A stretch of 47,285 nt of DNA from Acidocella aminolytica 101 = DSM 11237 (GTDB lineage: Bacteria > Pseudomonadota > Alphaproteobacteria > Acetobacterales > Acetobacteraceae): positions 1 to 47,285 of the forward strand of contig NZ_FQVJ01000029.1 of the NCBI RefSeq assembly GCF_900129125.1, written 5' to 3'. A program made the position numbers and the translations under genes. The notes under the pieces were generated by a model. The model was not told the origin of the DNA. It saw nothing but the letters and a program-made list of their open reading frames with translations, and did not search any database. Shown piece by piece: positions 1 through 47,285 of this stretch. Numbering within the stretch: position 1 is the first letter of the stretch; the number at the start of each line of letters is the position of its first letter.

Positions 1-290
1 ATGATCTTCAATTTCTTCAGGGCCACCCAGATCGCGTTGATGCTCACCCCAAACGCCTCGGCCCGCTCCCTCAGAAGGGCCTCGGGATGTTCGAGAACAT
101 GCGCCGCCAGAGCCGCTTTATCGAGCTTACGCCGGCGCTCCTTGGCAGGTCTCGGCGTCAAATCTTCTCTGCAAAGCCAGCGGTGGATGGTCATGCGGCT
201 GACGTCAAAAATCCGCGCAGCCTCGGTGCACCCTCCACCCTGGCGCACGTAATCAACAACACGCTTACGCAAATCAACGCTGTAGCTCAT
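1..290 (-). CDS. IS630-family transposase, N-terminal part (runs off window)
   Basis: Translating the complement from the ATG at 288-290 gives an open frame to the window edge (about 96 residues). It begins MSYSVDLRKRVVDYVRQGGG and contains a helix-turn-helix, TEAARIFDVSRMTIHRWL (about residues 21-38), followed by a basic linker and a second helical region ending near VSINAIWVALKKLK. This is the DNA-binding N-terminal domain of IS630-type transposases; the catalytic DDE domain would lie left of base 1. It transposes the element by cut-and-paste into TA targets (family knowledge). Whether the full transposase is intact cannot be seen. Other frames over this stretch are shadows. Confidence 0.85.
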   Translation of the reverse strand, partial: MSYSVDLRKRVVDYVRQGGGCTEAARIFDVSRMTIHRWLCREDLTPRPAKERRRKLDKAALAAHVLEHPEALLRERAEAFGVSINAIWVALKKLKI

Positions 291-352
291 CCGCCGAAAC
301 CCATTAAAGATGACAGAGTTTAGCGCGTAACGTTGTTAATGGGAATCACTAT
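1..352 (-). mobile_element. IS630-family insertion sequence, one end (partial)
   Basis: The first ~350 bases look like one end of an IS630/Tc1-mariner type element: a leftward transposase start at 290 that runs off the window, preceded by about 60 bases of non-coding end sequence. The outer limit is set near 352 because from about 353 rightward a broken flavoprotein reading frame becomes readable, and because a TA (the usual IS630 target) lies there within CACTATATTAACG. A short inner dyad is visible, CCCATTAA at 300-307 against TTAATGGG at 335-342. The other terminal repeat is outside the window, so the exact boundary is inference. Confidence 0.6.
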
Positions 353-1034
353 ATTAACGCTACGCAGGAAGAATGGCTGGAAGTTCTAAAGCCGCTCACG
401 CCACGCTTATATTCCATTTCCTCCAGCCTAGCCGTGCATCCAGGGGATGTGCATCTCACGGTGAGTATCGTGCGCTATCCCTTCGCCGGGCGAGCCAGCG
501 GCGGCCTGTGTTCCCGCTTCCTGGCTGACAGGGCAACAGAAGCCGGACTTTTCATTCAACCTTCCGCAGATTTTCATCTGCCGGAAGATGACGTCCCTAT
601 CATCATGATAGGTGCCGGCACCGGTATCGCACCCTTCCGCGGCTTTTTGCAGGAACGCCAAGCGCGCAGCGCCAAAGGCCAAAACTGGTTAATTTTCGGG
701 GAGCAACGGGAAGCAAGCGATTTCTATTACCGTGGCGAAATCAAGACTTTTTTAGACAACAACTATCTCTACAACCTCTCCACTGCTTTTTTCCACGACC
801 AGGCCCAGAAAATTTATGTGCAGGACAAGCTGCGTGAGAACGGTGCGCGGCTATGGGCATGGCTGTGTGACGGCGCTTATATTTACATCTACGGTGACGC
901 CTCGCGCATTGCAAAAGATGTACATAACACATTGCCGAATATTATCAGCCAACACGGCGGTATGACGCGGGACGAAGCCCGCCTTCTTGGATGAAATGAC
1001 CGCACGAAAACGCTATTTGCGAGACATCTATTGA
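353..1034 (+). pseudogene. Sulfite-reductase-type flavoprotein (CysJ-like), 5'-truncated and frameshifted
   Basis: Only the C-terminal FAD/NADPH-binding half remains. The frame is readable from about 362 (QEEWLEVLKPLTPRLYSISS), passes the FAD-binding RLYS motif and the NADPH-binding GAGTGIAPFRGFLQER, and continues through IYIYGDASRIAKDVH. The frame hits a stop at 992-994 just after GGMTRDEAR, but a neighbouring frame continues with FLDEMTARKRYLRDIY and ends at 1032-1034; that is the expected C-terminal tail of the family, so about one base has been lost or gained near 980. The N-terminal flavodoxin part is missing, apparently cut off by the IS630 element on the left. The intact family passes electrons from NADPH through FAD and FMN to a partner reductase; this copy cannot be functional. 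Confidence 0.85.
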
Positions 1035-1052
1035 AACACGCCCGCAACTGAA

Positions 1053-1078
1053 AAACCCCGGCGCCATGGCCAGGGTTT
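1053..1078. terminator. Hairpin between convergent genes, probable bidirectional terminator
   Basis: AAACCC (1053-1058) pairs with GGGTTT (1073-1078), one mismatch, then GGC (1060-1062) pairs with GCC (1069-1071) around a 6-base loop. It sits between the rightward flavoprotein pseudogene and the leftward PQQ dehydrogenase, where a terminator for both is expected. The stem is flanked by A's on its left, giving a short U-run for leftward transcripts. Confidence 0.5.
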
Positions 1079-1111
1079 AGCTCAGGTTAAATCATGTCGT
1101 CTTGCCACGCT

Positions 1112-2818
1112 TTATGTGGAGCTTTTCGGTAAGGCGAAAATTGCGACCACATCGCCAAGCGGATATGTCATCTGGAAATTACCCCCCGAGGCAACGGCAA
1201 TATATTCGCGTCCGTCCACCTCATAAGCAACAGGCGGCGCATTGACGCCCGCGCCAAGATAAAAGTGCCAGATTTTTTTACCCGTCGTGGCATTGAAGGC
1301 ATCAAACCAACCATTCCCCTCCCCCATGAAGGCAACATTACCAGCGGTCACCAAGGCGCCGCCCATTGTCGGCTGTGGAACCGTATCGTTCCAGGCAATC
1401 TTACCCGTATTTACATCTATCGCCGTGAAGGTACCATTCTGAATCCCATGATCGACATTCTTGAAGGTGCTGCCAAGCCTAATCTGGCCAGGAATGTCAC
1501 CCGCATTATTGTCAGTCTTGAATGTCATGAGTTGGTTCATACCCATGATATAAATATAATGCGTCAGCGGCGAGTATGCTGGAGGTGCCCAGTCCGTTCC
1601 ACCATTGGCCCCAGGAAGAACTTGTACCCCTTCCTTACTAGGCGGCGTAAACATGTTTTTTTGCATATCAAATGGCTCTGAACGGCGAATTAACTTTCCA
1701 GTTTCGCGATTCACGATATAGAAAAACGCCGTCTTTCCTGCTTCACCAGCCGCAGGAACCACCTTGCCATGATCCATAGTGTTGAATAGCACAACATTGC
1801 TGACCGCATCATAGTCCCACACATCATGTTTGACCTCCTGGTAATACCAGGCCAGCGACCCATCTTTCAGATGCAGGGCAACAATCGAGTCTGTATATAG
1901 ATTGTCGCCAAGCCGCTTGGAGCCATCAAGGTCCGGATTAGGATTGCCTGTTGAAAAAATCACCAGCCCCAGCTTGGGGTCTATGCTTGGCGTTGTCCAA
2001 ACAGTGCCACCGCCGGTCTTCCAGGAATCACCTTCCCAGGATTTTTTACTGTCGGTGGTGTTAAACCGCCAGTTCTGCTTACCAGTATTTGCATCATAGG
2101 CTGCAATAAAGCCGCGAATGGGCCATTCCCCACCCGCACTGCCAATGATGACCTGGTTATCATAGACCTGCGGCGCCATTGTCTCAGAATAGCCCGCCTG
2201 CGCATCCGCAACTTTGGTGATCCAAACTTCCTTACCATTTTTGGCGTCAACATCGACCAGATGGTTATCAACGGTCAGGAAATACACATTGCCGTTTGAA
2301 ACGGTCGCTCCCCGGTTTACCGGTCCGCAGCAGATTTGCGTGAGACCGTCCGTATAGACATATTTCCATAAAGTCTGCCCGGTAACTGCATTCATGGCAA
2401 TAAGCGCCTGCTTGCTGTTGACCATCGGGGTTGTGATAAACATCACCCCGTTCACAACAATCGGCGTTGTTTCAAAGCTCGCCGTATAGCCTGTTTGCGC
2501 AATGGCTACGGGTGTCAGCTGGCTGATTGACTTCGTATTGATTTGCTTCAGCACGGAAAAACGCTGGTTTGAGTAACCTTGCCCGCTGGCCAACCAATTC
2601 TTGCCAGAGGCTGGTGATGCTTCAACCATTTTATCCGTGACATTCATGTCCGCGGTAACCACTGACGCTTGCATGGCGCCCTGCCCGCCGCCCGTTTCAG
2701 CACCTGGATTCTCAGGAGGCTGGGCTGCATACGCCACGCCCATGCTCAAGCAAAAAAAACAACTAACAAGCAATGACTTTTTGACTGATTTGCAGCCGTA
2801 TCTATACACAGCTTTCAT
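1112..2818 (-). CDS. PQQ-dependent alcohol dehydrogenase, lanthanide-type active site (XoxF/PedH-like)
   Basis: 568 residues with a signal peptide (basic start, hydrophobic stretch about 14-30, cleavage near AYAA), so it acts in the periplasm. It is an eight-bladed quinoprotein of the methanol/ethanol dehydrogenase family, without a fused haem c domain. Visible features: the vicinal Cys163-Cys164 pair (QICCGPVNRG), metal ligand Glu231 (GGEWPIRGF), Asn292 (STGNPNP), catalytic Asp335 and a second Asp337 in HDVWDYDAV. In the family, Asp two residues after the catalytic Asp marks lanthanide-dependent enzymes (XoxF, PedH); calcium enzymes have Ala or Ser there. It lies 27 bases downstream of a cytochrome c gene, its likely electron acceptor. 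RBS GGAG lies before the ATG at 2818. Substrate (methanol, ethanol or another alcohol) is not resolved. No PQQ synthesis genes are in the window. Confidence 0.88.
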   Translation of the reverse strand: MKAVYRYGCKSVKKSLLVSCFFCLSMGVAYAAQPPENPGAETGGGQGAMQASVVTADMNVTDKMVEASPASGKNWLASGQGYSNQRFSVLKQINTKSISQLTPVAIAQTGYTASFETTPIVVNGVMFITTPMVNSKQALIAMNAVTGQTLWKYVYTDGLTQICCGPVNRGATVSNGNVYFLTVDNHLVDVDAKNGKEVWITKVADAQAGYSETMAPQVYDNQVIIGSAGGEWPIRGFIAAYDANTGKQNWRFNTTDSKKSWEGDSWKTGGGTVWTTPSIDPKLGLVIFSTGNPNPDLDGSKRLGDNLYTDSIVALHLKDGSLAWYYQEVKHDVWDYDAVSNVVLFNTMDHGKVVPAAGEAGKTAFFYIVNRETGKLIRRSEPFDMQKNMFTPPSKEGVQVLPGANGGTDWAPPAYSPLTHYIYIMGMNQLMTFKTDNNAGDIPGQIRLGSTFKNVDHGIQNGTFTAIDVNTGKIAWNDTVPQPTMGGALVTAGNVAFMGEGNGWFDAFNATTGKKIWHFYLGAGVNAPPVAYEVDGREYIAVASGGNFQMTYPLGDVVAIFALPKSST

Positions 2819-2845
2819 GTTTCGCTCCGATTTTTCTTGGTGTTT

Positions 2846-3286
2846 TTAGTTTTGTGCCTTTGGGTAGGGAAGCATGCTCAGGCAAGAGAGATCCTGTGAC
2901 TTGATTCCCACATCTCCGGAAGGATAGTGATTATATGAGAGGATATAAGCGAAAATATCATCATATTGCGTCTTACTCAGGCCGCCTGGATTATTGGCCG
3001 GCATCTGCTCGGCGATAAAACCATAAAGTTGCTGTGCGCTGATTTTTGTAAATTCCAGATAAGACTCGAATTTTGAGCCAGCCAAAGCAGGCCCTGAATT
3101 TCCTGACAAATCGCCATTATGGCAGGCAGCACATTCATTATTGTAATCTGTTCTACCCTGCGTGGCATCAGCGCTTGTATAAATGGCATTCCCGGAAGGG
3201 CAGGACGCCGCTTGCGCGGCAACAGGAAAAGTTAAAAACGCAACAACAAAATACATAAAAAAATCAAACCAACCGCTTGATTTCAT
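2846..3286 (-). CDS. Periplasmic cytochrome c, partner of the PQQ dehydrogenase
   Basis: 146 residues with an N-terminal signal peptide (hydrophobic 8-26, cleavage near AQAA). A single haem c site CAACH is at residues 52-56, and the likely distal axial Met is Met95 in EQMPANNPGG; together these make a class I cytochrome c of about 12 kDa mature. It is the first gene of a two-gene leftward operon with the PQQ dehydrogenase, and a strong GAGGGAG ribosome-binding site precedes the ATG at 3286. The arrangement matches the cL/xoxG logic in which a dedicated cytochrome accepts electrons from the quinoprotein; that pairing is inferred from position. Confidence 0.85.
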   Translation of the reverse strand: MKSSGWFDFFMYFVVAFLTFPVAAQAASCPSGNAIYTSADATQGRTDYNNECAACHNGDLSGNSGPALAGSKFESYLEFTKISAQQLYGFIAEQMPANNPGGLSKTQYDDIFAYILSYNHYPSGDVGIKSQDLSCLSMLPYPKAQN

Positions 3287-3780
3287 GATTCACTCCCTCT
3301 GCGGAGACCTGTTATTCATTATGGCTAATTATGGCCTGCGTTACACGACAAGCGTGAAACCAAATCTACTTTAAGGCAAAAGCAGATTACTTTTTATATC
3401 ATTACAATATTCTTATGCATAAGTGTTGGCAAGGAAATTCGGCCGCGTCACTCATCCTGGTACAGCTTGTTCCTATAGCTTCTTTTAAAGAGTACCAAAA
3501 AATTCTGGATCGACTGCAAATGCATACTATTTTCACATATCAACAGCGCGCTTTTTGCAGCACAAACTAGCGTCATGCCACACACCGCTCCGAAAGACTG
3601 AGTACTGTTTGCGAACAAGCAGCCCCACACTTCCACCGAGCCTTCACAGCTATAAATAACGTGTAAAGTGCGTCCCGGAGGATCATCTTGGTTTTGGTGT
3701 TTCAGCTAAAGGGGAGCGCCTCATAAACAAGCGCGGACAGAAGCCTCGCTATCAGCGTCTTATACACCGCATGAAAAAAT
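3287..3780. other. AT-rich intergenic region without a clear gene
   Basis: About 490 bases between the cytochrome start and the tRNA 3' end. The part next to the cytochrome (roughly 3300-3430) is AT-rich and should hold the promoter of the leftward cytochrome/dehydrogenase operon. A 62-codon leftward frame at 3448-3636 has no recognisable domain and no convincing start signal; I do not call it a gene. No integrase remnant or copy of the tRNA end is evident here. Confidence 0.5.
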
Positions 3781-3857
3781 TGGCGGACCCGGCGCGATTC
3801 GAACGCGCGACCTTTGCCTTCGGAGGGCAACGCTCTATCCAGCTGAGCTACGGGTCC
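3781..3857 (-). tRNA. tRNA-Arg(CCG)
   Basis: The complement folds as a full 77-base cloverleaf: acceptor GGACCCG pairs with CGGGTCC, D-arm with AGCTCAGCTGGATAGAGC, anticodon stem TTGCC/GGCAA around loop CTCCGAA (anticodon CCG, reading CGG), T-arm with GTTCGAATC, and an encoded CCA at 3783-3781. The 3' end faces left, towards the AT-rich segment, with a T-run in the transcript directly after CCA. Confidence 0.96.
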
Positions 3858-3994
3858 GTGTCTGGCCCTTCTAGCCGCATCGGCCTGGCGGAGCAACAGG
3901 GCTTTCTCTGTTTCCTGCCGCGCCGCCCAACTGCCCAAACAAAGCGCCTTGCCAGGGGGCATCCCCGGCAAGGCGCCCGGCGTCAGAGCCGTCT

Positions 3995-5116
3995 TTAAAC
4001 TTTCTGCGGCGTGGCGCGTATCCGGGGGGGCGCGCAAGGCGCGGCAAATAGCGAACCATGATAAGCCCCACGAACCGTCCGCACCGCGACAATGCTCCAC
4101 AACACCACAAAAATCCCCGTCAACACATACCCCGCGATGATAAAGGCCAGCAGCTTCGTCTGCCCACCCAGCGCGTTGGTCGCCAGGATGAAAACCCCCA
4201 GAGGGAAGGTGAAGCCCCACCAACCCATGTTAAAGGGCAACCTATGCGGGCGTTGGGCCAGAGTCATCGCCACGGCCAGGGTCAGCCACCAAGCGCCATA
4301 GGCCCAGATCACCACACCACCAATCACCCCAATGCCATGCGCCACTGGCCCCAGAAACGCCAACTCTGTCCCGGTAAAGGCGTAAGGCGCCACATGGCCC
4401 AGCAGCAGCAGCCCCAGCGCGCCGGTTCCAAGCGGCCCCAGCGCCAGCCAGGACGAAACCGCCATCTCCGCCGGCGGCAGGGAATGTAGCACCAGACGCA
4501 GGAACAGAATAGTCAAAACCCCCATCGCCAACGGCACAGAAAGCGCCCACAGCCCGTACCCCGCCAGCACCAGATTTGCCGCCACTGCTGGCACCATGTG
4601 CGGCGCCAGCAGCGCTCCGCTGGCCGCCGCCACCTCGCAGGCCACAATCGGCAGCAGCCAAACGCCGGTCATGGATTCCAGCACATGCTTCTGGCTGACC
4701 ACCATGGCAAAGGGCACGCCCAGCCCGGTCAGAACAGACAGCACCGCATCCACCTCCCACAAGCGCAAGGCCAGTTGCGGATCATGGCCAAACAGCATGG
4801 TGCCATTGGTAATGGTGGCCAACCCCATCGGAATCGCCCCCAGAAACATCGGTGCGACCGGGTGGCGGAAAATATTCATCGCCTGACGCGGGTAGAACAG
4901 CCAACGTGCGACATAAAGCAGCGTGAACAGCGAAAACAGCACAATATTCAGCCGCCACACAAACGCCGCTACCTCCGGCAGCCAGGCCGGGCCGGGCATC
5001 TGGTTCAACAAAAGCGCCAGCACACCTGTACCCATGGTCACGGTGAACCAGTTGGGGGTGAATTGCCGTACAATTTCGGCCGGATGCTCATGATGAGAAA
5101 ATGGTTTGGACAACAT
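3995..5116 (-). CDS. TDT-family (TehA/SSU1-like) transporter
   Basis: 373 residues if started at the ATG at 5116, chosen because AAGGAAG lies seven bases upstream; an in-frame TTG at 5137 is less likely. About ten hydrophobic membrane segments are visible. The N-terminal block FTPNWFTVTMGTGVLALLL is the signature start of the tellurite-resistance/dicarboxylate transporter family, whose members export sulfite, C4-dicarboxylates or other anions across the inner membrane. A LysR regulator is divergently transcribed immediately upstream, a common arrangement for sulfite exporters of this family. Specificity cannot be read from the sequence; sulfite or an organic acid are both possible. Confidence 0.85.
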   Translation of the reverse strand: MLSKPFSHHEHPAEIVRQFTPNWFTVTMGTGVLALLLNQMPGPAWLPEVAAFVWRLNIVLFSLFTLLYVARWLFYPRQAMNIFRHPVAPMFLGAIPMGLATITNGTMLFGHDPQLALRLWEVDAVLSVLTGLGVPFAMVVSQKHVLESMTGVWLLPIVACEVAAASGALLAPHMVPAVAANLVLAGYGLWALSVPLAMGVLTILFLRLVLHSLPPAEMAVSSWLALGPLGTGALGLLLLGHVAPYAFTGTELAFLGPVAHGIGVIGGVVIWAYGAWWLTLAVAMTLAQRPHRLPFNMGWWGFTFPLGVFILATNALGGQTKLLAFIIAGYVLTGIFVVLWSIVAVRTVRGAYHGSLFAAPCAPPRIRATPQKV

Positions 5117-5137
5117 GTCAGGGCTTCCTTTCGACAA

Positions 5138-5216
5138 CCCTGAATTAGGCTGTCTTTATTGATTTTAAAAACTGATTATTCTTTTTAAATTAACAAAAAT
5201 GAATTATCATTATCCC
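5138..5216. promoter_or_regulatory. Divergent promoter/operator between TDT transporter and LysR gene
   Basis: A short, strongly AT-rich stretch between two divergent genes in a GC-rich background. It includes an imperfect dyad, GATTATTC ... GAATTATC, of the size bound by LysR-type regulators. The LysR product encoded next door is the natural candidate to bind here and control both genes; this is inference from layout. Confidence 0.45.
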
Positions 5217-6113
5217 ATGACACTGGAACAGTTACGCATTTTCGCCGCCGTGGCAGAACGCCAGCACGTGACCCGCGCCGCCGCCGCGCTCAATCTCACC
5301 CAGGCTGCAGTCTCGGCCTCCATCGCCGCCCTGGAATCACAGCACGGCATCAAGCTGTTTGATCGTGTGGGACGGAATATCGCCCTCACCGAAACCGGGC
5401 GGCTGTTTCTGGAGGAAGCACGCGCCGTGCTGGCCCGCGCCGTGGCGGCGGAAACGGCGTTACGCGACTATGCCGGACTGAAACGCGGGCGGCTGCGTGT
5501 TCATGCCAGCCAAACCATCGCTAGCTATTACCTGCCCCGGCTTGTGGTGGAATTCCGGCGGCGTCATCCCGGCTTTATCATTGAGCTTGCCATCGGCAAC
5601 ACCGCCCAGGTGGCCCAGGCGGTTATGGCGGGCACGGCAGAGCTGGGCTTTGTTGAAGGCCCCCTCACCGCGCCGGACCTGCTGGTGGAGCCGGTGGCGG
5701 AGGAGCGCATGGCGGTGGTGGTCGCCCCTGGCCATGGCTGGGCCAAAGGCCGGGCGCTCACCAACACGCATCTGCGTCAAGCGGAGTGGGTATTCCGGGA
5801 AGAAGGCTCCGGCACACGCGAAGCATTTCTAGGTGCCTTGGCGGCGCGCGGCATGGAGGCGGAAGATTTAAACATCACCCTTACCCTCCCCTCTAACGAG
5901 GCCGTGCGTGAAGCAGTGACTGAAGGCGCCGGGGCGGCCTGCCTCTCAACGCTGGTCTGCGCCCGCGCCCTTAAGGCTGGGGCTTTAAAGCGCGCCAACA
6001 TCTCGCTTTCGCCGCGCCCGTTTCAGGCAGTGCGGCATAAAGAGCGTTACGAACCAAAGGCCGCGACCTCCTTGCTGGAGCTGGCGCGCACCATGCCGCC
6101 TTTTATCCCCTGA
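5217..6113 (+). CDS. LysR-type transcriptional regulator of the TDT transporter
   Basis: 298 residues from the ATG at 5217 (MTLEQLRIFAAVAE, the canonical LysR start); an in-frame ATG at 5199 would add six residues. The N-terminal winged helix-turn-helix is clear (VTRAAAALNLTQAAVSASIAALE, about 19-41), followed by the linker helix and a periplasmic-binding-protein-like effector domain starting near LKRGRLRVHASQTIASYYLP. This sequence type is close to CysB/CysL/CbbR-like regulators, which sense small anions. It is divergent from the TDT transporter and probably regulates it. Its 3' end overlaps the convergent rhodanese gene by 11 bases. Confidence 0.88.
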   Translation: MTLEQLRIFAAVAERQHVTRAAAALNLTQAAVSASIAALESQHGIKLFDRVGRNIALTETGRLFLEEARAVLARAVAAETALRDYAGLKRGRLRVHASQTIASYYLPRLVVEFRRRHPGFIIELAIGNTAQVAQAVMAGTAELGFVEGPLTAPDLLVEPVAEERMAVVVAPGHGWAKGRALTNTHLRQAEWVFREEGSGTREAFLGALAARGMEAEDLNITLTLPSNEAVREAVTEGAGAACLSTLVCARALKAGALKRANISLSPRPFQAVRHKERYEPKAATSLLELARTMPPFIP

Positions 6114-6435
6114 GAACGGGCAGTCCGGCCTGCACCCAGGCGCTCAACCCGCCCTCTAGATGGCCCAGAACCGGCAGCCCCGCCTGGGCGCACAAATTCG
6201 CCGCCATCATTGAGCGTTTGCCAACGCCGCACAGCAGCACCACCTCCCCGGCGGGCAGGGCCGACGCGTCAAAGCAAGAAAGCGGCAAATTCACCGCCCC
6301 TTCAATCCGCGCGGCTTCAAACTCGCCCGGCTCTCGCACATCCACCAAAATCACGCTGTTGGCCGCGAGCGCATCCTTCAACGCGTCCGGCTGGAACAAG
6401 GTGAAAGGCTTGGCCTGAAGATCGGCGTAGCTCAT
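6103..6435 (-). CDS. Single-domain rhodanese-like protein
   Basis: 110 residues, cytoplasmic, one rhodanese domain. The catalytic cysteine is in the active loop LLCGVGKRS (about residues 68-76); DVREPGEFEAARIEGAVNLP is the standard CH2-type motif, and GHLEGGLSAW the C-terminal motif. Such proteins carry sulfane sulfur on the cysteine. RBS AGGAA lies eight bases before ATG 6435. It is convergent with, and overlaps, the LysR gene. If the neighbouring TDT transporter exports sulfite, the three genes would form a small sulfur-handling unit; this is inference. Confidence 0.88.
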   Translation of the reverse strand: MSYADLQAKPFTLFQPDALKDALAANSVILVDVREPGEFEAARIEGAVNLPLSCFDASALPAGEVVLLCGVGKRSMMAANLCAQAGLPVLGHLEGGLSAWVQAGLPVLRG

Positions 6436-6521
6436 GGGTGCGTTTCCTGTAATCCGTCAGATATAACGCCGCATTTAGGCCCAGCCCGCACCATGGGCAA
6501 GCATAGACTAATTACAATGAC

Positions 6522-6962
6522 TTAACCGCCATGCGGCGACCAGCCGGGCGGGGCGAGTTCAAAGCCCTCAAACCGGAAGGCCGGGGCCACCACACAGCCC
6601 ACCAAAACCCAGCCGCCCAAGGGCCGTGCGGCCTGCCAAATGCCTGCCGGCACCACGGCCTGCAAGCTATCCCCGGCAGTCAGATCCGGCCCCAGCCGCA
6701 CTGTCCGCGTGCCGATCCCCAGCTCCAGCGCCGCGCCGCCCTGCCAAAGCCACAGTTCCGCCGCATCCACACGGTGCCAGTGCGAGCGCTCCCCCGCTGC
6801 CAGCAGAAACAAAATACTGGTGGCGGCACCACGCGCTCCGTCCGTCTCCGGCAGATCACGCCAAAGTTCGCGGTAATGCCCGCCTTCGGGATGCGGGGCG
6901 AGGTTGAGGGCGGCGCGTACTTGCGCAGCGGTCAAGTTCGGGGCTCGCAGATCAAGGCTCAT
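6522..6962 (-). CDS. DUF985 cupin protein
   Basis: 146 residues forming one beta-barrel cupin. Family markers are APHPEGGHYRELWRD (about 22-36), ATSILFLLAAGERSHWHRVDA (48-68) and the C-terminal LVGCVVAPAFRFEGFELA. This matches DUF985, a widespread family of small cupins with no firmly assigned reaction (YML079w-like). It stands alone, divergent from the chromate transporter genes with 63 bases between starts. No metal-binding cupin triad can be asserted beyond the His residues in SHWHR. Confidence 0.85.
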   Translation of the reverse strand: MSLDLRAPNLTAAQVRAALNLAPHPEGGHYRELWRDLPETDGARGAATSILFLLAAGERSHWHRVDAAELWLWQGGAALELGIGTRTVRLGPDLTAGDSLQAVVPAGIWQAARPLGGWVLVGCVVAPAFRFEGFELAPPGWSPHGG

Positions 6963-7025
6963 GTACCCTGCCTAGCGCGCGCCGCCGCACGTTGCCAGCC
7001 CCCTCCCCCGCGCCTAACTAACGTC

Positions 7026-7583
7026 ATGACAGCGCCACTACCCCCTGCCCGTCCGCACCTCACCCGCCAGCAGCTTTTCAGCGGATTTTTCAGGGCCGGA
7101 ATCATGGGGTTCGGTGGCGTGCTGCCCATCATCCGCCGGGTCATGGTAGATGACAGGCGCTGGCTCACCCAAACGGAATTCAACGAGTTGTTCTCTCTTT
7201 GCCAATCCCTGCCCGGCGCGAATGTGGTGAATCTCAGCTTTGCCTTCGGTGCGCGGGAGGGTGGGGCCAGCGGCGCCGTGGCGGCGGTCACCGGGCTGTT
7301 GAGCGCGCCGGTGAGTATCGTTCTGGTGCTGGCCGGGCTTTATGCGCGCTTTGGCGGGCTGGCGCCGGTGCGTCACGCGCTGCTGGGGCTCGCGGCTACA
7401 GCGGCGGGGCTGGCCTTGGGCTCAGCCCTGCGCATCGCCTCGCCCATTCTCACCGTCCCGCGCAACATGCTGCTGGCTGCTGCAGTTTATGGGCTGGCCT
7501 TCGGGCTGCATATCTCGCTGCCGTTGATCGTACTGGGTATGTTGCCGCTCTCGCTTGCCCTCTCCTGGCGGCTGGTGCCGTAA
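7026..7583 (+). CDS. chrA: Chromate transporter, N-terminal half (CHR domain)
   Basis: 185 residues starting at the ATG at 7026; the frame is open further upstream but that part overlaps the cupin gene antisense and lacks family similarity. It has one CHR domain: FRAGIMGFGGVLPIIRRVMV near 20-39 and CQSLPGANVVNLSFAFG near 60-76, then about four to five hydrophobic segments. Long ChrA proteins fuse two such halves; here they are separate genes two bases apart. The family exports chromate or related oxyanions through the inner membrane. The pair must work together as a heteromeric transporter (family knowledge of short-chain ChrA pairs). Confidence 0.85.
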   Translation: MTAPLPPARPHLTRQQLFSGFFRAGIMGFGGVLPIIRRVMVDDRRWLTQTEFNELFSLCQSLPGANVVNLSFAFGAREGGASGAVAAVTGLLSAPVSIVLVLAGLYARFGGLAPVRHALLGLAATAAGLALGSALRIASPILTVPRNMLLAAAVYGLAFGLHISLPLIVLGMLPLSLALSWRLVP

Positions 7584-7585
7584 CC

Positions 7586-8098
7586 ATGCTGACCGATCTT
7601 GCACTGCTTTTCAGCAAACTCTCCCTGCTGGCGGTGGGCGGGGTAAACAGCACCCTACCGGAACTCGCGCGCATTGTCGTGACCGAGAAACACTGGCTCA
7701 GCGCCACGCAATTTTCGCAGCTCTACGCCATCGCCAACACCGCACCCGGGCCAAATATGCTAATCGTCACGCTCATCGGCTCGCATCAGGCCGGTGTGGC
7801 AGGCGGGCTGGTGGCCAGCGCCGCCATGGTGCTGCCCGCGGGCGTAACGGCGGCGCTGGTCGCGGTGCTGTTTAGCAAGCATCAAAATGCGCGCTGGAAG
7901 CGCCTGGCCCAAGCGGCGCTGCTGCCGGTCACCGCCGGGCTGGTTCTGGCCGCCGCCAGCCTGCTCGCCCGCCAGTCAGACACTGGCTGGCTCACCGCGG
8001 GGCTCACCGCGGCGGCCGCCCTGCTCACTTGGCGGACCAAGCTGCATCCGCTCTGGCTGTTGGGCGCGGGGGCGCTGGCGGGACTCCTGTTTCTTTAA
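7586..8098 (+). CDS. Chromate transporter, C-terminal half (CHR domain)
   Basis: 170 residues, ATG two bases after the stop of the first half. It shows the CHR pattern again: FSKLSLLAVGGVNSTLPELAR near 10-30, IANTAPGPNMLIVTLIG near 50-66, then several membrane helices. It pairs with the preceding gene as the second half of a two-gene chromate transporter. An operator-like palindrome begins at 8099, directly after its stop codon, and belongs to the following lldR gene. Confidence 0.85.
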   Translation: MLTDLALLFSKLSLLAVGGVNSTLPELARIVVTEKHWLSATQFSQLYAIANTAPGPNMLIVTLIGSHQAGVAGGLVASAAMVLPAGVTAALVAVLFSKHQNARWKRLAQAALLPVTAGLVLAAASLLARQSDTGWLTAGLTAAAALLTWRTKLHPLWLLGAGALAGLLFL

Positions 8099-8113
8099 AT
8101 TGGTCCAGCCAAT
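8099..8113. promoter_or_regulatory. LldR-like operator 1
   Basis: ATTGGTCCAGCCAAT is a palindrome with 5-base perfect arms (ATTGG/CCAAT). It matches the TGGTC...CCA type of site bound by LldR/FadR-subfamily GntR regulators. It lies about 75 bases upstream of the lldR start. Confidence 0.65.
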
Positions 8114-8172
8114 CTCGCTTGCGTCCCCTTCAGCGGACAGGCCATTCTCCGCAGTACGAACCAAAAACAGGA

Positions 8173-8187
8173 ACTGGTCCGGCCAAT
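8173..8187. promoter_or_regulatory. LldR-like operator 2, overlapping the lldR start
   Basis: ACTGGTCCGGCCAAT is nearly identical to operator 1 and centred 74 bases downstream of it, about seven helical turns. Its right arm overlaps the proposed start codon (8186), so a bound repressor would cover the translation start and possibly form a loop with operator 1. Confidence 0.6.
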
Positions 8188-8932
8188 GGTACAGGCACAA
8201 CTTCCGGCACGGCTGGAGGCGCTGATCCGCGAAACAGGTCTGCGCCCTGGCGAGCGCCTGCCCGCAGAACGGGTGCTGGCGGCGAGGCTCGGCGTCTCCC
8301 GCGCCAGCCTGCGTGAGGCGCTGCACGGCCTAGCCCAGACCGGACGCATCGCCAGCAAACGGGGCAGCGGACATTTCCTGCAAGCCACCACGTTGGACAC
8401 TGCCCCCGCGCCCCTGGCCGGGCTGATGCGCCAGAACCCGTCATACTGGCAGGATGTCATGGAAATCCGCCGCGTTCTGGAGGCCGAGGCCGCCTACTAC
8501 GCAGCCATGCGCGCCACAGAGGCAGACAAAGCCAAGCTTGCGGCCCAGAGCGAGGCCATCACCCGCGCACATGAGGCGGGCGACCCGCAGGCCGATGCAC
8601 GGGCAGACGCAACGCTGCACCTGCTGATCGCGGAAGCCTCCCATAATCTCGTGCTGTTGCACATGATGCGGGGCCTGTTCGACCTGCTGGCCGCCAGCAT
8701 CTCCCACAGTCTTGAAAAACTCTACACCCGCCCTCCAACATTCCGCACCCTGGCACGCCAGCACAAGGCGCTGATCGAGGCCATTCTCACCGGCCAGCCG
8801 GATCAGGCGCGCAGGGCGGCCCTGCTGCATCTGGACTTTGTCGCCGCCACCTTGCGACGCGTCGAGGATGACGAGGCTAGGCTGCTGCGCATTTCCTCCC
8901 CGCAATTTCAAACAGAGGGCGACACGCCATGA
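8186..8932 (+). CDS. lldR: GntR/FadR-family regulator, probable L-lactate repressor LldR
   Basis: 248 residues. The N-terminal winged helix-turn-helix ([31 protein letters not shown] split over about 18-48) is followed by an all-helical FCD ligand domain ([16 protein letters not shown] near 92; [11 protein letters not shown] near 145; [19 protein letters not shown] near 193). It overlaps lldD by four bases (ATGA), so both are co-transcribed. Two LldR-like operators lie at 8099 and 8173. By family, lactate binding releases the repressor and induces lldD. The start is uncertain because operator 2 overlaps it; AGGAA at 8169-8173 is a possible ribosome-binding site. Confidence 0.88.
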
Positions 8933-10065
8933 TTATTTCCTCCACCACGGATTTCCGCGAAGGCGCCCGCCGCCGCCTGCCGCCATTCCTGTTTCACTAC
9001 GCCGATGGCGGCGCCTATGCAGAGCAAACGCTGCGGCGGAACGTCTCAGACCTCGCGGATCTCGCGTTGCGCCAGCGTGTTCTGAAAAACGTTGCGGATA
9101 TTTCTCTCTCCACAAACGTGCTGGGGCAGGAGATGGCGATGCCGTTAGCCATCGCGCCGGTGGGTTTGGCGGGCATGTATGCGCGGCGCGGCGAGGTGCA
9201 GGCCGCCCGCGCCGCTGAAAAAGCCGGGATTCCCTTCACGCTCTCCACCGTCTCCGTCTGCCCGATCGAGGAAGTGCAGAACGCGGTGAGCAAGCCCATC
9301 TGGTTCCAGCTTTATGTACTGAAAGATCGCGGCTTCATGAAAAACGCGCTGGAGCGCGCCTGGGCGGCGGGCATCACCACGCTCATCTTCACGGTGGATA
9401 TGCCCGTGCCCGGCGCGCGCTACCGTGACCTTCATTCTGGCATGTCCGGCCCCACCGGCCCCATGCGGCGGGTGCTGCAAGCCATGACGCATCCAGGCTG
9501 GGCCTTCGATGTCGGGCTGTTCGGCAAACCGCACGACCTTGGCAACATCTCCGCCTATCGCGGCAAGCCCACCAAGCTGGAGGATTACATCGCCTGGCTG
9601 GGAGCGAATTTCGATCCCGCCATCGCCTGGAACGACCTGCAATGGCTGCGCGAATTCTGGAAAGGCAAAATCGTCATCAAAGGCATTCTGGACCCGGAGG
9701 ACGCACGCGAAGCCGTGAAATTCGGCGCCGACGGGCTCATCGTCTCCAACCATGGTGGGCGGCAGTTGGACGGCGTACTCTCCTCCGCCCACGCCCTGCC
9801 CCGCATTGTGGACGCCGTGAAGGACGAATTAACCATCTTTGCCGATGGCGGCGTGCGCTCCGGGCTGGACGTGGTGCGGATGCTCGCTTTGGGGGCGGAT
9901 TCAGTGCTGCTCGGCCGCGCTTATGTGTATGCCCTGGCCACGGCGGGCGAAGCCGGGGTCACTAAGCTGCTGGACCTCATCGCCAAGGAGATGCGCGTCG
10001 CCATGGCGCTGACCGGGGTCACGAAAATCTCCCAAATCACCGCCGAAACCCTAGAGCGCGGCTAA
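8929..10065 (+). CDS. lldD: L-lactate dehydrogenase (FMN, quinone/cytochrome-linked)
   Basis: 378 residues, full length for the FMN alpha-hydroxyacid dehydrogenase family. Landmarks: N-terminal [33 protein letters not shown] near 66-84, [13 protein letters not shown] near 104-116, [12 protein letters not shown] near 246, the active-site block [12 protein letters not shown] (His base near residue 270) and the FMN phosphate site [20 protein letters not shown] near 305-324. It oxidises L-lactate to pyruvate at the cytoplasmic membrane and feeds the respiratory chain. It is translationally coupled to lldR. No lactate permease follows; a diheme cytochrome gene comes 102 bases downstream. Confidence 0.93.
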
Positions 10066-10167
10066 TCCAGACAAAAATCTTCTAACAAACACAACCGCGA
10101 CAGGAAAACCGTTCATTTTCTTCCGCCGCCGTGATAGAAAACTGCCAACAACGACAGGAGCACTCAC

Positions 10168-11040
10168 ATGAAACGAAACCTCGCGGCGGCGGTGCTTATC
10201 GGGTTGGTCGGGGCAGGCATGGCCCATGCGCAAAGCCTACAAGGCCTACCCGCCGGGCCGCTAGGGCAATCCATCCAAAGCGGTTATGACATGATGATGC
10301 ACACCACCACCAACCCGGAGGTGAAGCGCTATGTCGGCAACGACCTCACCTGCAGCAACTGCCACATCAATGGCGGCAACACCGCCGCGCCTGGAAATTT
10401 CCGCGAAACTGCCACAGAACTTCCGAATTATTCCAAGCGCGAAAACACTGTGATCACGTTGGAAGACCGGATCGCAAACTGTTTCATGCGCAGCATGAAT
10501 GGCATCCGCCCCAGCACGGACAGCAAGGTGATCGTAGACATGACCGCCTATATCGACTGGCTGGACCGCGGCAAACCGATTGAAACCCCGCCCGCGCCGC
10601 CCAGCAAACCCAGCCCCTACCCCGCCATGCTCAGAACCGCCACGCATGCTGATGTCGTGGCCGGTGCGGCGGTTTACAAAACCAATTGCGCTGCCTGCCA
10701 TGGCGCCACGGGTGCCGGCACACCCGGCACGTTTCCGCCCGTCTGGGGCGATAAGAGCTATAATGCCGGGGCTGGTCTGGCCAACCCGGTCAAGCTCGCA
10801 ACCTGGGTGAAGGGCAACATGCCGCTCGGCAACCCGCACCTCACGGAGCAGGAGGCTTTCCAGGTCGCCATGTATATCGACACCCACCCCCGCCCGGATT
10901 TCGTGCTGAGCAAGCACCTCCCCGCCAACGCCCCGGCTGATGAATATAACGCCAGCGTCCGCGCCGAGACAGACAGCGTGGCCAGCAATTTCAAAAAAGC
11001 GGGCCTCTCCCTACAAAGTCTGACCGGAGCGGCTAACTGA
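10168..11040 (+). CDS. Periplasmic diheme cytochrome c, TsdA-like (thiosulfate dehydrogenase family)
   Basis: 290 residues with a signal peptide (cleavage near AHAQ, residue 22). Two haem c sites: CSNCH (62-66) in an N-terminal domain and CAACH (174-178) in a C-terminal class I cytochrome domain. The N-terminal pattern YVGNDLTCSNCH...ITLEDRIANCFMRSMNG is that of TsdA, where a Cys in the RINxCF-type motif (here Cys105) is the unusual axial ligand of haem 1. TsdA couples two thiosulfates to tetrathionate, mainly at acid pH. The gene lies 102 bases after lldD, with RBS AGGAG. A role as a plain electron carrier for the lactate enzyme or another dehydrogenase is the alternative. Confidence 0.75.
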   Translation: MKRNLAAAVLIGLVGAGMAHAQSLQGLPAGPLGQSIQSGYDMMMHTTTNPEVKRYVGNDLTCSNCHINGGNTAAPGNFRETATELPNYSKRENTVITLEDRIANCFMRSMNGIRPSTDSKVIVDMTAYIDWLDRGKPIETPPAPPSKPSPYPAMLRTATHADVVAGAAVYKTNCAACHGATGAGTPGTFPPVWGDKSYNAGAGLANPVKLATWVKGNMPLGNPHLTEQEAFQVAMYIDTHPRPDFVLSKHLPANAPADEYNASVRAETDSVASNFKKAGLSLQSLTGAAN

Positions 11041-11069
11041 GGCGCCCCCAGGCGGAAGCGTGCTAAGCC

Positions 11070-12359
11070 GTGGCGCGCTGGCTTTGGGTCTTACGGCAGC
11101 TCTCACGCAAGCTCTGGGTGCGGGCCACACTCATCGCGATTCTAAGCGTGGTTGCCGCCTTGCTGGCGGCGGTCATCAGGCCGATCATTCCGGCCTATCT
11201 TCCATCGCGGATCGGGGCAAATTCCGTTGGGAATATTCTGGACATCATCGCCTCCTCAATGCTGGCGGTGACCACTTTCTCACTCAACGTCATGACCTCC
11301 GCCTATGGCGCGGCCAGCAGCGGGGTCACCCCGCGCGCCACCAAATTACTGATGGAAGACAGCACCACGCAAAACGTGCTGTCCACCTTCATCGGCTCAT
11401 TCCTGTTCAGCATTGTCGGGCTGGTGATGCTGCAAACCGGGGCTTATGGCGAGCAAGGCAGAGTGGTGCTGTTTATCGTCACCATCGGGGTGATCGGGCT
11501 GATCGTGGTCTCCCTCCTGCACTGGATCGACCATCTCACCCGCCTCGGCCGCGTGGGGGAAACCACGATGGCTGTGGAAGACGCTGCTCGCCAAGCCCTG
11601 ACGGCCCGGCTGAAAGACCCTTATCTGGGTGGGCGCAAGCTGCACGACCCGGAGGCGGACATCCCTGCGGGCGCGGTCAAGCTGAGTTCAGACATTATCG
11701 GCTATGTGCAGCACATCGATATGGGCGCGCTCTCCGCCCTGGCGGAAGAGATCAAGGCGGAAATCTACCTCACCGTGAATCCCGGTGCCTTTGCCTACCC
11801 TTACACCGTTCTGGCCTGGATCAAACCTGAAACACCAGGCACGGACATTCCCACGGAAGCACTGCGCAAGGCGTTTTCTCTGGACAGCGTCCGCACCTTC
11901 GACCAAGACCCGCGCTTTGGCGTGGTGGTGCTGAGTGAAATCGCCTCGCGCGCTCTCTCCCCGGCGGTGAACGACCCCGGCACCGCCATCGACGTTGTCA
12001 GTCGGATCACGCGGCTCATGGCACTCTGGGCCCAAGGCAGCGAGACCCGCAAAGAAGAGGACATCAAACACCCCCGCCTCCATGTGCCCGCGCTAAAAAG
12101 CCTGGACATGCTGGAAGACGGTTTCATGCCCATCGCCCGGTATGGCGCCTCAATGGTGGAGGTGCAGGTAAAATTGCAAAAAGGTCTTTACGCCCTCAGC
12201 CAACTTGGCGACGCTGAATTCCGCCCGGCGGTGCGCCGCTATGCCCGGCTCTGCCTAAGCCACGCCGAGGCCGCCTTGTCTCAGGAGGCGGATCTGCTGC
12301 GCGTCCGCGACGCGTTTGAGGGTCGGGACCTATATTTGTCGGAATATAACCCCGAATAA
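11070..12359 (+). CDS. DUF2254 membrane protein
   Basis: 429 residues from a GTG start with a weak GGAAG upstream. Four membrane segments lie in the first half (about 16-38, 56-75, 106-126, 133-153), followed by a long cytoplasmic part containing SRALSPAVNDPGTAIDVV (near 291-308), the recognisable DUF2254 signature. The family is widespread and uncharacterised. It follows the TsdA-like gene by 29 bases in the same direction and may share its transcript. No substrate or partner can be deduced. Confidence 0.85.
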   Translation: MARWLWVLRQLSRKLWVRATLIAILSVVAALLAAVIRPIIPAYLPSRIGANSVGNILDIIASSMLAVTTFSLNVMTSAYGAASSGVTPRATKLLMEDSTTQNVLSTFIGSFLFSIVGLVMLQTGAYGEQGRVVLFIVTIGVIGLIVVSLLHWIDHLTRLGRVGETTMAVEDAARQALTARLKDPYLGGRKLHDPEADIPAGAVKLSSDIIGYVQHIDMGALSALAEEIKAEIYLTVNPGAFAYPYTVLAWIKPETPGTDIPTEALRKAFSLDSVRTFDQDPRFGVVVLSEIASRALSPAVNDPGTAIDVVSRITRLMALWAQGSETRKEEDIKHPRLHVPALKSLDMLEDGFMPIARYGASMVEVQVKLQKGLYALSQLGDAEFRPAVRRYARLCLSHAEAALSQEADLLRVRDAFEGRDLYLSEYNPE

Positions 12360-12385
12360 AGCAGCAGCTTTTTAAGGTCCGCAAA

Positions 12386-12890
12386 TCAGACCAGGCAGTT
12401 CATGATTTCCGCCACCACGCCAGCTGCCCGGCCTGCATAAGCCGATAATCCGCCAAATAACGCCGCCCCGCCATTACGCGTCAGCGCCACCAAGGCCGAT
12501 CCCACACCCGCGATATTCTACCCCTACACCAGCGCATATAGCCGCGCCACAATGCCAGTATAGCAAAACCCGTAAGAAAGCAGCGCAAAAACCAGAACCG
12601 GCCAGACTTTCAGGCGGGAGCTACGGGCAATGCGCGACAGCCCGAACAGCCCCGCCAGCGTGAACATCACGGAGAGCAACCGCGCCGTGAACCAGTCCGA
12701 TCTTGCCACAACACGACATGCGTCCAGCGCCCAGAAATCCAGAAATAAAGCCGTGGATAAACATCCCCCGGCGCAAAACCAGTGCAATCCGCCACAGCCG
12801 GGCATGGCCATCATAAAGCCAACGGACAGACCCTGCGGTGAACACGCCCTGCGGCCCGGCGGGCCGGGTGTGAACCGCCGTTAGAAAAAT
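12386..12890 (-). pseudogene. Decayed small membrane protein gene
   Basis: Coding-like leftward sequence is scattered over two frames. One frame (about 12845 down to 12720) reads GVFTAGSVRWLYDGHARLWR...RRGMFIHGFISGFLGAG; the other takes over with DWFTARLLSVMFTLAGLFGLSR...LLSYGFCYTGIVARLYALV, meets two in-frame stops near 12524 and 12518, and continues in the same frame as NIAGVGSALVALTRNGGAALF to a final stop at 12386. The pattern implies one frameshift and at least two nonsense changes in a hydrophobic protein of about 160 residues. The family is not recognised. The 615-base gap between the DUF2254 and GFA genes holds nothing else that I can support. Confidence 0.5.
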
Positions 12891-12974
12891 TGAATACCCT
12901 CCTCATATTCCAGGCCGCGCAGCCAAGCGGTCGCCACCACTAGCAGCGCCGCCGCCAGCGGCGAAAAGAAAAAC

Positions 12975-13388
12975 TCAGCGGGTGGGCGGCTGTTCGGCAA
13001 ATTTCGGTAATCCAGGGGCCATGCACATCCATTGTGGCGCGCGTGAAGTCCAGATGGCCATTTGCGGACGGCCTTGCTCTGGGTCATCCAGTGTACCCAC
13101 CCGCAGCACCAGAAAATCTGGCCGCGCGGAGGACGCGCTGGTTACATGCGTTCCACATTCAGGGCAAAACCGGCGGCGCATCGCATTGCCGCTATCGGCC
13201 ACGGAGCAATAATCCTTCAACGCCCCGGTCAGCGATACATCCGCCGCGCGGACCTGGATATTCGCCGCCGGGCCGCCGCACGCCAGATATTGGCAAACCC
13301 GGCAGTAGCAAAGCCGCGCGGCCACGGGCGCGCCGCTCACCTCATAACGCACGGCGCCACACAGGCAGCCTCCGGTCAAACCACTCAT
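12975..13388 (-). CDS. GFA/CENP-V domain zinc protein
   Basis: 137 residues from the ATG at 13388, chosen because the family start GGCLCGAVRYEVSG follows at once and GGGAG precedes it. Zinc-binding cysteines: CLCGAVRY near 7-14, CYCRVCQ near 27-33 and FCPECGTHV near 72-80, the standard pattern of the glutathione-dependent formaldehyde-activating enzyme (GFA) fold. Most such proteins are not true formaldehyde enzymes and their substrate is unknown. It starts one base after the TPR gene stop and is the last gene of the tsaD operon. Confidence 0.85.
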   Translation of the reverse strand: MSGLTGGCLCGAVRYEVSGAPVAARLCYCRVCQYLACGGPAANIQVRAADVSLTGALKDYCSVADSGNAMRRRFCPECGTHVTSASSARPDFLVLRVGTLDDPEQGRPQMAIWTSRAPQWMCMAPGLPKFAEQPPTR

Positions 13389-13389
13389 C

Positions 13390-15336
13390 TCAGCTCCCGA
13401 ACTCCTGCTTGATATGCGGATCATATTTCCGGGCCAGGGCAAAGTCCGAATCAGCCGCCTTACGATCGCCGGTAGCCTGTTCCGCCAAGGCGCGGCCATA
13501 AAGCGATGAGGCGAGTTTGGGATCGGCCTTCAACGCCTGATCGTAATAACTAATGGCCTGCTTATTATCTTTCATCATAAGATAAACATAGCCGGTGGAA
13601 TCCAGCGTCGCCGCATCGCCGGGGTTGAGCTTAAGCGCCCGCTGGCAATAGCCCAGCGCCTGGTTCAGCTTGCCATCCAGCGCCAGAAACCAGCAGCGAT
13701 TATTCAAATCCTGCGGGGAGTTGGGCTGCAGCCGCAAAATCTTGGCCTCATCCGCCGAGGCTTTGCTATACTGGTGCAACGTGCCGTACGCCACCGCGCG
13801 GTCCTGATAAGCAGGAACATATTTGGGGTCGAGCGCGATCGCCTTGCTGGATTCCGTGATGGCCTCCTGGATGTGCCCATCCTCCTCCGCCAGCTCCGCC
13901 CTGGCGGAATAGCCTTGCGGGGCCTTCGGGTTCAGGACGATGGCGCTGTTAACATCCGCTAGAGCCTGCTTGGGCTGGTTGTTGAGTTTATAAGTCCCGG
14001 CGCGCAGCAGCAAAGCTTGATAAACCATCTCGTGGTTATCGTCCGCATGATCGATCGCCACCGTGAGGTCCGCGATTTCGGCCGGGTATTGGTGAAGCGC
14101 ATCCTCAACCCCCGCGCGCTGTAGCCGCAGGCGCGGCTCATCCGGCGCGATGGCGATGGCACTGCTTAAATCTTCCAAAGCGGGTTTAAGCTGGTTCTGC
14201 CGCAGCTCGATCAGGGCGCGTTTCTGGTAAAAAGCCGGGTTGCCGGGGGCCAGTTTGATGGCCTGGCTTTCATCTGCCTGTGCGGCGACGAGGTTGTGCT
14301 GCAAAACCTCGACAGAGGCGCGCGCGTCATAGCCGGATGGGTTGTTGGGCGCCAGGGCGATCGCCTGGTTGGCATCCGCTAGGGCCGCCTTGGGGCGCTC
14401 CAGCGCCAGCTCGGCCAAGGAGCGGTTGATATAGGCCGAGGCATCGTGCGGGTTGCGTTTGAGAGCGGCGGTGGCGTCCGCTAGCGCGGCGGGGAACTCG
14501 CCCAGTTGCATTTCCGCGAAAGCCCGGTCCACATAAGCGCCCGGCGCGTCCGGGGAGATGGTGATAGCTTGGCTCGCGTCCGCGATGGCAGCTTTATAAT
14601 GGCCTAACCGTGCCTCAGCCTCGGCACGGGCGGCCAGGCCCAGCGGGTTGTCGGGTTCGGCCTTGAGCAGCAGTGTTTCCTCCGCCAGCGCTTTTTGCCA
14701 GTCCCACGCGGCGGCGGCGGCAAGGCCGCGCACCAGATGCAAACGCGGGTCATGGCTGCCCAAACTGGCGGCCTTGTTGGCATCCTGCAACGCTGCGGCG
14801 CCTTGGCTGCCCACCATTTCGGCCAACGCGCGGGCCAGATATGCCGGGGCGCTGTTGGGGTCATGGGTTAAAGCAGCGTTCTGGTCGGCCAGGTCCGCCT
14901 GCCAGTTGCCAAGGGAAAGCGCGATCTCACCCCTCAAAACCAGTGGGCGCGGGTCGTTGGGGATGAGGGCAATGGCCTGATTCACTGCCTCCAGCGCCGG
15001 TTGGGCCTGGTGCAGAGCGAGGTAAGCACGGGCCAGGGTGACGTGGATACCGCCATTCTCGGGGTTGAGGGCAATGCCCTCCTGAGCGTCTATCAGCGCG
15101 GCTTCGGGTTTGTGCAGTTGCAGCTCGGCCAAAGCGCGGTTGTTGTAGGCTTCAAAATCCAGCGCCTCCATCTCCTGCCCGGCGGCGAGAATCTGGTCGC
15201 AGCCTTTCACCGCCATATCGGGGATGTGGCTTTCACACGCCGCGATGGCGGGGGGCGGCGTTTCCGCCAGAGCCGGTGCGGCCATGAAGACCGCAAGCCA
15301 GGGGACGCAGGAAAAGCCGAGGGCACGACGCCGCAT
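13390..15336 (-). CDS. Exported TPR-repeat protein
   Basis: 648 residues with a signal peptide (cleavage near ALAE, residue 25). The rest is built of about 16 tandem 34-residue tetratricopeptide repeats, recognisable by recurring A-x-x-D-x-x-x-A-I-x-L-x-P (for example DASQAITISPDAPGAYVDRA). TPR arrays are protein-interaction scaffolds; the protein is expected in the periplasm or cell envelope. It overlaps the gpsA stop (TAATG) and is followed after one base by the GFA gene, so it is in the tsaD-rlmJ-gpsA operon. Partner proteins are unknown. Confidence 0.85.
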   Translation of the reverse strand: MRRRALGFSCVPWLAVFMAAPALAETPPPAIAACESHIPDMAVKGCDQILAAGQEMEALDFEAYNNRALAELQLHKPEAALIDAQEGIALNPENGGIHVTLARAYLALHQAQPALEAVNQAIALIPNDPRPLVLRGEIALSLGNWQADLADQNAALTHDPNSAPAYLARALAEMVGSQGAAALQDANKAASLGSHDPRLHLVRGLAAAAAWDWQKALAEETLLLKAEPDNPLGLAARAEAEARLGHYKAAIADASQAITISPDAPGAYVDRAFAEMQLGEFPAALADATAALKRNPHDASAYINRSLAELALERPKAALADANQAIALAPNNPSGYDARASVEVLQHNLVAAQADESQAIKLAPGNPAFYQKRALIELRQNQLKPALEDLSSAIAIAPDEPRLRLQRAGVEDALHQYPAEIADLTVAIDHADDNHEMVYQALLLRAGTYKLNNQPKQALADVNSAIVLNPKAPQGYSARAELAEEDGHIQEAITESSKAIALDPKYVPAYQDRAVAYGTLHQYSKASADEAKILRLQPNSPQDLNNRCWFLALDGKLNQALGYCQRALKLNPGDAATLDSTGYVYLMMKDNKQAISYYDQALKADPKLASSLYGRALAEQATGDRKAADSDFALARKYDPHIKQEFGS

Positions 15337-16289
15337 TATTCATCCTTTAAAGCGCGGCTCATCAGCGCCGCCATGGTTTCCCGTACATTCATTTCACCGG
15401 ACAGCAGCTTTGTCACGGCCTGGGTAATGGGCATGTCCACTTTCAGCGTGGCAGCGCGGGCAAGCAGGGCAGGCGCGGTCATGACCCCTTCGGTCACGGC
15501 GGAACGGCTGCCCAGAATCTCCTGCAGACCTTGGCCCTGCCCCAGCCCGAATCCCAGCGAATAATTGCGGCTGCTGGTGCCAGTGCAGGTGAGCAGCAGA
15601 TCCCCCAGGCCGGATAGGCCGGACATGGTTTCCGCCTTGCCGCCCAACGCTGCGGCGAGACGGGCGATTTCCGCGAGGCCACGGGTGATAAGCGCGGCGC
15701 GGGCATTTTCTCCCAGCCCAGCCCCCATCACCACCCCAGCGGCGATGGCAATGACGTTTTTGGCCGCTCCGCCCAGCGCCGCGCCAATATGGTCCGGCGA
15801 GCCGTAGAGGCGGAAGGTGGGGGTGTGCAGGGCCTTGATGAGTTTTGTCCGCAAGGCGGCGTCCGGCGTGGCGAGCACGGCGGCGGCGGGCAGGCCCACG
15901 GCGATCTCATGCGCGAAATTGGGGCCGGTAAGAATAGCGCAGGAACGGGTGGTAACGATCTCGGGCGGCAGGAGGTTGGTGCCGGTTTCCAACCCCTTGC
16001 AGCAAAGCACCAGGGGCGCCTGCGGCGGCAGAGCGAGTAAAATGGCGCGCAAGCTCTGCATCGGCACCGCGAGGAGGAAGATATCCGCGACCGGCATCTC
16101 GGCGGTGACGCGCAGGCCGGGCGGCAGGGCCACGCCGGGGAGACGTGGATTTTCCCGCGATTGCCGCATGGCGGCGGTTTTTTGCGCATCCCGCGCCCAC
16201 AGCGTGACAGGCCGCCCGGCTTTGGTGAGCAGAATGGCTAGCGCCGTGCCCCAGGCTCCGGCGCCGATAACGGCGATGGATTTATTCAT
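15336..16289 (-). CDS. gpsA: NAD(P)-dependent glycerol-3-phosphate dehydrogenase
   Basis: 317 residues, normal family length. The N-terminal Rossmann motif is IGAGAWGTALAILL (8-21); LCCKGLETGTNLLPPE lies near 95-110, LTGPNFAHEIAVGLPAA near 121-137, and the catalytic lysine is in GGAAKNVIAIAAG near 174-186. It reduces dihydroxyacetone phosphate to sn-glycerol-3-phosphate for phospholipid synthesis in the cytoplasm. It overlaps rlmJ by eight bases upstream and the TPR gene by one base downstream. The tsaD-gpsA neighbourhood is common in alphaproteobacteria. Confidence 0.95.
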   Translation of the reverse strand: MNKSIAVIGAGAWGTALAILLTKAGRPVTLWARDAQKTAAMRQSRENPRLPGVALPPGLRVTAEMPVADIFLLAVPMQSLRAILLALPPQAPLVLCCKGLETGTNLLPPEIVTTRSCAILTGPNFAHEIAVGLPAAAVLATPDAALRTKLIKALHTPTFRLYGSPDHIGAALGGAAKNVIAIAAGVVMGAGLGENARAALITRGLAEIARLAAALGGKAETMSGLSGLGDLLLTCTGTSSRNYSLGFGLGQGQGLQEILGSRSAVTEGVMTAPALLARAATLKVDMPITQAVTKLLSGEMNVRETMAALMSRALKDE

Positions 16290-17094
16290 GGATGATCCGC
16301 TCTACGCTGGCGCTGGCCCCGGCTTCACCGAATGCGTCCAAGCAGGCTTGCAGAATGGGGGCGGCCTCGTCTTCAAACCCGTAAGGCGGGTTGATGATGG
16401 CGAGCCCGGTGCCGTTGAGTTTGGTGGGGTCCGTATCCGGCCGGCGCAACAACTCGGCGGCGATGACGTCCTTGAGACCGGCGAGCTTCAACGCCTCGAA
16501 AAATTGTCTCACCGGGGCGCGGTGCTTGATGGGATACCAAATGACATACACCGCCGAAGGGAATTTTTTGGAGGCGGTGGCAAGCTTTTTAGCGAGGGTT
16601 GGGAATTCGTCCGTGCGTTCGAAAGGCGGGTCGATGAGAACAAGGGCGCGTTTTTCCAGCGGCGGCAGAAAAGCACCCAGGGCTCCGTAACCGTCACGCT
16701 CATGCACAGCGGCGTTGGCATAAGGGCGCATTGTGCGGCGGAGAGTGACAGCGTCTTCCGGGTGGAGTTCGCAGGCGACCAGACGGTCTGTAGGGCGCAG
16801 CGCTTCGGCGGTAAAAACCGGAGAGCCGGGATACAGGCCAAGGCGTTTGACCGTCTCTATATAGTCAGCCAGAGCCGGGGGCGGAGTTTCTAGCAGCTTG
16901 CCGACGCCTTCCCGCCATTCGCCGGTTTTCTCGGCCTGTTCACTGGAAACATCGTAACGGCCGATGCCCGCATGGGTGTCCAGCACCAGAAAGGGTTTCG
17001 GCTTGCGCTGCATGGCGGCCAGCAGGCGCAGCAGTAAGGCGTGCTTCATCACGTCGGCAAAATTCCCGGCGTGGTAGATGTGGCGGTAGTTCAT
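16282..17094 (-). CDS. rlmJ: 23S rRNA (adenine-2030 N6)-methyltransferase
   Basis: 270 residues. The start [19 protein letters not shown] is diagnostic of the RlmJ/YhiR family. A SAM-binding domain follows ([12 protein letters not shown] near 36-47), with the catalytic motif LIDPPFE (DPPF/Y type of N6-adenine methyltransferases) near 158-164 and a C-terminal [15 protein letters not shown]. It methylates A2030 of 23S rRNA. It is joined to tsaD by an ATGA overlap (17091-17094) and to gpsA by an 8-base overlap. Confidence 0.93.
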
Positions 17095-18131
17095 AGCGAG
17101 TCCAAAGGCCAGCGCGGTTTACAGGGGGCGTTGAAGGCGGAAAGATCGCCTTGGCGCAGATGCTCGATAGCGGCCCAGGCGACCATCACCGCGTTATCGG
17201 TACAAAGGCGCAAGGGCGGGGCGATCAATAGCTTGCCTGCCTCACCCGCGACCTCCGACAAACGCGCGCGGATGGCTTGGTTGGCCGCCACACCGCCCGC
17301 GACAATAACCGCATTGGCGGCGGGCAGCATGGCCAGGGCATGATTGAGTCGGTCGCCCAGAATATCCGTGACGGAAGCCTGGAAGCTTGCGGCAATGTCC
17401 GCCGCGCGGGCGCGGGGCAGCGCGCCGGAGGGCTCCGCCGCGAGCAACTGGGCGATGGCGGTTTTGAGACCGGAGAACGAGAAATCACACCCCTCCCGGT
17501 GTAGCAGCGGGCGGGGCAGCGGCAAGGCTTTTGCGTTGCCCTCGCGGGCCAGGGCCTCCAGCGCCGGGCCTCCGGGATAAGGCAGGCCGAGAAGTTTGGC
17601 GGTTTTATCGAAGGCTTCGCCTACCGCGTCGTCCAGCGTGGCGCCGAGCAGGCGGTATTTTCCCACCCCTTCCACCGCCAAGCACTGGCTGTGCCCGCCG
17701 GAGAGCAGCAGCAGCAGATAGGGGAATTCAACCGGCCCCGCGGCAAGGCTGGGCAGGCGCGCGGTGAGGGCGTGGGCCTCCAGATGATTGATGGCGAGGT
17801 AGGGCACACCAGCTGCCAGGGCCGCGCCCTTGGCATAGCCGGTGCCAACCAGCAGCCCGCCGATAAGCCCCGGCCCCGCCGTGGCGGCGATGGCGGCCAA
17901 GTCCGCGAACCCTACCCCCGCCTGGCGTAATGCATCTTTGACCATGGCATCCAGGGCTGTGAGATGGGCGCGGGCGGCAATCTCCGGCACCACGCCGCCA
18001 AACGCCGCGTGGTCTGCGATCTGGCTAAGAACAAGTTCCGCTAGAATCTGGCCGTCAGGCGCCAGAATCGCGGCAGCTGTTTCATCGCAGGAGCTCTCAA
18101 TGCCCAAAATCGGCGCATCTTTTCTTTCCAT
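17091..18131 (-). CDS. tsaD: tRNA N6-adenosine threonylcarbamoyltransferase
   Basis: 346 residues, full length. The ASKHA-fold start [15 protein letters not shown] (9-23) is typical; the metal site is [10 protein letters not shown] (about 114-123), where the usual Gly of HxEGH is Ala but both His remain. [11 protein letters not shown] lies near 85, [11 protein letters not shown] near 142, and [13 protein letters not shown] near 277. It transfers the threonylcarbamoyl group to A37 of ANN-decoding tRNAs with TsaB and TsaE. It is the first gene of the leftward operon; its start is only 23 bases from the divergent hemC start. Confidence 0.95.
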
Positions 18132-18154
18132 GCCTCACGCTCTAGACCACACGC

Positions 18155-19147
18155 GTGAAAACCGAAACGCCCCCCACCCCATCCGTGAAACCCCATAAGC
18201 GCAACCTGCCGATGCAAGTGGGCACGCGCGGCTCACCGCTGGCCCGCCAGCAGACGCAGACCTTTCTGCATTTGCTCACCACCTTCTGCCCCGTGCTGCG
18301 GGGGATGCAGGTGTTTGAGGAGCATATTATCCTCACCACCGGCGATGCCGTGCAGCACAGGCCTCTGGCCGAGATTGGCGGCAAGGGGCTGTTCGCGAAG
18401 GAAATCCACGAGCAATTGCTCGCCGGGACCATCGATTTCGCGGTGCATAGCCTGAAGGATCTAGAGACCGTGCTGCCGGATGGCATTGCCCTGGCCTGCA
18501 CGCTCAAACGCGAGGATGCGCGGGATGCGCTGATTCTGCCCCCCGGCGCCGTGGTGGACACGGCGGACCCGTTCGGCGCGCTGACGCAGGGGGCCGTGGT
18601 GGGCTCAGCCAGCGTGCGGCGGCAGGCGCAAATGAAGTATGCCCGGCCAGACCTGAACTTCACGCTGCTACGCGGCAATGTCGGCACGCGATTGGGCAAG
18701 GTGGAAAATGGCGCGCTGGATGCGACGCTGCTGGCCTATGCCGGGCTGCGGCGGCTGGGACTGGCAGAAAAGGCCAGTCTTGTGCTGAGCCCGGAACAGA
18801 TGGTGCCCGCCGCTTGCCAGGGGATTGTGGGCATTACCGTGCGCGCTGAGGATACGGAACTGCTGTCTCTGCTCTCAGGCATTGAGGACCAGGAGGCCCG
18901 TGCGGTGAGCCGGGCGGAGCGCGCGTTATTGGGGGCGCTGGATGGCTCCTGTCGGACGCCAATTGGCGGCTATGCGCGGCTGCTGGAAGATGGTGCGCTG
19001 CATCTGACCGGGCTGGTGGCGCGGGCGGATGGGACCTTTTTGCTCAAACGCAGCCTGACCGGCGCGGTGGCGGATGCTGAGCGGCTGGGACGCGAGCTGG
19101 GTGAGTCCTTGAAGGCCGATTCACCCGACGATATTTTCGAGCCGTGA
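18155..19147 (+). CDS. hemC: Hydroxymethylbilane synthase (porphobilinogen deaminase)
   Basis: 330 residues from a GTG; an ATG at 18212 (MQVGTRGSPLARQQ) would give a more usual N-terminus, so the start is uncertain. Landmarks: GTRGSPLARQQ, GGKGLFAKEIHEQLL with the dipyrromethane-binding region, FAVHSLKDLETVLPDG, SASVRRQAQ, and LDGSCRTPIGGYARL with the cofactor-binding cysteine near residue 267. It polymerises four porphobilinogens into hydroxymethylbilane for tetrapyrrole synthesis. It heads the hemC-hemD-19809-hemY operon and overlaps hemD by four bases. Confidence 0.95.
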   Translation: MKTETPPTPSVKPHKRNLPMQVGTRGSPLARQQTQTFLHLLTTFCPVLRGMQVFEEHIILTTGDAVQHRPLAEIGGKGLFAKEIHEQLLAGTIDFAVHSLKDLETVLPDGIALACTLKREDARDALILPPGAVVDTADPFGALTQGAVVGSASVRRQAQMKYARPDLNFTLLRGNVGTRLGKVENGALDATLLAYAGLRRLGLAEKASLVLSPEQMVPAACQGIVGITVRAEDTELLSLLSGIEDQEARAVSRAERALLGALDGSCRTPIGGYARLLEDGALHLTGLVARADGTFLLKRSLTGAVADAERLGRELGESLKADSPDDIFEP

Positions 19148-19812
19148 AGCTGCTGGTCACCCGGCCCGAGCCCGGGGCCAGCGCCACCGCCTCGAGGCTG
19201 GCCGCCATGGGGCATGACCCCGTGCTACTGCCCTGCCTTGCCGTAACCCCTCTGCCACCGCGCCTTCCGCCACACCCAGCCGCCTTGGTGGTGACCAGCG
19301 GGCAGGCCGTGCCTGCCTTGCCGGCGCGGCTACATGGCGTGCCTGTGTTCTGCGTGGGCGATGCAACGGCGGTAAAGCTGCGCGCTGCGGGATTCACCCG
19401 TGTGGAAAGTGCTCATGGCGATGCCGTCGCGCTGACGAAACTGATTGTCGCCAGGAACGTTCCGGGGTTGCATGTGCTCGCGGTGGGGGAGCGGCATGGG
19501 CAGAAGTTGGCGGCGGATTTGCGCGCGGCCGGGATCTCTGTGCTGCGGCGGCGGGTTTATAAAGTGGCCAAGCTCAAAAACATGCCTGATGCAGTGCGGG
19601 CCGCGCTGGCGGCAGGGGAGTTTGACGGCGCGCTGTTTTATTCGGCTGAGACGGCGCGCGCTTTTTCACAATTACGCCCGCCCGGAACCGGAGCGATGCA
19701 GGCTTACGCGCTGAGCCAAAATGTCGCTAAGGGGTTGCAGGAACTGCCTTGGGCCGCCATTCATGTAGGACAAGCTCCGACGGAGGCGGATTTAATGGCA
19801 TTGCTGGCATGA
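19144..19812 (+). CDS. hemD: Uroporphyrinogen-III synthase
   Basis: 222 residues from the GTG that overlaps the hemC stop (GTGA). The protein shows the loose HemD pattern: LLVTRPEPGASATASRLAAMG at the start, ALVVTSGQAVPALPARL near 55-71, VFCVGDATAVKLRAAGF near 77-93, GLHVLAVGERHGQKLAADL near 110-128 and FYSAETARAFSQL near 164-176. It closes and inverts ring D of hydroxymethylbilane to give uroporphyrinogen III. Its position directly after hemC confirms the call, because the family has low sequence conservation. Confidence 0.92.
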   Translation: MKLLVTRPEPGASATASRLAAMGHDPVLLPCLAVTPLPPRLPPHPAALVVTSGQAVPALPARLHGVPVFCVGDATAVKLRAAGFTRVESAHGDAVALTKLIVARNVPGLHVLAVGERHGQKLAADLRAAGISVLRRRVYKVAKLKNMPDAVRAALAAGEFDGALFYSAETARAFSQLRPPGTGAMQAYALSQNVAKGLQELPWAAIHVGQAPTEADLMALLA

Positions 19813-20762
19813 GTGAATCGGAACCGAACGGCAAAACCAACGAAACGGTGAGCGAAACGGTGCAGGACACCGCGCCGCAGCCTTTGCCCGACCCCGCGCC
19901 CGCCACAAAGCCGGAAACGCCAGAGCCGAAAGCCGAACCGTTGCCTTCCCCCGCGCCAAAGGCTGAAAAGCCGCGCCGGAGCAGTTGGCCAATCTGGTTT
20001 GGGCTAGGATTTGTGGTCCTGGCGGGCGGCGAAGGGTATTTGTTTGTGCAACTGCAGGCGCATCAGGCAGACAAGGCTGATCTAGCCGTACTAAAAAGCC
20101 AGGTGGCGGATATGCGCGCAGCAGCCGCAAAGACCGCGCCGATGGCGAATCTTATCACCACCCAGGCGGATCTAGCGCAGAAGCAGGCTGCATTGGCGGC
20201 GCAGGTGAATGCGATGCAGAGCCAAGTGGCCTCTGACCATGGAGCGCTGGCCGCTTTGCAGACCAACAGCCAGGATATCAGCAAGCTGACCGCGCGAATG
20301 GCGCAGTTGAACGCCGTAGCCTCGGCACGCATGGCTCTGGCGGCAGGGCAGCCACTGGGGGTGATTCAAAACGCGCCGCCCGCTCTGACGGTGTTCGCCG
20401 ATACCGCGCCGCCCACCATGGCGCAACTGCGCGAGAGCTTTCCCTCTGCTGCGCGCAATGCCGAGGCAGCCAGCCTTTCCAATAGCGGGCAAGCCGGGTT
20501 CTGGCAGAAGGTGAAGCTGCGGCTGGAAGGGCTGTTCACCATTGCCGATGGCGACCATGTGATTTTTGGCCCACCCGCCGCGGCGGTACTGAAGCGTATG
20601 AAGGCAGCGCTAGCGAATAATGATCTGGCCACGGCGGTGGCAGCGGCGGACAGGTTGTCCCCCCCCACCCAAGCCGCCATGGCAAGCTGGCTGACCCCCG
20701 CGCGGCAATTGCTGGCGGCGCGCAAGGCGCTGGTGCAGATGGCCCAGCAGCAAGGGCAATAA
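19809..20762 (+). CDS. Mitofilin-like single-pass membrane protein of the hem operon
   Basis: 317 residues from the ATG at 19809, which overlaps the hemD stop (ATGA); an in-frame upstream start lies inside hemD and is not used. Layout: an acidic/proline-rich cytoplasmic tail (1-56), one membrane segment (about 59-79, WPIWFGLGFVVLAGGEGYLF), an Ala/Gln-rich coiled coil (about 84-170), and a C-terminal helical domain. This matches the alphaproteobacterial mitofilin/Mic60-like family, which is regularly encoded next to hemD and hemY. In that family the proteins shape inner-membrane folds and contact outer-membrane proteins; here the role is inferred from position and architecture. Confidence 0.75.
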   Translation: MSESEPNGKTNETVSETVQDTAPQPLPDPAPATKPETPEPKAEPLPSPAPKAEKPRRSSWPIWFGLGFVVLAGGEGYLFVQLQAHQADKADLAVLKSQVADMRAAAAKTAPMANLITTQADLAQKQAALAAQVNAMQSQVASDHGALAALQTNSQDISKLTARMAQLNAVASARMALAAGQPLGVIQNAPPALTVFADTAPPTMAQLRESFPSAARNAEAASLSNSGQAGFWQKVKLRLEGLFTIADGDHVIFGPPAAAVLKRMKAALANNDLATAVAAADRLSPPTQAAMASWLTPARQLLAARKALVQMAQQQGQ

Positions 20763-20767
20763 AGGGA

Positions 20768-21988
20768 ATGTGGAAGGCGCTGAAATTCTGCATCACCGCC
20801 GCCCTTGTTCTGGCGGTTGCCTGGTGGGTGGCCAGCCTGCCCGGTGAGGTGACGGCCAATGCCGGGGCGTACCAGATAAGCGCCCCCACGCCGATGGCAC
20901 TGTTGCTGCTGGTGATTCTGGTGGGGTTGTTGATTATATTTTTCCGGGTGTTGGGCGGGCTGCGGCGCGCGCCGGGACAATTTGCAGGGTGGCGCGGGCA
21001 ACGCCGGGTGGTGGCAGGCGAGGTCGCCTTGCAGCGAGGGCTGGTGGCCGTGGCGGCGGGCGACGCCAACGGCGCCAGAACAGCCGCGGCCAAGGCGCGA
21101 GCTAAACTAGGTGAAACACCCTTTGTGCAATGGCTAAGCGCCGAGGCGGCGCGGCTTTCCGGCCAGCAGGATGAAGCGCGGCAGGCATTTGAACGGCTGA
21201 CCGAAAGCAAGGAGATGCGATTCCTGGGCTATCAAGGGCTGTTGCAGGACAGCCTGAAGGCCGGGCGAATGGATGATGCGGCGCGGCAGGTGGCGGCGGC
21301 TGAGGAGGCTTATCCCGGAGGGGCGTGGGCCCGGCAGCAAAGGCTGCATCTGGCCGTGACGGCAGAGAATTATGCCGCTGCCCTGCGGCTGACTCAAGAG
21401 CCGCGCGAGCGCGCCGCCCTAGCCGTGGCGGCGGCGGAAAAAGCGGAAACACCCAAGCTGGCGCTGGAATTTGCCAAGCAGGCGGTGAAGGCAGACCCGG
21501 CCTCTCCGGTGGCGGTGGCCGCATTGGCCAAGGCATTGCGCGGCGTGGGCAAGGAGCGCGCGGCCCGCAAGATATTGTCAAAAGGCTGGGCGGTGGCACC
21601 GCACAAGCTGTTGGCGGCGGCTTGGCTGTCGCCGGAAGCAACGGCTCTGGAACGCGCCCAGGCCGCCGCGCAGCTTGCGGCGCAGCAGCCGGGGCATATG
21701 GAATCAGAATTGCTACTGGCTGAAACCTCTCTGGCGGCGAAGCTGCCCGGTGAGGCGCGGCGCCACGCCCGCGCCGCGCTGGCGGCGGGAAATGAGGATG
21801 GCCGCGCCGCCGTGATTTTGGCGAAGCTTGATGATACCCTTGCTCCGGCTCCGGCTCCCACTTGGCGCTGCACCGCTTGCAAGACACAGCATGAGGATTG
21901 GAGCCCGGCCTGCCCCACTTGCGGCAAGCTTGGAACACTGACGGCAAACCATCCAGGCAAGGCGCTGGCAGCGACGCCGAACGGCTGA
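20768..21988 (+). CDS. hemY: HemY-like membrane protein with TPRs and C-terminal zinc ribbon
   Basis: 406 residues. Two N-terminal membrane segments (about 7-25 and 40-60) are followed by a cytoplasmic TPR-like region rich in alanine (about 90-355). The start MWKALKFCITAALVLAVAWWVASLPG is HemY-like, from the family fused or adjacent to hemCD in proteobacteria (this is not the oxidase HemY/HemG). An unusual C-terminal extension carries a Cys4 motif, C368-x2-C371-x10-C382-x2-C385, like the rubredoxin-type zinc ribbon of LapB. It is the last gene of the hem operon, six bases after the mitofilin-like gene, and convergent with the aldehyde dehydrogenase. Confidence 0.83.
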   Translation: MWKALKFCITAALVLAVAWWVASLPGEVTANAGAYQISAPTPMALLLLVILVGLLIIFFRVLGGLRRAPGQFAGWRGQRRVVAGEVALQRGLVAVAAGDANGARTAAAKARAKLGETPFVQWLSAEAARLSGQQDEARQAFERLTESKEMRFLGYQGLLQDSLKAGRMDDAARQVAAAEEAYPGGAWARQQRLHLAVTAENYAAALRLTQEPRERAALAVAAAEKAETPKLALEFAKQAVKADPASPVAVAALAKALRGVGKERAARKILSKGWAVAPHKLLAAAWLSPEATALERAQAAAQLAAQQPGHMESELLLAETSLAAKLPGEARRHARAALAAGNEDGRAAVILAKLDDTLAPAPAPTWRCTACKTQHEDWSPACPTCGKLGTLTANHPGKALAATPNG

Positions 21989-22007
21989 ACCGCCAATCGG
22001 GACAGCA

Positions 22008-23486
22008 TCAGGAATATTTGATCCAGGTGGTTTTCAGGGCGGAGAATTTCTCCAGCGCGTGCAAGGAAAGATCTCGCCCGAAGCCGGACTGACGAACCCC
22101 GCCAAAGGGCGTTTGCGGGCTGAGCGCATCAACCGTGTTGACTGAGACCGTGCCGACGCGAAGTGCTGATGAAACACGCAAAGCGCGGCTGATATCCTGC
22201 GTCCAGACCGAGGCGGCAAGGCCGTAAAGACTGTCATTGGCGAGGTGGAGCGCCTCTAACTCTGTCTCGAACGGCACCACGGCCAGAACCGGGCCGAACA
22301 CTTCCTCATGCAGCAGGGCGGCATCAGCGGGTAGGCCGGTGAAGATGGTGGGCTGCATGAACGCCCCCGGCCGTGCCGCCGCCTGCCCGCCACAGGCGAG
22401 GGTTGCGCTGGCCTTGGCTTTTTCAACATGGCCCAGCACCTGGGTGAGATGCGCCGCGTCCACCAGCGCGCCCATGCGAGTTTGCGGGTCCAGCGGGTCG
22501 CCGGGCTGGTAGGCAGCGGCTTGGTTCACCAGACGGGCGGTGAACTCCTCCGCGACGGATTTTTCCACCAGCAGGCGGGAATTGGCGGAGCAGACCTGAC
22601 CAGCATTGAAGAAGATGGCCATGGCCGCCGCTTCCGCAGCTTTGTCGAGATCCGAATCCGCAAAGATGAGGTTGGGGCTTTTGCCGCCGAGTTCGAGCCA
22701 AACCTGTTTGAGGTTACTCTCACCGGAATAGCCCATGAGGGTACGGCCTGTGCGGGTGGAGCCGGTGAAGGCGAGGCAATCCACATCGTTATGCAGGGCC
22801 AGGGCTTTGCCGGCCTCGTGCCCGAAACCGGTGACAATATTCAGAACACCATCCGGCAGACCGGCCTCGCGCGCCAGCTCCGCGAGGATGAGGGCCGAGA
22901 AGGGTGAACGTTCAGAGGGCTTCAGCACCACGCTGTTGCCCGCCGTCAGGGCGGGAGCACATTTCCATGCCGCCATGTCAAACGGGAAGTTCCAGGGCAC
23001 GATGGCGCCGACGACACCCAGCGGCTCGCGCGTGACCAAGGCGAGGTTTCCCGCATTGGTAGACGCGACCTCGCCGGATTGCTTGTCGATGGCCTCGGCA
23101 TAGAAACGCCAGACGGCGGCCGCGGCAGGAATATCGATGGCGGTGGCTTCTTCAACTGGTTTGCCCATGTCCAGGCTTTCAGCCAGAGCCAGACGGTCGG
23201 TATTAGCTTCGATCAGCGTGACCAGGCGGAGCAGGATGTCGCGCCGTTCGACCATGTCTTTGCCGCGCCAACGTTTGTCCTCAAAGGCAAGGCGGGCGGC
23301 TTGCACGGCGGCGTCGATATCCGCGGCGCTGCCCTGCGCGACCTCGCCCAGCAGCGCGCCGGTGGCAGGGTTGAGTTTGGAAAAACGGGCGGCGGCAGCC
23401 CGGGGGGCGCCATTGATGAACAGGTCAACCGGCAGCTTGGCCTGGGCGGCCAGGCTTTGCCATTCCTGGTGAGTCTTGCGTGACAT
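22008..23486 (-). CDS. Aldehyde dehydrogenase, PuuC-like (aminoaldehyde type)
   Basis: 492 residues, full-length NAD(P)-dependent aldehyde dehydrogenase. Landmarks: GAIVPWNFPFDMAAWK near 160-175, the NAD site GFGHEAGKALALH and FTGSTRTGRTLM, the glutamate motif LELGGKSPNLIF near 266-277, the catalytic cysteine in FNAGQVCSANSRLL near 299, and PQTPFGGVRQSGFGRD at the C-terminus. Its N-terminal block resembles gamma-glutamyl-gamma-aminobutyraldehyde dehydrogenase (PuuC). It is the last gene of a leftward operon after an oxidase-type flavoprotein, a permease and an amidase, so it probably oxidises the aldehyde formed by that flavoprotein. The exact aldehyde is unknown. Confidence 0.88.
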   Translation of the reverse strand: MSRKTHQEWQSLAAQAKLPVDLFINGAPRAAAARFSKLNPATGALLGEVAQGSAADIDAAVQAARLAFEDKRWRGKDMVERRDILLRLVTLIEANTDRLALAESLDMGKPVEEATAIDIPAAAAVWRFYAEAIDKQSGEVASTNAGNLALVTREPLGVVGAIVPWNFPFDMAAWKCAPALTAGNSVVLKPSERSPFSALILAELAREAGLPDGVLNIVTGFGHEAGKALALHNDVDCLAFTGSTRTGRTLMGYSGESNLKQVWLELGGKSPNLIFADSDLDKAAEAAAMAIFFNAGQVCSANSRLLVEKSVAEEFTARLVNQAAAYQPGDPLDPQTRMGALVDAAHLTQVLGHVEKAKASATLACGGQAAARPGAFMQPTIFTGLPADAALLHEEVFGPVLAVVPFETELEALHLANDSLYGLAASVWTQDISRALRVSSALRVGTVSVNTVDALSPQTPFGGVRQSGFGRDLSLHALEKFSALKTTWIKYS

Positions 23487-23491
23487 GGGTC

Positions 23492-24274
23492 CTAATCTTG
23501 GCTGTTATAGAGGTCCGGCCGTCTGTCGCGCCGGTAGGGGAAGAGCGTGGCTGCCGCTTGCAGCGTGGCGTGGGAAATATCCGCCAGCAAAAGCGCCTCC
23601 CCTGCCCCGGCGACGGCGAGTGGGCGGCCGTCTGGCCCGGCGATGCAGGACCCGCCGAGATAAATGAGGCCGTCTTCTTCTCCGGCATGGTTGCAATAGC
23701 CGACGAAGATCTGGTTCTCGACCGCGCGGGCGGGTACGATCGCGCCAGGCACACAGCCATATTCGGGCGTGAGAGCGGTTGGGATGAGCAGCAGGTCTGC
23801 GCCAGAGAGGGCAACGTGGCGGACAGCCTCGGGGAATTCAACGTCGTAGCAGATCAGCAGGCCAATTTTCCAGCCGCGATAGGTGAAAGGCGACATGAAG
23901 GCGGCGCCGGGGCTATATTCTCCGCGCTCGAAATCACCGAAGAGATGCAGCTTACGGTAGAGGCCGAGACGAGCCCCGTCCGGCCCGATGGCGATGGCGC
24001 TGTTATAGATGGCGTCGCCATCCTGCTCGGCAAAGCCATAAACGATGGCGAGGCCGGTCTCCCGCGCGAGTGTGGCGATGGCGGTGGCGGCGGGGCCGTC
24101 TGATGGTTCAGCCAGCGTGGCCTGGACTGCGTTGTAACCGCCCAGCCAGCATTCTGGACAGAGCAGAAGCTCCGCCCCGGCGGCGGCGGCGGCGCGGGCC
24201 GTACGCGACAAGGCGGCGAGATTGGCCGCCTTGTCCGTAAGACGCCCCGTGGTTTGCCAAAGGGCGATGCGCAT
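23492..24274 (-). CDS. Carbon-nitrogen hydrolase, DavA-like amidase
   Basis: 260 residues, nitrilase superfamily. The catalytic Glu-Lys-Cys set is visible: Glu in LLLCPECWLGGYN (about residue 41), Lys in YRKLHLFGDFERGEYSPG (about 110) and Cys in LLICYDVEFPEA (about 142). The length and the LHLFGDF and ICYDVEFPE blocks resemble 5-aminopentanamidase (DavA/R-amidase type), which hydrolyses a small omega-amino amide to the acid and ammonia. It sits three bases after the permease gene and five before the aldehyde dehydrogenase. The substrate here is unknown; a deamination of an amide formed in the same pathway is the likely role. Confidence 0.85.
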   Translation of the reverse strand: MRIALWQTTGRLTDKAANLAALSRTARAAAAAGAELLLCPECWLGGYNAVQATLAEPSDGPAATAIATLARETGLAIVYGFAEQDGDAIYNSAIAIGPDGARLGLYRKLHLFGDFERGEYSPGAAFMSPFTYRGWKIGLLICYDVEFPEAVRHVALSGADLLLIPTALTPEYGCVPGAIVPARAVENQIFVGYCNHAGEEDGLIYLGGSCIAGPDGRPLAVAGAGEALLLADISHATLQAAATLFPYRRDRRPDLYNSQD

Positions 24275-24277
24275 GGA

Positions 24278-25660
24278 TCAGACCGTCGCCAGCTTGTTGG
24301 CGGAGTGGCGCTTCGCGATGACGTAATAGATCGGGCTGATGACGCAGAGACCGACGATCCAGGACAGATCCACACCATCCAAAGCCTTGGCGATTGGGCC
24401 GGTGTAGAGCTCTGTGGAGACGAAGGGGAGTTGAATGATGATGCCCAGAATGTAGCAGAAGATCGCCGCTTTGTTGAAACGGCCATAGGCGCCGCCTTCA
24501 GGGGTGAAAAAGGCGTTCACATCGTAATCGCCATGGCGAACGAGGTAGAAATCGACAAGGTTGATAGCGGTCCAGGGCACCAGCACGTAGAGCAGCATCA
24601 GGATGAAGTTGGTATAGGTAGCCAGGAAATTGCCTGCGGCAAACAGAGCGATCGACAGGCCGATAATGGTGATAATGATGGCCGTGACTGCGCGCGCCGT
24701 GGCCCCCGCCTTCCAGGACGGAATGAAAGTATGGATCAGTGTAATGGTGGAGAGCACGCCGCAATACAGGTTCATTGCGTTGGTGCCAGCGATGCCCACG
24801 GAGAAAATGATCACGATGGGGATGGCGGCTACGCCGGTGAAGGCGGTGAGGCCGGCGACCGGATCACCATTGGCGGCGACGAGGCCAAGCATGGCGCCCA
24901 GGATCATCGGAAGGATGGAGCCCAGCGAGCAGCCCCAGTAAGAAGCCCAGAAGGCGTGCTTGGCGCCAGTGTCGTGCGGCATGTAGCGACTATAGTCAGA
25001 GACGTAAGGCGCGTAGGCGATCTGCCAGAGCGCGCCGACCGAGACCATGCTGAAAAAGCCCGCGCTGTTGAAGCTGTTCATCGCCAGGAACTGGTTGGGC
25101 AAGCCATGCACCAGGACAATCCAGGCGAAGGTAAGCAGCAAGGCGAGACCCGACGCCCAGGTGAGGAAACGCGTGTAAGCGTGAATGAGATCATGCCCGA
25201 AAATGGTGGCGATGACGCTGACACAGGCGATGAAGACGATGAGCACATGCTCGTTAATGCCCAAGGCGATGGTGTGCAGCGACTGCCCGCCCAGCACGAT
25301 ATTGGAGGCCAGGAAGCCGACATACATGATGATGACAATGGCCACCACTAGCACCGCCCCTACCGTGCCGAACTGGCCGCGCGTCTGCACCATTTGCGGC
25401 ACGCCTAGCTGCGGGCCCTGCGCGGAGTGCAGCGCCATGAAGATGGCGCCGACGAGATTGCCAACGGCGATGGAAAGCACCGCGCTGATGAAGTCCAGCT
25501 TGAACACGGCGGTGGCCAGTGAGCCGGTGATGATGGTGAGCATCATGATGTTCGAGCCGAACCAAATGGTGAACAGGTCACGCCAAGTGCCGTGACGCTG
25601 GTCCAGCGGTATTTGGTATATGGTATGTTGCTCGACTTTGGCTGGGGCTTCTGTGGCCAT
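24278..25660 (-). CDS. NCS1-family permease (cytosine/purine/allantoin-type)
   Basis: 460 residues from the ATG at 25660, selected by the AAGGAT ribosome-binding site just upstream; an in-frame upstream start lies within the flavoprotein gene. Twelve hydrophobic segments are visible. The N-terminal block TWRDLFTIWFGSNIMMLTII and VPQMVQTRGQFG (about 75-86) are hallmarks of the nucleobase:cation symporter-1 family. Members import cytosine, hydantoins, allantoin, uracil or other small N-heterocycles and some quaternary amines. It lies ten bases after the flavoprotein stop, so it likely imports the substrate of this operon. Confidence 0.87.
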   Translation of the reverse strand: MATEAPAKVEQHTIYQIPLDQRHGTWRDLFTIWFGSNIMMLTIITGSLATAVFKLDFISAVLSIAVGNLVGAIFMALHSAQGPQLGVPQMVQTRGQFGTVGAVLVVAIVIIMYVGFLASNIVLGGQSLHTIALGINEHVLIVFIACVSVIATIFGHDLIHAYTRFLTWASGLALLLTFAWIVLVHGLPNQFLAMNSFNSAGFFSMVSVGALWQIAYAPYVSDYSRYMPHDTGAKHAFWASYWGCSLGSILPMILGAMLGLVAANGDPVAGLTAFTGVAAIPIVIIFSVGIAGTNAMNLYCGVLSTITLIHTFIPSWKAGATARAVTAIIITIIGLSIALFAAGNFLATYTNFILMLLYVLVPWTAINLVDFYLVRHGDYDVNAFFTPEGGAYGRFNKAAIFCYILGIIIQLPFVSTELYTGPIAKALDGVDLSWIVGLCVISPIYYVIAKRHSANKLATV

Positions 25661-25670
25661 GGTTGTATCC

Positions 25671-27779
25671 TTAACGCTGGGGGTTGTGCGCCATGACGGC
25701 GCTGAAATCAAAAGGCAAAAGCGCCGCTACTTCCCGGCGGAAGGGCAAGGCGTCTGGGTCTGGGGTGGTGTCGAATTCCTCGGCATAACGGCGGCCGCTC
25801 CAGACGGCGGCGGCAATGGTGCCGGGGGCCAACGCATCACCAATAACGGTGACGCTTTTAATACCGGCGTCCGCCCAGTCGGCCTCTCGGGTGCGCAGGG
25901 CTTTGGCGAGGCCAAGGAGGGGCAGACGGGCAGTGACCAGGATCACGGCACCGGCCTCAATAGTTTCCTCACGCCCGGTGAAGGTACAAGCCAGCGTGGC
26001 GTGCCCGGCTTGCGCCCGCGCCAGGGTGCGGTTGGCGCGGATGATAATGTTTTGCTCCAGCAGACGAGCCTGGATTTTGTGCTGTTCCATGGTGTTGAAG
26101 GTCCAGGCGGAGGCACCGGCAGCGGGGGTGACGAGCGTAACCTCGTACCCCTCCTGGGCCAGAAGCTCGGCCAGGACGCCTCCCATATAGTAATGATCGT
26201 CATCATAAAGCAGCACCTGCTTTGCCTTTGGCCTTGCACCGGCCATCAGGTCATCCGGCGTGAAACATTCCACGCCTTCCAATGGAGCGGCATGAAGCAT
26301 ATTCCGTGCCACCGTATCGCGCCGCCAGGAACTGCCGGTGGCGAGAACGATATGCGCGAAGCCGAAACTCAGCAGGTCTTCAGCGGAGAGATCGCTTTCG
26401 AAGAAGGTCTCGAGATTGGTCATCGGCGTGATCTGGCCGATGCGGTAATCCGCGACGCGGCCCCAGGCGGAGAGCCCTGGCAGGCGGCGTTCGTGAATGA
26501 GGCGGCCGCCCAGCTCGCGCCCGCGCTCGGCCAAGGCAACCTCATAGCCGCGCCTGCCCAGCATCATCGCGGCTTCCAGCCCAGCGGGGCCGCCGCCGAC
26601 CACCAGCACTCGGGCATCGCTCTCTTTGGCGCGGATATATTCAGGGTGCCAGCCGCGGCGCCATTCCTCGCCCATGGCCGGGTTTTGGGTGCAGCGGATG
26701 ATGGAGGAAGTGTGATCTCCCGAGACGCAGATATTGCAGCCGATACATTCGCGAATCTCCTCGATACGGCCTTCACGGATTTTTTCGGGGATGAACGGGT
26801 CCGCGATTGAGGGGCGTGCGGCGCCGATGCAGTCTAGCACGCCCTGCTTGACCATGCGCACCATGAGGTCCGGCGAGGTGAAACGGCCGACGCCAACAAC
26901 CGGCTTGGTGGTGAGTTGTTTCACGCCCCGCACATAAGGCTCCTGATACCCCTCCCCGACGAAGCGGGAGGTTTGGCTGTCATTATCCCATGAGGAGAGC
27001 GTGAGATCCCATAGGTCTGGCAGTTCGGCCAGATGGGAAATGACATCCCGCGCCTCGGCGGCGTGGAAACCTTCCTCGCCGATCATCTCGTCCACCGAAA
27101 TCCGGCAAGCTACGCCTAGGGAATCGCCAACCGCGTCTTTAACCTCTTCGATCAGCTCTTTCAGCAGGCGGGCGCGGTTTTCCAGGCAGCCGCCATATTC
27201 ATCCGTGCGCTGATTAAAGCGGCGAGAGAGAAAGAACATCGGCCCGCCAAAGAGTTTCCCGGCATAGACATAAACGATGTCATAACCCGCGCGTTTGGCC
27301 CGCAAAGCTGCGTCGCGGTGCCATCTGCGGAGATTACGGATGTCCTGCTTGTCCATCGCGCGGGCTTGCACGGGATCGTTAAAAACCGAGAAAACCGGCA
27401 AATCCGCCGGCCCCATTGGAATTTCTCGCGAATAGAGGTTGGGCGCGTTCATGCCGTTATGACAAAGCTGCAGGCCCGCGAGAGAGTCGTATTGATGAAT
27501 CGAGTCCGCGACGCGGGCGAGCATCGGCACGTCTTGTTCACTCCAGACGCGCAGCTCTATAAAGGGACAGATTTCAGCGCTGGGATGGATTTCCGCCTGC
27601 TCTGAACAGACAACACCCCAACCGCCCTGCGCCTTGACCGCGCGCATGGTGGCCAGCGCCGAAGGGTCACGATAGCCCATGCCGTTGCAATGCGGCACCT
27701 GGAAAAAGCGGTTTTTCGCCACCACTGGCCCTATGCGGACCTGATCGAACAAAATATCGTAGCGGGGATCTCGCGCCAA
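25671..27779 (-). CDS. TMADH/DgcA-type iron-sulfur flavoprotein amine dehydrogenase
   Basis: 702 residues: an Old-Yellow-Enzyme-like FMN barrel (1-340), a 4Fe-4S site (Cys345, Cys348, Cys351, Cys363) and a C-terminal FAD/ADP-binding part (VLVVGGGPAGLEAA near 390-403). Alignment from memory with trimethylamine dehydrogenase fits over the whole length: Cys31 equals Cys30, which binds FMN covalently (QVPHC), and Tyr172, Trp264 and Asp267 are kept. The substrate pocket differs: Gln61 replaces Tyr60 and Asp355 replaces Trp355, as I recall for histamine dehydrogenase, and Lys175 replaces catalytic His172. The N-terminal region also resembles dimethylglycine/N-methylproline demethylases (DgcA-like). 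First gene of a four-gene operon. It should oxidise a small amine to an imine or aldehyde; electron acceptor and substrate are not evident. Confidence 0.85.
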   Translation of the reverse strand: MARDPRYDILFDQVRIGPVVAKNRFFQVPHCNGMGYRDPSALATMRAVKAQGGWGVVCSEQAEIHPSAEICPFIELRVWSEQDVPMLARVADSIHQYDSLAGLQLCHNGMNAPNLYSREIPMGPADLPVFSVFNDPVQARAMDKQDIRNLRRWHRDAALRAKRAGYDIVYVYAGKLFGGPMFFLSRRFNQRTDEYGGCLENRARLLKELIEEVKDAVGDSLGVACRISVDEMIGEEGFHAAEARDVISHLAELPDLWDLTLSSWDNDSQTSRFVGEGYQEPYVRGVKQLTTKPVVGVGRFTSPDLMVRMVKQGVLDCIGAARPSIADPFIPEKIREGRIEEIRECIGCNICVSGDHTSSIIRCTQNPAMGEEWRRGWHPEYIRAKESDARVLVVGGGPAGLEAAMMLGRRGYEVALAERGRELGGRLIHERRLPGLSAWGRVADYRIGQITPMTNLETFFESDLSAEDLLSFGFAHIVLATGSSWRRDTVARNMLHAAPLEGVECFTPDDLMAGARPKAKQVLLYDDDHYYMGGVLAELLAQEGYEVTLVTPAAGASAWTFNTMEQHKIQARLLEQNIIIRANRTLARAQAGHATLACTFTGREETIEAGAVILVTARLPLLGLAKALRTREADWADAGIKSVTVIGDALAPGTIAAAVWSGRRYAEEFDTTPDPDALPFRREVAALLPFDFSAVMAHNPQR

Positions 27780-27982
27780 ACCGATAACACTCCATCTATT
27801 AAGTTACTGTCAGCTTACATGAGTTTTTCTTGGCCGGAATTCGAATTAACTGAAGCACGGATAACCATTTCTCTGTGCATAAGGATAAAATTTAAGCAAA
27901 TGCCCGGCGTTCGCGCCTGCAGCAAAGGCAATGACGGAAAAGGGGTTGCCGAACGGTGAGGCTGCGCTAGACATAGGGTGAC
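27780..27982. promoter_or_regulatory. Divergent promoter region, flavoprotein operon / M20 gene
   Basis: About 200 AT-rich bases separate the two divergent starts. A perfect 10-base palindrome AATTCGAATT lies at 27838-27847. A similar sequence, AATTTGAATCA, is at 30054-30064 in the promoter of the nearby LysR gene. This may be the site of that LysR regulator, but the motif is short and AT-rich. Confidence 0.35.
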
Positions 27983-29119
27983 ATGCTTACAACCGCAGAT
28001 ATCCTCGCCACGTTGATCGCGTTTCCCACCATCAGTGCTGACAGCAATGAGGCGCTGATGCATTGGAGCGCCGCGCGCATTAGTGAAGCCGGTGGACGAA
28101 TTCGAGTTCTTGATGGCGCCAAGCCTGGAAAACTCAATATGTTGGCGAGTTTTGGGCCCAATACGGGAACGGGGATTGTGCTTTCCGGCCATAGCGATGT
28201 GGTACCCGTGGCCGGGCAAGCCTGGACAACGGACCCGTTTGGGCTGACCTGCAAGGATGGCAGACTGTATGGCCGCGGCACCAGCGACATGAAAGGCTTT
28301 TTGGCCGCCTGTCTGACCGCCGCAGCGCGCGCAGACAAAGAACGGCTGATCCGCCCGCTGCATCTGGCTTTTTCCTACGATGAGGAGATTGGCTGCGTAG
28401 GCGTGCGGGATATGCTGGACCGACTGGTACAAGACGGGTTTCAGGCCGAAGGCTGCGTGATTGGAGAACCAACGGAGCTGAAAGTGGCGCTGGGACATAA
28501 AGGTAAGCTGGCGGGCTGCATCTGCTGCACGGGGCTGGCCGCGCATTCCGCCAATCCGGCTTTGGGCTGCAACGCGATTTCATTGGCGGCAGAGATGATT
28601 TGCGAGGCCGAAGAGTTGCAGACGGAATTGCAGGCCAGCGGCACGCATGATGAGGCCTATCCCTTCCCTATCACGAGTGTTCATATTGGCACCATTGAAG
28701 GTGGCACCGCGCTGAATATCGTGCCCGACCATTGCGAGATGCGCTTTGAGATCCGCAATGTCGCGGGCGACGATCTGCACGCACTGGTTGAGAAATTACG
28801 GAAGCGAGCGGAAAAAATTGTAGCTCGCCACAGCAAGGGAAAAATCGAAATCGAAACGGACAATGAATATCCGGGGTTGGATACGCCGCGTGACGATGCT
28901 TTCGCGCAAAAGATATTAACGGCAGCGGGAACCGACGCCTGCAAGATCAGTTTTGGCACAGAAGGCGGGCTGTTTAAGGAGCGGCTGCAAATGCCGGTGG
29001 TGGTGTGCGGCCCCGGCAGCATAGATCGGGCGCACAAGCCGGATGAATATGTGATGCAGGACGAACTTGATGCCTGCGATGCTTTTTTGGACCGGGTGAT
29101 TGCCGGACTGTACTGTTAG
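27983..29119 (+). CDS. M20-family metallo-deacylase (ArgE/DapE-like)
   Basis: 378 residues. Dinuclear zinc ligands are clear: His in LSGHSDVVPV (about 72), Asp in GRGTSDMKGF (about 104), the Glu pair in SYDEEIGC (about 137), Glu in VIGEPTEL (about 162) and His in GSIDRAHKPDEY (about 351). The ArgE-type GHKGKLAGCI and FGTEGGLF blocks are present. Members remove acyl groups from N-acyl amino acids. Arginine synthesis is unlikely from its place in a catabolic block, divergent from the flavoprotein operon; hydrolysis of an N-acylated intermediate is more plausible. It ends overlapping the convergent LysR gene by four bases. Confidence 0.87.
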   Translation: MLTTADILATLIAFPTISADSNEALMHWSAARISEAGGRIRVLDGAKPGKLNMLASFGPNTGTGIVLSGHSDVVPVAGQAWTTDPFGLTCKDGRLYGRGTSDMKGFLAACLTAAARADKERLIRPLHLAFSYDEEIGCVGVRDMLDRLVQDGFQAEGCVIGEPTELKVALGHKGKLAGCICCTGLAAHSANPALGCNAISLAAEMICEAEELQTELQASGTHDEAYPFPITSVHIGTIEGGTALNIVPDHCEMRFEIRNVAGDDLHALVEKLRKRAEKIVARHSKGKIEIETDNEYPGLDTPRDDAFAQKILTAAGTDACKISFGTEGGLFKERLQMPVVVCGPGSIDRAHKPDEYVMQDELDACDAFLDRVIAGLYC

Positions 29120-30036
29120 CCGGTTCCCGGCAAGGGTTTGTCCAGCAGCAAATCGCGGCATAGCTCCATGAAGGCTTCCGCCGTGGGAGTGCGGCGCAGG
29201 CCTTTCAAAGTGGCGATGCCGTAAATGAGGGGGCGGAGCTTGTCCTCCAGCGCCAGATAGGACAGCTTATGGCCGTCCAGCGTAATGACGTTTTTGGGTT
29301 GAGCATTGGCCAAGCCGTACCCCTCGCCACGGGCGACTAAGCTGCGGATGATATCGATATAAGCGTAGCGTCCGACAATGTTGGGGGAGAGTCCGGCCTC
29401 GCGGAACAGAGACAGGAAATAGTCACGGCTCATCGGCAGGTCGAGCAGCAGAAAATCCTCGTCGTGCAGTTCCTTAAGGCTGATGAAGCGCCGCCGTGCG
29501 AAACGGTGCGAGGCGCCGACAAAGGCGTAAGGCGGCAGGGGGGCCATCGGCGTGAATTCAAAGTCCGGCGGGATGTTCATGTCGTAGGTCAGCAGCAGTG
29601 CGATGCGGCCGTTACGCAAAGCTTCAAACAACTCCGACTGATTGCCCGCCACGGCGTTGGCGCGGGCCTCCGGGTAAAGCTTGCGGAACTCCGAGAGCAG
29701 CTCAGGTACCGCCAGCGGGAACAAGGTGGAGAGACAGCCGATTTCAATAGGACCGGCGACTTTGGCAGAGATCAGAGAGGCTGCGTTCTGCACTTCCTCG
29801 GCTTGCATTAGCAGCGCCCGAGCTTCCCGCAGAAAACGTTGGCCCTCCGCGGTGAGGGAAAGGCCCTGGGCGTGGTGGCGGATGAAAAGCTGGATGCCGA
29901 ATTCCTCCTCCAACGCGGTGATGGCGGAGGAGATTGAGGGCTGGGAAATATTCACGCGCTCAGATGCCAAGGTGATACTGCCGGTTTCCGCCGTGGCGAC
30001 GAAATAAGTGATTTGTTTGAGGGTAAAGCGCATCAT
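29116..30036 (-). CDS. LysR-type regulator of the accessory catabolic block
   Basis: 306 residues from the ATG at 30036 (a second ATG follows at 30033; an upstream TTG at 30051 is less likely). The N-terminal helix-turn-helix FTLKQITYFVATAETGS / ASERVNISQPSISSAITALE is clear, and the effector domain follows from about residue 90 (GPIEIGCLSTLFPLAVPELL). It is divergent from the DUF1028 gene and convergent with the M20 gene, placing it at the centre of the block. It probably controls the flanking catabolic genes in response to the substrate or an intermediate. Confidence 0.87.
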   Translation of the reverse strand: MMRFTLKQITYFVATAETGSITLASERVNISQPSISSAITALEEEFGIQLFIRHHAQGLSLTAEGQRFLREARALLMQAEEVQNAASLISAKVAGPIEIGCLSTLFPLAVPELLSEFRKLYPEARANAVAGNQSELFEALRNGRIALLLTYDMNIPPDFEFTPMAPLPPYAFVGASHRFARRRFISLKELHDEDFLLLDLPMSRDYFLSLFREAGLSPNIVGRYAYIDIIRSLVARGEGYGLANAQPKNVITLDGHKLSYLALEDKLRPLIYGIATLKGLRRTPTAEAFMELCRDLLLDKPLPGTG

Positions 30037-30138
30037 GGTCGAGGAACTCAAAAAATTTGAATCAGGCTATCAGAAGATTTTATTTTACAAAAGCAAAACC
30101 AACCATGAAACCGGACATGACCGGATAGGAGCTAGTGC

Positions 30139-30816
30139 ATGACTTTTTCACTCGTGGCTCGGTGCTCGCGCACAGGGCAATTTGCCGTGGCGGTCACGTC
30201 ATCCTCCCCCGCCGTGGCGGCGCGCTGTGCCTTTGCGCGAGCGGGGATTGGCGCTGTGACCACGCAGAATGTGACTGACCCACGGTTGGGGCCGAAGATG
30301 CTGGCAGCGCTGACGACGGGGCGAAATGCTGAGACCGCCCTGCAGGAGGCGGTTAGCGGGGCGCATTTTTCTGAATACCGGCAGCTTACGGTGATTGATG
30401 CACAAGGGGGCACGGCATTTTATTCCGGCGCCAAGACGCTGGGCGTGTATGGCGCCGCGCAGGGGCATGACGCGGTTTCCGCTGGTAATTTACTGGCGAA
30501 CCAGAATGTGCCGCAGGCGGTGGTGGGGACGTTTGCGGCTTCTGACCCCGCCTTGGAATTAGGCACGCGGGTGATGGCGGCGATGCGGGCCGGGCTGGCG
30601 GCCGGAGGCGAGGCTGGGCCGCTGCAGTCCGCCGGGATTTTGGTGGTGGATAAGGAGGCTTGGCCAGTCGCGGATTTGCGGGTAGACTGGCATGACACGC
30701 CGCTGGATGAACTTGCCCGGCTTTGGAAAATTTGGCAGCCGCAAATGTATGATTATGTGACGCGCGCGCTGAACCCAACGGCCGCGCCTTCTTACGGTGT
30801 ACCGGGGGATGAGTAA
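30139..30816 (+). CDS. DUF1028 (Ntn-hydrolase-like) protein
   Basis: 225 residues. The start MTFSLVARCSRTGQFAVAVTSS and the blocks VAARCAFARAGIGAVTTQN (31-49) and VSAGNLLANQNVP (near 113-125) are characteristic of DUF1028, predicted to have the N-terminal-nucleophile hydrolase fold. The reaction is unknown; members often lie beside amidases, deacylases and RidA proteins in amino-acid or amine catabolic clusters, as here. It is divergent from the LysR gene (about 100 bases between starts) and convergent with the aldolase gene. Confidence 0.85.
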   Translation: MTFSLVARCSRTGQFAVAVTSSSPAVAARCAFARAGIGAVTTQNVTDPRLGPKMLAALTTGRNAETALQEAVSGAHFSEYRQLTVIDAQGGTAFYSGAKTLGVYGAAQGHDAVSAGNLLANQNVPQAVVGTFAASDPALELGTRVMAAMRAGLAAGGEAGPLQSAGILVVDKEAWPVADLRVDWHDTPLDELARLWKIWQPQMYDYVTRALNPTAAPSYGVPGDE

Positions 30817-30832
30817 TCCCCCGGCTCTCTGC

Positions 30833-31540
30833 TTATGAAAGATAGTCCGGGGGAAGATGCCTACGCATATGCGCGAAATGCGCGTCGCCGAATTCGGGCT
30901 CATTCTCCCAGGCGCGGGCGGTTTTTTCCGCGACCTCGTCGTTGAGAATGTTCAAGGGCTGGCCTGAACCGTAGGCCAGCAGCAAGGTGCGGGCCGCGCG
31001 CTCGAAATGGTAAAAGGCATCGAAAGCGTCGGCCGCGTTTGCGCCGATTGTGAGCAGACCGTGATTGCCCATCATCAGGATTTTCTTTTCACCCAGAATT
31101 TTGGCTAGCCTTTCACCCTCGGCAACATGGTCGGCGACGCCAGCATAGGCGTCGTCGATGGCTACGCGGTTGAAGAAGCGTGCGCTGGTCTGGTCCACCG
31201 GGTAGAGGGTGGGGTCTTTCAGGCAGGACAGCGCGGTGGCGTATATAGGGTGCAAATGCACCACGCAGCGCGCCTGGGGCAGCAGACGGTGAATGGCGCC
31301 GTGAATAGCCCAGGCGGTGCTGTCTATATCGTCCGGCAAGTCCTGGGACGTGCTGTCCAGAAGTGCCAACTCGGATGCTTTCAGCGTGGCGAAGTCCCTC
31401 CAGCGGCGATTGATGAGGAATTGCGCGCCGTCATCGGACGCCGCCAGGGAGATGTGGTTTGCGGTGGCTTCCTGCCAGTCGAACCGGGCGGCGAGACGGC
31501 AGAGAGCAGCGAGCTCCCCGCGTAGCCGTGCCTCGCTCAT
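30833..31540 (-). CDS. Class II aldolase/adducin-family protein
   Basis: 235 residues. The zinc site is seen in VVHLHPIYATAL (two His near 93-95) with a further His in MMGNHGLLTIG (near 155). The fold also fits L-fuculose-phosphate aldolases and decarboxylases of this superfamily. It overlaps the RidA gene by four bases (31537-31540), so the two are one operon. No sugar-phosphate genes are nearby, so a retro-aldol, decarboxylation or dehydration step on a catabolic intermediate is more likely than sugar metabolism. Naming it MtnB is not justified. Confidence 0.83.
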   Translation of the reverse strand: MSEARLRGELAALCRLAARFDWQEATANHISLAASDDGAQFLINRRWRDFATLKASELALLDSTSQDLPDDIDSTAWAIHGAIHRLLPQARCVVHLHPIYATALSCLKDPTLYPVDQTSARFFNRVAIDDAYAGVADHVAEGERLAKILGEKKILMMGNHGLLTIGANAADAFDAFYHFERAARTLLLAYGSGQPLNILNDEVAEKTARAWENEPEFGDAHFAHMRRHLPPDYLS

Positions 31541-31944
31541 GGAAGCTCCGCGATGACGTCGATCTCAACCAGCCATTCCGGGCGGGCGAGTGCGACCACG
31601 ACAAGGCCGGTAAAGACCGGATAAACGCCTTTCAGCCAGCGCCCGGCGCTGCGGTACACAGCCTCACGGTGGCGGATGTCCGTAAGATAGACAGTGACTT
31701 TGCAAATATGTTCGAGCGTGGCGCCGCATTCACGCAGCAGCATGTCGATATTCTGCATCACCTTCTCGGCTTGGCCGGCGGGGTCCCCTACCGCGACGTT
31801 TTCGCGTGTGTCGAGATCCTGCGGGACTTGGCCGCGCAGATAGATCGTCTTACCGGTGACAACTGCCTGGCAGAGATCGTTATCGAGATTCTGCTCAGGA
31901 TAAGTGTCTTTGGTGTTGAAGGGGCGAATACGTTTGTGAATCAT
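31537..31944 (-). CDS. RidA/YjgF-family protein lacking the catalytic arginine
   Basis: 135 residues, one RidA domain: KTIYLRGQVPQDLDTRE near 31-47, MQNIDMLLRECGATLEHICK near 62-81, and WLVEIDVIAEL at the end. Active RidA imine deaminases carry an Arg in the block P-x-R-(S/T); here the block is P-V-F-T with Phe110 at that place. It therefore belongs to the Arg-less Rid groups, whose function is unknown and which are not expected to hydrolyse 2-aminoacrylate. It is the first gene of a two-gene operon with the aldolase. Confidence 0.87.
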   Translation of the reverse strand: MIHKRIRPFNTKDTYPEQNLDNDLCQAVVTGKTIYLRGQVPQDLDTRENVAVGDPAGQAEKVMQNIDMLLRECGATLEHICKVTVYLTDIRHREAVYRSAGRWLKGVYPVFTGLVVVALARPEWLVEIDVIAELP

Positions 31945-32068
31945 ACCTTGCTCCGCTGCAGGCCGGAACGGCCAGAGTAACCTTAAGCCAGGGGTGTTGG
32001 TTTTTTAAAGTCGATAGTGCGGAGCTTCTGGATAAGATCGCCCGAAGCAGTTGCACGGTTTCACGGCT

Positions 32069-32089
32069 AAAACCGCGCAACGGCCGCGG
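32069..32089 (-). terminator. Rho-independent terminator of the hut operon
   Basis: On the complement, CCGCG (32089-32085) pairs with CGCGG (32077-32073) around a seven-base loop, followed by TTTT (32072-32069). It lies directly behind the hutU stop at 32096, in the right direction. The stem is short, so efficiency is uncertain. Confidence 0.5.
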
Positions 32090-32095
32090 AAACGT

Positions 32096-33757
32096 TCAGA
32101 GGGACGGCAGGTCGAGCTTGAATTCCCGTGCGCAGTCCTGGGCGATTTCATAACCGGCATCGGCATGACGCATCACACCGGTGGCGGGGTCGTTCCAGAG
32201 CACGCGTTCAAGACGCTTCGCGGCTTCGGGCGTGCCGTCAGCGCAGATGACCATGCCGGAATGCTGAGAGAAGCCCATTCCCACACCGCCGCCATGATGC
32301 AGCGAGACCCAGGTGGCGCCCGACGCGCAATTGAGCAAAGCGTTGAGCAAAGGCCAGTCTGAAACAGCGTCCGAGCCGTCCAGCATGGATTCCGTCTCAC
32401 GGTTGGGGGACGCGACGGAGCCGGAATCAAGATGGTCTCGGCCGATTACAACCGGGGCGGAAAGCTCGCCGCGCGCGACCATCTCGTTAAACGCAAGGCC
32501 GAGACGGTGCCTGTCTCCCAACCCTACCCAGCAGATGCGCGCGGGCAGGCCCTGAAAGGAGATACGCTCCCGCGCCATGTCCAGCCAGTTATGGAGGTGT
32601 TTGTCGTGCGGCAGAAGCTCTTTCACCTTTTGATCGGTCTTGTAAATATCCTCCGGGTCGCCAGAGAGAGCGGCCCAGCGGAACGGACCGATGCCACGGC
32701 AGAATAGCGGGCGGATATAAGCGGGCACAAAGCCAGGGAATTCAAAAGCGTGAGAAACGCCCTGCTCTTTCGCGCGCTGGCGGATGTTGTTGCCGTAATC
32801 GAACGTGGGCACGCCCATCTTCACAAACTCAAGCATGGCGCAGACATGCTGGGCCATGGAGGCGCGAGCGGCATCTTCTACCGCTTTTGGATCGGTTTCG
32901 CGTTTGGCTTCCCATTCCGCAACGCTCCATCCGATGGGGAGATAACCATTGACCGGGTCGTGGGCGGAGGTTTGGTCTGTCACCATGTCCGGTTTCACGC
33001 CACGCTTGAGAAGATCCGGCAGAATTTCCGCGGCATTACCGAGCAGCGCCACGGAGACGGCTTTTTTCTCAGTACGGGCACGGTCGATGATTTCCAGCGC
33101 TTCGTCGAGGTCTTTGGCCTGCACATCAACATAGCGGGTTTTCAGGCGCATTTCGATGCGGCTCTGCTGGCATTCAATGGCAAGGCAGGAGGCTCCTGCC
33201 ATGGTAGCGGCGAGCGGCTGGGCGCCGCCCATGCCGCCCAGACCGGCGGTGAGCACCCAGCGACCAGCAAGGTCTCCATTATAATGACGCCGGCCAGCTT
33301 CAACGAAGGTTTCGTAAGTACCCTGAACAATTCCCTGGCTGCCAATATAAATCCAGGAGCCGGCCGTCATCTGGCCATACATCATCAGCCCCTTGCGGTC
33401 GAGCTCGTTGAAATGAGACCAATTAGCCCAGTTGGGCACCAGATTAGAATTGGCAATAAGGACGCGAGGGGCATCCGGGTGGGTGCGGAAAATGCCGACG
33501 GGTTTGCCAGATTGGATGAGCAGGCTTTGATCGTCTTCAAGGCGCTTGAGGGCGGAGACGATGCGGTCAAACGCGTTCCAGTCCCGCGCGGCGCGGCCGA
33601 TGCCGCCATAGACCACCAGTTCCTCCGGACGCTCGGCCACCATCGGGTCAAGATTATTCATCAACATCCGCAAGGGCGCTTCGGTGAGCCAGCTTTTCGC
33701 GGAAAGTTTCGAACCATGGTCCGCGCGGATCACGCGCGCATTGTCGAGACGGGTCAT
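32096..33757 (-). CDS. hutU: Urocanate hydratase
   Basis: 553 residues from the ATG at 33757 ([12 protein letters not shown]), which overlaps the hutG stop as ATGA; the open frame reaches further upstream but lacks family sequence. The NAD-binding glycine block [17 protein letters not shown] lies near 165-181 and the active-site region [17 protein letters not shown] near 375-391, including the conserved cysteine. It hydrates urocanate to imidazolonepropionate with tightly bound NAD+. It is the last gene of hutI-H-G-U; a terminator follows. Confidence 0.96.
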
Positions 33758-34542
33758 GCGCAGAGGCCTTTCAGGATGGTTTCGAGAGTGGAGAGGATGG
33801 GTGCGGGGGTTTGCAAAGGGGCTGGCCACGTTTCGGGCGTGACGGGATCCGGCTCCTGCATATAGCCACGGCAGCCCAGCTCCATTTGGATGGCATGGAT
33901 GTTGCGCGCGGGATCGCCGTAATGGCGGGTGATCCAGCCGCCTTTGAAACGGCCATTGACAGTATAGGAAAAACCGCTGGCGGCGCAGGCGCGTTCAACT
34001 TGCGCCTGCAAGGTAGGCGCGCAGCTTTGGCCGCTATTGGTGCCGATATTGAACTGCGGCAGCTCGCCATCAAACAGGCGCCGAATGCGGCTGCGGATGG
34101 AGTGGCAGTCATATAGCACCGCGCGGCCATGCAAAACATGGATACGCTCAATTTCAGCGCGCAAGGCGGCGTGGTAGGGGACGAAATAAGTTTCGCGACG
34201 GCGGGCGATTTCAGCTTCATCCGGTGGAGTGCTTTTATAAAGCGGCTCGCCGTCAAAGGTTTCCGTGGGGCAAAGCCCCGTGGTCGCTTGGCCCGGATAG
34301 AGCGAGACGCCGGACGGGTCGCGGTTAAGGTCGATCACCGAACGGGAGATATGCGCGGCGATAATGGTGGCGTCCATTGTTGCGGCAAAGCTGTAGAGGG
34401 CGGGCAGATGCCAATCCGCATCCTTGCGAGCGAGCCAGTCTGAGACGAACAGCCCTGAAAATTCATCTGGGATTTCCGTTCCCGCATGAGGGATGGACAG
34501 AATTACAGGGGCGTTGCCCCGGCGCAGTGTGAAAAAGCTCAT
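33754..34542 (-). CDS. hutG: N-formylglutamate deformylase
   Basis: 262 residues. The family start with [16 protein letters not shown] (13-28), [10 protein letters not shown] near 67, [14 protein letters not shown]-like [10 protein letters not shown] near 143 and the C-terminal [19 protein letters not shown] are typical of the HutG N-formylglutamate amidohydrolase family. It releases formate and glutamate in the last step of the pathway that uses HutF. It overlaps hutH upstream and hutU downstream by four bases each, so translation of the three is coupled. Confidence 0.93.
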
Positions 34543-36047
34543 GCCACCCCCGGCAAGGTTTCAAAGGCCAGGGCGCCCGCTTGCAGCAGGATGATGGCTT
34601 TTTGCATATCAGGCGCGAAATGCCGGTCTTCCTCCAGCTTTGGCACGGCCCGGCGCAGGGTGGCGCGGGCATCTTCCAGGACGGCTGAGGAGTTCAGCGT
34701 GTGGAAGTCACAACCTTGAGAGGCTGCCAGCCATTCAATGGCGATGATGGCACGGAGATTTTCATTCATGACCAGCAGACGGCGCGCGCCATGGGCAGCC
34801 ATGGAGACATGATCCTCCTGATTGGCTGAGGTGGGGATGGAATCAACCGAAGCGGGAAAAGCGCGCCCTTTATTCTCGGAAACCAAGGCAGCGGCCGTAA
34901 CTTGCGGGATCATGAAGCCGGAATTCAGGCCGGGTTTGGGGGTCAGGAACGCGGGAAGGCCGGAAAGAACAGGATCAACCAGAAGTGAGATGCGACGTTC
35001 AGTCAATGAGCCGATCTCACAAATGGCCATGGCGATCATATCCGCCGCGAAGGCCACGGGCTCGGCATGGAAATTGCCGCCGGACAGAGCCTCGGTGGGG
35101 TTGGTGAAGATCAGGGGATTGTCCGTTACGCCGTTGGCCTCGGTTTCCAGCGTGGCGGCGGCTTGGCGCAGTACATCCAAAACCGCGCCCATGACCTGCG
35201 GCTGACAACGCAGGCAATAAGGGTCTTGCACGCGTTCATCGCCCTTTAAATGCGAGGCGCGGATAGCAGACCCGGCCATGAGGTTGCGCAGCGCATCCGC
35301 AACCTGCTTCTGGCCTTTATGTTTGCGCACGGCGTGGATCCGCGGATCGAACGGTGCGTCGGAACCCTTGGCTGCATCCGTGGAGAGTGCGCCAGTGACG
35401 AGGGCGGCGCGGAAATTACGCTCGGCCTCGAACAACCCCGCGAGGGCGTTGGCGGTGGAAAATTGAGTGCCGTTGAGCAGCGCCAAACCCTCCTTCGGGC
35501 CCAGCGCGAGGGCGGTGAGACTGGCCTCTTGCAAGGCTTGGGCAGCCTCTTTGCGAGTGCCGTTGATGTAGATTTCACCAACGCCCATCATCGCGGCGGT
35601 CATGTGCGCGAGAGGTGCGAGATCACCTGAGGCGCCAACAGAACCTTGCGCGGGCACCACGGGAATGAGGTTTTTCGCCAGCATGGCTTCCAGCATGCGA
35701 ACCGTTTCCACACGCACCCCTGATGCGCCCTGGCCGAGCGATCCCATTTTCAGCGCCAGCATCAGCCGCGCGACAGGGATGGGCATAGGCTCGCCAACAC
35801 CGGCGGCGTGGGAGAGGACGAGATTGCGTTGCAAGGTGGCAAGATCATCATCCGCAATGCGGACGGAGGCCAGCTTGCCGAAGCCGGTGTTGATTCCGTA
35901 AATCGGTTCGCCACGACTGAGAATTTCGGCCACGGCGTTGGCCCCGTCCTGGATGGAAGGAAGGGCCTGCTCATCAAGTTCAATGGATTCGCCTTGATAG
36001 ATCGCGCGCCATTGGGTGAGGCTCATGGCCCCAGGGGTGAGTTTCAT
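34539..36047 (-). CDS. hutH: Histidine ammonia-lyase
   Basis: 502 residues from the ATG at 36047, which overlaps the hutI stop (ATGA); the open frame extends upstream within hutI and is not used. The self-processing Ala-Ser-Gly that forms the MIO group is at 139-141 ([15 protein letters not shown]), and the catalytic Tyr50 is in IYGINTGFG. Conserved [14 protein letters not shown] lies near the C-terminal third. It eliminates ammonia from L-histidine to give urocanate, the first step of the pathway. Second gene of hutI-H-G-U. Confidence 0.96.
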
Positions 36048-37225
36048 ACGGCACTCCAGATGCGTTGATGTAACGGGTTGAACCCGATGCGATAGACAAG
36101 TTCCGCCGGGCGTTCGATGTTCCAGATGGCAAGATGGCATTTGGCACCGGCCTTCAATACGCCTACCCTCTCGCGGCCCAGCGCGACGGCGGCGTGCCGG
36201 GTGACGCCGAGCAGACATTCCTCGACCGTCAGGCGGAATTGCGTGGCCGCCATGTTCATTGCCAGCAGCAAGGAGAAAAGCGGCGAGGTGCCGGGGTTGA
36301 GATCCGTGGAGACCGCCATGGGCACGTTATATTTCCGGAACGCCGCGACTGGCGGCAGCTTGGTTTCGCGCAGGGTGAAGAAGGCGCCGGGCAGAAGCAC
36401 AGCGACGGTGCCGGATTTGGCCATTGCAGCAGCGGCATCTTCGCTGGTATATTCAAGATGATCCGCCGAGAGCGCGTCGAAGCGCGCGGCGAGTTCTGCA
36501 CCGTGCAGGTTCGAAAGCTGGTCTGCGTGGAGCTTGACTTTAAGCCCGTGCCGCGTGGCGGCGGCGAAAACCTGTGACATTTCCTCAGGCGAGAAGGAGA
36601 TGCCTTCGCAAAACCCGTCAACGGCGTCGGCCAGATTGTGTGCCGCGACGTGGGGGATCATCTCCGTGCAGAGTAGGCGCAGATAATCGGCACGGGAAAG
36701 CTCTGGCGGGAAACCGTGTGCGCCAAGGAAGGTAGGGGAAATATCGGCGACGCCACTTAATGATTTGGCGACTTCAAGGCATTTATACTCCGATTCAGGC
36801 GAGAGGCCGTAGCCTGATTTGACTTCGATGGTAGTAACACCTTCGGCAATCAGGGCCGCCATGCGCTTTTGCGCTTCTGTACGCAGCGTGGCCGCGCTGG
36901 CTTCGCGCGTGGCCTTCATGGTGCCGAGAATGCCGCCGCCCGCACGGGCGATTTCCTCATAGCTGGCGCCGTTCAGCCGTGATTCAAACTCCGCCGCCCG
37001 GTCCCCGGCATAGATAAGATGAGTGTGGCAATCGATGAGGCCGGGGGTGATCCAACGGCCTTCACAATCTATCATTTCGACCGTGTCCATGGTTCGTGAC
37101 GGTCCGGCGTAGAGGATATGCCCGCCTGCTTCAGCCACCATTCCATTTTCAACCACGCCCAGTCCTGGCAGCGCCGGGTCCATGGTTGCCAGCCTCGCAT
37201 TGGAAAAAATCCGCTCTGCCCGCAT
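36044..37225 (-). CDS. hutI: Imidazolonepropionase
   Basis: 393 residues from the ATG at 37225 ([12 protein letters not shown]), preceded by AAGG at suitable distance; the longer frame overlaps the divergent hutF start. Metal-binding residues of the amidohydrolase fold: His pair in [11 protein letters not shown] near 66-76, His in [10 protein letters not shown] near 235 and Asp in [10 protein letters not shown] near 310. It opens the imidazolone ring to N-formimino-L-glutamate. First gene of the leftward hut operon; its promoter faces hutF across the HutC-like operator. Confidence 0.95.
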
Positions 37226-37256
37226 GTTCTGTACCTTGGCGTTGAGTGGGATAAGT

Positions 37257-37266
37257 TGTATATACA
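37257..37266. promoter_or_regulatory. HutC-like operator between hutI and hutF
   Basis: TGTATATACA is a perfect 10-base palindrome in the 66-base gap between the divergent hutI and hutF starts. It fits the TGTA-N2-TACA core reported for the histidine repressor HutC in pseudomonads. hutC is encoded just downstream of hutF, and no second copy is evident in the window. Confidence 0.75.
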
Positions 37267-37291
37267 TATCCATCCTCAGGAGGCCTGTCCA

Positions 37292-38584
37292 GTGTCCGAA
37301 CGCATCATTTTTCGCCACGCCCTTCTGCCCGGTGGCTGGGAAGAGAATGTCGCCCTTACGATGAGTAATGGCGTGATCAGTAAGATTGAGACCGGTGTCG
37401 CGGGCGGCACGGCGATTGCCCTACCCGGCATGCCGAACCTGCACAGTCATAGCTTTCAACGCGCCATGGCCGGGCGGGCGGAATTGCGTGGGCCGACTGC
37501 GGATAGTTTCTGGACATGGCGGGAACTGATGTATCGGCTGGCCTTGTCTCTGGATCCGGATGATGTGCAGGCCATAGCCAGATTGGCATTTACCGAAATG
37601 CTGGAGGGTGGATTTACCGCCGTAGCAGAGTTTCATTACCTCCATCATGCGCCGGATGGATCGCCTTATGCGGATATTGGTGAAATGGCTTCACGCCTGA
37701 CCGAGGCGGCGAATGAGGTTGGGATTGAGCTGGTGCTTTTGCCTGCATTTTACGCACATTCAGGCTTTGGTGAGCAAAAGCCCGCCGAAGGGCAGCGGCG
37801 GTTTATCAATTCACTCGACAGCTACGCGAAACTTCATGCGCGATGCCGGGCTTTAACGACCACCGGTTGTGCCCCGCACTCATTGCGTGCAGCCACGCTG
37901 GAGGAAATTGACGCCTTGGCGGCGTTGAATGGCGACGCGCCGTTTCATATTCATATCGCTGAACAAGCCGCCGAAGTGGAGGCGTGCATTGCGTATTCCG
38001 GAGCGCGACCGGTAGAATATTTGCTGGCGAATGCGCCGGTTTCGCCGGGCTGGTGCTTGGTTCATGCCACCCATATTACCCGGGCCGAGGCGCTGGGCAT
38101 GGAAAAAGCCCAGGTAGTAGCCGGGCTTTGCCCGATCACAGAGGCAAATCTGGGGGATGGGATTTTTCCTGCACAGCATTATAGCGGCGCTTATGGCATT
38201 GGTTCAGATTCGAATGTGCTGATCGATGTGGGGCGGGAATTACAGATGCTTGAATATTCGCAGCGTCTTGGCCAGCGTCAGCGTAATGTCATGGCCACTG
38301 AGGCGATCCGCCCGACCGCGACAGCGCTTTATCAACGCACCCTTGATGGGGGCGCGCGGGCTTTGAGGATGCGCCAGGGCCTAAGCGTGGGTGCCCCCGC
38401 CAGTTTTGTGACCATTGCGGGCGACAACCCGGAGCAAGCCTTGGCAGAGGCCGTGTTTACCTCACGCCAAACCAGGATACACGATGTATGGGTGCGCGGT
38501 AGGCAAAGAGTGTGGAATGGGCGGCATGAAAATGCCACCGCCGCCTGCGCGGGTTTTGATGCCGTGCTGCGCAAACGGCTGTGA
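37292..38584 (+). CDS. hutF: Formimidoylglutamate deiminase
   Basis: 430 residues from the GTG at 37292, fixed by a perfect AGGAGG eight bases upstream (37278-37283); the open frame further left is antisense to hutI. Amidohydrolase metal ligands: HxH in [15 protein letters not shown] near 46-60, His in HIHIAEQ near 217, His in HATHITRAE near 256 and Asp in GSDSNVL near 304. It deiminates N-formimino-glutamate to N-formyl-glutamate, which HutG then hydrolyses. hutC follows with a GTGA overlap. Confidence 0.94.
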
Positions 38585-39324
38585 CCATGAGCGAGATGCG
38601 CCCCCAAAGGCTTTATGAGCAGATAAAAACCTATCTGCGCGACGGGATTGCGGCGGGAATCTGGAAGGCGGGGGAGAAAATTCCATCAGAGTTTGAACTG
38701 ATGGACATGCTGGGGGCCTCGCGCATGACTGTGCACCGCGCGTTGCGAGAGCTTTCCACCGAGGGGGTGCTGATGCGCGTGCAAGGGGCGGGAAGTTTTG
38801 TGCAGTCCCCTCCCCCGCGCTCTCCGTTGCTGGAAATTCATGACATCGCTGAGGATATTGCCCGGCGCGGCCATACTCACCGGGCCGAGGTGCTGGTGCT
38901 CGAGGCACGGGACGCCAAAGTTGATATCGCGGCGGAGTTTGGGTTGCGGCCCCGCGCGCGGCTGTTTTATTCTGAGATTTTGCATTTTGAGAATGACATT
39001 CCGGTACAGCTGGAAGAGCGTTATGTTTCGCCCGCTTTTGCGCCGGACTATCTGGCGCAGGATTTTCGCTCCATCACGCCCAACCGCTATCTGCAATCCA
39101 TCGCGCCACCGCATGAGGTGGAACATATTCTTCACGCCACGACCGCGGATGAACGGTTGCGGGGCCTGCTGCGGATGGGGCCGCATGAGGCCTGTTTGTG
39201 CTTGTTGCGGCGTACCTGGACCGAGACAGGAACCGCCACGCGATCTTTACTGACCCACCCCGGCAGCCGGTATAGTCTGGGCAGCCGCTATAAGCTGGCG
39301 GATTTTCACGCCCGGCCGGGGTGA
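38581..39324 (+). CDS. hutC: GntR-family histidine utilisation repressor
   Basis: 247 residues from the GTG overlapping the hutF stop; an ATG two codons later is an alternative. The winged helix-turn-helix (WKAGEKIPSEFELMDMLGASRMTVHRALRELS split over about 23-54) is followed by a UTRA effector domain (RAEVLVLEARDAKVDIAAEF near 101-120; CLCLLRRTWTETG near 205). In the family the repressor binds near hut promoters and is released by urocanate. Its position after hutF and the TGTATATACA site upstream support autoregulation of both hut operons. Confidence 0.94.
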   Translation: MTMSEMRPQRLYEQIKTYLRDGIAAGIWKAGEKIPSEFELMDMLGASRMTVHRALRELSTEGVLMRVQGAGSFVQSPPPRSPLLEIHDIAEDIARRGHTHRAEVLVLEARDAKVDIAAEFGLRPRARLFYSEILHFENDIPVQLEERYVSPAFAPDYLAQDFRSITPNRYLQSIAPPHEVEHILHATTADERLRGLLRMGPHEACLCLLRRTWTETGTATRSLLTHPGSRYSLGSRYKLADFHARPG

Positions 39325-39776
39325 AATCAAAACACTTTCTAAATAATTTCTATACAGTTAAACTTCGTCCAGTCTGCGTTGAAAGGCTAGATAAGGTGGA
39401 TCGCGATAGTCTTGTTCTTGCGGTGGTGCTGGGAGTGCTATGCCTGGGTATTCTTGGGATTGGGATGGATTTGCTGGCCAGCGTGCTGCGCGGTAAAAGC
39501 CAGCCAGCCCTCGCTGATGATGCTTTGCGGCATTTTCTGCGCGCCGCGCCGCCGATGCCAGACGCAGAACAGGACGCGGCAAAGCTGGATGACAAACTCA
39601 GGAACGCGGAATTATTCACTTTCCGCCGTCAAACCAGCCGGGGGTTTGCCGCCATGCAGCCAAACCCGAAGCGCTTCCGCCCGGCAAAGGAGGCGCTGGG
39701 AGATGGGCCAACGCCGGTTGATTTCGCGGTTATCCGCAAGGAGGTCCGCGCCGCGTTGGGGGATGGAGCGGGTTAA
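39321..39776 (+). CDS. Small single-pass membrane protein, unknown
   Basis: 151 residues if started at the GTG overlapping hutC; a GTG at 39396 just before the hydrophobic segment is an alternative and may be the true start. One membrane segment (VLAVVLGVLCLGILGIGMDLL, about 32-52) is followed by a polar tail containing LADDALRHFLRAAPP and TFRRQTSRGFAAMQPNPKRF. No known domain is recognised. It overlaps the convergent cobB gene by four bases. Composition and codon use resemble the neighbours, so it is probably a real gene. Confidence 0.55.
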   Translation: MKSKHFLNNFYTVKLRPVCVERLDKVDRDSLVLAVVLGVLCLGILGIGMDLLASVLRGKSQPALADDALRHFLRAAPPMPDAEQDAAKLDDKLRNAELFTFRRQTSRGFAAMQPNPKRFRPAKEALGDGPTPVDFAVIRKEVRAALGDGAG

Positions 39777-40480
39777 GCTGCTTCCTCCACTCCCAGGCGG
39801 CGCAGAAATTCGGGCACACCCTGGCTGGCCGGGGCTGCGATCACATGGTCGAACACGTGCCCGCCGGTGGGGGTGGGATTGATTTCATACAGCAAGCAGT
39901 TGCGCCCGTTCCGCCGTGCCTCCGCCGCGAACCCCGCCGCCGGATATACCACGCCAGACGTGCCAATGGCGCAGAATACATCCGCCTCATCCAAAGCAGC
40001 TACGATTTCGTCCATATAATAAGGAATTTCGCCGAACCAGACGATATCCGGCCGCATAGCGGCGGCGCCGCAAGCCGGGCAAAGCGTTTCAACCCCGGCA
40101 TCGTCCAGCCAGTGGCAGGTTTCACCGCAGGAGGCGCAGACGAGCTTTCGCAGCTCGCCATGCATATGCAGCAGGACGCGGCTGCCCGCGCGCTCGTGCA
40201 GGTCGTCCACGTTCTGCGTCAACAGCAAAAAATTGCCGCGCCCCTGCCAGGCACGTTCCAGCGCCGCCAAGGCCAGATGCGCAGGGTTTGGGGCAACTAG
40301 GTGCAGTTGGGCGCGACGGCGGTTGTAAAAGTCATGCACCAAGGAGGGATCGCGGAGAAACCCCTCTGGCGAGGCGACATCCTCGATCCGGTGCTTTTCC
40401 CACAGCCCGTCCGCAGCGCGGAAGGTAGAAATACCGGATTCCGCGGAAATTCCCGCCCCGGTCAGCACCACGATATTCAA
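39773..40480 (-). CDS. cobB: NAD-dependent sirtuin deacylase CobB
   Basis: 235 residues from a TTG at 40480, chosen because AGGAGG stands seven bases upstream and the family start NIVVLTGAGISAESGIST follows at once; an upstream ATG at 40519 would place the RBS inside the gene. Motifs: GAGISAESGIS (8-18), TQNVDDLHERAGS near 99-111, the catalytic His in LLHMHGEL near 114-121, two Cys pairs CASC (near 127) and CPAC (near 148) for structural zinc, and CAIGTSGVVYPA near 188. It removes acetyl or other acyl groups from protein lysines using NAD+. Confidence 0.92.
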   Translation of the reverse strand: MNIVVLTGAGISAESGISTFRAADGLWEKHRIEDVASPEGFLRDPSLVHDFYNRRRAQLHLVAPNPAHLALAALERAWQGRGNFLLLTQNVDDLHERAGSRVLLHMHGELRKLVCASCGETCHWLDDAGVETLCPACGAAAMRPDIVWFGEIPYYMDEIVAALDEADVFCAIGTSGVVYPAAGFAAEARRNGRNCLLYEINPTPTGGHVFDHVIAAPASQGVPEFLRRLGVEEAA

Positions 40481-40671
40481 GCTATACCCTCCTGGTTTCA
40501 GCAGTTGGCAGGCTAACAAGCCATGGTCAGAATTGAAACCGCTTCCCTGAGATGGAGAGGGAAGTTAAGAAGGCATGGGAGAAACAAATAAAATTCCAGG
40601 CCGTGGACTCGCAGGGCGGCCTTGCAAACTAAGTCTACCTTGCTGCTACGTTTTCATGTTTCCAGGGAACA

Positions 40672-42684
40672 ATGCCGAAGCCGGAAGAACTCATCTTTGC
40701 CCTGAAGACTTTCACCGGCGCCATGCTGGCCTTCTATATCTCTTGCTGGCTGGGGCTGGATAACCCTTATTGGTCCATGGCAACGGCCTTCATTGTCTCA
40801 CACCCTTATGCGGGCGCCATGCGCTCAAAGGCTGTTTACCGTTTCTTCGGTACGCTGATTGGCGGCACAGCGGCGGTGGTTTTGGTGACAACACTGGTCA
40901 ACGCGCCGGTCTTGCTGTGCATTGGCATGGCGCTTTGGGTGGGGCTTTGCCTTTATATCGCATTGATGGACCGTTCAGCGCGGGCCTATACCTTTATGCT
41001 CTCAGGCTATACAGCGGGGATTATTGGGTTTCCCTCCGTCACCAACCCAAGCTTTGTGTTTGAAACCGCGCTAACGCGGTGCGAGGAGATCACGCTCGGC
41101 ATTGTCTGCACCACGTTGGTTGGAACACTGATCTTACCGCGCGCCATGGGACCGGTGCTAGCGCGGCGTATTACATCCTGGGTGAAGCCGGGGGTTGATT
41201 GGACAAGTGCTGCCCTGGCCGGGGAGGGTGAGTCCCAGCCCGCGCGGGAAGCAAGACGGAGGCTGGCGTTTGAGGCCACGGATGCGGCGATGATGGTCTC
41301 ACAGCTGGGCTATGACATTTCCTACATGCAGGCCGCTGTGCGGCAAGTTACTAGGCTGCGCATGTATGTGATCAGCCTGATGCCGATTTTAAGCTCCATC
41401 GGCCAGCGTGTAGCGGAGTTGCGGCGGCTTGATGGCCTGACACCTGGCTTGCAAACCGTGCTGACCCATACCGATGAATGGGTGAAGGCCGGAAAGACCG
41501 AAGGCGCGAATGAGCTTCTGCGTGAAATTAAGACGCTGGAGCATGAACCACTCAACTGGAACGGGCTGCTGCGCACCAGCCTGGCCTTGCGGTTGGAGGA
41601 GTTGGTGCGGATTGTACTGCACTCCCGCCAGCTGCGCCGCCATGTGATGGACGGCACGCCCGCCCCGGACAGCCCGGCGCTGGAAGCGGAATATATCGCC
41701 ATCATACGCCAGAACCGTGACCATAAGCTGGCGTTTCTCTCGGCTTTTTCAGCTGCGCTCTCGATTTTGCTGGTATGCGCGATCTGGATTGAAACCGCCT
41801 GGGCTTATGGTGCGGGGGCGGCGATTATGGTGGCGGTGGCGACGTCGTTTTTTGCTGCGCAGGATGATCCGGCCCCGGCTATCGCGCAGATGCTGCGCAA
41901 TTCGGCGATCGTGATTATTGGCATCTTTGTTTATGACTTCGCCATTCTGCCGAAAGTGGTTGGGTTTGAAGAATTATATCTGGTGCTGCTGCCCGTCGGG
42001 CTGATTATTGGCGTGTTGGTCTCCCGTCCCGCGACATTTGGCACGGGCATGGTGCTAGGCGCGGTGGGCGCCACGCAGCTTGCCATGAGCAACGGGTATC
42101 AGATCAACTTTCTCAAATTCGCCGGCACGTCTTTCAGCCTGTTGATCGGGTTGGGCAGTGCGTTGATTATCACGCAACTTATCCGATCTGTTGGCGCGGC
42201 GTGGAGTGCTGGCCGTTTGATGCGCGCTAACTGGCAGGATGTAGCCGCAGCCGCCGAAGCCGGAGCAGCTCCTGACCGGGCCGCACTAATCGGCATTATG
42301 ATGGATCGGCTGGGGCTGATGATGCCACGTCTGGCCGCGGTGGCCTCCGGCGCGGATAGCGCGGCGGCCGGGACGCTTCTGGATTTGCGGGTGGGCCTCA
42401 ACATCATCGGGCTGCACCGTGAACAATGGCGCCTGCCGCCTGAAGCGTGCACAGCAAGCCAGTCGATCTTCCGGTGCATCGCCGCTTATTACCGCGCCAA
42501 CCCGCGCAAGCCGCCGCCCAACAAGCTGTTGCAGTCTCTGGATGAGGCCATGCAGCCGCTGATGCAGGATGCGTTGGCATACCGCTCGGCACTCATGATT
42601 ATTTCCGGCCTGCGCTCAGTGCTGTTCCCGGATGCACCGCCGCCGGTATTCGCCTCTCCCACCCCTGCCCTGGTTGCCTCATGA
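40672..42684 (+). CDS. FUSC-family aromatic/weak-acid efflux pump subunit (AaeB-like)
   Basis: 670 residues. There are two blocks of about five to six membrane helices (about 10-155 and 350-510), each followed by a soluble domain, the usual layout of fusaric-acid-resistance (FUSC) proteins. The start PEELIFALKTFTGAMLAFYI and NPYWSMATAFIVSHPYAG are family hallmarks. With the DUF1656 and membrane-fusion genes that follow without gaps it forms an AaeXAB-type efflux system for aromatic carboxylic or other weak acids. No regulator gene is adjacent; the GAA-rich sequence before the ATG is a weak RBS. Confidence 0.88.
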   Translation: MPKPEELIFALKTFTGAMLAFYISCWLGLDNPYWSMATAFIVSHPYAGAMRSKAVYRFFGTLIGGTAAVVLVTTLVNAPVLLCIGMALWVGLCLYIALMDRSARAYTFMLSGYTAGIIGFPSVTNPSFVFETALTRCEEITLGIVCTTLVGTLILPRAMGPVLARRITSWVKPGVDWTSAALAGEGESQPAREARRRLAFEATDAAMMVSQLGYDISYMQAAVRQVTRLRMYVISLMPILSSIGQRVAELRRLDGLTPGLQTVLTHTDEWVKAGKTEGANELLREIKTLEHEPLNWNGLLRTSLALRLEELVRIVLHSRQLRRHVMDGTPAPDSPALEAEYIAIIRQNRDHKLAFLSAFSAALSILLVCAIWIETAWAYGAGAAIMVAVATSFFAAQDDPAPAIAQMLRNSAIVIIGIFVYDFAILPKVVGFEELYLVLLPVGLIIGVLVSRPATFGTGMVLGAVGATQLAMSNGYQINFLKFAGTSFSLLIGLGSALIITQLIRSVGAAWSAGRLMRANWQDVAAAAEAGAAPDRAALIGIMMDRLGLMMPRLAAVASGADSAAAGTLLDLRVGLNIIGLHREQWRLPPEACTASQSIFRCIAAYYRANPRKPPPNKLLQSLDEAMQPLMQDALAYRSALMIISGLRSVLFPDAPPPVFASPTPALVAS

Positions 42685-42887
42685 TCGGTGAAATCAACAT
42701 CTATGGCGTGCTGTTTCCGCCCTTACTTATCTGGGTGGGCCTTGCGCTGCTGCTCTCCACGCTCATTCGGCGTGGGGTGGCAGCCGCGGGGCTGTACCGT
42801 TTTATCTGGCACCGGCCGTTATTTGATCTATGCCTGCTCGTTATGCTGACAGGCCTCATCAGCCTCACCGCCAACCGTTTTTTTTGA
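42681..42887 (+). CDS. DUF1656 small membrane protein (AaeX-like)
   Basis: 68 residues with two hydrophobic segments (about 7-24 and 46-64). The start IGEINIYGVLFPPLLIW is typical of DUF1656. It overlaps the FUSC gene by four bases (ATGA), and the membrane-fusion gene starts 12 bases later. This three-gene order is the standard AaeX/FUSC/AaeA module, though the role of the small protein is unknown. Confidence 0.9.
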   Translation: MIGEINIYGVLFPPLLIWVGLALLLSTLIRRGVAAAGLYRFIWHRPLFDLCLLVMLTGLISLTANRFF

Positions 42888-42899
42888 GCCTGGAGTTCC

Positions 42900-43826
42900 A
42901 TGAAGCCCGTCTCCTTCATTCCCCGCTTTCTAGTCACGCTGGTGGCCGTGGCCATTGCTTGCTTCATCGGCTGGCAACTCTGGGTCTATTATATGGACAG
43001 CCCCTGGACGCGGGACGGGCGCGTGCGGGCGGATGTGGTGTCTCTGGCACCAGATGTGACCGGGCCGGTGGTCAAAGTGTTCGTGCAGGATAACCAGTCC
43101 GTGCAGGAGGGTGAGCCACTGTTCCAAGTTGATCCGTCGCGCTTCAATTTGGCACTGGCCCAGGCCAAAGCCGCGCTGGCACAGGCCAAAGCGGCGGAGA
43201 GTAAGGCGCACGCCACCATGCTGAACGCCGAGCAGAACGCAGCGCGCTATGCGGCGCTGTCCAACAGTGCGACCTCCGCGATCTCGCGCGATGATGCTTC
43301 GACCCAATCGCTGGAAGCGAAGGCAGCTTATGAAGCCTCACAGGCCGCGACCGCAGCCGCGCAGGCGGATCTTGGTGTCGCGGAATTAAACCTGACACGC
43401 AGCACCGTGCGCTCAACGGTGAACGGGGTGGTGACGAACTTCTCCATGAAGCCGGGTGATTATGTGAGCCGGGGAACGCCGGTGATGGCGATTGTCGATA
43501 CGGACTCGCTTTATGTGGATGGGTATTTCGAGGAAACCAAGCTGCGCCACATACAGGTTGGAGACAAGGCGAAGGTACAGCTGCTACAGGGCGGCAAACC
43601 GATTTTGGGACATGTGCAGGGCTTTGCGGCTGGCATTGCGGACCATGAGCGCATCGCCGCACCGACCCTGCTGGCGGACGTTAATCCGACCTTTACCTGG
43701 GTGCGGCTGGCCGCGCGGATTCCCGTGCGGATTGCCATAGACCATGTGCCGACGGGCACGCATCTGGTGGCAGGCATGACCGCGACAGTTGAAATTGAAC
43801 CCAACCACAAGGATAAGCAGAAATAG
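42900..43826 (+). CDS. HlyD/AaeA-type membrane fusion protein of the efflux pump
   Basis: 308 residues. One N-terminal membrane anchor (about 11-30) is followed by an interrupted lipoyl domain (VVSLAPDVTGPVVKVFVQDNQSV split over about 47-70; and the second half near 180-200), an Ala/Gln-rich alpha-helical hairpin (about 86-160) and a beta-barrel region (VDGYFEETKLRHIQVGDKA near 207-225). It links the inner-membrane FUSC pump to an outer-membrane channel. The module has no outer-membrane factor of its own in the window. It is convergent with the DUF2272 gene, four bases apart. Confidence 0.9.
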   Translation: MKPVSFIPRFLVTLVAVAIACFIGWQLWVYYMDSPWTRDGRVRADVVSLAPDVTGPVVKVFVQDNQSVQEGEPLFQVDPSRFNLALAQAKAALAQAKAAESKAHATMLNAEQNAARYAALSNSATSAISRDDASTQSLEAKAAYEASQAATAAAQADLGVAELNLTRSTVRSTVNGVVTNFSMKPGDYVSRGTPVMAIVDTDSLYVDGYFEETKLRHIQVGDKAKVQLLQGGKPILGHVQGFAAGIADHERIAAPTLLADVNPTFTWVRLAARIPVRIAIDHVPTGTHLVAGMTATVEIEPNHKDKQK

Positions 43827-43830
43827 GCAC

Positions 43831-44631
43831 TTAGTTCCGCGCGTAGAGAACTTTAACGACCACGAACCAATTTTCAGGATTATCCGACAGCAGCCCCTGC
43901 GCGGTGGCGTGCAGGGGCTGCATCATCACCGAATCATCCACATTCCCGCCGACAACATCAACACGCCCCGGCCCACCACCGGTTACGATACCGCAGTGAG
44001 ATGGAAAGAAGCCGGTTGTGGGCAGGTCTTTAAAGGCCATGTTCCGCGCGCGGCCACGTGCGAAACAGACCAGATCGCCCTGGCGGGGGGCGTAGTCTTT
44101 TGGGTTCTCAGCGATCAGCAATTTGCCTGGACGATAAGGGCGCGCGGCATAATCGATATAAAAAGCGTGATCGGGTGCATAGGGGAAGTTTGGCCCGGCA
44201 CCGGCGATCCGCATGACATAAGAGATGAAAGCGGCGGACCAGGCATAATGGCCGTTGCGAGAGACAGGGAAAATCTGACCGCGCGCATTATGTTTGCCGG
44301 TCCAACGTGAATCCGGCTGACTGGTGTTCATACCCTCCCACCAATATTCGCCAACGCGCTGCCACAAGCCTTGCTGACGCTCCGCCATTGTGGCTGCATG
44401 CTGTGTGTAAGACTGGCCATATGTGTAAGTTTCAGCTCCCCAGAGCCGCCATTCCCGCAAAGCCACCGCAACGGCGGCGCTGCGGGAGAACGGCTCGTAA
44501 GGACCATTGGCGAATGGCGGAGCATGATTTTGCGCCACACAGCCGGATAAAAAGCCCCCAAAAAGAAAGGCCGCTTTTTTGGAAAAAAGCGGCGCAGGAA
44601 GCTTTTTGTTATGCGGAACGAAACGTTTCAC
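43831..44631 (-). CDS. DUF2272 lipoprotein, probable cell-wall amidase-like fold
   Basis: 266 residues. The N-terminus is basic and hydrophobic with a lipobox FLSGC near residue 31, so it is probably a lipoprotein. The DUF2272 domain spans about 55-260: [17 protein letters not shown] near 148-164, [12 protein letters not shown] near 203-214 and SHCGIVTGG near 231-239, resembling CHAP/NlpC-type hydrolases in layout. The reaction is unknown. Its start overlaps the mtnA stop by four bases, so it is in the UPF0262-mtnA operon. Confidence 0.83.
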
Positions 44632-45716
44632 GCTAGGTCGCTAAACATCTCTGTCAGGGCAGCTTCTGTTGCGTCGCACAGCCCGCGCTCAGTGATCAGC
44701 CCAGTGACAAGACGCGCGGGCGTCACATCGAACGCCGGATTGGCGGCGGGGCTGGAGGTCGGCACAATGCGCACGGTGGCGATGGACCCATCCATCGCTC
44801 GGCCGGTCATGGTGGTGACTTCCGAAGCCGCTCGTTCCTCAATGGGGATTTCGGAAACGCCGTCGCGGATGGTCCAGTCGACTGTCGAGGAGGGGAGCGC
44901 CACCCAGAATGGCACACCGTTATCCCGTGCCGCCAACGCCTTTAAGTATGTGCCAATTTTATTGCAAACATCGCCCTGACGGGTCACGCGGTCGGTGCCG
45001 ACAATCACCAGATCCACTTCACCATGTTGCATGTAATGACCACCTGCATTGTCTGCGATGACGGTGTGCGGCACGCCATGCTTGCTCAACTCCCACGCAG
45101 TAAGCGAAGCGCCCTGGTTGCGCGGGCGGGTTTCTTCCACCCATACATGTACATTGACGCCGGAATCATGAGCCATATAAATCGGCGCCAAGGCGGTGCC
45201 CCAATCAACCGTTGCAATCCAGCCCGCATTGCAATGGGTCAGTACATTAACCCGTTTTCCGGTCTTGGCTTTTTCTTGAATCAACGCCAGACCGTTACGG
45301 CCGATCGCCTCGTTCACCGCGACATCTTCATCGCAGATTTTCGCGGCTTCGGCATAGGCGGCGCCAATGCGGGCGGAGGGTTCGAGCTTCTGCAGCAGCT
45401 CACCCATTCGCTGTAAGGCCCAACGCAGATTGATAGCGGTGGGACGGGTGGTACCCAAAACATCCAGCGCTTGCGCCAAAGCGGCGTCTGACGCATCGGT
45501 ACGCATTGCCAGGGCCACACCATAGGCCGCGGACGCGCCAATCAACGGTGCGCCGCGCACTAGCATTGCCTTGATGGCGTGTGCCATTTCCTCAAGCGTG
45601 GTGAGGCGGACAAGATCCACACTCCAAGGCAGCTTGGTCTGGTCGATAATGCGGACAGACCAGCCATCTGTCTCGTCCACCCAGATCGAGCGGTATGGGG
45701 TGCCGTCAATTTTCAT
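44628..45716 (-). CDS. mtnA: S-methyl-5-thioribose-1-phosphate isomerase
   Basis: 362 residues, full length. Landmarks: [16 protein letters not shown] near 51-66, the catalytic cysteine in [17 protein letters not shown] near 158-174, ISVGTDR-type aspartate in [17 protein letters not shown] near 235-251, and [10 protein letters not shown]. It isomerises methylthioribose-1-phosphate to methylthioribulose-1-phosphate in methionine salvage. No other salvage gene is in the window except a distant class II aldolase, which is not assignable to MtnB. It lies 14 bases downstream of the UPF0262 gene. Confidence 0.92.
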
Positions 45717-45730
45717 GATGTTAAGGTTTC

Positions 45731-46207
45731 CTAAAGTGTTTGATGCAAGGCGCAGACGAGGGTGAATAAACGCCGCGCGGTGGGAAAATCAATTACCACC
45801 TTGCCCGCCAGCCTTTCGAGCATAAGTTCAGCGCCTTCATTATGCAGGCCGCGCCGACCCATATCGATAGCCTGGATCCGTGCTTCCCGCCCTTCAGCAA
45901 CCGCGCTGGCATAAGAATCTAGCAGCATCCGGTAATCACGGATGAGTGTTTTAAACGGCCCCAACGCCAGCAGCACGGCCTGCACGGGCTTGTCTTCAGC
46001 GTCACGGACATCGAACACTAGCCGTCCTTCCTGAATGGAAAGATGCAGGATGCTTTGCAGATCAGAATAGCCCGGCAAATAAAATTCGTTTTCCTGCGCT
46101 AGATCAAGGACAGCCTGTTCACGGTCGGCCTGTTGCAGGGCGGAGATGCGGTGCAGCGCTTCTCCCTCCAAAAACACCTGCGTCAGCCTGCCTTTTGCAT
46201 CCGCCAT
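45731..46207 (-). CDS. UPF0262 family protein
   Basis: 158 residues from the ATG at 46207, fixed by GGGAGG five bases upstream; the longer frame starts earlier without a site. The C-terminal half has the family signature [19 protein letters not shown] and [23 protein letters not shown] and [14 protein letters not shown] lie before it. The family is restricted largely to alphaproteobacteria and has no known function, but its strong conservation suggests a core role. It heads the leftward operon with mtnA and DUF2272. Confidence 0.88.
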
Positions 46208-46816
46208 GTTAGCCTCCCGCGCCATTCAGAGTACCAGCCATCTCTTTTTAAATCCTGATCATCTTATCAGCCGTGCAAACTAGCCTTCTTCGCGTCTGCC
46301 CAATGCCACGCCAATCATTCATGGTAACCATAACCTTTATGGAAAGCGCCGACAAATGGCCATTTTCAGCTTTGGTTTCCGCAGCCGGAACAGCGTTCAC
46401 GCCAGCATGTGTGCCAAACTACAACCCGCAAAAAGCTGTTTAACGAGCAAGGCACAACGCTGTTTTCATCCTTTCTCGAAATGGTTTGAAAGAGGCAAAA
46501 AAGTGTCCTCCAGGTGGCGCTTTGACAGCGGCGGTCTTCATTACGCATGGCCATTCGTCAATATTATGAAAAAAATGATGCAAATCCGGCTGTTTGCTTA
46601 CGCTTTTTATTGACAGCGCGGTGTGAGAAGCTGAATAGCGAGTCTAGCGTGCAGTATGCGATTCGCATCGCGGCCAAGCTTGAAGTTCTGTTGGTTAAAA
46701 TGCCAGCACGCGAAATTGAGAAGGACGGCTTGCCGCCGTAAGGAAGAGATTTCTGTGCCAGGTCCGTGCCAACGGGAATTCAACGATAACTCTATGAACG
46801 CTAAGGAGCATGTTTC
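46208..46816. other. Intergenic region without a recognisable gene
   Basis: About 600 bases between the divergent UPF0262 gene and the histone-like gene. Short open frames at 46356-46613 and 46547-46741 on the plus strand have no recognisable domain or start signal and differ in composition from the neighbours. The last 80 bases should carry the promoter of the histone-like gene; nothing further can be supported. Confidence 0.5.
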
Positions 46817-47285
46817 GTGACTATTGAAGACAAGAACAACAGCGAGCGGGCGCAGCCGTTGGCCGTGCGGGCCACCGCAACAAAAACCGCGGCAAAAAAA
46901 CCGGCCACCAAGAAAGCAGCCGTGAAGAAACGCGCCACCAAGAAGCCGGCAACCGCGCGTAAGACCGCCGCAGCTGCCAAAAAGCCGGCAACCGCGCGTA
47001 AGACCACCGCAACTGCCAAAAAGCCGGCAACCGCGCGTAAAACCACCGCAGCTGCCAAAAAGCCGGCAACCGCGCGTAAGGCCGCCACAGCTGCCAAGAA
47101 ACCGGTAACCTCACGCAAGACCGCCACAGCTGCCAAGAAACCGGCAACCGCACGCAAGACCGCCGCAGCTGCCAAGAAACCGGTAACCTCACGCAAGACC
47201 GCCGCAACTGCCAAGAAACCGGCAACCGCGCGTAAGACCGCCGCAGTTGCCAAGAAACCGGCAACCGCACGTAAGACCGCCGCAG
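46817..47285 (+). CDS. Histone-H1-like Lys/Ala-rich repeat protein (runs off window)
   Basis: The gene starts at a GTG at 46817 with AAGGAG eight bases upstream (46803-46808); the nearby ATG at 46810 is closed by a stop after five codons. The first 41 residues are MTIEDKNNSERAQPLAV plus a basic stretch (KTAAKKPATKKAAVKKRAT), then a 13-residue unit KKPATARKTAAAA repeats almost exactly to the window end, about nine times. It resembles AlgP/Hc1-type bacterial histone-H1-like proteins that bind DNA through Lys/Ala/Pro tails. The 3' end is outside the window. Leftward frames across it are artefacts of the repeat. Confidence 0.85.
   Translation, partial: MTIEDKNNSERAQPLAVRATATKTAAKKPATKKAAVKKRATKKPATARKTAAAAKKPATARKTTATAKKPATARKTTAAAKKPATARKAATAAKKPVTSRKTATAAKKPATARKTAAAAKKPVTSRKTAATAKKPATARKTAAVAKKPATARKTAA
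46940..47285 (+). repeat. 39-bp tandem repeat encoding the Lys/Ala tail
   Basis: From 46940 the sequence repeats with a 39-base period (13 codons), about 8.9 units to the window edge. Units differ mainly by A/T or A/V changes (for example KKPVTSRKT in units 5 and 7), and some units share silent differences, which suggests duplication of unit pairs. It is in frame with the histone-like gene throughout. Confidence 0.9.

Follow-up and report, generated by a model that had tools for sequence, protein, structure and literature searches.

Gene content of the block

Nine genes lie beside the hut (histidine-use) genes in the window, by which we mean the whole 47,285-nucleotide stretch of Acidocella aminolytica DNA that was analysed (Table 1). 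All nine of the genes listed in the original prediction were present, each with an open frame. The gaps of 3-10 bases that it gave for an operon of permease, flavoprotein, aldehyde dehydrogenase, and amidase were measured, along the minus strand in the order flavoprotein, permease, amidase, and aldehyde dehydrogenase (ALDH), as 10, 3, and 5 bases in turn. Its description of the block as catabolic, with import, oxidative deamination, aldehyde oxidation, and amide or acyl hydrolysis, also stood.

Table 1. Genes of the block (22008..31944), with the evidence for each assignment
Gene product	Position	Strand	Evidence and remarks
PuuC/KauB-like aldehyde dehydrogenase	22008..23486	-	Pfam, NCBIfam, PDB matches
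CN_hydrolase (nitrilase-superfamily) amidase	23492..24274	-	Pfam
NCS1-family permease	24278..25660	-	Pfam Transp_cyt_pur
Histamine-dehydrogenase-like FMN/4Fe-4S flavoprotein, Lys at catalytic His position	25671..27779	-	PDB search, alignment; TTG start
M20 ArgE-family hydrolase	27983..29119	+	Above cut-offs of NCBIfam PRK07522 and TIGR01892
LysR-family regulator	29116..30036	-	Pfam
DUF1028 protein, Ntn-hydrolase-like fold, invariant Thr2	30139..30816	+	Pfam, alignment, model and fold search
Class II aldolase/adducin-family protein	30833..31540	-	Pfam; NCBIfam PRK07490 above cut-off
Arg-less RidA-family protein	31537..31944	-	Pfam; 4-base overlap with aldolase gene

The ALDH (GQVC), the CN_hydrolase amidase (PECW, YRKLHL, and CYDVEFPE), and the M20 hydrolase (SGHSDVV and YDEE) carry their catalytic motifs. 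RidA reads YPVFTGLV at the motif where canonical RidA has arginine, in keeping with its earlier description as 'Arg-less'. In a related cluster (L078), the corresponding RidA sequence is HPVSTGLV. The DUF1028 protein matched its Pfam family at 4.5e-64. A fold search with its model returned a match to 2imh, followed by weak matches to chains of the proteasome and of Anbu, and Thr2 was invariant across 17 aligned DUF1028 proteins; Thr2 is a candidate N-terminal nucleophile in a predicted Ntn-like fold.

Association of the block's families with hin-type loci

The hinFLHG operon of Pseudomonas converts imidazole-4-acetate (ImAA) to aspartate, and its genes run hinF-L-H-G in that order by locus number, according to a review (PMC8231116). 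From this gene order and one annotation we infer the families of hinFLHG, which would place RidA, DUF1028, and M20 of the block in the roles of HinL, HinH, and HinG.

DUF1028 genes from a 398-genome sample, with the window left out, were divided into 37 at an identity of at least 48% ('hin-type') and 38 at 40% or less. RidA of the block's type was found within 8.5 kb of 35 of the 37 hin-type genes and of 0 of the 38 others, and therefore the association exceeds chance. Also beside the hin-type genes were an FMO or HpaB monooxygenase (33/37), LysR (30/37), and M20 (27/37), and among the DUF1028 groups only the hin-type has RidA and such genes close by. ALDH was less frequent (12/37). Hin-type loci of other genomes contained representatives of all nine families, although the class II aldolase (3/37) and the amidase (1/37) were rare there. 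The families therefore recur together in other genomes, rather than lacking the conserved co-occurrence whose absence the original prediction had named as its refuting result. The gene order FMO-RidA-DUF1028-M20 was seen in 6/6 of the g116 stretches examined.

When loci were collected by the dehydrogenase instead, RidA and hin-type DUF1028 occurred together in 44 of 80, of which 40 also had an FMO or HpaB monooxygenase; 31 of the 80, some of them on short contigs, had neither RidA nor DUF1028. Within the 398-genome sample, 4 of the 15 genomes with the dehydrogenase were without hin-type DUF1028, and 30 of the 37 hin-type DUF1028 loci were without the dehydrogenase. In genome G398 (L233), the block seems to be without the flavoprotein. 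Aspartate ammonia-lyase was present in 5 of the 80 dehydrogenase loci and is annotated in a Leisingera plasmid cluster. Other entry enzymes observed in such loci were a GMC oxidoreductase, an amidase, an aminotransferase, and the canonical histamine dehydrogenase.

All ten of the other NCS1 permease homologues of at least 46% in the 398 genomes sit in hin-type loci, as do all three of the other amidase homologues of at least 57%. The three closest homologues of the permease (59-60%) adjoin ALDH and LysR, and in 2/3 the amidase as well; no hut protein of the window was matched in the 19-kb stretches around them. PA5099 is named as the urocanate permease HutTu in PMC12977541, and on the evidence of these neighbours we rejected that identity for the permease of the block. 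Farther homologues leave hin loci, as no core hin gene was matched in three stretches (L247-L249) around 44% homologues. The class II aldolase adjoins RidA in congeners L222-L225, L233, and L234; we rejected it as a stand-in for the oxygenase, given that L223-L225 carry both. A shared LysR operator, which amounted to a loose motif by eye, was set aside.

The ALDH scored below the NCBIfam cut-off for the PuuC equivalog, and its PDB matches include gamma-glutamyl-aminobutyraldehyde dehydrogenase and KauB. Such matches would suit polyamine or agmatine catabolism, with agmatine or putrescine as the substrate of the dehydrogenase and the PuuC/KauB-like ALDH, and with an amidase of the AguB type. 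Polyamine-type ABC transporters flank many loci, and known histamine dehydrogenases also oxidise agmatine, putrescine, or 1,3-diaminopropane in side reactions, as stated in PMC10180351. However, the amidase reached 116.8 bits against the NCBIfam AguB equivalog, below the cut-off of 410.25, and was rejected as an N-carbamoylputrescine amidase. Furthermore, the RidA, DUF1028, and M20 partners track the hin core and not a polyamine route. We consider polyamine catabolism very unlikely.

The flavoprotein and a second locus in the same genome

In a PDB search the flavoprotein scored 908 bits with 3k30 and 883 bits with 6de6, the histamine dehydrogenases of Nocardioides simplex and Rhizobium sp., respectively. 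Trimethylamine dehydrogenase (TMADH) scored 513 bits versus the 908 for 3k30, and a trimethylamine-type demethylase was rejected. The homology to histamine dehydrogenase (EC 1.4.9.1) is full-length, with 60.3% identity to 3k30. Judged by sequence, histamine, one of the candidate amines in the original prediction, would fit a flavoprotein nearest to these enzymes.

In the alignment, the flavoprotein retains the FMN-linking (flavinylated) Cys together with Gln60, Glu74, Asn110, Trp263, and Asp354 of the Rhizobium enzyme; the roles of the latter five residues are given in PMC10180351. The Tyr-His-Asp catalytic triad is incomplete, with Lys replacing His174, Tyr kept, and Asp placed as in 3k30. 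Because of this Lys, we have filed the protein as histamine-dehydrogenase-like only. At position 174 (Rhizobium numbering), 3 of 103 alignment rows have Lys and 99 have His, and Lys is also found in four congener orthologues. The flavoprotein groups in a clade of its own (100% SH-aLRT), and the His-to-Lys replacement and neighbouring changes are fixed in 7/7 members identified; it may therefore act on a different substrate. In L034 and L035, which are the closest relatives from outside the genus, the ~22 kb examined contained neither RidA nor DUF1028.

There is no monooxygenase gene within the window. The genome has one close homologue of the HinF-type FMO, on contig C15, where its neighbour is a dehydrogenase that shares 76% identity with the Rhizobium histamine dehydrogenase and matches it fully in the active site. 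We considered whether the C15 dehydrogenase might be a broken gene and rejected this, as the TAA is the normal frame end. In a congener the monooxygenase gene lies between hutU and ridA; congener L223 has the FMO within the same block.

The presence of this second dehydrogenase, together with the separate clade and its fixed changes, raises the possibility that histamine is left to the C15 enzyme and that the flavoprotein oxidises a different amine (e.g., a ring-methylated histamine or other imidazole amine), with the same ImAA-to-aspartate core. The Lys-type flavoprotein would then be a novel amine dehydrogenase whose triad has been rebuilt as Tyr-Lys-Asp, feeding a non-histamine imidazole amine into that core. 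However, the five residues of the Rhizobium enzyme named above are retained, and two characterised histamine dehydrogenases are equally divergent from each other (C15 enzyme versus 3k30, 54% identity). We offer this possibility tentatively, as the less probable course.

Proposed pathway

We favour, with a probability of about 0.78, the reading that the block is a hin-type locus for catabolism of an imidazole amine, taking histamine or a close relative down to aspartate, with substrate and step order both being predictions. The NCS1 permease would import the imidazole substrate, and the flavoprotein would form the imine from a primary amine, for which histamine or a close relative is the most likely candidate. 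RidA may speed hydrolysis of the imine to imidazole acetaldehyde, which the ALDH, in the role of HinD, would oxidise to ImAA; speculatively, an amide may be a further source of ImAA through the amidase. The flavin monooxygenase encoded on C15 would oxidise the ImAA ring, and RidA, DUF1028, and M20 would take the product to aspartate, an overall conversion published for hinFLHG whose single steps we assign provisionally. LysR is a possible ImAA sensor, like HinK.

The original prediction had held that the block matches no known pathway and is the best candidate for a new system. This did not survive the comparison, since the core fits Pseudomonas hinFLHG and the nine families recur in hin-type loci. 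A new, unrelated pathway would leave room for the amidase and aldolase, whose steps are unexplained, but it is at odds with the conserved association with the hin-type core and with the closeness of the flavoprotein to histamine dehydrogenase, and we regard it as extremely improbable. The hin-type pathway is largely known already; what is unusual is this gene combination and the Lys-bearing dehydrogenase clade.

If the hin-type reading is correct, it would provide a physiological gene context for histamine dehydrogenases, enzymes that have a use in food testing. The DUF1028 family, which has no named function, would likewise be linked to a step on the way from imidazole acetate to aspartate, for which we propose an N-terminal-nucleophile mechanism. 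If the Lys-type enzyme does act on another imidazole amine, then, with the other entry enzymes, ImAA would be a hub for exchangeable bacterial entry modules. Some actinobacteria, Gordonia and Mycobacterium among them, also carry clusters with the dehydrogenase, RidA, DUF1028, and monooxygenase, in contrast to the absence of hin genes from the Gram-positives sequenced by then, as reported in the review (PMC8231116).

Comparison with known systems

In the open-licence papers searched, we found none describing this gene set and none joining dgcA with PA5398. An Acetobacter plasmid operon (e.g., pAPA01-020 of A. pasteurianus IFO 3283-01), for which we found no published function, encodes DUF1028, ALDH, RidA, NCS1, M20, and LysR proteins 50-80% identical to those of the window. 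It differs in having a monooxygenase and a GMC oxidoreductase, and the annotation of the stretch lists no dehydrogenase, amidase, or aldolase.

The flavoprotein has about 60% identity to 3k30 and shares the flavinylated Cys and most substrate residues with the histamine dehydrogenases of N. simplex and Rhizobium sp., but differs in its Lys for the catalytic His and in its own clade. Pno (6-hydroxypseudooxynicotine oxidase) of Agrobacterium tumefaciens S33, described in PMC5500553 as an FMN/4Fe-4S flavoprotein 46-48% identical to histamine dehydrogenases, is by that description of the same type, but is a nicotine-cluster enzyme.

The hin pathway of Pseudomonas putida U and P. aeruginosa (hinABCD, hinFLHG, hinK) resembles the block in its ALDH and LysR, in the RidA, DUF1028, and M20 proteins with presumptive hinLHG-like roles, and in the ImAA-to-aspartate route. 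The hin genes of P. putida U are also spread over several loci, as noted in PMC8231116. The block differs in having the flavoprotein where Pseudomonas has the HinC aminotransferase, and the NCS1 permease where Pseudomonas has the APC permease HinA; in addition, its monooxygenase is elsewhere in the genome, it has an extra amidase and class II aldolase, and it adjoins hut. Since neither HinC nor HinA is among the nine genes, we conclude that the block is a variant and not the Pseudomonas system itself.

Gene content of the block and the hin pathway

The original prediction had described nine genes beside the hut cluster, and all nine lie where it had placed them, with intact frames. Its close-packed unit was likewise confirmed, on the minus strand, with gaps of 10, 3 and 5 bases between the genes for the flavoprotein, NCS1 permease, CN_hydrolase amidase and aldehyde dehydrogenase (ALDH). 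The RidA and class II aldolase genes overlap by 4 bases, as do, tail to tail, those for LysR and M20; RidA starts 151 bases past hutU on the same strand. By eye, congeners share a loose motif in both divergent intergenic regions, as GAATTTAnnGAAGCA in the first and as weaker copies in the second; it may be a LysR site.

Coordinates of features in the window and on contig C15 of the same genome
Feature	Position	Remarks
Low-GC stretch	window 1-4000	GC 0.50-0.52 vs 0.58-0.66 elsewhere; near tRNA-Arg and a PQQ dehydrogenase-family gene
tRNA-Arg	window 3781-3857	
First divergent intergenic region	window 27780-27982	
Second divergent intergenic region	window 30037-30138	
hut genes	window 32096-39324	hutU, hutG (FGase type), hutH, hutI; followed by a divergent hutF with a UTRA/GntR regulator
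Second dehydrogenase	G000:C15:163998-167455 (L031:11002-14456)	intact

The block had been put forward as a candidate new system. We read it instead as a hin-type locus whose entry step is a dehydrogenase, most likely a variant of a known pathway. Excerpts of PMC8231116 describe the conversion of histamine to imidazole-4-acetate (ImAA) and then to aspartate in P. putida U and P. aeruginosa, with HinCD acting in ImAA formation, HinFLHG converting ImAA to aspartate, and HinK being a LysR protein responsive to ImAA; its Table 1 gives PA5393 as hinF, PA5392 as hinL, PA5391 as hinH, and PA5390 as hinG, a probable peptidic bond hydrolase. Imidazolone acetate and N-formyl-aspartate are the intermediates proposed between ImAA and aspartate in an excerpt of PMC2542419.

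In genus g116, which we take to be Pseudomonas, partly on gene content, one DUF1028 is present in 25/25 genomes, and the order flavin monooxygenase (FMO)-RidA-DUF1028-M20 was seen in 6/6 stretches examined. Thus, hinF, hinL, hinH and hinG would encode FMO, RidA, DUF1028 and M20, respectively. In one g116 locus (L242), an OYE-family flavoprotein is close to these four genes; dgcA is similarly placed in PAO1. For the block itself, we infer the substrate and the order of steps; RidA would be an imine hydrolase, the substrate assigned to the NCS1 permease is putative, and ImAA would be sensed.

Neighbours and fold of DUF1028

The original prediction had suggested searching other genomes for co-occurrence of these families, and among 398 Pseudomonadota genomes we found a conserved association with a hin-type DUF1028. 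DUF1028 was present in 65/398 genomes, giving 76 places with the window counted and one weak match (G246, below cut-off) left out. Identity to the window protein was bimodal, with 37 others at >=48% (hin-type) and 38 at <=40%. Within 8.5 kb, with identity thresholds applied, the high-identity group (n=37) versus the low group (n=38) had RidA at 35 versus 0, FMO or HpaB at 33 versus 0, LysR at 30 versus 0, M20 at 27 versus 0, ALDH at 12 versus 0, the dehydrogenase at 7 versus 0, NCS1 at 6 versus 0, aldolase at 3 versus 0, and amidase at 1 versus 0; aspartate ammonia-lyase was found near neither (0/37 and 0/38). Hin-type DUF1028 occurred in 36 genomes, a dehydrogenase of >=50% identity in 15, and both in 11 (Fisher p 7e-10, which overstates the case because 6/11 belong to one genus); four dehydrogenase genomes (G071, G147, G170, G226) lacked hin-type DUF1028.

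Met1 and Thr2 are invariant among 17 aligned DUF1028 proteins. With an AlphaFold2 model of the window protein (mean pLDDT 88.9), a fold search returned 2imh and, further down, weak matches at ranks 3-50 (E 4.5e-5 to 7.6e-4, TM 0.38-0.47) to chains of the proteasome and of Anbu. This fits a putative N-terminal-nucleophile hydrolase in which Thr2 would be exposed once Met is removed.

Loci of dehydrogenase relatives

At least 592 dehydrogenase relatives were confirmed, and the best 80 loci (L034-L113) were compared; these counts are not independent, since many are Mesorhizobium or Roseobacter kin, and some loci are short contigs. Among these best 80 of at least 592, window-type RidA was present in 47, hin-type DUF1028 in 46, both in 44, and both together with an FMO or HpaB monooxygenase in 40. 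M20 of either type was found in 41, LysR in 40, ALDH in 29, aspartate ammonia-lyase in 5, NCS1 in 4, amidase (>=40% identity) in 2, and class II aldolase in 0. Neither RidA nor DUF1028 was present in 31, including L034 and L035, the closest relatives beyond the genus within this set.

In six actinobacterial loci (L040, L044, L047, L049, L050, L080), the dehydrogenase is accompanied by RidA, DUF1028 and a monooxygenase (FMO or HpaB); NCS1, an APC permease and an aspartate ammonia-lyase are present in several of them as well. In L039, L054 and L111, the dehydrogenase adjoins a histone-deacetylase-family gene without the hin core, with a weak amidase homologue also in L039 and L111; these perhaps represent another amine pathway.

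The flavoprotein and a second dehydrogenase

Among PDB sequences, the flavoprotein scores highest against two histamine dehydrogenases, 3k30 from Nocardioides simplex (908 bits) and 6de6 from Rhizobium sp. (883 bits); 6l6j (669 bits) and trimethylamine dehydrogenase (513 bits) score lower. When the flavoprotein is compared with the active-site residues that PMC10180351 gives for the Rhizobium enzyme, Cys30, Gln60, Ile69, Phe72, Glu74, Asn110, Tyr171, Phe176, Arg225, Trp263 and Asp354 are retained, and Phe131, Gly172, Ala173, His174, Gly175, Thr262, Glu264, Asp265, Cys266 and Met355 are changed; the triad Asp is found one position further along, just as it is in 3k30, and Lys takes the place of His174. 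Among 103 aligned family members, 99 have His at position 174, 3 have Lys (window, L034, L035) and 1 has Phe. In a tree of 80/103 rows, built without near-copies, without tandem copies and without very long frames, the three Lys-bearing rows group as a single clade (100% SH-aLRT). Lys is likewise found in the orthologues of four congeners (L222-L225), making 7/7 clade members found.

A second dehydrogenase and a monooxygenase are encoded elsewhere in the genome, on C15. This dehydrogenase shares 76.4% identity with the Rhizobium enzyme, has identical letters at 21/21 compared active-site positions, and lies 50 bases from an FMO gene whose product is the sole close FMO homologue in the genome (next match 28% over 182 residues).

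Arrangement in congeners

Among 24 same-genus genomes, many incomplete, 11 had a dehydrogenase match, all with DUF1028 (11/11), and 2 more had DUF1028 without such a match. The order in L223 is hutH-hutG-hutU-FMO-RidA-aldolase-DUF1028-LysR-M20-flavoprotein-NCS1-amidase. In the nearest congener (L222, 91%), FMO is absent between hutU and RidA, as in the window, and in L233 (G398) the block seems to lack the flavoprotein between M20 and NCS1. L226-L229 carry FMO or HpaB, RidA, DUF1028, LysR, M20, NCS1, ALDH and a dehydrogenase of 61-62% identity that retains the catalytic His, with the amidase in 2/4. Separately, in L225 (G409), ~8 kb with efflux-pump-like genes sits between M20 and LysR within the block.

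Permease, amidase and comparison with known loci

NCS1 homologues of >=46% were found 10 times elsewhere in the 398 genomes, 7 beside the hin core and 3 (59-60%) in g116, where they adjoin ALDH and LysR; more distant homologues (44%) are located elsewhere (L247-L249). The amidase (56-61%) is present in 2/3 of the g116 NCS1 loci, and each of its 3 homologues of >=57% besides the window copy falls within a hin-type locus (L134, L245, L246).

Acetobacter plasmids carry a compact operon, DUF1028-FMO-ALDH-RidA-'cytosine permease'-GMC-M20-LysR, with 50-80% identity to the window counterparts for six proteins. In P. aeruginosa, a hinD-hinA-hinC locus lies beside hinK, according to excerpts of PMC8231116 and PMC2542419. 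The g116 locus L245 (amidase, ALDH, class III aminotransferase, an intervening stretch, NCS1) resembles it, with NCS1 in place of HinA, an APC permease.
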